Shown piece by piece: positions 1 through 37,279 of a stretch of DNA of 37,279 nucleotides. The first letter of the stretch is position 1. Each line of letters starts with the position of its first letter. The DNA comes from Solirubrobacterales bacterium (lineage in GTDB: Bacteria > Actinomycetota > Thermoleophilia > Solirubrobacterales > Solirubrobacteraceae): NCBI GenBank assembly GCA_019244745.1, contig JAFASF010000257.1, forward strand, positions 1 through 37,279. Direction: 5' to 3'. The position numbers were made by a program, and so were the translations under genes. Below the pieces are notes generated by a model, which was not told where the DNA came from, searched no databases, and saw only the letters and a program-made list of their open reading frames with translations.

Positions 1-36
1 ACACCCGGACCAAGGGAGGACACCATCACCGAGCTA

Positions 37-612
37 ATGGAAGAGCACGTGGAGGACTTCGAGACCGAAGAGACACTCCCCCACATCGAGTTCGAAATCG
101 GCGACAACGTCGTCTATCCGCACCATGGTGCGGGCAAAGTGCTTCGCAAGGAAGTCAAGGAAGTGCTTGGGGAGAGTCGCGAATACCTCACGATCAAGAT
201 CCTCCACAACGACATGACCGTGATGGTCCCGACCGAGAACGCCGCGCTCGCCGGCCTGCGCCGCGTGATCGACGAGGAAACCGTCAAGAAGGTCCTCGCT
301 GTGCTTTCAGACGAGTGCTCGGAAATGCCCAAGAATTGGAACCGCCGCTTCAAGCACAACCGGGACAAGATCAAGACCGGCGACATCTACGAGCTCGCCG
401 AAGTGGTGCGCAACCTCGCCATCCGCGAGGCCGAAAAGGGCCTGTCGACTGGTGAGAAGCAGATGTTCACGCGAGCCAAGAAGATCCTTGCCTCAGAGCT
501 GATGTACGCGCTCGAGATGGACGAGGTCCAGGTCGAGGAGCACATCTACGGGCTCCTCTCCGAGTCCTCCAATGGCGGGACGAACGGCAAGGTGGCAGTC
601 GCCGCGAAGTAG
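37..612 (+). CDS. carD: CarD family transcriptional regulator
   Basis: This 191-residue protein matches the CarD/CdnL family, which binds the RNA polymerase beta subunit and stabilises the open promoter complex, especially at rRNA and housekeeping promoters in actinobacteria. The N-terminal RNA-polymerase-interaction domain is recognisable around residues 20-75 (GDNVVYPHHGAGKV, then a beta-rich stretch). The helical DNA-contacting C-terminal domain follows (MPKNWNRRFKHN ... LSTGEKQMFTRAKKILASEL). It leads the ispD-ispF genes, with ispD starting 12 bases after its stop. The first ATG is used here, but the frame stays open to the window edge. A good Shine-Dalgarno (GGGAGG) sits about 17 bases before this ATG and only 5 bases before an in-frame ATC, so the true start may be a non-standard codon or lie outside the window. 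Family assignment is firm; the start is uncertain. Confidence 0.95.
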   Translation: MEEHVEDFETEETLPHIEFEIGDNVVYPHHGAGKVLRKEVKEVLGESREYLTIKILHNDMTVMVPTENAALAGLRRVIDEETVKKVLAVLSDECSEMPKNWNRRFKHNRDKIKTGDIYELAEVVRNLAIREAEKGLSTGEKQMFTRAKKILASELMYALEMDEVQVEEHIYGLLSESSNGGTNGKVAVAAK

Positions 613-624
613 GTTCGCACAGAC

Positions 625-1296
625 ATGGCGGTCGCGTTGATCGTGGCCGCTGGACGTGGCGAGCGCCTTGGGTCGGATCGGCCCAAGGCGCTGGTCACAC
701 TTGCGGGCAGACCGATGCTCGAGTGGAGCGTGGACGCACTGCGGGCCGTTCCGGAGGTCGAGCAGATCGTGGTCGCGCTCCCGCCGGAGACCGAGTACGG
801 AGCGGGGCCGGGCGGACTCCTGGCGGTGACCGGCGGCGAGACACGTTCGCACTCCGTACGCGAGGCGCTGCGCGCCGCACCTCCCGGCGATCCGGTGATC
901 GTCCACGACGCCGCGCGTCCGCTCGCCCCTCCGGAGCTCTTCGCCCGCGTGCTCGCCGAGCTCTCGCGGACCGGCGCCGACGCGGTGATCGCCGCCGCGC
1001 CGGTGTCCGACACGATCAAGGAAGTGGGGGCGGACGGGCGGACGGTCACCGCCACGCTCGACCGCGAGCGCCTGTGGGCGGTGCAGACACCTCAGGTGTT
1101 CCGGCGCGCGGCGCTCGAGGACGCGCTCTTCAACGCCTCCGACGAGGTGCTCGCGTCGGCCACCGACGACGCCTGGCTGATCGAGACCGCGGGGGGTCGG
1201 GTCCGGGTGGCGCGCGCGGAACCTCAGAACATCAAGGTGACCAGCCTCACCGACCTGCGGCTCGCCGAGATGCTGCTCTCAGAGCGCCGGGCGTGA
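625..1296 (+). CDS. ispD: 2-C-methyl-D-erythritol 4-phosphate cytidylyltransferase
   Basis: IspD transfers CMP from CTP to 2-C-methyl-D-erythritol 4-phosphate, the third step of the non-mevalonate (MEP) isoprenoid pathway, in the cytosol. The 223-residue length is normal. The N-terminal nucleotide-binding signature AAGRGERLGSDRPKAL is present, as is the family motif VHDAARPL near residue 93 and the conserved LWAVQTPQVF segment. The ATG start follows carD by 12 bases without a strong ribosome site, suggesting co-transcription with it. The stop overlaps the GTG start of ispF by four bases (GTGA), the usual arrangement for these two consecutive pathway enzymes. Confidence 0.96.
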   Translation: MAVALIVAAGRGERLGSDRPKALVTLAGRPMLEWSVDALRAVPEVEQIVVALPPETEYGAGPGGLLAVTGGETRSHSVREALRAAPPGDPVIVHDAARPLAPPELFARVLAELSRTGADAVIAAAPVSDTIKEVGADGRTVTATLDRERLWAVQTPQVFRRAALEDALFNASDEVLASATDDAWLIETAGGRVRVARAEPQNIKVTSLTDLRLAEMLLSERRA

Positions 1297-1796
1297 CCGT
1301 GCAGACCGGCATCGGTTACGACTGCCATCCGTTCGCCGAAGGCCGGCGACTGGTGCTCGGAGGTGTGGAAATCCCGCACGAGCGCGGCCTAGCAGGGCAC
1401 TCGGACGCCGACGTGCTCTCACATGCCATTACCGACGCGCTGCTCGGAGCAGCCGCGCTCGGGGACATCGGGCAGCACTTCCCGGACACCGACGAGCGCT
1501 ACCGGGACGCGAACTCGATCGAGCTTCTGAGGTTGGTGGCCGAGTTGCTGGCGCAGCACGGCTTCGCGGTGCTGCACGTCGACGCCACGGTGTTGGTCGA
1601 GCGCCCCCGGATCGCGCCGGTCCGCGAGCGGATCCGCGACGCGGTGGCCGGCGCGATCGGCATCACGCGCGAGCACGTGAGCATCAAGGCCACGCGCGGC
1701 GAGGGCATGGGCTTCGTCGGTCGCGAAGAGGGCGCGGCGGCGCTGGCCGTGGCCACCGTGGAGCGCGTCGGGGCCGGCGATCCAGCGGGGACCTAG
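1293..1796 (+). CDS. ispF: 2-C-methyl-D-erythritol 2,4-cyclodiphosphate synthase
   Basis: IspF cyclises CDP-ME 2-phosphate to methylerythritol 2,4-cyclodiphosphate with release of CMP, and works as a zinc-dependent trimer. The metal-binding DxH is seen in GIGYDCHPF (D10 and H12), followed by GHSDADVLSHAITDALLGA and the C-terminal KATRGEGMGFVGREEG, all family hallmarks. The 167-residue length is typical. The listed long ORF (723..1796) is in this frame, but its first 190 residues are an Arg-rich shadow of ispD. I start at the GTG that overlaps the ispD stop; a second GTG two codons later is possible. It ends the housekeeping half-operon and is followed by a convergent MFS gene. Confidence 0.95.
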   Translation: MTVQTGIGYDCHPFAEGRRLVLGGVEIPHERGLAGHSDADVLSHAITDALLGAAALGDIGQHFPDTDERYRDANSIELLRLVAELLAQHGFAVLHVDATVLVERPRIAPVRERIRDAVAGAIGITREHVSIKATRGEGMGFVGREEGAAALAVATVERVGAGDPAGT

Positions 1797-1834
1797 CCGA
1801 GCGGGGGACGATCGCCCGACCGGAGACCCGAGGG

Positions 1835-3022
1835 CTACTTGCGAGCGCGGGCAGCCACGGCCAGCAGCGCGGCGGCGAGTCCAGCGGCGGCGGCGACCAC
1901 AAACGCGGACCGGGCACCGTGACCGTGATGCGCGACCAAGCCGGCGATCGCGCTCGCGGCCCCCGTCCCGCCCGCGAACCCGGTCGACAGCCAGCCAAAG
2001 CCCTCCGCCGCGGCGCCCGGAGGCGCCCGGCGCTCGACGAGCAGCGACAGCGTCGTGAGCGCCGGATTGAGCGACACGCCGCAGAGCAGCATGAGCGCGC
2101 CCACGAGCCACGCGCTGCCGGCCGGGATCATGAGGATGGCCGCGCCCGCCAGCAGCGCGAGCAGCGCCGGTAAACGCCGAGCGGGCGGGGCGGACCAGGT
2201 CCGGCTGGCGTACGTGACCGCGCCGGCGATGCCGCCGACCGACAACAGGGCGATCAGCACACCGGACAGGGCCGGAGCTCCGTGCTCTGAGGCGAACACC
2301 GGGGTCGCCACCTCGAGGCCGCCCACCACCCCGCCGACGAGCGCCGCGATGGCCAGCAGCGCCGGCATGCCGGTCGAGCGCAACACGCCCCGACCGCGGC
2401 CGCCCTCCTCGCGGCGCGGCCGCCGAGACGGCGCGGGGGCGGCGATCGATGCGGCGAACGCGAGCGTTCCGGCCGCGGACACCGCCGCGACGCCGAGCAG
2501 CGCAACCGACGCCGACCCCAACACGATCAGGCCGGACAACAAGAGCGGACCCGCGAGGATCGAGAGCTCCTGGGTCAGGTAGACCAGGCTGTAGGCGGCG
2601 GTGCGGTCCTCCGAAGGAAAGCGCTCCCCCCAGGCCACGCGCATGGCCGTCGACACCGGCGGAAGCGCGAGGCCCGCGACCGCCCCGAGCGCGATCAACG
2701 CTGCACCCGGAGCGTGGGCCAGCGACAGGCCCACGATGGCGGCCAGCGCGCCGGGATGAACCAGGCCGCAAAGCGCCATCAGGCCGGCGCCGCCGCCGGC
2801 GTCGATCACCCGACCCTGAAGCGGCCGCGCGGCCGCCGCGGCGATCGAGAGGGCACCGAGCACCGCGCCGGCCACGGCGAGCGAGCCGACGTGCTGTCGC
2901 ACCACCAGGATGATCCCGATGCCGCCAGCCCCCTGGGTGACCTGGGCGGTCAGGCCGGCGAGGGCCTGAAAGCGCACCGCTCGGTCGCCGAGGACGGTAC
3001 GACCCGGGCTGCGCTCGCTCAC
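1835..3022 (-). CDS. MFS transporter
   Basis: A 395-residue integral membrane protein of about twelve hydrophobic segments rich in Ala, Gly, Leu and Val. It resembles drug- or metabolite-efflux members of the major facilitator superfamily, a proton-driven transporter fold of the cytoplasmic membrane. The first half contains a GRVIDAGGGAG loop in the usual MFS motif-A position between helices 2 and 3. The substrate cannot be told. The start is a GTG preceded at six bases by TAGGGT on the minus strand, which fits a leaderless transcript. The gene is divergent from the methyltransferase and convergent with ispF. Its insertion between ispF and cysS breaks the expected housekeeping order. Confidence 0.85.
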   Translation of the reverse strand: MSERSPGRTVLGDRAVRFQALAGLTAQVTQGAGGIGIILVVRQHVGSLAVAGAVLGALSIAAAAARPLQGRVIDAGGGAGLMALCGLVHPGALAAIVGLSLAHAPGAALIALGAVAGLALPPVSTAMRVAWGERFPSEDRTAAYSLVYLTQELSILAGPLLLSGLIVLGSASVALLGVAAVSAAGTLAFAASIAAPAPSRRPRREEGGRGRGVLRSTGMPALLAIAALVGGVVGGLEVATPVFASEHGAPALSGVLIALLSVGGIAGAVTYASRTWSAPPARRLPALLALLAGAAILMIPAGSAWLVGALMLLCGVSLNPALTTLSLLVERRAPPGAAAEGFGWLSTGFAGGTGAASAIAGLVAHHGHGARSAFVVAAAAGLAAALLAVAARARK

Positions 3023-3028
3023 CCCACC

Positions 3029-3046
3029 ACCCTAGCCCGTTACGCT
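3029..3046. promoter_or_regulatory. Divergent leaderless-type -10 elements (MFS gene and methyltransferase)
   Basis: The 33-bp gap between the two divergent genes holds TAGGGT on the minus strand, six bases before the MFS GTG, and TACGCT on the plus strand at 3041-3046, nine bases before the methyltransferase ATG. Both fit the actinobacterial TANNNT -10 consensus. No convincing -35 is seen for either. Confidence 0.55.
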
Positions 3047-3055
3047 CTCGTGCCC

Positions 3056-3622
3056 ATGAACCGGATCCACAACGTGCTGTGCTCATCGGGCTGGTGGTCG
3101 CGCACCGTGCGATCCGAGCTGCTGCCGTGGGGCCTGGAAGGCGTGGAACTGGGCGACGAGGTGCTCGAGGTCGGGCCCGGGTTCGGCGCGACCACCAAGG
3201 TGCTCGCCGGACGAACCGAGAAGCTCAGCGTGGTCGAGCTCGACGAGGGCTACGTGCGCCGCCTACGGTCCGAGCTTCCGGAGTCCGTTTCCGTCACCGA
3301 GGGCGATGCCACCGACCTGCCGTATCCCGACGGCCGATTCTCGGCGGTGGTCTGCTTCACGATGCTGCACCACATTCCCACCCGCGAGCTCCAGGATCGA
3401 GCGTTCGCCGAGGTGGCCCGGGTGCTGGCCCCCGAAGGAACGTTCGCCGGCACCGACAGTCTGGGCGCCGGATGGCTGTTCAAGCTGATCCACGTCGGCG
3501 ACACGCTCAACCTCGTCGACCCCGGCGGGCTTCCGGCGCGCCTGAAGAGCGCCGGACTGTCCGATCCCGAGGTGGACCTTGGCGGCCGGTCGCTTCGGTT
3601 CCGCGCGCGCAAGCGAGCGTGA
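3056..3622 (+). CDS. Class I SAM-dependent methyltransferase
   Basis: A 188-residue Rossmann-fold methyltransferase. The SAM-binding motif I is EVLEVGPGFGATTKVLA, motif II carries the acidic residue in LSVVELDEGY, and the later motifs EGDATDLPYPDGRFSAV and MLHHIP are present, as in UbiE/COQ5-like (Methyltransf_11) enzymes. The methyl acceptor is unknown. The track ORF begins at 2714, but everything before MNRIHNVLC is antisense to the MFS gene. ATG 3056 is chosen because it matches the family N-terminus; GTG 3050, in frame, is an alternative. It is a single gene, divergent from the exporter and followed by a strong hairpin. Confidence 0.9.
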   Translation: MNRIHNVLCSSGWWSRTVRSELLPWGLEGVELGDEVLEVGPGFGATTKVLAGRTEKLSVVELDEGYVRRLRSELPESVSVTEGDATDLPYPDGRFSAVVCFTMLHHIPTRELQDRAFAEVARVLAPEGTFAGTDSLGAGWLFKLIHVGDTLNLVDPGGLPARLKSAGLSDPEVDLGGRSLRFRARKRA

Positions 3623-3626
3623 CCTC

Positions 3627-3659
3627 CCGGCGCGGCGCGCCGCAGCTTCGCCGCGCCGG
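3627..3659 (+). terminator. Hairpin terminator after methyltransferase
   Basis: A perfect 11-bp GC stem (CCGGCGCGGCG / CGCCGCGCCGG) with an 11-base loop begins five bases after the methyltransferase stop. No U-tract follows, which is common in high-GC actinobacteria. Confidence 0.6.
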
Positions 3660-3765
3660 AACATGCGTCGGCGACTGATCCGATTCGCCTCCCCGTCCGT
3701 ACTGGAGGTATCGACCACGTAGTTCCCACGCCGGCCGAGCCGGTGGAAAAGAGGAGGTGCCAGGA

Positions 3766-4095
3766 GTGACCGATCAGCAGCCGGGGGGCGACGGCGTGAC
3801 CCGCCTGTCCTTCCTCAAGGGCTCGGCCGGCGTGGCGGCCGGAATGGCGGCCGTGGGCGTACCCGCGGCGGCGGCGATTACCACCAAGGACGCGCGCGTC
3901 GTCACGACCCCCGCGTCGCGAACCCCGCGGGAGCCCGTGATCGCGTACGTGCGCGACGCCGCGCGCGGCGAGGTGACGATCGTGTCAGGGACGAGCGAGA
4001 CCACGTACCGCGACCGCGCGCTCGCGCAGCGGCTCCTCGATGCCGCTCCGCGGGACCCTTTCACGAACGGAGGTGCCAGTGTCCTCGCACCGTGA
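3766..4095 (+). CDS. Small exported protein with Tat-like signal, DUF4331 cassette
   Basis: A 109-residue protein I cannot assign to a named family. The N-terminus has a Tat-like signal: TRLSFLKGSAG followed by a hydrophobic Ala/Gly/Val stretch and an AAAA cleavage-like region near residues 34-37. The usual twin arginine is reduced to Arg-Leu, with the FLK part intact. The rest (about 70 residues) has no membrane segment and a small beta-like section EVTIVSGTSETTYRD. The start is GTG 3766, placed seven bases after AGGAGG; the track start at GTG 3757 would overlap that ribosome site. Its 3' end overlaps the DUF4331 gene by 17 bases, and the two are probably translationally coupled. It may be an export partner or a maturation subunit, which is inference from position only. 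Confidence 0.7.
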   Translation: MTDQQPGGDGVTRLSFLKGSAGVAAGMAAVGVPAAAAITTKDARVVTTPASRTPREPVIAYVRDAARGEVTIVSGTSETTYRDRALAQRLLDAAPRDPFTNGGASVLAP

Positions 4096-5488
4096 AGCGC
4101 CGGAGATCAGCAAGGACCCGGTTGCCGACAACACCGACGTCTACGCGTTCGTCAGTCCCGATAAGCCTGACACGGTCACGCTGATCTCAAACTTCGTGCC
4201 GCTCCAGGACCCGCCCGGCGGCCCGAACTTCTACGAGTTCGGAGACGACGTCCTGTATTCGATCTATGTCGACAACGATGGCGACGGTGTCCCGGAGATC
4301 TCTTTCGTGTTCCGCTTTGAGACCACTCTGCGTGACCCGAACACCTTTCTCTACAACACAGGCCCGATCACCTCTCTCGACAGCCCGAATTGGAACAAGC
4401 GCCAGTTCTACTCCGTGACCCGCGTCGACGCGGACGACACGACCGCGTTCGGGACTGCACGAAACGGCCACAGGATTCGGGCGCGCGTGCTGGGCGAGGG
4501 GCTGGCGTGCCCTCCGTGCAACATCGGCCCTCGCTCGACGCCGAACTACGCCGCGCTCGGTCAGGCGGCCGTGCACCCCCTTCCCGGCGGCGTGCAGGTG
4601 TTCGCCGGTCAGCGCAACGAAGGTTTCTACGTCGACCTCGGGGCGATCTTCGACCTCGGGGACCTGCGGCCGTTCCAGAACCTGCATCTGATCCCGACCC
4701 CGGCTGCACCGGGGGTGGACGCAACCAAGAACCTGAACATCCACACGATCGCGATGCAGATCCCGATCTCGCAGCTGACCGCGAACGGCTCGAGGCCGAA
4801 GAGCGCGAGCGACGGCTCCGCGGTGATCGGGGTGTGGAGCGCCGCGAGTCGCCGCAAGGTGCGAGTCATCGACCGCGGGGAAGACGAGGACGCCAAGGCC
4901 GGGCCGTGGATCCAAGTCTCCCGCCTGGGCAACCCGCTGTTCAACGAGGTGATCGTGCCGCTCGGGCAGAAGGACCGGTGGAACGCGCTGTATCCCGCCG
5001 ACGACAAGCAGTTCGCGCAGTTCGTCCAGCACCCGGAGCTCGCCCGCCTGCTGCCGGTGCTCTATCCGGGGGTGTTCCCGCATCTGGCCGCCCTCAGTGC
5101 GCCGCGGGCGGACCTCGTGGCGATCCTGCTGACCGGGCTTCCCTCGGGCATCGTGCCCGGGTTTCAGAACTTCACCGGGCCCGTGCTCGCCGATCAGCTG
5201 CGGCTGAACACGGCGATCCCGCCGACCACCTCGAACCCCAACCGGTTCGGCATCCTCGGCGGCGACCTCGCGGGGTTCCCGAACGGAAGGCGCGTGTTCG
5301 ACGACGTGGTCAGCATCGAGCTGCGGGCCATCGCCGGCGTGACGTTCGCGCTGGTGGACCGCTCTTTCACGCCGGACGCGGCGGCCGGAGAGCTGACCGA
5401 GGGGCTCATCCCTGCGCCCGGGCGCTACCAGGCCACGTTCCCGTACCTCGCGCCCGCACTCGACGGGTTCGACAATCCGCCCAGTTAG
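4079..5488 (+). CDS. DUF4331 family protein
   Basis: The 469-residue protein opens with the DUF4331 hallmark SSHREAPEISKDP, then NTDVYAFVSPD, and an Asp-rich segment (YVDNDGDGVPEI) that looks like a calcium- or metal-binding loop. A conserved Cys pair, CPPCNIGPRSTPNY, sits around residues 144-147. The family has no established biochemical function. Many homologues carry a signal peptide, but this one begins directly at the conserved domain with no hydrophobic leader. The start GTG 4079 follows GGAGG at about five bases; the track ORF start at 4040 lies inside the upstream gene. It sits between a small Tat-like protein and a 105-residue protein, forming a compact cassette with overlaps and a 14-base gap. 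Confidence 0.85.
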   Translation: MSSHREAPEISKDPVADNTDVYAFVSPDKPDTVTLISNFVPLQDPPGGPNFYEFGDDVLYSIYVDNDGDGVPEISFVFRFETTLRDPNTFLYNTGPITSLDSPNWNKRQFYSVTRVDADDTTAFGTARNGHRIRARVLGEGLACPPCNIGPRSTPNYAALGQAAVHPLPGGVQVFAGQRNEGFYVDLGAIFDLGDLRPFQNLHLIPTPAAPGVDATKNLNIHTIAMQIPISQLTANGSRPKSASDGSAVIGVWSAASRRKVRVIDRGEDEDAKAGPWIQVSRLGNPLFNEVIVPLGQKDRWNALYPADDKQFAQFVQHPELARLLPVLYPGVFPHLAALSAPRADLVAILLTGLPSGIVPGFQNFTGPVLADQLRLNTAIPPTTSNPNRFGILGGDLAGFPNGRRVFDDVVSIELRAIAGVTFALVDRSFTPDAAAGELTEGLIPAPGRYQATFPYLAPALDGFDNPPS

Positions 5489-5502
5489 CCAGCGGCCAGA
5501 CC

Positions 5503-5820
5503 ATGCACGAGATCTACTCCGCGCGCAAGCACCCGGAATTCGTGGTGCTCGACATCGGGGGCGATATCGGAGCGCTGATCGTCCACGCCGACGAGCACAT
5601 GCAAGGCGTCGAGGTCGAGATCAGCCCGGCCGGCGACGATCTGGCTCTCAGCCACAAGGAGGTGCTCGAGCGCTCCATCGATGGCCGCCCCGCGTTCACC
5701 GCCGTGTTCGATGGGCTCGCCGCCGGCGCCTACACGCTGTGGGTGCGCGGTGAGGCATGGAACCGGGGGGTCTCGGTCGCCGGCGGAGCGGTCGCCGAGC
5801 TCGACTGGAGAGCGATCTAA
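5503..5820 (+). CDS. Conserved small protein of the DUF4331 cassette
   Basis: A 105-residue soluble protein starting at ATG in MHEIYSARKHPEFVVLDIGGDIG. It alternates short beta-like strands (FVVLDIGGDIGALIVH, VEVEISPAGDD, YTLWVRGEAWNRGVSVAGG) and ends in DWRAI, which suggests a small all-beta fold. I do not recognise a named domain. It begins 14 bases after the DUF4331 stop, is on the same strand, and is presumably the last gene of that transcript. The track ORF (4390..5820) is in this frame, but its upstream part is an Arg/Pro-rich shadow of the DUF4331 gene. Function unknown. Confidence 0.7.
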   Translation: MHEIYSARKHPEFVVLDIGGDIGALIVHADEHMQGVEVEISPAGDDLALSHKEVLERSIDGRPAFTAVFDGLAAGAYTLWVRGEAWNRGVSVAGGAVAELDWRAI

Positions 5821-5848
5821 CTCGCTGTTCAACCAGCCGTACGCGCGC

Positions 5849-6032
5849 CGGGAACCACTAGTGGGGCTCCCGGAAACGTTTCGCCCGTAATGCCGGACCG
5901 GATGACCGCCAGGCTTCGTCCTCGGATCCTCGTGTAGCGCTGCTACACGTCGGATCCTGCGTCCTCGCCTGACGGCCCCCGGTCTCGACCTTCCGGGCGA
6001 AACGCTTCCGGTCGACCCACTAGGGTTGCCCG
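5849..6032. repeat. 184-bp imperfect inverted repeat with central perfect hairpin
   Basis: Outer arms 5849-5890 and 5991-6032 align as reverse complements at 33 of 42 positions without gaps, sharing TTTCGCCCG and TAGTGGG blocks. The inner parts continue the symmetry more weakly, with a shared CAGGC and a GGATCC on each side. The centre is a perfect 8-bp stem (CGTGTAGC, loop GCT, GCTACACG) at 5931-5949 on the same axis of symmetry. The element fills almost all of the gap between the DUF4331 cassette and cysS and ends three bases before the cysS start. The right arm contains TAGGGT (6021-6026), a possible cysS -10 box. It could be a MITE-like remnant, a structured leader or terminator, or a protein-binding site. 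Confidence 0.75.
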
Positions 6033-6035
6033 ATC

Positions 6036-7391
6036 GTGCGAGTCATCTCGCTGCATGACACCCGAACCGGCAGGTTGCAGGTCCTGGAGCCCAGAGAGCC
6101 GGGCAAGATCGGCATCTACGCCTGTGGCCCCACGGTCTACGGGCGGATCCACGTGGGCAACGCACGTCCGTTCGTCGTCTTCTCGCTGCTCAAGCGGTTC
6201 CTCGTCCACGAGGGATACGAGGTGACCTTCGTGGCCAACATCACGGACATCAACGACAAGATCTATGCCGCGGCGCAGAAGGAAGGGATCGAAAGCGAGC
6301 AGCTCGCGCTTTCGATGACCGACGCATACATCACGGACACCGACGCCCTCGGGCTCGGGCGGCCGGACTACGAGCCGCTCGCCAGCCAGACGATCGATGA
6401 GATCATCGAGCTGATCGGGTGGCTGATCGAGCGTGGGCATGCCTACGCCGCGGACGGCGACGTCTACTTTCAGGTGCGCAGCTATCCCGAATACGGCGAG
6501 CTGTCCCACCGCAACGTCGACGACATGGACCAAGGGGAAGGAATCGACGGAGCGGAGCGCAAACGCGACCCGCTCGATTTCGCCCTCTGGAAGGCACGGA
6601 AGCCGGGCGAGGACACGGCCTGGGACTCTCCCTGGGGAAAAGGGAGGCCGGGATGGCACATCGAGTGCTCGGCGATGGCCGAGGCGATCCTCGGGCTCGG
6701 TTTCGAGATCCACGGGGGCGGCGAGGACCTCATCTTCCCCCACCACGAGAACGAGGCCGCGCAGACGTTCGCGGCGCACGGAGTCCCGCTGGCCCGGATG
6801 TGGGTGCACAACGGAATGGTCCGGCTCGACCAGGCGAAGATGGCCAAGTCCGTCGGCAACGTGTTCGTGCTCCACGAGGCGCTCGAGCAGTACGGGCGCG
6901 ATGCGCTCATCGTGTACTTCTGCGGCGGCCACTACCGCCAGCCGATCGAGTTCGACGATGAGCGGCTGAGCGAGGCGAGGGAGCGCGGCAGAGGGATAGC
7001 GGAGGCCGCCCGGCGCCGGCTTGAGCCGGGCGATTCCCCCGTCTGGTCGGGGGCGCTGCGCGAGCGGTTCTTCGACGCGCTGGCCAAGGACTTCAACACA
7101 CCTCGAGCGCTGGCGGCGGTAGCCGAGTGGGTGCGCGAGGCCAACCGGTCCGAGCAACGCGTCGGCGACCGGGACCTGCGCGAGATGCTCGGGGTGCTCG
7201 GGCTCGAGAACCTGCTCGACGTCGCGCCGGCGGAGATTCCGCCGGAGGTGATCGAACTGCGCGATCTGCGCGAGCGGGCGCGCGCCGAGCAGGACTACGC
7301 GCGGGCCGATCGCCTGAGAGAGGAGATCAAGAGCCTGGGCTGGGAGGTCCGCGACGGCCCAGAGGGCGCCGAGCTGCTGGCCGTCAGGTGA
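6036..7391 (+). CDS. cysS: Cysteinyl-tRNA synthetase
   Basis: A class I aminoacyl-tRNA synthetase that charges tRNA-Cys with cysteine in the cytosol. The 451-residue product shows the HIGH-type motif HVGNARP after YACGPTVYGRI, the second signature MAKSVGN (KMSKS equivalent), and zinc ligands in YACGP, WHIECSAM and FPHHENE. The anticodon-binding helical C-terminus is present (RAEQDYARADRLREEIKSLGW). The start is a GTG giving VRVISLHDTRTG, the expected family N-terminus. No T-box sequence was found in front of it. The stop overlaps the rlmB GTG by four bases, so the two are co-translated. Confidence 0.96.
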   Translation: MRVISLHDTRTGRLQVLEPREPGKIGIYACGPTVYGRIHVGNARPFVVFSLLKRFLVHEGYEVTFVANITDINDKIYAAAQKEGIESEQLALSMTDAYITDTDALGLGRPDYEPLASQTIDEIIELIGWLIERGHAYAADGDVYFQVRSYPEYGELSHRNVDDMDQGEGIDGAERKRDPLDFALWKARKPGEDTAWDSPWGKGRPGWHIECSAMAEAILGLGFEIHGGGEDLIFPHHENEAAQTFAAHGVPLARMWVHNGMVRLDQAKMAKSVGNVFVLHEALEQYGRDALIVYFCGGHYRQPIEFDDERLSEARERGRGIAEAARRRLEPGDSPVWSGALRERFFDALAKDFNTPRALAAVAEWVREANRSEQRVGDRDLREMLGVLGLENLLDVAPAEIPPEVIELRDLRERARAEQDYARADRLREEIKSLGWEVRDGPEGAELLAVR

Positions 7392-8080
7392 TCATCTACG
7401 GCCGCAACCCGGTGTGGGAGGTGATCCGCGGCCCGCGCGCGATACGGCGGGTGTGGGCGACCAAGAACGCGGCGCGCGAACCGTGGCTGCCCCAGGTCGG
7501 CGTCGACGTGGTCATCGCCACCGCCGAGGAGGTGGAACAGCGGTGCGGGTCGAGCGAGCACCAGGGGATGTGCGCCGAGGTGTCGGCCTTTCGCTACGCC
7601 GACGGGGCCGATGTCCTGGCCGCCGGCCGTACGCTGATCGTGGCCCTCGACCAAATCCAGGATCCCCAGAACCTCGGTGCGATCTGCCGCACGGCAGAGT
7701 GCGCCGGCGCTACCGCCGTGGTGATCCCCGAACGACGCTCGGCGGAGGTCACGGCGGCCGTGTGCAAGGCGTCGGCGGGCGCCGTCGAGCACCTGCCGAT
7801 CGCGCGGGTTCGCAACCTGGCCGATTTCCTGACCGAGGCCAAGAACTCCGGCAGCTGGTGCTACGGGGCCGACCCGCACGCGTCGGTCGCTCACGACAGC
7901 GTCGACTACAACGGCAGTGTGGTGATCGTCCTTGGGTCCGAGGGTCGGGGCCTGCGTCCGCGAGTCGCCACCACCTGTGACGCCCTCGTTTCGATCCCCG
8001 TGCGGGGCCGCGTGGGATCGCTGAGCGTGAGCGCGGCAGCGGCCGTGCTGCTGTACGCGGCGGCGGCGCGTCGCACCTGA
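7388..8080 (+). CDS. rlmB: 23S rRNA (guanosine-2'-O)-methyltransferase, TrmH/RlmB family
   Basis: A 230-residue SPOUT-fold methyltransferase of the TrmH/RlmB family, which 2'-O-methylates 23S rRNA (G2251 in E. coli). The N-terminal substrate-binding domain starts with IIYGRNPVWEVI. The knotted catalytic domain shows DQIQDPQNLGAICRTAE, GSEGRGLRP, and IPVRGRVGSLSVSAAAAVLLY, the three SPOUT motifs. The GTG start overlaps the cysS stop (GTGA); the longer track ORF start at 7127 is a shadow of cysS. The cysS-rlmB pairing is widely conserved, including in Firmicutes. The exact rRNA position is inferred from the family. Confidence 0.93.
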   Translation: MIIYGRNPVWEVIRGPRAIRRVWATKNAAREPWLPQVGVDVVIATAEEVEQRCGSSEHQGMCAEVSAFRYADGADVLAAGRTLIVALDQIQDPQNLGAICRTAECAGATAVVIPERRSAEVTAAVCKASAGAVEHLPIARVRNLADFLTEAKNSGSWCYGADPHASVAHDSVDYNGSVVIVLGSEGRGLRPRVATTCDALVSIPVRGRVGSLSVSAAAAVLLYAAAARRT

Positions 8081-8095
8081 AACCGGTGCGGGCCC

Positions 8096-8124
8096 TTGAC
8101 AGACGAGCATTGCTATGTCAAGCT
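8096..8124 (+). promoter_or_regulatory. Candidate sigH promoter overlapping an inverted repeat
   Basis: A consensus -35 TTGACA (8096-8101) is followed after 17 bases by CAAGCT (8119-8124), close to the TAAGCT/TAAGGT -10 boxes seen elsewhere in the window. The same bases form a perfect 7-bp inverted repeat, CTTGACA at 8095-8101 and TGTCAAG at 8116-8122, with a 14-base spacer, so a dimeric regulator could sit on the promoter. It lies about 130 bases before the sigH start. Confidence 0.5.
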
Positions 8125-8142
8125 GCCGCGCCGGGAGATAAG

Positions 8143-8176
8143 GGTCAACTGAAGCTTTACGCTGCTGCGGTTGACC
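8143..8176. repeat. Inverted repeat GGTCAAC-N20-GTTGACC in the sigH leader
   Basis: A perfect 7-bp inverted repeat downstream of the candidate promoter, again built on TTGAC. It could be a second operator site or the base of a leader-RNA stem. A further stem, CGAGC (8219-8223) with GCTCG (8236-8240), precedes the ribosome site AGGGA. No known riboswitch could be matched. Confidence 0.45.
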
Positions 8177-8254
8177 AGGTGCGGCGCAAAGGGGAGGTAA
8201 GGCGCCACGAAATCCATTCGAGCGGCTCCCGGCCGGCTCGAGAAGGGACGTCTC

Positions 8255-8905
8255 GTGGCTCGACTCTCCACCAGTTCTCACCCTCATCCTCAGGTGGAGG
8301 ATGGGTATCTGATTGCACTGGCGAAACAGGGGCACCCAGATGCGTACGACCACATCGTCCGGCGTTATTACGGCTTCGTACGGCTCAAGGCCTCGTCCTA
8401 CTTCCTGGCCGGCGGGGATTCCGACGATCTCATCCAGGAGGGGCTCGTCGGTCTGTACAAGGCGATCCGCGACTACCGAACGGACCGTGAATCGAGCTTC
8501 CGCAACTTCGCGGAGCTGTGCATCACCCGCCAGATCATCACCGCGGTGAAGACCGCCACCCGAAACAAGCACAGCCCGCTCAACCAGTACGTCTCGTTCT
8601 CCAGCAGTCCCGCCGGGGCCGCTGGCGACACCGAGCCCACGCTCGACGAGATCCTTCCGGGGTCTTCCGTTCATGACCCGGTCAACCAGGTGATCTCCTC
8701 CGAGGAGCTGCGGGCGCTCGTCGCCTGCATCTCGACCGCGCTCTCCGAGCTCGAGTCGCGAGTCCTGGCCTTGTATCTCGACGGCCACTCTTACGAAGAG
8801 GTCGGCCGGCGGATCGGCTGTGACTGCAAGACGGTCGACAACGCCCTCCAGAGGGTCAAGCGCAAGGTCGGCCAGCACCTGGCCGAGCGCAGCGTGGCCG
8901 CGTAG
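8255..8905 (+). CDS. sigH: RNA polymerase sigma factor, SigH-like
   Basis: A 216-residue sigma-70 family factor closely resembling Bacillus SigH (sigma-30). Region 2 is clear: LKASSYFLAGGDSDDLIQEG followed by LVGLYKAIRDYR and FAELCITRQIITAVKTATRNKH. A variable linker follows, then a region-4 helix-turn-helix (LSELESRVLALYLDGHSYEEVGRRI ... KTVDNALQRVKRK). In Bacillus, SigH controls the transition to stationary phase and sporulation; its regulon here is unknown. The start GTG lies eight bases after AAGGGA. The gene follows rlmB as in Firmicutes, with a 174-base structured leader carrying its own promoter, which suggests separate control. A convergent PHP gene ends six bases beyond it. Confidence 0.92.
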   Translation: MARLSTSSHPHPQVEDGYLIALAKQGHPDAYDHIVRRYYGFVRLKASSYFLAGGDSDDLIQEGLVGLYKAIRDYRTDRESSFRNFAELCITRQIITAVKTATRNKHSPLNQYVSFSSSPAGAAGDTEPTLDEILPGSSVHDPVNQVISSEELRALVACISTALSELESRVLALYLDGHSYEEVGRRIGCDCKTVDNALQRVKRKVGQHLAERSVAA

Positions 8906-8911
8906 TCATTT

Positions 8912-9778
8912 TCAATCCGCGATCGGACCGAGTAGAGGCTCGTATCCGTACGTGTCGAATGCCCGGAAGCTCGAGAACTCCGAGTGATCGGGCCCATGGA
9001 AGTCGGAGGATCCCGTGCTCAGGAGGCCGAGCTGCTGGCAGCGTTCGGTCAGCAGCCGCACCTGGTCGGGGCCGTGCATCGGGTAGAAGCACTCGATCCC
9101 ATCGATTCCCTGCGCGTGCATGCGGTCGATGCCCTGGAGCACCTCCTCTCGGCCGGCGCCCGTCCAGAAGGGATGGGCCCACACCGCGAGTCCGCCCGCC
9201 TCGTGGACGGCGGCGATCGACTCGCGCACGCTCGGCGAGCTGCGGGGGCGGAAGCCGGGCCGGCCTTCGATGAGGTAAGCCTCCAGAAACGCCGAGGAAT
9301 CCATCAGGCCCTCGGCGTCCAACCGAGAAGCGTTGGCAGGTGCCGCAAGGACCGCCTGGGCGAGGTGAGGGCGCCCGATCGACTTGCCCTCGGCCGCTCG
9401 GCGTCGCAGGAGATCCTCGTCGAGCTCGAAGCCAAGCTCGGTCAGCGCCTGCGCCATCGCGGCCGCCCGACGCCTGCGGTGGGTGCGATATTCCTCGAGC
9501 CGCTCGGAGAGCCGAGGATCGCGGTCATCGATGAGATAGCCGAGGATGTGATGGTCCGTGCCGTTTTCGTCGAACGCCGAGATCTCGACCGCTGAGACCA
9601 GGTGAACGCCGAGCTCGCCGGCGGCGGCGCGAGCCTGCGGAACACCGTCGACCGTGTCGTGGTCGCTCAGGGCCAGGAGCTCCACCCCGGCGGCCACGGC
9701 GACCGCAACCACTTCCCGCGGGGCGAGGGCGCCGTCGGAGTGGTGCGAGTGGCTCTGGAGGTCGAACGTTGGGGGGAT
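8912..9778 (-). CDS. PHP domain metal-dependent phosphoesterase
   Basis: A PHP-superfamily protein (about 285 residues) with the full set of metal ligands: HSHHSDG at the N-terminus, LSDHDTVDG, the Glu in SAVEIS, TDHHILGYL, WAHPFW and SSDFHG. It resembles the TrpH/YciV (RNase AM) type, which acts on 3',5'-nucleoside bisphosphates or RNA 5' ends; the activity is inferred. The track starts at GTG 9712, which would remove the catalytic HSHHSDG; the frame clearly continues upstream as PPTFDLQSHSHHSDG. No ATG, GTG or TTG exists in frame between there and the upstream gene. The first near-cognate codon is an ATC, used here as a provisional boundary. It is convergent with sigH and divergent from the SBP56 gene. 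Confidence 0.85.
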   Translation of the reverse strand: MPPTFDLQSHSHHSDGALAPREVVAVAVAAGVELLALSDHDTVDGVPQARAAAGELGVHLVSAVEISAFDENGTDHHILGYLIDDRDPRLSERLEEYRTHRRRRAAAMAQALTELGFELDEDLLRRRAAEGKSIGRPHLAQAVLAAPANASRLDAEGLMDSSAFLEAYLIEGRPGFRPRSSPSVRESIAAVHEAGGLAVWAHPFWTGAGREEVLQGIDRMHAQGIDGIECFYPMHGPDQVRLLTERCQQLGLLSTGSSDFHGPDHSEFSSFRAFDTYGYEPLLGPIAD

Positions 9779-9797
9779 TGCTATAAGTCCTGTGGAG

Positions 9798-9814
9798 TTT
9801 GGGCAAATCCCAAA
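9798..9814. promoter_or_regulatory. Small palindrome TTTGGG-N5-CCCAAA before SBP56 gene
   Basis: A perfect 6-bp inverted repeat lies between TATAAG (9782-9787, a possible -10) and the ribosome site of the SBP56-family gene. Its position suits an operator. The region is shared with the 5' end of the divergent PHP gene. Confidence 0.35.
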
Positions 9815-9834
9815 ACGAAGGAGCTGCGAAGACG

Positions 9835-11202
9835 ATGAGCGCGCATTCCCACGCTGAACAAGAGCACACCGGGCCGGGGTACGCGTCGGTGCAGGACGCC
9901 CGCGAGCAGCCCCCGGAGGAGTTCGTCTACGTCGCCGCCCTGTACGAGGGAACGGGAATCAACCGTCCCGATTTCATCGCGGTCGTCGACGTGAATCCGA
10001 GCTCCCCGAGCTACGGCCAGATCGTCCACCGCACCGAGATGCCCAACATCGGCGATGAGCTGCATCACTTCGGATGGAACGCGTGCTCCTCGGCGTGCCA
10101 CTCGCAGCTGAAGCGCGACACGATGATCGTCCCGGGCGTGCGCTCTTCGCGGCTGCACATCATCGACATCTCAGAGCCGCGGACGCCTCGGATCAAGAAT
10201 GTGATCGAGGGCGAGGAGGTCAAGGAGAAGCTCGGCCTGAGCGCGCCGCACACCGTGCACTGCATGCCGGGCGACATCATCACGATCTCGATGCTCGGGG
10301 ACGCTGACGGCAACCTGCCGGGCGGGTTCGCCGTGCTGGACGCCCGCGACTTCTCGATCGCCGAGCGCTGGGAGCGCGAGAAGAACGGCCAGGAGTTCAT
10401 GTACGACTTCTGGTATCAGCCGCGCCTGAACACGCTCATCTCGAGCGAATGGGCCTCGCCGAACACCTTCCTCGAGGGGTTCAACCCCGCCGACGTGGCG
10501 GCCGGCAAGTACGGGCGCAGGCTCCACTTCTGGGACCTGGAGCGCCACGCGAAGGTCCAGACGCTCGATCTTGGCGACGAGGGATGGATCCCGCTCGAGA
10601 TCCGCTGGCAGCACGACCCGGACTCCGCGCAGGGGTTCGTGGGTGCGACGCTGTCCAGCAACATCATTCGCTTCCACCGCGACAACGGCAGCTGGGCCGC
10701 AGGAAAGGTGATCGACATCCCCAACGAGGAGCTGCAGGGCTGGCCCCTCGAAGGCGGCGTCCCCGGACTGATCACCGACCTCGTGTTGTCGCTCGACGAC
10801 AAGGACCTGTTCTTCTCAAACTGGCTCCACGGTGACGTTCGCCACTACGACGTGTCGGATCCGTCCAACCCGCAGCTGCGCTCGCAGGTGTGGCTGGGGG
10901 GGTTGCTCGGCCGCGACGGGGGTCACCCGAAGGCGCGTCGTCCGCTGAATGGCGGCCCGCAGATGATCCAGAACTCGCTCGACGGCAATCGCGTCTACGT
11001 CACGAACTCGCTGTTCTCGACTTGGGACAACCAGTTCTATCCCGGAATCGAGGGGTGGCTGGTGAAGCTGGAGCGCCAGCCGGACGGCAAGTACACGCTC
11101 GACCCGGACTTCTTCGTCGACTTCCACGAGCAGGCCGACGGAGCCCGGCCCCACGAGATCCACCTCCCGAGCGGCGACTGCACCACAGAGATCTTCCAGT
11201 AG
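9835..11202 (+). CDS. Selenium-binding protein 56 / methanethiol oxidase family protein
   Basis: A 455-residue beta-propeller of the SBP56 family. Bacterial relatives include copper-dependent methanethiol oxidases (MtoX), which convert methanethiol to formaldehyde, sulfide and peroxide. Family signatures are GDELHHFGWNACSSACHS, SRLHIIDI, HTVHCMPGDIITISMLGD, LSNNIIRF-like and FFSNWLHGDVRHYDVSDP segments, and the C-terminal HEIHLPSGDCTTEIF. Several His residues typical of the metal site are present. No signal peptide is seen, so a cytosolic location is likely, unlike secreted MtoX. ATG 9835 is preferred over the track start 9799 because GGAG lies about eleven bases upstream and MSAHSHAEQ is a plausible N-terminus. 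It is a single gene followed by a strong terminator. Confidence 0.88.
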   Translation: MSAHSHAEQEHTGPGYASVQDAREQPPEEFVYVAALYEGTGINRPDFIAVVDVNPSSPSYGQIVHRTEMPNIGDELHHFGWNACSSACHSQLKRDTMIVPGVRSSRLHIIDISEPRTPRIKNVIEGEEVKEKLGLSAPHTVHCMPGDIITISMLGDADGNLPGGFAVLDARDFSIAERWEREKNGQEFMYDFWYQPRLNTLISSEWASPNTFLEGFNPADVAAGKYGRRLHFWDLERHAKVQTLDLGDEGWIPLEIRWQHDPDSAQGFVGATLSSNIIRFHRDNGSWAAGKVIDIPNEELQGWPLEGGVPGLITDLVLSLDDKDLFFSNWLHGDVRHYDVSDPSNPQLRSQVWLGGLLGRDGGHPKARRPLNGGPQMIQNSLDGNRVYVTNSLFSTWDNQFYPGIEGWLVKLERQPDGKYTLDPDFFVDFHEQADGARPHEIHLPSGDCTTEIFQ

Positions 11203-11248
11203 CCCCGCCTGCTCGGCGAGCGGGATCGGGCGGCCGGCGAGGTCTCAT

Positions 11249-11282
11249 CCGCCTGACGGGCCCCGCCAGGCCCGTCAGGCGG
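11249..11282. terminator. Perfect 14-bp hairpin between convergent genes
   Basis: CCGCCTGACGGGCC and GGCCCGTCAGGCGG form a perfect 14-bp stem with a 6-base loop, 46 bases after the SBP56 stop. The opposing alpha/beta hydrolase uses a TGA stop that lies inside the right arm. It is probably a bidirectional terminator. Confidence 0.8.
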
Positions 11283-12051
11283 AAGCTGCGATGTCGTGCA
11301 GCAGCTCCGACAGAGAATCAGGCGTCGAGAACATCGGCCAATGGCCGGTCGCAAGCTCACGGAACTCCCAGTCCCCTTTGGAGAAGACGGCGGCCCGCGG
11401 GTCGCCCTCCTGCATCAGGCGGCGCACCAGCTCGGCCGTCATCCCGCCGGCGGTGCAGAAGATCGCCTCGTGTCGCTCGGCCCGGGCGGCTCCGCCATTC
11501 TTCAAGCGCAGCGGCGTGGTGAACGTCGCGTACGGCTGTGGCGTTCCACGTTCCCGGAACGCTCGGAGGTGCTCGTCGTTCAAACCAGCGATGCTTCCGT
11601 ATGTGCCGGGGGCGAGCGTGGCGCGATCGGGAACCGGCCAGCGCCAGCCATCGCCGCGCTCATCGACATCGCGTCGTTGCCGTTCGCGCATCTCCGGCGG
11701 CTGGACGTCGGTGAGCGCCATACCGTCTGGAATCGGTGAGGTGTCCAGGTACACGCAGCTGTGGAGGCGGGGTGCGCTCCGGTCCTCGACTCCGGTGATC
11801 ACGATGCCGGCGTAGCTGTGCCCGACGAGCACGACCCGATCGAGATCCTCGTACTCGAGCAGGTTCACGACGTCGTTGATGTGAGTGTTCAGGTCGACGC
11901 TCGGGCCGGCGAGATGTACCCGTTCGCCGAGCCCCGTGAGCGTCACCGGGTAGACGTCGTGTCCGCGGCCCCGCAAGTCGCGCCCGACGTCCCGCCACGC
12001 CCAGCCCCCGAGGCAGGCCCCGGGGACGAGAACAATCGGTGACGGGCCCAC
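11275..12051 (-). CDS. Alpha/beta fold hydrolase
   Basis: A 258-residue alpha/beta hydrolase. The oxyanion region is LVPGACLGGWAW, the nucleophile elbow is GHSYAG, and the catalytic His is in ATGHWPMFSTPDSL near the C-terminus. The overall pattern resembles the plant methylesterase / hydroxynitrile-lyase-like esterase group. The substrate is unknown. The start is taken as the GTG in VGPSPIVLVPG, three bases after the upstream crotonase stop; a TTG overlapping that stop as TTGA is equally possible. The larger track ORF is a frame shadow of the crotonase. It is co-transcribed with the crotonase, suggesting ester or thioester processing in the same pathway. Its stop lies in the terminator stem. 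Confidence 0.88.
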   Translation of the reverse strand: MGPSPIVLVPGACLGGWAWRDVGRDLRGRGHDVYPVTLTGLGERVHLAGPSVDLNTHINDVVNLLEYEDLDRVVLVGHSYAGIVITGVEDRSAPRLHSCVYLDTSPIPDGMALTDVQPPEMRERQRRDVDERGDGWRWPVPDRATLAPGTYGSIAGLNDEHLRAFRERGTPQPYATFTTPLRLKNGGAARAERHEAIFCTAGGMTAELVRRLMQEGDPRAAVFSKGDWEFRELATGHWPMFSTPDSLSELLHDIAASA

Positions 12052-12053
12052 CG

Positions 12054-12845
12054 TCAAGCGCCGACGAACGCGGGCTGGCGCTTCTCGACGAACGCCGCCG
12101 CCCCCTCGACGAAGTCCTTGCTGCGCCCGAGGGCGTGCTGGAGCTCGGCCTCGAGCTCGAGCTGAGCCTCCAGATCGCCGTAGATGAACCGGTTGAGCGC
12201 CTGCTTGGAGCTGGCGTATGAGCGCGTGGGCCCGGCCGCGAGCCGACCGATGAGTGCCTCGGCCTCGGTCAACAGCTCCGCGTCGGGATGAATCCAGTTG
12301 ATCAAGCCCCACTCGAGCGCCTGCGCCGCCGGGACGCGCTCGCCGAGCAACGCCATCTGGAACGCGCGCGCCTTGCCGATGGCGGGAGGCACGAACGCGG
12401 TCGAACCTCCGTCCGGCATCAGGCCGATGTTCACGAACGCCAGGCCGAAGAAGGCCGACTCGGCGGCGAGCACGAGGTCGCACGCGAGCGCCAGCGAGCA
12501 GCCGATCCCCACGGCAGGCCCGTTGACCGCCGCGACCACGGGCTTGGGGAGGCGGCGCACGCCCGCGATTACGGGGTGGTAGACCTCGTGGAGTTCGCGC
12601 CGGATGTCGGGCATCCCGTCCTCGGCGGGATGAAATCCGGCCTTCAGGTCCGCGCCCGAGGAGAATGCTCTCCCCGCACCGGTCACGAGCACGGCGCGGA
12701 TCGACTCCTGTGCCGCGTCGCCTTCGATGACGTCCTTCAGCTCGCGGCCGAACTGGTCGGTCCACGCGTTGAGGGTGTCGGGACGGTTCAAGGTCAAGCG
12801 GCCCACCCCCCCAGACTGCTCCCAGATCACGGTCTCGTAGCTCAA
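12054..12845 (-). CDS. Enoyl-CoA hydratase/isomerase family protein (PaaG-like)
   Basis: A 263-residue crotonase-fold protein acting on acyl-CoA thioesters. The two oxyanion-hole segments are AGRAFSSGADLKAG and NGPAVGIGCSLALACD. The second acidic position reads GLMPDGGST, as in PaaG-type isomerases that keep an Asp, rather than the two Glu of true hydratases, so an isomerase or related activity is more likely. The start is TTG, supported by AAGGAGG six bases upstream on the minus strand. It is followed by the alpha/beta hydrolase with almost no gap, forming a two-gene unit. The specific substrate (aromatic or fatty acyl-CoA) is not determinable. Confidence 0.9.
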   Translation of the reverse strand: MSYETVIWEQSGGVGRLTLNRPDTLNAWTDQFGRELKDVIEGDAAQESIRAVLVTGAGRAFSSGADLKAGFHPAEDGMPDIRRELHEVYHPVIAGVRRLPKPVVAAVNGPAVGIGCSLALACDLVLAAESAFFGLAFVNIGLMPDGGSTAFVPPAIGKARAFQMALLGERVPAAQALEWGLINWIHPDAELLTEAEALIGRLAAGPTRSYASSKQALNRFIYGDLEAQLELEAELQHALGRSKDFVEGAAAFVEKRQPAFVGA

Positions 12846-12885
12846 GCTCGACCTCCTTGCTGTGTGGTGTGCGGGTGCGTGACCC

Positions 12886-13353
12886 TCAGCCGCGCGCCTT
12901 GCGCTCGCGCTCGCGAAGCTTTTCGATTACCTGGGCCACGCGCCGCTCACGTGTCTCCTCGCGTTTAGCCTCCCGCACGGATCGGGCGTACTCCTTGCGG
13001 TAGGTGTAGGAGAGTGAGTCAAAGATCTGGCGCAGCGGTGGCTGCGTCGCCAGCGCCGCGGCGAGCGGTTCAGGCACCTCGACCTCGCGGCGAGCGTCGT
13101 CGAACTCGAGTTCGACCTCGACCGTGTCGCCCGCCTGCACCTCGGCCGCCTCGCGGACCGCGCGGCTCAAGCCGATCATCGACTCTCCGCGCATGCGGGC
13201 GACGGTCGTGCGCCACGTGTAGCCGTTGACGGTCGCCGCCACCGGAAAGCGCTTGGCGCCCTCGCCGACCGCGGCCACCTGGTCGTCGTCGAGCACCACG
13301 GCCGCGGCCGGACCGCGCGCCATGAGCGTGGCGGTGAACCGAATCGACCCCAC
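12886..13353 (-). CDS. DUF1905 / YdeI-like (OmdA) domain protein
   Basis: A 155-residue protein. The first 90 residues match the DUF1905 beta-barrel pattern (IRFTATLMARG, VNGYTWRTTVARMRGESMIGLSRAVREAA, AGDTVEVELEFD). The C-terminal part is the YdeI/OmdA-type tail LFDSLSYTYRKEYARSVREAKREETRERR, here reading IFDSLSYTYRKEY, which is rich in Arg, Lys and Glu. The biochemical role is unknown; homologues are annotated as bacteriocin-protection-like or DUF1905. The start GTG is preceded at six bases by GAAAAT, a weak leaderless-type -10. The track start TTG at 13383 adds ten residues not expected in the family. It lies 40 bases upstream of the crotonase and may or may not be co-transcribed. Confidence 0.8.
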   Translation of the reverse strand: MGSIRFTATLMARGPAAAVVLDDDQVAAVGEGAKRFPVAATVNGYTWRTTVARMRGESMIGLSRAVREAAEVQAGDTVEVELEFDDARREVEVPEPLAAALATQPPLRQIFDSLSYTYRKEYARSVREAKREETRERRVAQVIEKLRERERKARG

Positions 13354-13395
13354 CGCGCGATTTTCGCATCTGGCCGAGCTCAAGCACGCGTCGCC

Positions 13396-14265
13396 TCACC
13401 TCGGCCGGGCAGCCAGGGCGACCTCGCGCGCCGTGCGGATGAACGCCTCGACCGCAGGGCGCAGGTGCCGAGGATTCCAAGCCAGAGACACCAGGGCCCG
13501 CTCGGCGTCCGTCACCTCGACATAGGCCACGTCGGCTCGGGGATAATGGCGCGCCACGGAGGCGGGAACCAGGGAGATCCCTTGCCCGGTTGCCACCAGG
13601 GTGAGGATCTCCTGCACGCTGGCGGCCTCGGCTGCGACGCGTCCGGGGAGTCCGTGGCGTCGCTGCTCGTCCAGCCATCGCGCCGGCGAGCCCGATCCGG
13701 GGACAACCGGATTGGTGATGAACCTCTCCTCGCGCAGCTCCGAGAACGTCAGCGAAGCACGAGCCGCGAGCCGATGCTCGCTCGGGAGCGCGACCATCCG
13801 GGGCTCGCGAGCGATCACCTCGACCTGCACCTCGGCCTGGCCGCACTGCAGCCGAGTGAACGCCACGTCGACGTTGCCGCCGATGACGTCGTCGAGGCGG
13901 CCGAGCAGGAGCTCGCGGACCGAGATCCGGACCGCGGGGTGCTCCTCGGAGAAGGCACGGAGCGCGTGTGGCAGGAGGGTGCCGGCCGCGGATCCGTAGA
14001 AGCCGATCGTAAGCTGCTCCGATCCGGCCGCCCGAGTCGCCCGCACCGTCTGGTGCGCCTCAGCCAGCAGCCGGCGTCCCTCGGTGAGCAGCACCTGCCC
14101 GGCGGGGGTGAGGGCGACGTGGCGGCTGGTTCGGTCGAGCAGGGTCACGCCGAGCTGATGCTCGAGGCGACGAACCTGCTGACTGAGCGACGGCTGGGCG
14201 ATGTGCAGGCGAGCGGCGGCGCGGCCGAAGTGAAGCTCTTCGGCCACGGCCACGAAGTAGTGCAC
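13396..14265 (-). CDS. LysR family transcriptional regulator
   Basis: A LysR-type regulator of about 290 residues: an N-terminal winged helix-turn-helix (AEELHFGRAAARLHIAQPSLSQQVRRLEHQLGVTLLDRTSRHVALTPAG) and a C-terminal periplasmic-binding-like effector domain. It is divergent from the SMP-30-like gene and probably controls it and itself. The track start at GTG 14265 (VHYFVAVAEEL) clips the usual LysR N-terminus; in frame upstream the sequence reads DRPDLRLVHYFVAV, but no ATG, GTG or TTG is available before a stop. An ATC at 14289 lies exactly six bases after TAGGTT on the minus strand, the spacing of leaderless starts seen elsewhere here. A TAGG-N5-CCTA operator overlaps that box. Confidence 0.92.
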   Translation of the reverse strand: MHYFVAVAEELHFGRAAARLHIAQPSLSQQVRRLEHQLGVTLLDRTSRHVALTPAGQVLLTEGRRLLAEAHQTVRATRAAGSEQLTIGFYGSAAGTLLPHALRAFSEEHPAVRISVRELLLGRLDDVIGGNVDVAFTRLQCGQAEVQVEVIAREPRMVALPSEHRLAARASLTFSELREERFITNPVVPGSGSPARWLDEQRRHGLPGRVAAEAASVQEILTLVATGQGISLVPASVARHYPRADVAYVEVTDAERALVSLAWNPRHLRPAVEAFIRTAREVALAARPR

Positions 14266-14288
14266 CAGCCGCAGGTCTGGACGATCGA

Positions 14289-14301
14289 TAGGCGCAACCT
14301 A
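14289..14301. promoter_or_regulatory. LysR-type operator TAGG-N5-CCTA
   Basis: TAGGCGCAACCTA is a 13-bp imperfect dyad that fits the LysR T-N11-A box exactly. It sits between the LysR gene and the divergent beta-propeller gene, and overlaps the presumed -10 (TAGGTT) of the LysR gene itself, as expected for autoregulation. Confidence 0.5.
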
Positions 14302-14378
14302 CCGATGTAGCGCCAGCTTGTCTTGGACTCCGGAGTGCGATGGCGCCAGGATTGCGCCGCCCATGGAAAGGAGAACTC

Positions 14379-15248
14379 ATGTACAGCGAGACCACCACGC
14401 CGGCGGCCGAGACGTTCGTGCTTCCGGGCGAAGCCGTGTTCCCGGAGAGCGTCGGCACCGACGAGGACACCGGTGACGCATACGTTGGCAGCCTCGCCGA
14501 CGGCGCGCTCTATCGCCTGTCAAGCGGCGATCGGGTGGAGCTGTGGTCGCCCCCGGGTGAGGACGGGCGCAGCTCCGTAGCGGGGGTGAAGGTGGACAAA
14601 CTGAGACGGCTGTGGGCTGCCGGGGGCTACGACGGCACGCTATGGGTATATGACCTCGCCAGCCGCAGGCTGCTCGCGGGCTTGGACATCGGGGGCCGCC
14701 CCTCGTGTGTCAACGACATCGCATTCGGTCCCCGTGGCGAGGCGTACGTCACCGACTCGCTCATATCCATTCTGTTCCGCTCCGGCGGAGAGCCTCCGTC
14801 ACTCGAGCCCTGGGTCGACCTGGCCGAGCAGGGCGTGCCGTGGGCCGAGGGACTGAACCTCAACGGGATCGTCCTCGCACCCGACGGGCGTCACCTGGTG
14901 GCCTGCCAGACGAACCTGGGCCGGTTCTGGCGCATCGCGCTGGAGAACGGGGAAGTTCAGGAGGTGGCGCTCGATGGCGGTCCGCTCGAGCACAGCGACG
15001 GAATGGCGATCTCCGGCTCGAACCTGTATGTCGCCGTCAATGCCCGGAACATGATCGCCGTTATCGACCTCGCGGCAGACGGCTCGAGGGGTCGCATCAC
15101 GACGACGTTGCACAGCGAGCAGTTCGCGTTTCCGACCGCGGTCGCCCTCGCCGGCGACCGTCTGCTGGTCGTAAACGGCCAGCTCGACAAGATGGGCGCA
15201 AGCCCGCAACTCCCGTTCACCGTGCTCGTGATACCCACCCCGCGATGA
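14379..15248 (+). CDS. SMP-30/gluconolactonase/LRE-like beta-propeller protein
   Basis: A 289-residue protein with the six-bladed propeller pattern of the SMP-30/gluconolactonase family. Repeating elements include TDEDTGDAYVGSLADGALYR, VDKLRRLWAAGGYDGTLWVYD, VNDIAFGPRGEAYVTDS, LNGIVLAPDGRHLV and HSDGMAISGSNLYVAVN. Conserved Asn and Asp residues (VNDIAF, HSDGMA) are candidate metal ligands, and the family usually hydrolyses lactones. The N-terminus has no clear signal peptide. ATG 14379 is chosen because AAAGGAG lies five bases upstream; the track start at 14340 is earlier and has no ribosome site. It is divergent from LysR, which probably regulates it. Confidence 0.82.
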   Translation: MYSETTTPAAETFVLPGEAVFPESVGTDEDTGDAYVGSLADGALYRLSSGDRVELWSPPGEDGRSSVAGVKVDKLRRLWAAGGYDGTLWVYDLASRRLLAGLDIGGRPSCVNDIAFGPRGEAYVTDSLISILFRSGGEPPSLEPWVDLAEQGVPWAEGLNLNGIVLAPDGRHLVACQTNLGRFWRIALENGEVQEVALDGGPLEHSDGMAISGSNLYVAVNARNMIAVIDLAADGSRGRITTTLHSEQFAFPTAVALAGDRLLVVNGQLDKMGASPQLPFTVLVIPTPR

Positions 15249-15305
15249 CCCGAGGAAGCGGCTGCCGATGCCACGAAGCGGGCGCTCTGGGCTAGCCAGG
15301 GGCCA

Positions 15306-16754
15306 TCAGGCGGCGATCGGCGCGCGCCGCGCCGGCGCCCGGTCGCGCCGGTGGACGATCAGCGGCACTCCGTGACGGGGTCCGATCGTCGGCATCTGGC
15401 GGATCCGCAACCGATAGCCGGGCTCGAGCTCGAATTCGAAGCGCTGCAGCAGCGCGCTCGCTATCGCCTTGATCTCGAGCTTGCCAAAGCGCATCCCGAT
15501 GCAGATCCGCGAGCCGGCCCCGAACGGCACGTATGCCCCCTTCGGGAGCGCCGCCTTGGCCGCCGGAGCGAAGCGCTCGGGACGGAACTCGTCCGGCTCT
15601 GGGAACACGTGCGCCAGACGATGCGAGACCCAGGAGCTGTAGTTGACGTAGGCACCCCCGGGCACTGTCTTGCCGGCGAACTCGTATGTCTCGATCGACT
15701 TGCGCGCGCCGATCCAGGCGGGCGGATACATGCGCAGCGTCTCGTCCTGGACCATCTCCAGGAGCTCCAGCTTGCCTCCCATCAACAGCGCCGCATCGGG
15801 CCGCTCACCGCCGAGGACGCCCTCCTGTTCCTCGCGCAGCGCGGCGGCGACATCCGGATGGCGGGCGAGCTCGTAGAACATGAATCCGACGGTCGAGGTC
15901 GTCGTGTCGTGCCCGGCGAACAACAGCGTCATCACCTCATCGCGGATCTGCCGATCGTTCAGGCGGTTGCCGTCCTCGTCGGTGGCATCGATCAGCAAGC
16001 TCAGTATGTCCTCGCCTCGCTCGCCGCTTCGTCGCCGCCGCGCGATCTCCTCGAAGATGATCGCGTCGAGCGTCCGGCGCGCCTTCTGCATCTGTGCGTA
16101 GGGAGTGCCCGGCCCGCGCAGCACCTGGAGCCAGTAGGCGCGCGCCCAGAACCCAAGACCCTGCTCGAAGTTCCGCGCGATGTCGACCTGGGCGCCGGCG
16201 GCGTCGGGATTGAAGCCGAACAGCGCCCGCATCGCGATTCTGAGCGCCAGCCGCCGCGTCCAGTGGTAGATGTCGATCCGGGAGCCGTCGCGCCATCCCT
16301 CGAGTGCGCGGTCGATCTCCTCGTCCATGGTTGCGAGCGCGGCGGCAATCGTTTCGTGGTGGAACGCGGGCAGCATGATGCGGCGCGAGCGGTGATGAAA
16401 CTCGCCGTCGATCGTCAGCAGACCGTCGCCGAGCAGCGCGGTCAGATCGCCCATGTGTCCTTCGCGCCAGGTGAAGTTGTCCGCGTGGGAGACCGTGATG
16501 TAGTGGTTGGCCTCCGGGCCGATCATGAAAACGCTGTTGCCGTGGAACACCCGCATGGTGAAGACCGGGCCGAAGCGCTCATACGCATCGAGCAGCAGCG
16601 ACAGCGGATCGCGGGCGAACCCGCGCGTTCGCCGCACGCTGAACCGCGTCTCGCCCGGCGGGAATGGGACCTCGACGCGCCGTTCGGCGAGAAGGTCGCC
16701 TGACAACCGCCGCACGGGATTGAAGGACATCGGCGCCGGTCCGACTAGGCCCAT
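15306..16754 (-). CDS. Cytochrome P450
   Basis: A 482-residue soluble bacterial P450. The I-helix oxygen-activation motif is AGHDTT (residues 280-285), the ExxR pair is ETLR (338-341) before MYPPAW, and the heme loop is PFGAGSRICIG with the thiolate ligand Cys418. The architecture and sequence recall CYP102-heme-domain- or CYP4-like fatty-acid or terpene hydroxylases found in actinobacteria, but the substrate is unknown. No reductase or ferredoxin gene is adjacent, so electrons must come from a distant partner. The ATG start is preceded by TACGCT at exactly six bases on the minus strand, implying a leaderless mRNA. The Arg/Ala-rich tail after HRRDRAPARRAP is unusual but short. Confidence 0.94.
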   Translation of the reverse strand: MGLVGPAPMSFNPVRRLSGDLLAERRVEVPFPPGETRFSVRRTRGFARDPLSLLLDAYERFGPVFTMRVFHGNSVFMIGPEANHYITVSHADNFTWREGHMGDLTALLGDGLLTIDGEFHHRSRRIMLPAFHHETIAAALATMDEEIDRALEGWRDGSRIDIYHWTRRLALRIAMRALFGFNPDAAGAQVDIARNFEQGLGFWARAYWLQVLRGPGTPYAQMQKARRTLDAIIFEEIARRRRSGERGEDILSLLIDATDEDGNRLNDRQIRDEVMTLLFAGHDTTTSTVGFMFYELARHPDVAAALREEQEGVLGGERPDAALLMGGKLELLEMVQDETLRMYPPAWIGARKSIETYEFAGKTVPGGAYVNYSSWVSHRLAHVFPEPDEFRPERFAPAAKAALPKGAYVPFGAGSRICIGMRFGKLEIKAIASALLQRFEFELEPGYRLRIRQMPTIGPRHGVPLIVHRRDRAPARRAPIAA

Positions 16755-16760
16755 GCGGCA

Positions 16761-16766
16761 AGCGTA
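16761..16766 (-). promoter_or_regulatory. Leaderless -10 box of the P450 gene
   Basis: TACGCT on the minus strand lies six bases before the ATG, so transcription would begin at or next to the start codon. No -35 match was seen at 16-18 bp. Confidence 0.5.
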
Positions 16767-16773
16767 GCTCCCG

Positions 16774-18126
16774 CTACATCGTGTTGAAGCAGCCGTAGAT
16801 CGTGTACAGCGGGTTAACCACGTTGTGTCCCTGCGAGTCGCGCATCAACTGCTGGCCGATGAACGCCGGCGGGGACTGGGCCTTGTAGCAGCCGTCCGAC
16901 TGGACGCTGACGTCATAGGTCACCGGCGTCGGTTGCGGGGGCAGCGAACCCGCGGTCGGGATCAGCACGTTGAGCGTGCAGATCCAGTCCCCCGGGCCCC
17001 GGGAGGTGCTGCCCCGGCGGCTGCAGCTCGGCAGCACGATGTTGAGCCTGGCCCCCGGCGCGACGGGTCGTCCCAACTCGCGTTGCTGGAGGATCGTGAG
17101 CCGGTTGAAGGTCGGGATCAGGTCGGCCTGCAGCCGCGTCGCGGTGACGCCAACCGGACCCCAATTGCCGGCGATCGCGAGCAGCGCGATCAGCCCGACG
17201 AGCGCGCCCGCGACGCGGACCGGCATCGCCCACCCTGGCCGGCGGTTTGCCGGCGTCCCGGCGAAGTCGCGCCGGCCCAGGATGGCCCAGGCGGCGCTCA
17301 GGCACGCCGCGGTCCACAGGACGCTGACGATCACCCCGACGAGCAGCGGTCCGTAGAAGGGGTGAGCATCGAACAGGGCATGCCACCCACCGAACGCCGA
17401 GCCCACCAGCAGCATGTGCATCCAGATCCCGGAGCCGACCAGGAGCAGCAGCTGCATCGCAAGCGCGACGAGACCCGGGCCGATCACCCCCATGATGCCG
17501 TTGCGAGTCGCGATCGAGAACAGCACGGCGAGACTCCCGAACGCGAGCGCCGGGAGTATGCACTCGAGCCAGCTGATGAGCACCAGCGCGAGTGACTTGC
17601 CGGACGAGAACAGCGTTCCGCTCAGGCTGACGAGGGGCTGATCTCCGACCAGGAGCACACCGGCGAGAAGGCTCGAGACGGCGGTCAGCACGACCAGGCC
17701 GATCAGGAAGGTGGCCGCGGCGAGGAGCTTTCCGAAGAACACGTCCCTGCGCGTGACCGACCGGGTGAGCACGAGCTTCCAGGTCCCGTATCGGTCCTCG
17801 GAGGAGAACATGTCGCCCGCCACAATCCCGGCGATGATCGGAAAGCCCCAGGAGCCGGTGAACGCCAGCAACACGAGCGAGACGGCAAACCCCGAGGAGT
17901 GGACCCAGACGCCGTAGAGCGTGTCGGTGGGGCTCCCGCTCTGCACCTTGAGGATGCCCGTGAACACGAACGGACCCACCAGGCAGATCAGCGCCACCAG
18001 CCGGATCGCCAGCTGGGAGGCCAGTTTGCGCCGCTCCGTGCGATACACGCGCCGCACCGCTCCCTCCGTCCGCCCGAATCCCGGGAGGGACAGCGCTGCC
18101 GCGCCCGTTGCGCCCGTGCTGGTCAC
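16774..18126 (-). CDS. ABC-2 type transporter permease with C-terminal Cys-containing domain
   Basis: A 450-residue membrane protein: a short cytosolic N-terminus (VYRTERRKLASQL), then about six hydrophobic segments between residues 40 and 320 in the ABC-2 permease pattern, including IVAGDMFSSEDRYGTWKLVLTRSVTRRDVFFGK, the cytosolic loop typical of such exporters. After the last helix (VALLALIAGN-like stretch) there is an unusual tail of about 130 residues with four Cys (SCSRRG, WICTLN, DGCYKA, YGCFNTM), predicted to face outside and to be disulfide-linked. The GTG start overlaps the ATPase stop as GTGA, so the pair is one exporter unit. The cargo is unknown. Confidence 0.85.
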   Translation of the reverse strand: MTSTGATGAAALSLPGFGRTEGAVRRVYRTERRKLASQLAIRLVALICLVGPFVFTGILKVQSGSPTDTLYGVWVHSSGFAVSLVLLAFTGSWGFPIIAGIVAGDMFSSEDRYGTWKLVLTRSVTRRDVFFGKLLAAATFLIGLVVLTAVSSLLAGVLLVGDQPLVSLSGTLFSSGKSLALVLISWLECILPALAFGSLAVLFSIATRNGIMGVIGPGLVALAMQLLLLVGSGIWMHMLLVGSAFGGWHALFDAHPFYGPLLVGVIVSVLWTAACLSAAWAILGRRDFAGTPANRRPGWAMPVRVAGALVGLIALLAIAGNWGPVGVTATRLQADLIPTFNRLTILQQRELGRPVAPGARLNIVLPSCSRRGSTSRGPGDWICTLNVLIPTAGSLPPQPTPVTYDVSVQSDGCYKAQSPPAFIGQQLMRDSQGHNVVNPLYTIYGCFNTM

Positions 18127-19082
18127 GTTTCCGCGAACGCTCGCTCTTCGCGCCCTGCGGGCTTATTCGGATCAACGCTGGGCTCGGCCGTAAGCGCGTA
18201 GAACATGGACTCGAGGGGACTGATCAGCAGCTCCAGGCGGCGGACCGCCACGCCGGCGTCCCCGAGCGCGAGCGCGAACGGGTCCAGACATCCCTCTTCG
18301 GCGCTGAGGACGAGGCCACCGTCGCGCGCGGGCACCGCGCGGATCCCTTCCCGGCGCTCGGCCACTTCCAATGCGCGGGGGTCGTCGCTCGTCCCGAGCG
18401 CGTACGTGGAAGCCTGAGCGCGGGCTTGTAACTCCCCGCCCGTTCCGTCCCACACCACCCGCCCGCGGCGCAGCACCGTGAAGCTGTCACAGACGTTCTC
18501 GACCTCGCCGATCTGGTGGCTGGAGAGCACGATCGCCGCCCCACCTGCGGCCAGCTCGCGAACCAGCTCTCCCACCTCGCGCACGCCGGCCGGGTCAAGG
18601 CCAGCGGTGGGCTCATCGAGGAGCAGCAGCCGGGGTGCACGCAGCAACGATGCGGCGATACCGAGGCGCTGTTTCATTCCGGTCGAGTAGCCGCTCAGGC
18701 GATCGCCGGCGCGCGCGGCGAGGCCGACCCGTTCCAGAACAGAGACGATTCTCGCGCTTGCCTCGCCGCCGTCCAGCTCGGCCAGCAGTTCGAGGTTCAC
18801 GCGGCCCGACAGATAGGGATAGAAGCTCGGATCCTCGACGAATCCCGCCACCCCGGCGAGCGCGGACGGATCGGAGGTGTCGAGAGGCCGGCCGAACAGC
18901 TGTACCGAGCCGGCGTCGGCTCGCACGAGCCCGAGCAGGATCCGGAGCAGGGTCGTCTTGCCGGCGCCGTTTGGACCCAGCAACCCCCGCACCTCGCCCT
19001 CCTCGACGGTCAGGTCGACGGCGTCGAGCGCGCAGGTCGACTCGAAGTGCTTAGCGAGGCCGCTAGCACGAACCGCTGCCAC
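18123..19082 (-). CDS. ABC transporter ATP-binding protein
   Basis: A 319-residue ATPase of the ABC-2 (CcmA-like) exporter class, energising the downstream permease. Walker A is GPNGAGKTT, the signature is LSGYSTGMKQR, Walker B is LLLLDEPTAGLDP, and the switch His is in SSHQIGEVE. The last 90 residues form a C-terminal domain common in this subfamily. The track ORF begins at 19154, but its extra residues do not fit the family. GTG 19082 (VAAVRASGLAKHF) is chosen and is preceded by TAAGGT eight bases upstream. It overlaps the permease by four bases. Confidence 0.92.
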   Translation of the reverse strand: MAAVRASGLAKHFESTCALDAVDLTVEEGEVRGLLGPNGAGKTTLLRILLGLVRADAGSVQLFGRPLDTSDPSALAGVAGFVEDPSFYPYLSGRVNLELLAELDGGEASARIVSVLERVGLAARAGDRLSGYSTGMKQRLGIAASLLRAPRLLLLDEPTAGLDPAGVREVGELVRELAAGGAAIVLSSHQIGEVENVCDSFTVLRRGRVVWDGTGGELQARAQASTYALGTSDDPRALEVAERREGIRAVPARDGGLVLSAEEGCLDPFALALGDAGVAVRRLELLISPLESMFYALTAEPSVDPNKPAGREERAFAET

Positions 19083-19090
19083 GATGGGAC

Positions 19091-19096
19091 ACCTTA
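19091..19096 (-). promoter_or_regulatory. Leaderless -10 box of the ABC exporter operon
   Basis: TAAGGT on the minus strand, eight bases before the ATPase GTG. No -35 consensus was seen. Confidence 0.45.
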
Positions 19097-19175
19097 CTGA
19101 CCGAAGACACCCGTGACGGGAACACGAGCGCGGCGTCAAGGTTGCGACGGCCACCGGGCGGGCGACGCTTTCGAG

Positions 19176-19181
19176 TAGCCT
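19176..19181 (+). promoter_or_regulatory. Leaderless -10 box of the DksA-like gene
   Basis: TAGCCT ends six bases before the ATG, the same spacing as the P450 and MarR-GNAT genes. No ribosome-binding site exists between the box and the start, which supports a leaderless transcript. Confidence 0.55.
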
Positions 19182-19187
19182 GCGGTC

Positions 19188-19523
19188 ATGGATCCCGAGC
19201 GCGCGCGCGAGTTGCTCGAACGCGAGCGCACCCGCGTCGAAGAATCGCTGGCCGCTCTCCAGCGCGAAGGACCGCTGGAGGGCGACGAGCGCCTCGAGCC
19301 GGGCGACGTGGATTCAGAGGATCTCTACCAGGACGAGTTCGACGCCGGCCGCATCGAGGATCTCCGCCGCCAGCTCGCCGCCGTTCAGCGCGCCGAGGAG
19401 CGGCTCGCGGCCGGCACCTACGGGCTCTCGGTGGTGAGCGGCAATCCGATCCCGGACGCGCGACTCGAGGCGCTACCGACGGCCGAGACCACCATCGAGG
19501 AGTCGGAGCGCTACGGTCCCTGA
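19188..19523 (+). CDS. DksA/TraR-like protein lacking the zinc-finger cysteines
   Basis: A 111-residue protein with the DksA/TraR layout: an Arg/Glu-rich coiled-coil (residues 2-78, ERARELLERERTRVEESL ... RRQLAAVQRAEERL) and the C-terminal GTYGxCxxCG...I...RLEALP...CxxC region. Here all four cysteines are replaced: the positions read Ser81, Ser84, Thr102 and Glu105 (GTYGLSVVSGNPIPDARLEALP, then TTIEE). The surrounding signature is kept, so this is a true homologue, not chance. DksA-type proteins enter the RNA polymerase secondary channel. A zinc-less form is expected to fold by packing alone or to have changed function. It is a single gene, probably leaderless. Confidence 0.85.
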   Translation: MDPERARELLERERTRVEESLAALQREGPLEGDERLEPGDVDSEDLYQDEFDAGRIEDLRRQLAAVQRAEERLAAGTYGLSVVSGNPIPDARLEALPTAETTIEESERYGP

Positions 19524-19545
19524 CCGAGCTGGCCGGACGCTGACG

Positions 19546-20340
19546 CTACTCACCGCGCCAGACCGGCGGGCGCTTCTCTAGGAACGCGGTCATTCCCTCC
19601 TGCGCGTCGGCGGCGAGCGCGTTTTCGGTCATGACCACCTTGCAGTGCTCGTACGCGCCGTGCTCCGTCTGGTCCACCTGGGAGTAGAAAGCGCGCTTTC
19701 CGGTGGCGACGGTGTAGGAGCTCGAGCGCGCGATCGCGTCGATCAGCTCTAGCACCGCGGAGTCGAGCTCCTCGGCGGGCACCACTCGGTTTATGAGCCC
19801 CCAGTCGAGCGCGGTGGCCGCGTCGATCGGCTCCCCGGTCAGCAGCATCTGCATCGCCCGCTTGCGGCCCACCGCGCGGGACACCGGCACCATCGGGGTG
19901 GTGCAGAACAGGCCGATGTTGACGCCGGGCGTCGCGAAGCGCGCCTCGTCGGCGGCGACCGCCAGATCGCAAGCGGCTACGAGCTGACAACCGGCCGCCG
20001 TCGCAATCCCCTGCACCTTGGCGATCACGGGCTGGGTCAGCTCGTGGATTGTCTCCATCATCAGCGTGCAGACACCAAACAGCTCGCGGTAGAACGACTC
20101 CTCGCGCCCGATCATCTCAGATAGATCGTGTCCGGCGGAGAAGGCCGCTCCGGCCGCCTCGATCACGATGGCGCGCGTGTCGCCCTGGGATGACGCCTCG
20201 CGGAGGGCTGCGATGACCTCGTCCATGAGCTCCAACGAGAGCGCGTTTCGCTTTTCGGCGCGGTTGAGGGTGATCCACGCCGCGTGGTCGTGCGAGGAAA
20301 CGAGGACATTCCGATAGCCGGTGCCGGATACGGTGCTCAC
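19546..20340 (-). CDS. Crotonase family protein (ECHDC3-like)
   Basis: A 264-residue enoyl-CoA hydratase/isomerase-fold protein. Oxyanion-hole segments are AGAAFSAGHDLSEM and VQGIATAAGCQLVAACD. The stretch VNIGLFCTTPMVPVSRAVGRKRAMQML and the tail QEGMTAFLEKRPPVW closely follow the animal ECHDC3 group, whose activity is poorly defined; the usual catalytic Glu pair is not evident, so hydratase activity is doubtful. The track start is ATG 20370, but I prefer GTG 20340 (STVSGTGYRNVLV), which lies seven bases after TAAGCT on the minus strand. It stands ten genes away from the other crotonase and is not its close copy. Confidence 0.88.
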   Translation of the reverse strand: MSTVSGTGYRNVLVSSHDHAAWITLNRAEKRNALSLELMDEVIAALREASSQGDTRAIVIEAAGAAFSAGHDLSEMIGREESFYRELFGVCTLMMETIHELTQPVIAKVQGIATAAGCQLVAACDLAVAADEARFATPGVNIGLFCTTPMVPVSRAVGRKRAMQMLLTGEPIDAATALDWGLINRVVPAEELDSAVLELIDAIARSSSYTVATGKRAFYSQVDQTEHGAYEHCKVVMTENALAADAQEGMTAFLEKRPPVWRGE

Positions 20341-20379
20341 GGCATTGAGCTTACCGGTCGGCGAACACATGGCCCGGAT

Positions 20380-21147
20380 TCAGCTCGGCCACCTTATCTC
20401 GAGCGGCGCCGGAGTGTCATAGCGGGCGGCGTACTCGTGCATGCCCCGCAGCTCCTCGGGGGGCTCGCCGCACAGCAGCCACTGCGAGTGCGGGCACGGC
20501 TGGAGGTGCCCCGCATCGGTGAGCGAGCGGATGGCGGACGTCACCGAGGGACGGTGCGCGCCGACGACGAGCCCGAGCAGGTTGTGGGTGAGCGGAAGCG
20601 GGATCTTGATGCCGCGAGGCGTCACCCGGCCCCAGCGGTCGGCGAAGTGCCAAAGCACGAGCATCAGGCGATCATCGACCCGGCGCATGTGGCAGACGGC
20701 CAGGTGAAACGACAGCCAGTAGACGCGCAGCATGGCTCGCCGGGCAACGGCGGCGGGGATCTCCGGCCAGCGGGCCACCCGCGCGGCGAACGCTCGATCG
20801 AGCACCGCCAGCCGCAGAGACTGTGCCACCTGCCAACTGACCTCTGTGTTCACCGAGGTCTCCGCCCCGACCCTCAGCCATGGCTGCGTGACGTCGCCCG
20901 GCCCCAGCAGCTCCGCGCACGAGCGTTCTCCGACCGTGACCTTTCGGACGAGCAGCCCGTCGACCACCAGAAGCCCGAGGCTCCCGACGGCGTCAAAATC
21001 GTCGTCCGAGGCGTGCCAGGGACCTTTTGGGTAGTGCACGATTCGGGCGACAGCGTGCCTCTGTGCCACCGCGAACTCATCGGGCGAGAGATCCTCGCCC
21101 AGATCCGGATCGCGATCGAGCACCGAACCAGCAGAAACCGACGTCAT
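20380..21147 (-). CDS. Crp/Fnr family transcriptional regulator
   Basis: A 255-residue protein with a cyclic-nucleotide-binding-like N-terminal domain (LLVVDGLLVRKVTVGERSCAELLGPGDV around residues 58-85) and a C-terminal winged helix (PLTHNLLGLVVGAHRPSVTSAIRSLTDAGHL), the Crp recognition-helix pattern. The effector is unknown; the domain lacks an obvious cAMP phosphate-binding Arg-Ser pair and there is no Cys cluster of the Fnr type. ATG start with GGAGGG about six bases upstream on the minus strand, and a possible -10 TACGAT further up. It ends ten bases from the next gene's region; targets are unknown. Confidence 0.85.
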   Translation of the reverse strand: MTSVSAGSVLDRDPDLGEDLSPDEFAVAQRHAVARIVHYPKGPWHASDDDFDAVGSLGLLVVDGLLVRKVTVGERSCAELLGPGDVTQPWLRVGAETSVNTEVSWQVAQSLRLAVLDRAFAARVARWPEIPAAVARRAMLRVYWLSFHLAVCHMRRVDDRLMLVLWHFADRWGRVTPRGIKIPLPLTHNLLGLVVGAHRPSVTSAIRSLTDAGHLQPCPHSQWLLCGEPPEELRGMHEYAARYDTPAPLEIRWPS

Positions 21148-21192
21148 CCTTGGCCCTCCGCTTATCGGCTGATCGTAGACCTGTGCGCCCTG

Positions 21193-21501
21193 TTATGACC
21201 GCTCGGCGCACAGATGATCGAGATGACAGATGGCGAGAACCCGCATGACCGATCGGCTCGGCCGCACTACGCGCACGCCCGATCGCCGTTCACCCATCAG
21301 GTCCAGCGCGTTCTCCAGGGCATGCACCAACTGCGCGTCGGCAAACGTGACGCCCTCGAGGTCTACAACGAGACGCTCCGGCCGCTCATCCACGGCACCG
21401 GCGATGGCCTCGTGCAACAGGTCAGCCGTCGCGAGGTCGAGCTCACCGGCGACGCGGATGTGCGCGGTCCCCCCGGCCTGCGGCAGACGCTGAACCCGCA
21501 T
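21193..21501 (-). CDS. STAS domain protein (anti-sigma antagonist-like), phospho-Ser lost
   Basis: A single STAS domain of 102 residues: IRVAGELDLATADLL, then PERLVVDLEGVTFADAQLVHALENAL. In SpoIIAA-type antagonists the loop reads D-S-S/x-G with the phosphorylated Ser; here it reads Asp55-Ala56-Gln-Leu, so a cognate kinase could not phosphorylate it at that site. It may be constitutively active, inactive, or a sensor of another kind. I use ATG 21501, preceded by AAGGA at about five bases and giving a typical domain length; the track start GTG 21579 would add 26 residues. It lies just upstream of the Crp gene on the same strand. Confidence 0.8.
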   Translation of the reverse strand: MRVQRLPQAGGTAHIRVAGELDLATADLLHEAIAGAVDERPERLVVDLEGVTFADAQLVHALENALDLMGERRSGVRVVRPSRSVMRVLAICHLDHLCAERS

Positions 21502-21645
21502 CCGATTCCTTGCCGCGTAGATCCATTGCGGCGGATTGTTAACGTCGCTTCTGGCCGGGCCTAACTGGGGTGTCTGCACGCTGACATTCGTGGTCCCGGC
21601 GCATACCGTCGCCCGCCAGCCCGCGCAACCGGGACGGTATTTCGG

Positions 21646-22047
21646 CTACGAGCGTGGCGGTGCGGATGAGGCGGACGCCCTGCGCGCCTCCTCCTCGTAG
21701 GGGTTGCGCGCGTACCCCGATCGCAGATAGGAGAGGGGCATCCGCAACGGGCGATGCTGCATCTGCCAGACGTGGCAGAGCTCGTGGCATATCAGCTCGT
21801 CGTCCGTGATGAGGTCAGCCGAGCGGAGGAGGATGAGGTTCCACATCGCATAGCCGTCGAAACGGCGAAACCACGGCAGCCGGAAGAGCCAACCCGGGGC
21901 GACGATCCGCACGCGGGCGACTCGCACCGGCTGCTCGTAGAGCTCCAGGAGGTCGAGGCGAGCCTTTGCGCGCCTCAGGGCGGCGCGCGCTTCGGCTGAG
22001 GCAACTCGGAGGTGACCTCCAGCGGTCCCTTGTTCACCGCCGGTCAA
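21646..22047 (-). CDS. Small HExxH-motif putative metallopeptidase
   Basis: A 133-residue protein hidden as the tail of a large out-of-frame track ORF. It carries HELCHVWQMQH (HExxH zinc motif with a third candidate His) and, further on, ARNPYEEEARR, where a Glu can act as third ligand as in DUF4157-like gluzincins. The central part (RVRIVAPGWLFRLPWFRRFDGYAMWNLILLR) resembles uncharacterised actinobacterial metallopeptidase-like proteins. No signal peptide. The only reasonable start is TTG 22047, which overlaps the TGA stop of the upstream MFS gene (TTGA) with AGAGG just before it. Activity is inferred from the motif only. Confidence 0.7.
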   Translation of the reverse strand: MTGGEQGTAGGHLRVASAEARAALRRAKARLDLLELYEQPVRVARVRIVAPGWLFRLPWFRRFDGYAMWNLILLRSADLITDDELICHELCHVWQMQHRPLRMPLSYLRSGYARNPYEEEARRASASSAPPRS

Positions 22048-23627
22048 CGAGCCTCTGAACCCTGATGAGAGGCCGCGGCCGTGGCGACGTCGCCCGGATA
22101 GGTGTGCCGCGCTCGCAGCAGGACGAGGCCGGCGGCGGCGAGCGTGCTCAACAGCAGCAGGAAGCAGATCTCGAGGCCCCTGGCGGCGCTGGGCGAGATC
22201 GGCCCGGGGTGGGTCCCGATCGGAGCCTGGGCGGGCACGATGCCGGCGATCCCATCGGCAAGCGCTCCGAACACCAGCGGCGCGAGCGCCTGAGCGAGCG
22301 AGCGCAGCACGGTGCGCACGCTCTCCGCGCGCCCCCAGAGGCCGGCGGGCATGATGTCGAGCCTGGCAGCGTCCAGCGGCGGGTTGGCGGCGGACAGCAG
22401 TGAGGCACCCGCGATGTCGAACCACATCGCCGGCGTCAGATGGCTGCCGAGGATGCCCGGGATAAGCAAGGCGGCCGCGGCCAGATAGCACAGCGCCGGG
22501 ACCCAGACGCGCACCTCGAGGTACCCGCGCCGGACCAATTCGTCGGTGATGCGTCCGCTGACCAGGGTTCCGAGCATCGCGCCAGCGACGAGCAGCGCCA
22601 GCACGAGCTCGGCCGTGGCCTGGCTTGCGTGATAGTGGCCGCGCACGAACAGCAATGCGAACGTCGACAGCCCGGAAAAGTAGAAGTAACCCAGCGAGGA
22701 GCTGACGATCAGGTGGATATTGGTCGGGATCGAGAGGATGTAGCGGATCGAAGGCATCAGACCCAGGGCTCGCGCGTCGGTGTCCAGCACCAGCTTTGGA
22801 TCCGGGGTCGCCCCGAGTCGTCGGGCCGCCTCCCGGGCGAGGTCGTCCGTCTCCGCCTCCGGCTCTTCGTCCTCCTCGAGCCACGAATCCACATCCGGCC
22901 GCGCTGCCGCCTCCTCGACCGCCTGCTTGAGATCGACGACGCCGGGCGTGAGCCGGCTCTGTCCTCCGCGCAGGGGCTCGGGCACGGTCCGGTAGAGCTC
23001 GCGCGCGAGGAAGAACCCCGGGATCGCCAATAGGAAGAACGCCGCCCGCCACGTGATCAGGCTCGCCACGCTCCCGCTGATGATGAACCCGACCGCGGTG
23101 CCGGCGATCTCTCCGCCCAGTATGTACGCGTAGACCCGACCGCGCTCCCCGGCGGGGAAGTAGTCGCCCGTCAGCGAGGCGATCGCCGGGCCGGCGGTCG
23201 CGGTGACCGCGCCGAGCAGCAGGCGCGTGAGCAGCAGGCTCGAATAGCTGCCGGCGAAGGCGCTGAAGAGCGAGGCGATGCTCCAGAGCACGATGCTGAT
23301 CGACAGCATCGGGATGCGCTTGATCCGGTCGACGAGGAGCCCGACCGGAAGCGTGAACCCGGCGCCGACGAGCAACGTCACCGAGCTCAGCAGCCCGATC
23401 TTCGTGTTGCCGATGTGCAGCGCACTCTCGAGCTGCGGCGCAACGGCTCCTACCGTTGCCGTGTCGGCGCCCTGGAGTGCCAAAACGGCGCCAAAGATGG
23501 TGATCACGCGCGCTCGGGCCGGACCTCCGACGCGCTTCACGACCTGGCCGCGCACCAGGTGGGCGGCCCACCTCGTGGCGCGCACCGCCTCGCGGCCGGC
23601 GCTTTCGGCCGCGTCGCGGGCCGCCAC
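22044..23627 (-). CDS. MFS transporter (spinster-like) with acidic central loop
   Basis: A 527-residue major facilitator with about twelve helices. Motif A lies in LPVGLLVDRIKRIPM, and ALQGADTATVGAVAPQLESALHIGNTKIGLLSSV is typical of spinster/ACS-type MFS proteins. Between the two halves is a long cytosolic loop of about 80 residues with an acidic run (DSWLEEDEEPEAETDD). The substrate is unknown. The track start at 23834 includes a non-conserved region; GTG 23627 is preferred, with GGGAG seven bases upstream. The TGA stop overlaps the TTG of the HExxH gene, so the two are coupled. The 259 bases upstream hold no gene I can support. Confidence 0.85.
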   Translation of the reverse strand: MAARDAAESAGREAVRATRWAAHLVRGQVVKRVGGPARARVITIFGAVLALQGADTATVGAVAPQLESALHIGNTKIGLLSSVTLLVGAGFTLPVGLLVDRIKRIPMLSISIVLWSIASLFSAFAGSYSSLLLTRLLLGAVTATAGPAIASLTGDYFPAGERGRVYAYILGGEIAGTAVGFIISGSVASLITWRAAFFLLAIPGFFLARELYRTVPEPLRGGQSRLTPGVVDLKQAVEEAAARPDVDSWLEEDEEPEAETDDLAREAARRLGATPDPKLVLDTDARALGLMPSIRYILSIPTNIHLIVSSSLGYFYFSGLSTFALLFVRGHYHASQATAELVLALLVAGAMLGTLVSGRITDELVRRGYLEVRVWVPALCYLAAAALLIPGILGSHLTPAMWFDIAGASLLSAANPPLDAARLDIMPAGLWGRAESVRTVLRSLAQALAPLVFGALADGIAGIVPAQAPIGTHPGPISPSAARGLEICFLLLLSTLAAAGLVLLRARHTYPGDVATAAASHQGSEAR

Positions 23628-23886
23628 CTCAGCTCTCCCGCCGATCAGGCGAGCCCGAGCGGCCCCCGACGGATCGATCTGATCGCAACCGTGGCATTCA
23701 CCCCAGTATTGCGACCTATCGGTCGCGGCCGCGATGGGCGGCCGCACCGAGGTCAGTCCGAGGACCGGGCACGCGGCGAGTTGATTCGCCTCCGGCCCCC
23801 GTGGTCGCCCCATTGGACCCGCGCCACGATCCACCCCGCTGAAGTGACGCCGCGGCGGGCCCGGCGACGGATTCGCCGCCGACGGC

Positions 23887-25461
23887 TCAGGACCGCGCGA
23901 GGGTGATCAGCGCTGCGCTCGCCGGTGGCAGTTGGACCACGTATCGGTCCTGAATGGGATGGAGAGTCGCCCGGGTCGATGAGCCGGACAGCTCGCCGGT
24001 GGCAGTCCGAGCCCCGAAGGTCTGACCGGCGATCGCGACGTGCGCCGTGGCCCTGAGTCCGGGCGCGCGCAAGCGCTCGAGAGTACCGGCAGCGCTCGCG
24101 CCGGGCGAGCGGACGGCAACCGTGATGGCCCGGTTTCGGGCGTCGTTGATCAGAACGATGCGGATGGTCCCATCGCGCGCCCGCGCGGCCCAGACCCGTA
24201 GGTTGGGTCGTCCGGGGGCCTCGGCGAGCAACAGTCGGGAACCGGCGGGGGCCGCACGCGCGAACATCAGCAGCCCGTAATACATGGGTTTAACGTGCGC
24301 CTCCCAGCGGCCCCCGGCGCCGGCGAACGTGAAAGGTCCGTAGACCGCGTCCGTGAAGGTGTGGATGTTGACCCCGTCGGCTCCGACCTTGGCCATGTTG
24401 AAGAGCGCGTCGAGGACCCACAGGGCCGAGGCGAACGTGTTGCTGACTCCGCGCGCCCCACCGCAGGAGACGTCGTTGAGCTCGTCCACACGGAACTGGA
24501 GCCCGCGGCGGTGCGCGACCGCCACGGCACCCTGAAGGCTTGCCGCGGGGCCGACCGAAGCGTCGCGGGAGAGGAGGTGGGGGATAGTCGGTGAGGTCGG
24601 CGAGCCAGGAGGCGTGAAGCAGCGGTGAAGCGGATAGCGGTGGAAGGTCACGAGGCGAACGCGCGGGTTGGCTCCGAGGTACCGGTTGAGTCCGGCGATC
24701 CAGGCCGGCGCACCCGAGGCCGGTCCGACGAGCGGCACGCCATGTGGCAGCGCGGAGCTGATCGCCGCGTAGTCGCGCAGGTAGGAACCAAAGCCGTAGG
24801 TCACGGGCCGCCCGGGCACGCTCACCCCACCGGCTGTGTCGTACCAGCCCAGCGCCCCGTACGCCTCGGGCTCATTGCCGAGCTCGAACCCCGCGATCAA
24901 CTTCCGGCCCAGGCCTTTCAGCAGGGCCCGCGCTTCGGTCGCCGCGATCGCCGGATCGTCCGCCTCGAAGTTGATTCCCAGGATGAGGCGGGCGCCCATC
25001 GCATGCGCGGTCGCGCGGGCCATCGAGACCCACCGTGCGTTGAGCGTGTACCGAATGCCCGGGGGTTTGGACACGCCCGGCGTCGGCCACCACGTCCAGT
25101 CAGTCGTGTCGCCGCCGAAGCGAATCACCGGCGACCCGCCGGGAGTGAGCGCCCGGACGAGCTGAATGAACGTCGGGTTCGGGCTGGCCGGGTTGCGCCC
25201 GGAATACGGCAGCAGAGACCGATATTCGATCGAGAAACCGACGAACGCCGAGGGGATCGGTCGGCTGATCGGGAGCGGGGTTATGTTGATCCGCAGCGCG
25301 TACTTCGGGATCGTGGGCCGCGCGTCGGCGTCGTTATCGGCGGACAGCTCGCGAGCGGGGAGTGCCACGACGGCGACTACGACTACCGCAACCAGCGCGT
25401 ACGCCAGCCGGCGGCGGCGCGTGATCGCCCGGACAGCGTCGATTAGCCTGGCGGACCGCAA
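23887..25461 (-). CDS. Membrane-anchored GH79-like glycoside hydrolase
   Basis: A 524-residue protein with a short basic N-terminus, one hydrophobic segment (AYALVAVVVVAVVALPA) that is a signal anchor or signal peptide, and an extracytoplasmic TIM-barrel. Clan GH-A features are GFELGNEPEAYG (Asn-Glu acid/base pair, about residue 200) and FRVDELNDVSCGG (candidate nucleophile Glu, about residue 330). VIRFGGDTTDWTWW resembles heparanase/beta-glucuronidase GH79 proteins. A C-terminal beta-sandwich follows (IRIVLINDARNRAITVAVR ... YVVQLPPASAALITL). The substrate is likely a glycoside or uronide outside the cell. The TTG start follows ATATTCG at seven bases. It is divergent from the AspH fusion gene across 215 bases in which I see no other gene. 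Confidence 0.8.
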   Translation of the reverse strand: MRSARLIDAVRAITRRRRLAYALVAVVVVAVVALPARELSADNDADARPTIPKYALRINITPLPISRPIPSAFVGFSIEYRSLLPYSGRNPASPNPTFIQLVRALTPGGSPVIRFGGDTTDWTWWPTPGVSKPPGIRYTLNARWVSMARATAHAMGARLILGINFEADDPAIAATEARALLKGLGRKLIAGFELGNEPEAYGALGWYDTAGGVSVPGRPVTYGFGSYLRDYAAISSALPHGVPLVGPASGAPAWIAGLNRYLGANPRVRLVTFHRYPLHRCFTPPGSPTSPTIPHLLSRDASVGPAASLQGAVAVAHRRGLQFRVDELNDVSCGGARGVSNTFASALWVLDALFNMAKVGADGVNIHTFTDAVYGPFTFAGAGGRWEAHVKPMYYGLLMFARAAPAGSRLLLAEAPGRPNLRVWAARARDGTIRIVLINDARNRAITVAVRSPGASAAGTLERLRAPGLRATAHVAIAGQTFGARTATGELSGSSTRATLHPIQDRYVVQLPPASAALITLARS

Positions 25462-25676
25462 CGCGACGAATATGTCACAGGCGAGGGCTCGCTCCGCCCC
25501 GCGAAGGCGCCGGCACTGACTCGCTCGGTCGCGAAAATCAGCCCGAGCACCGATGGCACGACATCGCCGGCATCGTCGTCGAGCGGCAGATCGAGCCGGT
25601 CTCCGCGCCCCCTTCGACGATCGCAGCGGGCATTATCCGGAAGCGGGCCGGAGATACGACGCTGAAAGACGAAGAT

Positions 25677-27428
25677 ATGTCAGGTTCTAAGGCCGGAGAC
25701 AGTGGACGCGATCCGCGGGCCGGCGAAATCATCAGCTTTCTGCGCTCCCACGGGGCCGAGCGACTCGGCCACGCGGGCGGTCGCACGTTGCTCGACCATC
25801 TCGTGGGGACGTACGAGATCGTACGCCGCTGGGAGCAACCTCTCGTGTTCCAGCACGCGGCGCTGGTGCACAGCGTGTACGGAACCGACGTCTACGCCCG
25901 GCGGCTGCTGCCCCTTTCGAGGCGAGAAGATGTGGTCCGGGTCGCGGGAGATCAAGCCGAGCGCTTGGCGTATCTGTTCTGCGCGACCCCCCGCGATCTC
26001 CTCTTCGCGGGCACCCATGTCTGGGCTCGGGATCTCCCTGGTGTCAGCGATCGAGACGCGCACGATCAACCGGCCGCCACACGAGCCGAGCTGGACGCGC
26101 TCGTACTTCTGCACATGGCAAATAGGGCCGAGCAGGCGCGCGCGGAGGATGGGTCGCCGGCGCCGTGGCTGACGGACGTGCGCGAATTGGCTGAGCTGCT
26201 GATCGGCAGCGACGCCGTGACCCTCCCCTTGTTCGTGGCTGAACTCGCCGCGTTCTCCGAGGACGATGAAGCGCTAACCCGGCGCGCATACCGCGACGGG
26301 ATGGCTCGAGCCGACGATCCTGGGGCGATGGCGAACCTGATGGCGCTGGCGGCGGCGGCCTGTCCGGTAGTGCCCGAACCGTGCATTTGGCAGGCCTACC
26401 TGTCGCGCTGCCGGGGAGGCATGTCGATGGCGCGATGGTGGGCGCGATGTGCCCGCCGGCGACTCCTTACCCTCGGTACAGCTTGGGACAAGCGGCTGAG
26501 TTTCGACGAGTGGCTTGAGCTCGCGGGGGTACTCGCACAGCCACCCGATCGGCGGTCACCGGAGTCAGCCGGCGCGAGCGCCAGCCCGCGCGCGCTCTAC
26601 GAGACAGTGGCGCGTGGTCACGTCGATGCGGTCTCCGGACGCGACTCGTCGAGGTCCACGACCCAGCCAACCGCGCTGCCGGATGCGGCGGCGGGTAGGA
26701 GGCGCTTCCACCGCTACGTCGACACGTTCGCCCACGGGGACGATCTCCCCCTGAGAGGGGTCTACCCGCAGTTGGATGGCCAGCCCTGGTACGACCCCTC
26801 GGAGTTTCCCCTGGTGAGCTACCTGGAGTCGCACTATGACGCGATTCGGGATGAGATCTTGGGGCTCGGGTCTTTGCCATTTCACCGCGAGAGCGAACGG
26901 ATCAAGCGATCCGGGGAGTGGGATGTGGCGTTTCTCTACGAACGCGGACGCCGGAGGGACGCGATGTGCGACGCATGCCCGGTGACCACGCGGGGCATCG
27001 AGTCCTACCCGGCCATGCGCACGGTCGCGGGCTTGATCTACGCGTCTCGGATGCGAGGCGGAACGCACATTGAGGCTCACCGCGGCCCCACGAACCTGAG
27101 GGTACGTTGCCACCTGGGGATCCAGGTGCCCGAAGGGGATTGCGGGATCCGGGTAGCCGACGAGACCCGGCAATGGCGCGAAGGGCAGTGCCTCGTGTTC
27201 GACGATCATTTCGAGCACGAAGCTTGGAATCACACCGACGAGGACCGGATCGTGCTGATCGTCGATATGTGGCATCCGGGGCTGTCGCCCACGGAAGTAC
27301 GCCTGCTCGAGGGGCTGCACAGGTACGCCTACGCGTACGCGCGGCAGCTCAGCAAGTACTGGTCCTCGAACGCCGCGGCCGCCGGCGGGCGGGGCGGCGG
27401 TAAGCCGCGTCCGCAGGCTCTCGGTTAG
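25677..27428 (+). CDS. DUF6817-like domain fused to aspartyl/asparaginyl beta-hydroxylase domain
   Basis: A 583-residue two-domain protein. Residues 20-110 match the DUF6817/HD-like pattern (HAGGRTLLDHLVGTYEIVRRW, FQHAALVHSVYGTDVY). The linker (about 120-370) is mostly helical. Residues 370-545 form an aspartyl/asparaginyl beta-hydroxylase double-stranded beta-helix: HIEAHRGPTNLRVRCHLG supplies one Fe(II) ligand (His468), FDDHFEHEAWNH the second (His514), and DRIVLIVDMWHP the 2-oxoglutarate Arg. Such enzymes hydroxylate Asp or Asn in proteins or peptides. The substrate is unknown. ATG start. The stop overlaps the opposing gene's stop. The domain combination is unfamiliar to me. Confidence 0.82.
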   Translation: MSGSKAGDSGRDPRAGEIISFLRSHGAERLGHAGGRTLLDHLVGTYEIVRRWEQPLVFQHAALVHSVYGTDVYARRLLPLSRREDVVRVAGDQAERLAYLFCATPRDLLFAGTHVWARDLPGVSDRDAHDQPAATRAELDALVLLHMANRAEQARAEDGSPAPWLTDVRELAELLIGSDAVTLPLFVAELAAFSEDDEALTRRAYRDGMARADDPGAMANLMALAAAACPVVPEPCIWQAYLSRCRGGMSMARWWARCARRRLLTLGTAWDKRLSFDEWLELAGVLAQPPDRRSPESAGASASPRALYETVARGHVDAVSGRDSSRSTTQPTALPDAAAGRRRFHRYVDTFAHGDDLPLRGVYPQLDGQPWYDPSEFPLVSYLESHYDAIRDEILGLGSLPFHRESERIKRSGEWDVAFLYERGRRRDAMCDACPVTTRGIESYPAMRTVAGLIYASRMRGGTHIEAHRGPTNLRVRCHLGIQVPEGDCGIRVADETRQWREGQCLVFDDHFEHEAWNHTDEDRIVLIVDMWHPGLSPTEVRLLEGLHRYAYAYARQLSKYWSSNAAAAGGRGGGKPRPQALG

Positions 27429-28192
27429 AAATCCCCCCCGTCGCCACCGCCACCCCAATCCCCGCCGTCGCCGCCGTCTCCCCAGCCGCCGCCGTCGCCG
27501 CCGTCGCCGCCGTCTCCCCAGTCGCCGCCGTCGCCCCCGTCTCCATCTCCGTCGCCTCCGAACAGGTCGCCGACGGCCTCCGCACCGAAGCCAAGGCCCG
27601 CCCCAAGCACCGAGCCCATCAGGAGCCCGGACAACAGACCGCCGCCACCGAAGCCGTTGAAGTAGCCGCCCGCCCACGGTCCGTAGTGACGTGGAGCATT
27701 CCAGTAGTCGGTCGCTCGACCGTCGACCGTCACCTGCCGGCCGTGCGGCTGGAAGCCTTCCTTAATCCGTAGCGCGTCGGCGGCGCAGGCCGGTACGGGC
27801 CGCAGGGAACCGCCGGGCGGCGCCCACTGGACGTCCTCGGTCGAAGGTCCGTGACGAGGGTCAAAGAAGCACGGCGGCCTTCGCTGCGGCGGGGGCCGAC
27901 CGTCGATCAGGGCCTTGGCACACGCCATCGCGTACCGCCCCTCCTCGAGCGTCTCGCTCACCGGAGCAAGATCCTCCGGGCGCTTTGCCCGGTCGAAGAT
28001 GTCGCTGGCCCGCTGGTAGGCCTCGAGCGCTTGCTCGTAGCGCTGCTTTGCCTCGTCTGAGACGCCCGGCATGCCGATGTCGACGTCGAGCGAGCGGATG
28101 TCGTCGCCGAGCGCGACGACGTCATCCTGAGCGGACCCCCGAACCTCCTCCCACTCCCGCTCACGGCGCGTCTTATGTCCGAAGAACGGCAT
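27425..28192 (-). CDS. Gly/Asp-rich C-terminal tail protein of unknown function
   Basis: A 255-residue protein. The N-terminal 110 residues are charged and helical (TRREREWEEVRGSAQDDVVALGDDIRSLDVDIG, then a coiled-coil-like EALEAYQRASDIFDRAKRPEDL), with a Cys-containing middle (RRPPCFFDPRHGP, VPACAADALRIKEG). A short hydrophobic glycine-rich stretch follows (GGGLLSGLLMGSVLGAGLGF), and the end is a GDGGDGGDWG repeat ending in GDF. The order helical domain, possible membrane insertion, Gly-rich tail recalls TPM-type proteins, but I cannot name the family. ATG 28192 (MPFFGHKTRRE) is chosen over the track start ten codons upstream. Its stop shares bases with the opposing gene's stop (TTAG). Confidence 0.7.
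   Translation of the reverse strand: MPFFGHKTRREREWEEVRGSAQDDVVALGDDIRSLDVDIGMPGVSDEAKQRYEQALEAYQRASDIFDRAKRPEDLAPVSETLEEGRYAMACAKALIDGRPPPQRRPPCFFDPRHGPSTEDVQWAPPGGSLRPVPACAADALRIKEGFQPHGRQVTVDGRATDYWNAPRHYGPWAGGYFNGFGGGGLLSGLLMGSVLGAGLGFGAEAVGDLFGGDGDGDGGDGGDWGDGGDGGDGGGWGDGGDGGDWGGGGDGGDF
27428..27556 (-). repeat. Tandem Gly-Gly-Asp codon repeat
   Basis: About 43 codons of near-repetitive GGC/GAC/GGG sequence encode GDGGDGGDWG-type units. The same DNA reads as Arg-rich runs on other minus frames, producing several false ORFs in the track. Confidence 0.7.
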
Positions 28193-28278
28193 TGCCCGGC
28201 AACGATACCCATGGGTCACCACCGGCGGGGCGCCGGCATCGTGCCCTGTTTACACACAGGAGGCGTCGGTGAATGGCG

Positions 28279-29202
28279 TCACGGCCGGAGATCCGGGGCC
28301 TTCAAGGCGTCGCCGGACGACGAGAACGCGGCGACCGCGGCTTCGCGAAGCGCTCGGTTGGCGGGGGAAGGATCATCCTTGCGATAGACGATCACGGTCT
28401 CGAGCTGCGCTGGCGGATTCGTGATGACCGCGGCGACGATGCCTCGCGGGAGCTCGAGCCGCACGGAGGCGGGGGCGAGCGCGACAACATCCACATCGGC
28501 GAGGATCTGAAGCTCCCAGCCACTGTGGAACGACTCGCTACGAGTCGCGGGCTCGAACCCTGCCTCGCGGCAGAGACCGACCATGAAGTCATAAAGGCGG
28601 GGAGCTAGCTCTCGCGGGAACAGCACGAACTCATCCGCAGAAAGCTCTCGCAGGTCGATCGCCTCCTCGCCGGCGAGGGGGTGCGACCGCGCGAGGAGCG
28701 CGATCACCGGCTCTCTGCGAATCGGCACGTAGGAGAATTCGCCGGCAATCTCCGGGCACAGCGACAACGCTGCATCGATCGCGCCGGCGCGAAGGGCGGC
28801 CAGCATCCGCGCGTTCCACATCTCCTCGGTCAGCAACGACACGTCTGGATGCGTGAGCCGGAAGGCACGGCCGATCGTCGGAAGCGTCTCGAACCGGGCG
28901 CTCCAGCTGAAGGCGACCCGGAGCTGGCCGAGCTCGCCGGCGGCCGCACGCTGGGCATCACGGCGCGCCCGTTCGAGCTCGGCGAGCGTTCGCCGGGCAC
29001 CCTCGAGGAAGCTTCGCCCCGCCTCCGTGAGACGCACCTCACGCGTGGTGCGCAGCAGCAGCTCGGTCCCGAGATCTTGCTCGAGTTGACGGATCGCCGC
29101 GCTCAGCGGGGGCTGGGCCATGTGCAGCCGCTCCGCGGCGCGGCTGAAATTGAGCTCCTCCGCAACCGCCATGAAGTAACGCAGATGGCGAAGCTCGAGC
29201 AT
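28279..29202 (-). CDS. LysR family transcriptional regulator
   Basis: A 307-residue LysR regulator. The N-terminal helix-turn-helix is canonical (MLELRHLRYFMAVAEELNFSRAAERLHMAQPPLSAAIRQLE), followed by the linker helix and a periplasmic-binding-like effector domain with the usual LRVAFSWSARFETLP and FVLFPRELAP segments. ATG 29202 gives this standard start; the track start 29259 adds 19 non-conserved residues. It is divergent from a four-gene operon and is the obvious candidate to control it. The 160-base intergenic region holds a perfect hairpin and a second long inverted repeat but no single obvious T-N11-A box. The effector is unknown, possibly an electrophile or quinone given the neighbours. 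Confidence 0.93.
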   Translation of the reverse strand: MLELRHLRYFMAVAEELNFSRAAERLHMAQPPLSAAIRQLEQDLGTELLLRTTREVRLTEAGRSFLEGARRTLAELERARRDAQRAAAGELGQLRVAFSWSARFETLPTIGRAFRLTHPDVSLLTEEMWNARMLAALRAGAIDAALSLCPEIAGEFSYVPIRREPVIALLARSHPLAGEEAIDLRELSADEFVLFPRELAPRLYDFMVGLCREAGFEPATRSESFHSGWELQILADVDVVALAPASVRLELPRGIVAAVITNPPAQLETVIVYRKDDPSPANRALREAAVAAFSSSGDALKAPDLRP

Positions 29203-29224
29203 CGGCAGGGTTGAAGCTACTTGG

Positions 29225-29254
29225 GGCGCCCTCGGCACACAAGCCGAGGGCGCC
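29225..29254. repeat. Perfect 12-bp hairpin between divergent LysR gene and operon
   Basis: GGCGCCCTCGGC and GCCGAGGGCGCC flank a 6-base loop ACACAA. It begins 22 bases upstream of the LysR ATG, a site where a terminator is not expected because the genes diverge. It could be a leader attenuator of the LysR mRNA, an operator, or the remnant of a former terminator. Confidence 0.6.
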
Positions 29255-29283
29255 GCCATATCGACGTGGTGTAGAGCGAGACC

Positions 29284-29350
29284 CGATCGATGTTGCTCGC
29301 CGCGCGGTCCAGGTTCACGCTTCCGCCAATGTCATCAGCAAGAACGATCG
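29284..29350. repeat. 14-nt inverted repeat (12/14) flanking the operon leader
   Basis: CGATCGATGTTGCT (29284-29297) and AGCAAGAACGATCG (29337-29350) are reverse complements at 12 of 14 positions, 39 bases apart. The right copy ends 12 bases before the operon's GTG and lies next to the ribosome site AGGGG. It may be a paired regulator-binding site or a stem enclosing the promoter or leader. Confidence 0.45.
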
Positions 29351-29362
29351 CAGGGGCTTTCG

Positions 29363-30022
29363 GTGAATCTCGGGATCATCGGCGCCGGTAGCCTCGGGAC
29401 CGCGCTCGGCGAGCGCCTGGCCCAGAGGGGCCACGAAATCATGTTCGGCGGTGGAGCGTCCGCACAGGACGCCGGCGCCCGCTTGCGCGCCCGCGTCGGA
29501 TCCAACGCCGAGACCGTCGCCTTCGGCGACGCCACGATCCTCGCGGTGCCGTTCGCGGCGATCGGCGCGGCACTTGCCGACGCCGGCCCGCTGCACGGCC
29601 GAGTGCTGTGGTCCTGCGTCAACGCCGTGAAGCCCGACTACACCGGGTTGGCGATCGGTTTTGACAACTCGGCCGCGGAGGAGGTCGCTCGCCGGGCTCG
29701 AGGTGCGCGCGTCGTCGCGGCTTTGCCCCCGTTCGCGAGCGCGATCGCCGCCGGACAGCTCTGCTATGACAGCGATCTGGAGCCGACCGTCTTCGTGTGC
29801 GGAGACCACCCGAGCGCGAAGCAACTCGTCGAGCGGCTCGTGCGTGACATCGGCGCCCATGCCGTTGACGCCGGTCCGCTCATCGCGGCTCGTCTGGTCG
29901 AGCCGGCGATGATGCTCGCGGTGAGCATCGCCTACGCCGGCGTCCCCCGCGACGTCGGCCTGCGGCTGCTCGAGCGTACGAGTCTTATGCCCGGACCTCC
30001 ATCTGCCCAAGTCCCCGCCTAA
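29363..30022 (+). CDS. NADPH-dependent F420 reductase-like NAD(P)-binding protein
   Basis: A 219-residue Rossmann protein of the F420-dependent NADP reductase (F420_oxidored) family. The dinucleotide-binding motif is GIIGAGSLGTALGERLAQRGHEIMFGG, and later segments TILAVPFAAIG, WSCVNAVKPDYTG and VVAALPPFAS follow the family, with RLVEPAMMLAVSIAY in the C-terminal helix. It could use F420 or NADPH with another substrate. GTG start with AGGGG six bases upstream. It is the first gene of a coupled operon; the next gene begins 13 bases downstream after AAGGAG. Confidence 0.85.
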   Translation: MNLGIIGAGSLGTALGERLAQRGHEIMFGGGASAQDAGARLRARVGSNAETVAFGDATILAVPFAAIGAALADAGPLHGRVLWSCVNAVKPDYTGLAIGFDNSAAEEVARRARGARVVAALPPFASAIAAGQLCYDSDLEPTVFVCGDHPSAKQLVERLVRDIGAHAVDAGPLIAARLVEPAMMLAVSIAYAGVPRDVGLRLLERTSLMPGPPSAQVPA

Positions 30023-30035
30023 CAAGGAGAACGCC

Positions 30036-30809
30036 TTGCCAGCCACCAACGAACAGATCGTCACCGATCACCACATGCGAGTCGACACCATTTCGTCCAA
30101 GCCGAAGAAGGTTTTGATCGTCGTCTCAAATCCGGCGGTTGCCAGCACCGTGGGGTGGGCGGTGGGGTTCTGGGCCGCCGAGTTGACGCACCCGTACTAC
30201 GAGCTGACCGAGCGGGGGGTCGAGGTGACGATCGCCAGCCCCGGGGGCGGCAAGGTGGAAATGGACGCACTCAGCGACCCGCGGGATCCGTCCAAGTGGT
30301 CCTCGGAGGACCTGATCACGATGGGGTTCGTCAACACCCCCGAGCTGATGGCCCTGCTCGAGAGCACGCCGAAGCTCGCCGACCTCGACCTGGATGAGTT
30401 CGACGCGATCATGGTTGCCGGCGGCCTCGCGCCGATGTTCACGTTCCGCGACAACGAGCACGTGCACAACGCGCTTCGCCACTTCTACGAAGCCGAGAAG
30501 CCCACCTGTATCTACTGTCACGGCACGGCGGCGCTCGTTGATCTCACGCTCTCCGATGGCTCCCGTCTGGTCGAGGGGAAGACCGTCACGGGCTTCTCGA
30601 ACCTCGAGGAGGACTACAGCGACAGCTTCGTGGGGCAGCGGGTGATGCCGTTCAGGCTCGAGGACACGCTCAAGGAACGCGGGGCGAACTACGTCCAGGG
30701 CGGGCTCTTCAAGGCGTTCGTGGTGCGTGACGGCAGGCTGATCACCGGACAGCAGCAGTACTCGGGCCGGAAGGTGGCGCAGGCCCTGATCGAGGCGCTC
30801 GGCATATGA
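30036..30809 (+). CDS. DJ-1/PfpI family protein (Hsp31-like)
   Basis: A 257-residue DJ-1/PfpI-fold protein resembling the class-I glutamine-amidotransferase-like Hsp31/glyoxalase III group. The nucleophile is the Cys in CIYCHGTAALVDL (the Cys before His-Gly at the elbow), with MVAGGLAPMFTF earlier and KTVTGFSNLEEDYSD and RLITGQQQYSGR near the C-terminus. Such proteins act as methylglyoxal/glyoxalase-type hydrolases or deglycases; the exact role is inferred. The TTG start has AAGGAG six bases upstream. Its stop overlaps the next ATG (ATGA). Confidence 0.88.
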   Translation: MPATNEQIVTDHHMRVDTISSKPKKVLIVVSNPAVASTVGWAVGFWAAELTHPYYELTERGVEVTIASPGGGKVEMDALSDPRDPSKWSSEDLITMGFVNTPELMALLESTPKLADLDLDEFDAIMVAGGLAPMFTFRDNEHVHNALRHFYEAEKPTCIYCHGTAALVDLTLSDGSRLVEGKTVTGFSNLEEDYSDSFVGQRVMPFRLEDTLKERGANYVQGGLFKAFVVRDGRLITGQQQYSGRKVAQALIEALGI

Positions 30810-31708
30810 GCGGCGACATCCTCGTCATCGGTGGGCACAGCAAGATCGGCTCGGCGCTGATCGAGGAGCTCGTGCGGAGAGGAGAATCTGTCCGCGCGCT
30901 CGTCCGTGCCGCCGAGCACGGCGATTCCTTCCCTGAAGGGGTGCAGGCGGTGACCGGCGACCTCGCGGACGCCGATTCGCTGCGTTCCTCGCTCGGGGGC
31001 GCCGAGCGCCTGTTCCTGCTCTGCGGCCCTGCGGAGGACGAGGTCGGTCTCAACCGCAACGCGATCGACGTCGCCAAGGAGGCCCGGATACGGCTGCTGG
31101 TGAGGAGCTCGATCCTCGGTTCTGACCCGCGGTCGGGCGCGACCTTCGTGCGCGATCACGGCGTGTGCGACGCGTACCTGCGCGACTCGGGCGTGCCGCA
31201 CGCGGTGCTGAGGCCGAACATGTTCATGCAAAACATCGCCGAGAACACCATCCCCTCGATCGACGATGACGGGACCTTCTACGCCAACGCCGGCGATGCT
31301 CGGATCAGCATGGTCGACACCCGGGACGTCGCCGCGGTTGGTGCGACTCTCCTGACCGAGCCTGGCCATGAGCAGCGCGCCTACGACGTCACCGGGCCGG
31401 AGCCGCTCTCCTATCACGACGTCGCGAGTCAGCTCTCGGATGCGATGGGGCGAACAATCACCTACGTCGAGTCGCCCGACGAGGCCGTTGCCAGTGCGCT
31501 CGGGGGCGCGGGGCTTGGCGACTGGCTGGTCCGAGCCCTGGTCGAGCTCTTTGCCGACTACCGCCGCTCGGGCACGCACGGCTTCGCAGCACAGGTGACG
31601 AACACCATCGCGCAGCTCACCGGGCGTGTTCCGCGCTCGCTCGATCAGCTCCTCGCCGAGCAGATCACCGCTGACACGCCAAACGATCGCCGGGAGAGAG
31701 TAAGTTGA
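30806..31708 (+). CDS. NmrA-like / SDR-type NAD(P)-binding protein
   Basis: A 300-residue atypical short-chain dehydrogenase of the NmrA/quinone-oxidoreductase-2 type. The nucleotide-binding motif is VIGGHSKIGSALIEELVRRG, followed by VTGDLADADSLRSSL, GVPHAVLRPNMFMQNI and ISMVDTRDVAAVGATLL, all family features. The typical catalytic Tyr-x3-Lys is not evident, so it may be a redox sensor or a reductase of quinones. It overlaps the upstream DJ-1 gene by four bases (ATGA) and the downstream MBL gene by four (TTGA), indicating translational coupling. Confidence 0.86.
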   Translation: MSGDILVIGGHSKIGSALIEELVRRGESVRALVRAAEHGDSFPEGVQAVTGDLADADSLRSSLGGAERLFLLCGPAEDEVGLNRNAIDVAKEARIRLLVRSSILGSDPRSGATFVRDHGVCDAYLRDSGVPHAVLRPNMFMQNIAENTIPSIDDDGTFYANAGDARISMVDTRDVAAVGATLLTEPGHEQRAYDVTGPEPLSYHDVASQLSDAMGRTITYVESPDEAVASALGGAGLGDWLVRALVELFADYRRSGTHGFAAQVTNTIAQLTGRVPRSLDQLLAEQITADTPNDRRERVS

Positions 31709-32544
31709 GCAGTCTCCGGTCTGAGGTTCGTGTCCACAGGTACGCCGCGTCGGCGATGCCGGTGAACGCATACATCGTCGAGACGAGCCGCGGCGCGGTG
31801 GTAATCGACTCGACGCTCACCGTGACCGACGCGAGGGCACTCCGATCGCGGGTGCAAGAGCTGGGCAAGCCGCTGCTTGCGGTGCTGGTCACCCACGCCC
31901 ATCCCGATCACTACGGCGGCGCCGTCGAGCTGCTGGGAGACCGCGACCTACCTTTCTTTGCCGCCGGCGGCGTCGATGCGGTCATCCGCCGCGACGACGA
32001 AGTCAAAGAGCAGATCATCCGGCCGATGTTCGGCGAGGAGTGGCCGCGCGAGCGGAGGTTTCCAAACCAGACGCTCGGCGACGGCGAGTCGGTCAGCTTC
32101 GACGGTGTTCCGTTCACGGTCATGGATCTCGGCCCCGGCGAGTCGCCGCACGACAGCGTGTGGCTGGTCGGCGATGAGCGCCTGGTCGCGTTTGCGGGCG
32201 ATGCCGCCTACGAGCACATGCACTGCTATCTCGCGGACGGGTTCTGGGAACCGTGGCTGGCGAACATCGCGCGCCTCCGCGCCGAGCTGGCCCCTGGAGC
32301 CGAAGTGCACCTCGGTCACGGCGATCCCCGCGGGTCGGCCCCATTCGACTGGCAGGAGCGATACATCAAAACGTTCATCGACGCGCTGCGCGCCGCGGAC
32401 TGGTCCGACCGGGAGGCAGCCAAGGCAGCGGTCATCCGTGCGGTGACCGCGTACCTGCCCGCGGCCGATCTCCAGTTCTTGATGGAGCTGAGCGTCGAGC
32501 CCGTTGCCGCGCAACTCGGCCTGCTCGCCGGCCAGGCGAGCTAG
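31705..32544 (+). CDS. MBL-fold metallohydrolase
   Basis: A 279-residue metallo-beta-lactamase-fold hydrolase. The signature THAHPDHYGG gives the HxHxDH dinuclear metal site, with further ligands in DLGPGESPHDSVW, FAGDAAYEH and HLGHGDPRG. The enzyme probably hydrolyses a thioester (glyoxalase-II-like) or another ester; the substrate is inferred from its operon mates, since DJ-1 and reductases also act on carbonyl or electrophile stress. The start is TTG overlapping the previous stop as TTGA, with GGGAGAG just before. It is the last gene of the operon and is followed by a hairpin. Confidence 0.88.
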   Translation: MSSLRSEVRVHRYAASAMPVNAYIVETSRGAVVIDSTLTVTDARALRSRVQELGKPLLAVLVTHAHPDHYGGAVELLGDRDLPFFAAGGVDAVIRRDDEVKEQIIRPMFGEEWPRERRFPNQTLGDGESVSFDGVPFTVMDLGPGESPHDSVWLVGDERLVAFAGDAAYEHMHCYLADGFWEPWLANIARLRAELAPGAEVHLGHGDPRGSAPFDWQERYIKTFIDALRAADWSDREAAKAAVIRAVTAYLPAADLQFLMELSVEPVAAQLGLLAGQAS

Positions 32545-32559
32545 TTGCCAGTCGAGCTC

Positions 32560-32587
32560 GACGGCCAGGGATGAACCCAGGGCCGTC
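32560..32587 (+). terminator. Hairpin after the four-gene operon
   Basis: GACGGCC and GGCCGTC form a 7-bp stem, with GGG/CCC pairing inside a 14-base loop, 16 bases after the MBL stop and before the convergent MarR-GNAT gene end. It is likely a bidirectional terminator. Confidence 0.5.
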
Positions 32588-32597
32588 CGGTCGGGAG

Positions 32598-33503
32598 TCA
32601 GGTCGCGGCGGCGGTTCGGATGCTCAGGACCTTTTCGAACCAGTGGTCCGCAAACGGTTCCTCATTGAAGGGCGGCACCTCCACCCAGCCGGCTGAGCGG
32701 TAAAGGGCAAGCGCTTCCGTGAGCACCGCGCTCGTCTCGATGCGGGCCACCCGCGCGCCACCGGTCCGCGCGCAGTCCTCGAGCTTCTCCAGCAGGCGGC
32801 GGCCGAGGCCAAGCCCGCGCGCTTGGGGAGCGATCCACATGCGCTTGATCTCGCTCGGCGTATCCGCATGGTGCTTGACCCCGCCGCAGCCGATTGGCTC
32901 GCCATGCAGGTAGGCGACAAAGAACTGGCCCGCGGGCGGCCGGACCTCGTGGGGCAGAGCGGTGGCCCCGACCGAGGGATCAAAGCCACGCGTCGAGCGC
33001 CGGTTGAGCTCGGCGACGTATTCGCCGAGGCAGTACTGCGCGTCGGCGTGCTCGGGGTCGACGACCCTGATCTCGACGATCCCGCAGAGCAGCAGGCGCT
33101 CGACGTCGCGCATCGCGGCGACAAGCCGCTGCCGCTGCCGCTGGCTGAGCGGTGCCAGCAACGAGCGCGCCAGCTCGTCGGAGCGCTGGTCGAGCGCCAG
33201 TCGCTCGCGGCGCCCGGCGGCGGTAAGTCGGGCAACGCGAACCCGCCGGTCGCGACCGCTGGCCGCCAGCTTGATTAATCCAGCCGCTTGTAGTGATCGC
33301 AGCAGCCGGCTCACGTACCCGGAGTCGAGTCCGAGCCGGGAGCGCAGCACACGCACCTCGGAGCCATCGAGCCCTATCTCCCAGAGCAGCCGGGCCTCGC
33401 CCAGCGGCCTCTCGAGGCCAAGAAAGCGGTCGTCGAGCGCCCCGACGCGCTCGGTCACAACGCGGTTGAAGCGACGGATCTGCTCGACCATCGCATCGGA
33501 CAT
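32598..33503 (-). CDS. MarR-type HTH / GNAT acetyltransferase fusion
   Basis: A 301-residue two-domain protein. Residues 1-140 are MarR-like: MVEQIRRFNRVVTERVGAL, the DNA-binding helix in LRSRLGLDSGYVSRLLRSLQAAGLI, and the wing SGRDRRVRVARLTAAG. Residues 150-295 are a GNAT acetyltransferase with the acetyl-CoA pyrophosphate loop in QARGLGLGRRLLEKLEDCA and FFVAYLHGEPIGCGGV. Such MarR-GNAT fusions occur in several actinobacteria and other phyla; the acetylated substrate is unknown. The ATG start is six bases after a TAAGGT -10 with a TTGACG -35 at 17 bp, and a palindrome covers the -10, so autoregulation by the MarR half is likely. Confidence 0.92.
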   Translation of the reverse strand: MSDAMVEQIRRFNRVVTERVGALDDRFLGLERPLGEARLLWEIGLDGSEVRVLRSRLGLDSGYVSRLLRSLQAAGLIKLAASGRDRRVRVARLTAAGRRERLALDQRSDELARSLLAPLSQRQRQRLVAAMRDVERLLLCGIVEIRVVDPEHADAQYCLGEYVAELNRRSTRGFDPSVGATALPHEVRPPAGQFFVAYLHGEPIGCGGVKHHADTPSEIKRMWIAPQARGLGLGRRLLEKLEDCARTGGARVARIETSAVLTEALALYRSAGWVEVPPFNEEPFADHWFEKVLSIRTAAAT

Positions 33504-33506
33504 TCT

Positions 33507-33538
33507 CTGACCTTAGTCAGCAAAGTGCTCGACGTCAA
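33507..33538 (-). promoter_or_regulatory. Leaderless sigma-A-type promoter with MarR-like operator
   Basis: On the minus strand, TTGACG (33538-33533), a 17-bp spacer, TAAGGT (33515-33510) and six bases to the ATG. The dyad CTGAC-CTTA-GTCAG (33507-33520) covers the -10, suiting repression by the encoded MarR domain. This is the best-formed promoter in the window. Confidence 0.7.
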
Positions 33539-33575
33539 TGCCGCCGCGTCCCACGCCGCCGCCAGCGGTTCAGCG

Positions 33576-33929
33576 TTAGCCCCGACCGGCCTCCGCCAGA
33601 CGTACCGAGATCAGCTTCTCAACGAGCGCCTTCGGCAGGGGGCGGTCGACGGGGAAGTGAAGGGAGCTCTTGGTCATCCGGTAGCCCCCGAGCTCGTCCG
33701 CCAGCTGCCCGAGCACCGAGCCGCTGAACGGGAGATAACTGAGGTGATTCTTGAACGCGGCAAAGCCGGCAACGGTCAAACCGCGGACGCGGAAAGCGGG
33801 GAGCCCGTAGGAAATCACCTCCTCGGCGTCTGGGACGACCTCGAGAATCGTGGCCCGCAGCGTTTGCAGCGTGCTGCGTTTGGGCTCCTCGAGCCCACTT
33901 AGATACTCGTCGACTTCCTCGGCGGACAC
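33576..33929 (-). CDS. DUF1801 family protein (YdhG-like)
   Basis: A 117-residue single-domain DUF1801 protein: VDEYLSGLEEPKRSTLQTLRATILEVVPDAEEVISYGLPAFRVRG, then AAFKNHLSYLPF and the tail SSLHFPVDRPLPKALVEKLISVRLAE. Relatives include YdhG, reported as an iron-chaperone-like frataxin-fold protein in Bacillus; here the role is unknown. The GTG start lies seven bases after TAGAGT on the minus strand, so a leaderless mRNA is likely. It is on the same strand as the MarR-GNAT gene, 72 bases upstream of that start, with its own promoter. Confidence 0.88.
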   Translation of the reverse strand: MSAEEVDEYLSGLEEPKRSTLQTLRATILEVVPDAEEVISYGLPAFRVRGLTVAGFAAFKNHLSYLPFSGSVLGQLADELGGYRMTKSSLHFPVDRPLPKALVEKLISVRLAEAGRG

Positions 33930-33936
33930 CGGCGCA

Positions 33937-33942
33937 ACTCTA
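33937..33942 (-). promoter_or_regulatory. Leaderless -10 box of the DUF1801 gene
   Basis: TAGAGT on the minus strand, seven bases before the GTG start; no ribosome site in between and no -35 match seen. Confidence 0.5.
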
Positions 33943-34025
33943 GGAGGTTGGCCGTGGATGCGGCGCGCGGAATGGAGGCTGCGCCCCTGACGCGCCTCGC
34001 GTGGGCTCCCATCCCGAAGTTGCGC

Positions 34026-35540
34026 TCAACCCGTCGCGGGGCGAGAGCTCGGCGACACCGAGGGCGTCGTCGAACCTTGCCGCGCGTCCTCGACCGCGGT
34101 CAGCGGCTTGGCGATCCCCTCCAATCGCTGGCGTTCGGCCTTCACGCCGAAGACGATCTCGGCGATGCCGCCGATGATCATCAAGCCCGCGCCAATCGCG
34201 AGCGCCTTGAACACCTCGGAGGCCTTGCCGGTGGCGATCAGCGGAGCGAACAGCTGGGGGCCGATGATTCCGCCAATGCCGGTGCCCACGGCATAGAACA
34301 GCGCGATGCACAGCGCCCGGGTCTCCATCGGAAAGATCTCGCTGACCGTGAGGTAGGCGGCGCTCACGCCCGCGGAGGCGAAGAAGAACACCACCGACCA
34401 GCACAGCGTCAGCGTCCCCGCGGTCAATTGATGCTGCTGGAACAGATAGCCGGTACCGAGGAGCAATAGCCCCGAGAGGATGTAGGTGCCGGCGATCATC
34501 GGCTTGCGGCCGACCGAGTCGAACAGCCCACCGAGGATGAGCGGGCCGAGCAGGTTACCCACCGCGAACGCGACCAGGTAGTACGGCGCGTTGGCCGTCG
34601 CGACGTGGAAGAACTTGCTCAGCAGCGTGGCGTAGCCGAACAGGATCGAGTTGTAGAGGAATGCCTGGCCGATGAACAGCGCGAGTCCTAGTACGGTCCG
34701 CTTCGGGTAGGTCTTAACCACCGTCCGCGCGATCTCAACCAGGCTGATCGTCTTGCGCTGGCGGATCGTGATCGTCTCGTCAGGCTCCTCGAGCGTTTCG
34801 TCGGTGCTCTCTGCTACCTCGCGCTCGATCTGCCGGGTCACCTCTTCGGCCTCGCGGTCGCGACCGTGGATGAACAACCAGCGTGGACTCTCCGGCACGT
34901 GACGGCGGACGATCAGGATCGCCAGCCCAAGGATGAAGCCAAGGCCGAAACAAACCCGCCAGTTCAGAAACGGCGAGAAAATATGCAGGGCGGCCACTGA
35001 CAAAAGCGCACCCGCCGCGGCGCCGGCCCAGTAGGTGCCGTTGATGATGATGTCGATCCTGCCACGGTGGCGGGCGGGGATCAACTCGTCGATGGCCGAG
35101 TTGATCGCACTGTATTCGCCGCCGATTCCCATCCCGGTGACGAACCGGCACGCGAAGAAGAACCACGGCGCGAACGCGAAGGCGGTGGCGATCGTCGCTG
35201 CCAGGTAGACACCGAGGGTGATCATGAACAGCCGCTTGCGGCCAAAGCGATCGGTCAGCTGTCCGAACAAAAGAGCCCCGAAACAGGCGCCCGCGACGTA
35301 CATCGAAGCCGCCATGCCGGCGACGTCCGCGGCGGCGATGTTGATGCCGCTGCCCTTGGCCGAGATCGCCCCGGCGATCGAGCCGACGATCGTCACCTCG
35401 AGGCCATCGAGAATCCACACCGTCCCGAGCCCTATCAGGATCCTCCAGTGCCAGCGCGACCACGGCAACCGATCCAGGCGCGCCGGAATGTTGGTCTCAA
35501 TCGTTCCGAGCTGATCCGCTGTCGCCGTGGCCGCCGTCAT
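34026..35540 (-). CDS. MFS transporter, sugar/metabolite:H+ symporter-like
   Basis: A 504-residue twelve-helix MFS protein of the Sugar_tr type. Motifs seen are GQLTDRFGRKRLFMITL (motif A), RFVTGMGIGGEYSAINSAIDELIPARHRGR after helix 4, PESPRWLF before the long cytosolic loop, and GRKPMIAGTYILSG in the second half. It resembles aromatic acid, citrate/proline-type or sugar symporters; the substrate is unknown. The track start at 35639 adds 33 poorly conserved residues; ATG 35540 (MTAATATADQLGTIETNIPARLDRLPW) fits the family. The central loop carries ESTDETLEEPDETITI, another acidic insert. It is the downstream neighbour of the CMD-like gene on the same strand, separated by a terminator hairpin. 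Confidence 0.88.
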   Translation of the reverse strand: MTAATATADQLGTIETNIPARLDRLPWSRWHWRILIGLGTVWILDGLEVTIVGSIAGAISAKGSGINIAAADVAGMAASMYVAGACFGALLFGQLTDRFGRKRLFMITLGVYLAATIATAFAFAPWFFFACRFVTGMGIGGEYSAINSAIDELIPARHRGRIDIIINGTYWAGAAAGALLSVAALHIFSPFLNWRVCFGLGFILGLAILIVRRHVPESPRWLFIHGRDREAEEVTRQIEREVAESTDETLEEPDETITIRQRKTISLVEIARTVVKTYPKRTVLGLALFIGQAFLYNSILFGYATLLSKFFHVATANAPYYLVAFAVGNLLGPLILGGLFDSVGRKPMIAGTYILSGLLLLGTGYLFQQHQLTAGTLTLCWSVVFFFASAGVSAAYLTVSEIFPMETRALCIALFYAVGTGIGGIIGPQLFAPLIATGKASEVFKALAIGAGLMIIGGIAEIVFGVKAERQRLEGIAKPLTAVEDARQGSTTPSVSPSSRPATG

Positions 35541-35657
35541 CGCTCTCGCGGGCAGTCCTACCCGAGCCTCGCGCGCCCTAACCGACGCGTTTGGATCGAC
35601 GATGACCGACGGGCCGGCGGCCGCACTCGGTCGGTTCATCTCGGAATCCAGCGGCGT

Positions 35658-35683
35658 CGCGGGCCTCGGGTGCGAGGCCCGCG
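35658..35683 (-). terminator. Perfect 11-bp hairpin after the AhpD/CMD-like gene
   Basis: CGCGGGCCTCG and CGAGGCCCGCG with a GGTG tetraloop, 23 bases beyond the gene's stop on the minus strand and upstream of the next same-strand gene. It probably insulates the MFS gene from read-through. Confidence 0.7.
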
Positions 35684-35705
35684 CACGGCCCTCGAGGCGC
35701 AGTTC

Positions 35706-36329
35706 TCAGCCAGTCTTGGCGAACGGAGGGATGGCAGCGGGACGATCCGGCACGACGCACACCATGCCCTCCGAGAAGCCCGCAGAACCGACGCCGAATG
35801 CGGCGTTGAAGCGGTCGAGGTTGACCATCGTCAGCAGCGCGGTTATCTCAACGAGCTGCTCGTCGGTGAAGTGCTCCTTCATCCGGCTGAACAACTCGTC
35901 GGTGACCTCCACCGGCGTGCGCATCACGGCCGCCGTGTAGTCGAGCGCGACCTTTTCGCGCTCGGTGAACCTGTCGCTTTGGCGGTAGCGCGGCAGCGCC
36001 AGCAGTTCCTCATCGGAGAAGCCGGAGTTCCGGCAGATCTGAGAGCCAAGGTCGACGCAGAACTCACAGCCGATCATCTGCGCCCCCTTCAGCTCGACCA
36101 GGTACTTGAGCCGCTCATCGACGGTCTTTCCCTTCCTGACCGCCTGCTGAAACTTGCCCATGCCGCTCATCATCTTCGGCTGATGGGCCCACAGCTCGAC
36201 CGGCTCGATCCCACTGCCATGTGCGGCGTCGCGTCCGGTCATCTTCTTCAGACCCTTGCGCATGAACCGGTAGACGAGCTTTACGAACGGACCGGCCTGC
36301 TCCTGCGGCACTCCTTGAATCCGTGCCAT
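35706..36329 (-). CDS. Carboxymuconolactone decarboxylase / AhpD-like protein
   Basis: A 207-residue all-helical CMD-family protein. The core reads KYLVELKGAQMIGCEFCVDLGSQICRNSGFSDEEL, where CEFC is a CxxC pair followed by the AhpD-like acidic helix, suggesting peroxidase-associated thiol chemistry. Later FTEREKVALDYTAAVMRTPVEV and LVEITALLTMVNLDRFNAAF match CMD proteins. The usual His after CxxC is replaced (CVDLGS), so proton-relay chemistry may differ. ATG 36329 is used since GAGGAGG lies six bases upstream; the track start GTG 36335 overlaps that spacing. Single gene, function inferred from the family only. Confidence 0.88.
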   Translation of the reverse strand: MARIQGVPQEQAGPFVKLVYRFMRKGLKKMTGRDAAHGSGIEPVELWAHQPKMMSGMGKFQQAVRKGKTVDERLKYLVELKGAQMIGCEFCVDLGSQICRNSGFSDEELLALPRYRQSDRFTEREKVALDYTAAVMRTPVEVTDELFSRMKEHFTDEQLVEITALLTMVNLDRFNAAFGVGSAGFSEGMVCVVPDRPAAIPPFAKTG

Positions 36330-36435
36330 CGTCACCCTCCTCTCGGAGTGATTGGTCTGTCGGCTACACCGGGATGACCCGCGACGACCCGGAGGTGTGA
36401 CACGATCTATGCGTTTGACGCGCGGCCGGGCCTCA

Positions 36436-37279
36436 TCACAGACGCCCGTTGTCGCGCAGCCAAATCAGCGCGCGAACCGTCACGTTGCCGCGCCAGTCGG
36501 TTGTCTGCGCCGGCGACCACGCCAGCCAATCGAACATCCAGCCCCCGTCTTCCTGCTGATCGGATTCGACGAGGTCGAGGTGGGCCTCGACCCGCGCGTC
36601 GCCGACGAGCGCGCGGGATCGTGTGTGTGGCCGGGGGGAGAGGTCGAGTGGTCGCAAAGCTTCTCCCTCGATCCCGACGGGCAGGATGGCAGCTGGATCC
36701 ACGCGCCCGGCGAGCGAAGAAATCGCTGCACGAGCCCGCTGCTCGTCGGGCACGGCGTCTAGGAAGGCGCACGCATACTTCAGCCAATAGCCCCTGGGTT
36801 CCTGTTCGCTCTCAATCGCATGCCAACACCAGTCGGTGGCGCGCCTGAGCCAGTCATCATCCGTGATGCCGCTGTCGTGAAGGACCGCCGCCAAGGCGAG
36901 GGTGAGCATCGATCCTGGCTGGGGAGTCATCCAAGGCGAGTGTGGGTAGCCCTCAAAGCCGGGCAGCACCGCCGGGATCCCGCCGTCTGGCTCGGCGATA
37001 GTGGCGATCCAGGCCCGCGCGGAGCGCGCGAGTTCGCTGTCGGCAGCGTCTGCCTCGCCTAGGATCTCGAGCGCGTACAGCGTGGGCGCGGGTTGGCTGC
37101 TGGGGCAGCGCAGGTCGGGCTCCAGCGCGTGGCCGAAGCCGCCGTCGGGGTTGCGGTAGCCGCGGAGCGCCTCCACAACCGGTTCAGCGGCCCCGTCGGC
37201 AAACAGCCGTGCGTAGCGGTGGCGGTCCACCAAGCGGGCAGCCGACCAGATGAAGTTCTCGGCGGCGGGTTGATCGATC
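36436..37279 (-). CDS. Prenyltransferase/squalene-oxidase-repeat-like protein, 5' end outside window
   Basis: An incomplete protein with alpha/alpha-barrel repeats of the prenyltransferase/squalene-cyclase type: GYRNPDGGFGHALEPDLR, AEPDGGIPAVLPGF and QQEDGGWMFDWLAW are the glycine-rich repeat cores. Catalytic residues of a true cyclase (a DxDD motif) are not seen, so it may be a non-catalytic or unknown enzyme of this fold. The track start at 37233 is internal; the frame continues as DQPAAENFIWSAARLVDRHRYA to the window edge, so the real start is outside. The gene is on the minus strand, separated from the CMD-like gene by about 105 bases in which I see no other gene. Confidence 0.75.
   Translation of the reverse strand, partial: IDQPAAENFIWSAARLVDRHRYARLFADGAAEPVVEALRGYRNPDGGFGHALEPDLRCPSSQPAPTLYALEILGEADAADSELARSARAWIATIAEPDGGIPAVLPGFEGYPHSPWMTPQPGSMLTLALAAVLHDSGITDDDWLRRATDWCWHAIESEQEPRGYWLKYACAFLDAVPDEQRARAAISSLAGRVDPAAILPVGIEGEALRPLDLSPRPHTRSRALVGDARVEAHLDLVESDQQEDGGWMFDWLAWSPAQTTDWRGNVTVRALIWLRDNGRL

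Follow-up and report, generated by a model that had tools for sequence, protein, structure and literature searches.

A DUF6817–AspH-type oxygenase fusion that recurs beside Gly-Asp-repeat polypeptides in three bacterial phyla, a candidate polypeptide hydroxylase

The window analysed here, a stretch of 37,279 nucleotides from a soil bacterium of the Solirubrobacterales, carries an open reading frame of 583 amino acids that begins with ATG, runs without interruption and joins a DUF6817 domain, a TPR-like helical module and an AspH-type 2-oxoglutarate (2OG) oxygenase domain (Table 1). An earlier reading, made from the sequence alone, had proposed that a DUF6817-like domain and an aspartyl/asparaginyl hydroxylase share one chain. 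The Pfam search bore this out with two matches that lie 277 residues apart and far above the curated cut-offs: PF20680 (DUF6817) with 83.1 bits (E 1.6e-23; cut-off 25.2 bits) and PF05118 (Asp_Arg_Hydrox) with 164.8 bits (E 1.8e-48; cut-off 22.6 bits). The fusion gene converges with a gene for a 265-residue protein with a Gly-Asp-rich (GD-rich) tail, and the last 4 bases of the two genes overlap. Other nearby genes of the window are ordinary: an MFS transporter, a weak match to a GH79 C-terminal domain, a LysR regulator and an F420 oxidoreductase-like protein.

Table 1. Features of the fusion gene and its convergent neighbour (positions in the window)
Feature	Position	Strand	Basis
DUF6817 – TPR-like – AspH-type 2OG oxygenase fusion gene	25677..27428	+	uninterrupted ORF, homologues
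DUF6817 domain, residues 21-106; predicted HD-like fold with HS replacing HD; conserved H32, H41, H65, E95	25737..25994	+	Pfam, Foldseek, alignment
Remainder of predicted HD-like helical fold; contains the LHMANxAEQ motif (H146, N149), which is kept in the fusion family	25995..26180	+	alignment, model
Predicted TPR-like helical module, residues about 181-290; Tistrella homologue annotated TPR	26217..26546	+	Foldseek, model, homologue
Variable, low-confidence linker from TPR-like module to oxygenase	26547..26687	+	alignment, model
Aspartyl/asparaginyl beta-hydroxylase domain, residues 384-534; Fe ligands H468/H514, 2OG ligands R524/S457, by alignment	26826..27278	+	Pfam, AspH alignment
Convergent neighbour, 265 aa; conserved CFFDPRHGPS core motif, hydrophobic Gly-rich stretch, Gly-Asp-Trp tail; candidate substrate or partner	27425..28222	-	flank comparison
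C-terminal tail of the neighbour, rich in Gly and Asp (GDLFGGDGDGDGGDGGDWGDGGDGGDGGGWGDGGDGGDWGGGGDGGDF); candidate region for hydroxylation	27428..27571	-	translation

The closest sequence match of the fusion protein in the PDB is human AspH (E 4e-41), in which His679, His725, Arg735, Ser668, His690 and Arg688 are the iron, 2OG and active-site ligands (PMC6817910). In the alignment these residues correspond to H468, H514, R524, S457, H479 and R477, respectively, all of them invariant in the seven fusion proteins compared. By this correspondence the iron is bound by H468 and H514, and the other four are 2OG and active-site residues. Since the ligands align with those of AspH and do not vary, the statement of the sequence-only reading that the hydroxylase has complete iron ligands was right; the family needs two His only. 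The residues that hold the carboxylate of the substrate aspartate in AspH, Gln627 and Lys666 (PMC6817910), are not kept and are V417 and Y455 in the fusion protein. Hence its target may not be Asp, or may be bound differently. The oxygenase domain also scores with the NCBIfam models of OlsC (114 bits) and LpxO (73 bits), as might be expected of a hydroxylase of lipids or small molecules whose GD-repeat neighbours are coincidental. However, the curated cut-offs, 450 and 500 bits, lie far above both scores, no PDB entry matches better than human AspH, and the TPR-like module together with the recurrent gene pairing described below suggests a polypeptide partner; we regard a lipid or small-molecule hydroxylase as distinctly unlikely.

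The stretch of about 250 residues between the two Pfam domains had been taken for a linker without any recognised domain, a description that does not hold. For the N-terminal 298 residues, modelled with 43 relatives, AlphaFold predicts a wholly helical structure (pLDDT 92, pTM 0.89), and Foldseek matches the second part of this model to the TPR proteins MamA and CTPR. The model of the whole protein is poor in its oxygenase half (pLDDT 53) because the alignment is shallow; its closest fold matches are human AspH structures comprising TPR and oxygenase. In the fusion protein of the window itself Pfam gives no TPR match. The Tistrella counterpart of the TPR-like module, an ORF of its own that comes after DUF6817 and overlaps it, does match TPR_16/19. 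These fold matches and the Tistrella ORF indicate that the supposed linker completes the HD-like fold, forms a TPR-like module and leaves no more than a short loose stretch. With a TPR-like module before the oxygenase, the C-terminal two thirds of the fusion would resemble human AspH. The Tistrella ORFs lie on plasmid pTM1 of Tistrella mobilis (L068 4884-5989), where DUF6817 and the TPR-like module overlap but differ in frame, as though a frameshift had separated them, next to genes for an HprK-like kinase, a sulfotransferase and a nucleotidyltransferase.

The first part of the N-terminal model is matched by Foldseek to proteins of the HD fold, namely small alarmone hydrolases, Rel, RelA, PhnZ and TmpB. 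For Rel, RelH, PhnZ and TmpB the match probabilities are mostly 0.9-1.0 but the E values only 0.02-0.5. One DUF6817 protein, from Paraburkholderia, gives a weak HD_4 match (E 0.0016), and a profile of the N-terminal region found no match among PDB sequences. The term HD-like, used in the sequence-only reading, thus agrees with the predicted fold but not with the HD dyad, whose Asp is missing: across DUF6817 the second conserved His is followed by S, A or G, and the last metal Asp of the HD motif is almost always Asn. Of four His residues pointed out in the N-terminus, three stood the comparison. H41 and H65 are invariant across DUF6817, and H32 is nearly so, as are E95 and N149. H60, in the FQH motif, is not conserved, and we rejected it as a fourth ligand: relatives have R, Q or N there.

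The same residues bear on whether the chain combines a hydrolase with the hydroxylase, as was first suggested, DUF6817 then being the part that hydrolyses nucleotides or alarmones. The nearest folds, alarmone hydrolases and Rel, would fit such an activity. Rel HD domains have a characteristic Glu-Asp motif, and this motif is absent from the DUF6817 alignment. Known HD enzymes, including the diiron oxygenases with their H...HD...H...H...D pattern, need the Asp of HD, which bridges both irons (PMC8177086). As this Asp is missing throughout DUF6817, a classical HD hydrolase is unlikely; moreover, the fusion loci examined have no nucleotide-related neighbours. We therefore rejected an alarmone-hydrolase activity, and a combined hydrolase and hydroxylase appears to us most improbable. 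Two metal-dependent activities in one chain, both putative, are possible. The literature that we searched makes no mention of DUF6817.

Full-length homologues of the fusion, 49-60% identical, occur in other genomes, so that it is not an assembly artefact. The fusion is present in 8 of 28 genomes of the window's genus, one copy (G021) being split between two contig ends. A search of genome contigs with a single N-terminal sequence gave no match; a profile scan of public genomes, built on an alignment, gave nine loci, and among them are two MAG loci with the architecture of the window's protein, L039 (Acidobacteria, 601 aa) and L040 (Dormibacterota, 572 aa). Further searches added G1017 and G1111, both Acidobacteria, so that three Acidobacteria genomes and one Dormibacterota genome carry the fusion outside the genus. 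The taxonomic spread, which had been named beforehand as a check, thus covers three bacterial phyla and marks the fusion as a conserved protein family. In a tree that includes the solo AspH genes found, all fused oxygenase domains belong to one clade (100/99). Within the phylum DUF6817 as such is rare, with 6 of 397 genomes. A second, large-genome genus, which we take to be Streptomyces, has it in 41 of 150 genomes, where it stands alone, with no 2OG oxygenase neighbour in the flanking DNA examined.

The GD-tailed neighbour lies beside the fusion in all eight genomes of the window's genus that have the fusion, and it is the sole conserved flanking gene. The other flanking genes all differ, the close pair G022/G023 excepted. 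Genomes with the fusion form a subset of those with the neighbour (8/10); the two with the neighbour and no detected fusion are G016 (L062 8844-9641) and G019 (L063 4085-4819). More widely, the neighbour family was found in 28 of 297 Actinomycetota genomes, mostly without the fusion, and GGGDF tails are already present there. Asp makes up 10-22% of the last 50 residues in family members without the fusion, one truncated record among these being left out, and 18-36% in the seven fusion loci measured. That the GD tail exists only together with the fusion was therefore rejected: tail genes without the fusion occur both in the genus and across Actinomycetota, which shows the tail to be independent of the enzyme.

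Outside the genus, unrelated GD-repeat polypeptides lie within about 1.5 kb of the fusion at three loci (L040, L123 and L139). The gene after the fusion in the Dormibacterota genome (L040) encodes a squalene-cyclase-like protein, and beyond it, 1.4 kb away, comes a GDT-tailed protein (8090-8593) that ends in GDTGDTGDTGDTGGDSWGDSGGDTGDTGDTGDGG and shows no sequence relation to the neighbour in the window. At L123 (G1017) the last gene of the same-strand run that includes the fusion encodes a RiPP-like leader-plus-core precursor of 75 residues (12565-12789) with FFFECGGDGGGDGGDYGDGDWGDGCVPGWDPGCGTWC at its end. At L139 (G1111) large (SSGDSSGDS)n proteins lie on both sides of the fusion operon, the nearer one 0.6 kb off. 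One Acidobacteria genome with the fusion, G591, has no GD repeat up to the contig end, 1.7 kb downstream. Hence the co-occurring genes, which the sequence-only reading had wished to see checked, place the fusion beside GD-repeat polypeptides in most lineages. As a criterion we used five GD in 40 residues. Under it the control loci gave 2 hits in 67 loci (358 kb), and both (L091 and L097) are probably antisense frames of GC-rich, Streptomyces-like genes. The criterion was set after the first two carriers had been seen, which leaves the two later Acidobacteria loci as the only independent ones. The literature searched holds no known system with GD-repeat cores.

Some details of these loci may be added. 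The GD-tailed protein of L040 (region 6523-9678, + strand) is flanked by a truncated squalene-hopene-cyclase-like protein and by a 358-residue protein without a Pfam match. The (SSGDSSGDS)n proteins of L139 (G1111:C1:2283500-2303400), encoded at 1672-4569 (- strand) and 11183-13738 (+ strand), have an N-terminal domain in common, and one of them ends in a tyrosinase domain.

In G1111 an epimerase and glycosyltransferases follow the fusion, and G591 shares the epimerase and a glycosyltransferase with it. An NAD-epimerase and a DXD-type glycosyltransferase after the fusion in these two Acidobacteria, and a further glycosyltransferase near the (SSGD)n proteins in one of them, might mean that the fusion prepares GD repeats for glycosylation, by hydroxylation in the GD(S) linkers and subsequent addition of sugars. 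However, no glycosyltransferase lies directly with the fusion in the window's genus or in Dormibacterota, none adjoins it in G1017, and Ser alone could accept a sugar; such a preparatory role seems to us highly unlikely.

Two AspH genes of G010 that lack DUF6817 nest inside the clade of fused oxygenases. They flank repeated short ORFs, and a lantibiotic dehydratase gene adjoins them. The ORFs have a common KPGTPEPD...EDLKAP...GG leader and varied Cys-rich ends. Judged by its gene content, this locus (L026) is an apparent LanB RiPP cluster. It shows the setting in which the oxygenase lineage is used, not which residue. Short precursor-like ORFs near the enzyme are seen here, beside solo AspH, and one at L123; the partner in the window is the 265-residue protein. 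Within L026 (G010:C83:9000-28000) the lantibiotic dehydratase, in N and C domains, the short ORFs and the two solo AspH genes together span 3330-12008. We rejected a daptide-like assignment of the L026 peptides, since we ascribe their match, at 16.5 bits against a cut-off of 25, to chance.

DUF6817 is also paired with 2OG oxygenases of another family. On plasmids of Paraburkholderia, Caballeronia and Polaromonas a 2OG-FeII_Oxy_3 gene overlaps at its end with the DUF6817 gene; cyanophage S-RIM50 has such an overlap too, with an oxygenase gene of this 2OG-FeII_Oxy_3 (P4H-like) kind. In the Acidobacteria genome G1246 the two are fused, with the P4H-like oxygenase N-terminal and DUF6817 after it, the reverse of the order in the AspH fusion. 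That two unrelated 2OG families have DUF6817 argues for a functional bond. The G1246 fusion (L140, G1246:C2, 4275-5318, + strand) mirrors the gene pairs of the Burkholderiaceae plasmids and the cyanophage. In Synechococcus phage S-SSM7 (L162 3390-4444) the overlapping gene is cupin/JmjC-like and not P4H-like. Cyanophage 2OG-oxygenase-like proteins (L161 3384-3983, PHROG phrog_274) are labelled 'DNA endonuclease V', apparently in error.

It might be possible, in view of this pairing, that DUF6817 is a second metalloenzyme: the AspH domain would make beta-hydroxy-Asp, and DUF6817 would oxidise or cleave the product, for example to aminomalonate. The fusions and gene overlaps that link DUF6817 to two unrelated 2OG families, the presence of PhnZ and TmpB among the fold matches and the conservation of H41, H65, H32, E95 and N149 would all suit such a tandem. 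There are precedents as well, and they lend the idea some appeal. In PhnY/PhnZ and TmpA/TmpB a 2OG hydroxylase is followed by an HD oxygenase (PMC8177086), and the SmaO/SmaX pair converts Asp to aminomalonate in a peptide (PMC13097080). On the other hand, HD oxygenases need the bridging Asp (PMC8177086), and DUF6817 has S, A or G in its place and Asn at the last position; on balance we think a tandem in one chain unlikely. Two oxidations carried out by one chain on the Gly-Asp repeats themselves, beta-hydroxylation by the AspH domain and then conversion (e.g. to aminomalonate) by DUF6817 through another metal site, we judge quite unlikely. If they did take place, polypeptides would be modified in a way that forms a new class, with unusual metal-binding residues packed in dense arrays along protein tails and RiPPs.

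The reading that we prefer, and to which we give about an even chance, is that the fusion is an Fe(II)/2-oxoglutarate-dependent, AspH-type hydroxylase of peptides or proteins that acts on a GD-rich polypeptide with DUF6817 as an accessory domain. Its substrate, target residue and use of DUF6817 are what we infer from domain content and gene context. The TPR domain of human AspH binds the EGF-like substrate. By analogy, the TPR-like module would bind the extended Gly-Asp-rich polypeptide, and the C-terminal oxygenase would beta-hydroxylate Asp, or a nearby residue, in the bound segment. GD-repeat polypeptides are the likely targets, and in the genome of the window this would likely be the Gly-Asp-Trp tail of the convergent neighbour. 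DUF6817 would probably serve in substrate recognition or product handling, or might catalyse a second step.

If this peptide or protein hydroxylase does act as proposed, AspH-type enzymes, which are known chiefly from the hydroxylation of animal EGF domains, would gain new substrates: the GD-repeat polypeptides beside the fusion in three phyla point to an undescribed substrate class, and their recurrence to a possible new modification of RiPPs or protein tails. The pairing with two unrelated 2OG families, in fusions and overlapping genes, gives DUF6817 a testable role. Among known systems, PhnY/PhnZ and TmpA/TmpB likewise couple a 2OG hydroxylase to an HD-fold protein (PMC8177086). The present protein differs from them in being a fusion, in its hydroxylase family, in an HD dyad without Asp and in having no recognised phosphonate genes nearby. 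The HD domains of small alarmone hydrolases and Rel/SpoT resemble DUF6817 in predicted fold, with the weak HD_4 match, whereas DUF6817 has HS, HA or HG for HD, no Rel Glu-Asp motif and no synthetase domain. OlsC and LpxO belong to the same PF05118 superfamily, with scores far under cut-off and no lipid context at the fusion. The RiPP enzymes SmaO, the MNIO PesHI and alphaKG-HExxH enzymes beta-hydroxylate Asp or other residues of precursor peptides (PMC13097080, PMC13060819), a likeness to the reaction proposed here; the fold of the PesHI enzyme differs from that of the fusion. Human and other vertebrate AspH have in common with the fusion the PF05118 oxygenase, the two-His iron site, the 2OG ligands and a helical TPR-like module directly N-terminal to the oxygenase. 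In comparison the fusion has a shorter TPR-like part, an additional N-terminal HD-like DUF6817 domain and no ER anchor; Gln627 and Lys666 are not kept, and its likely substrates are GD repeats where those of AspH are EGF-like domains.
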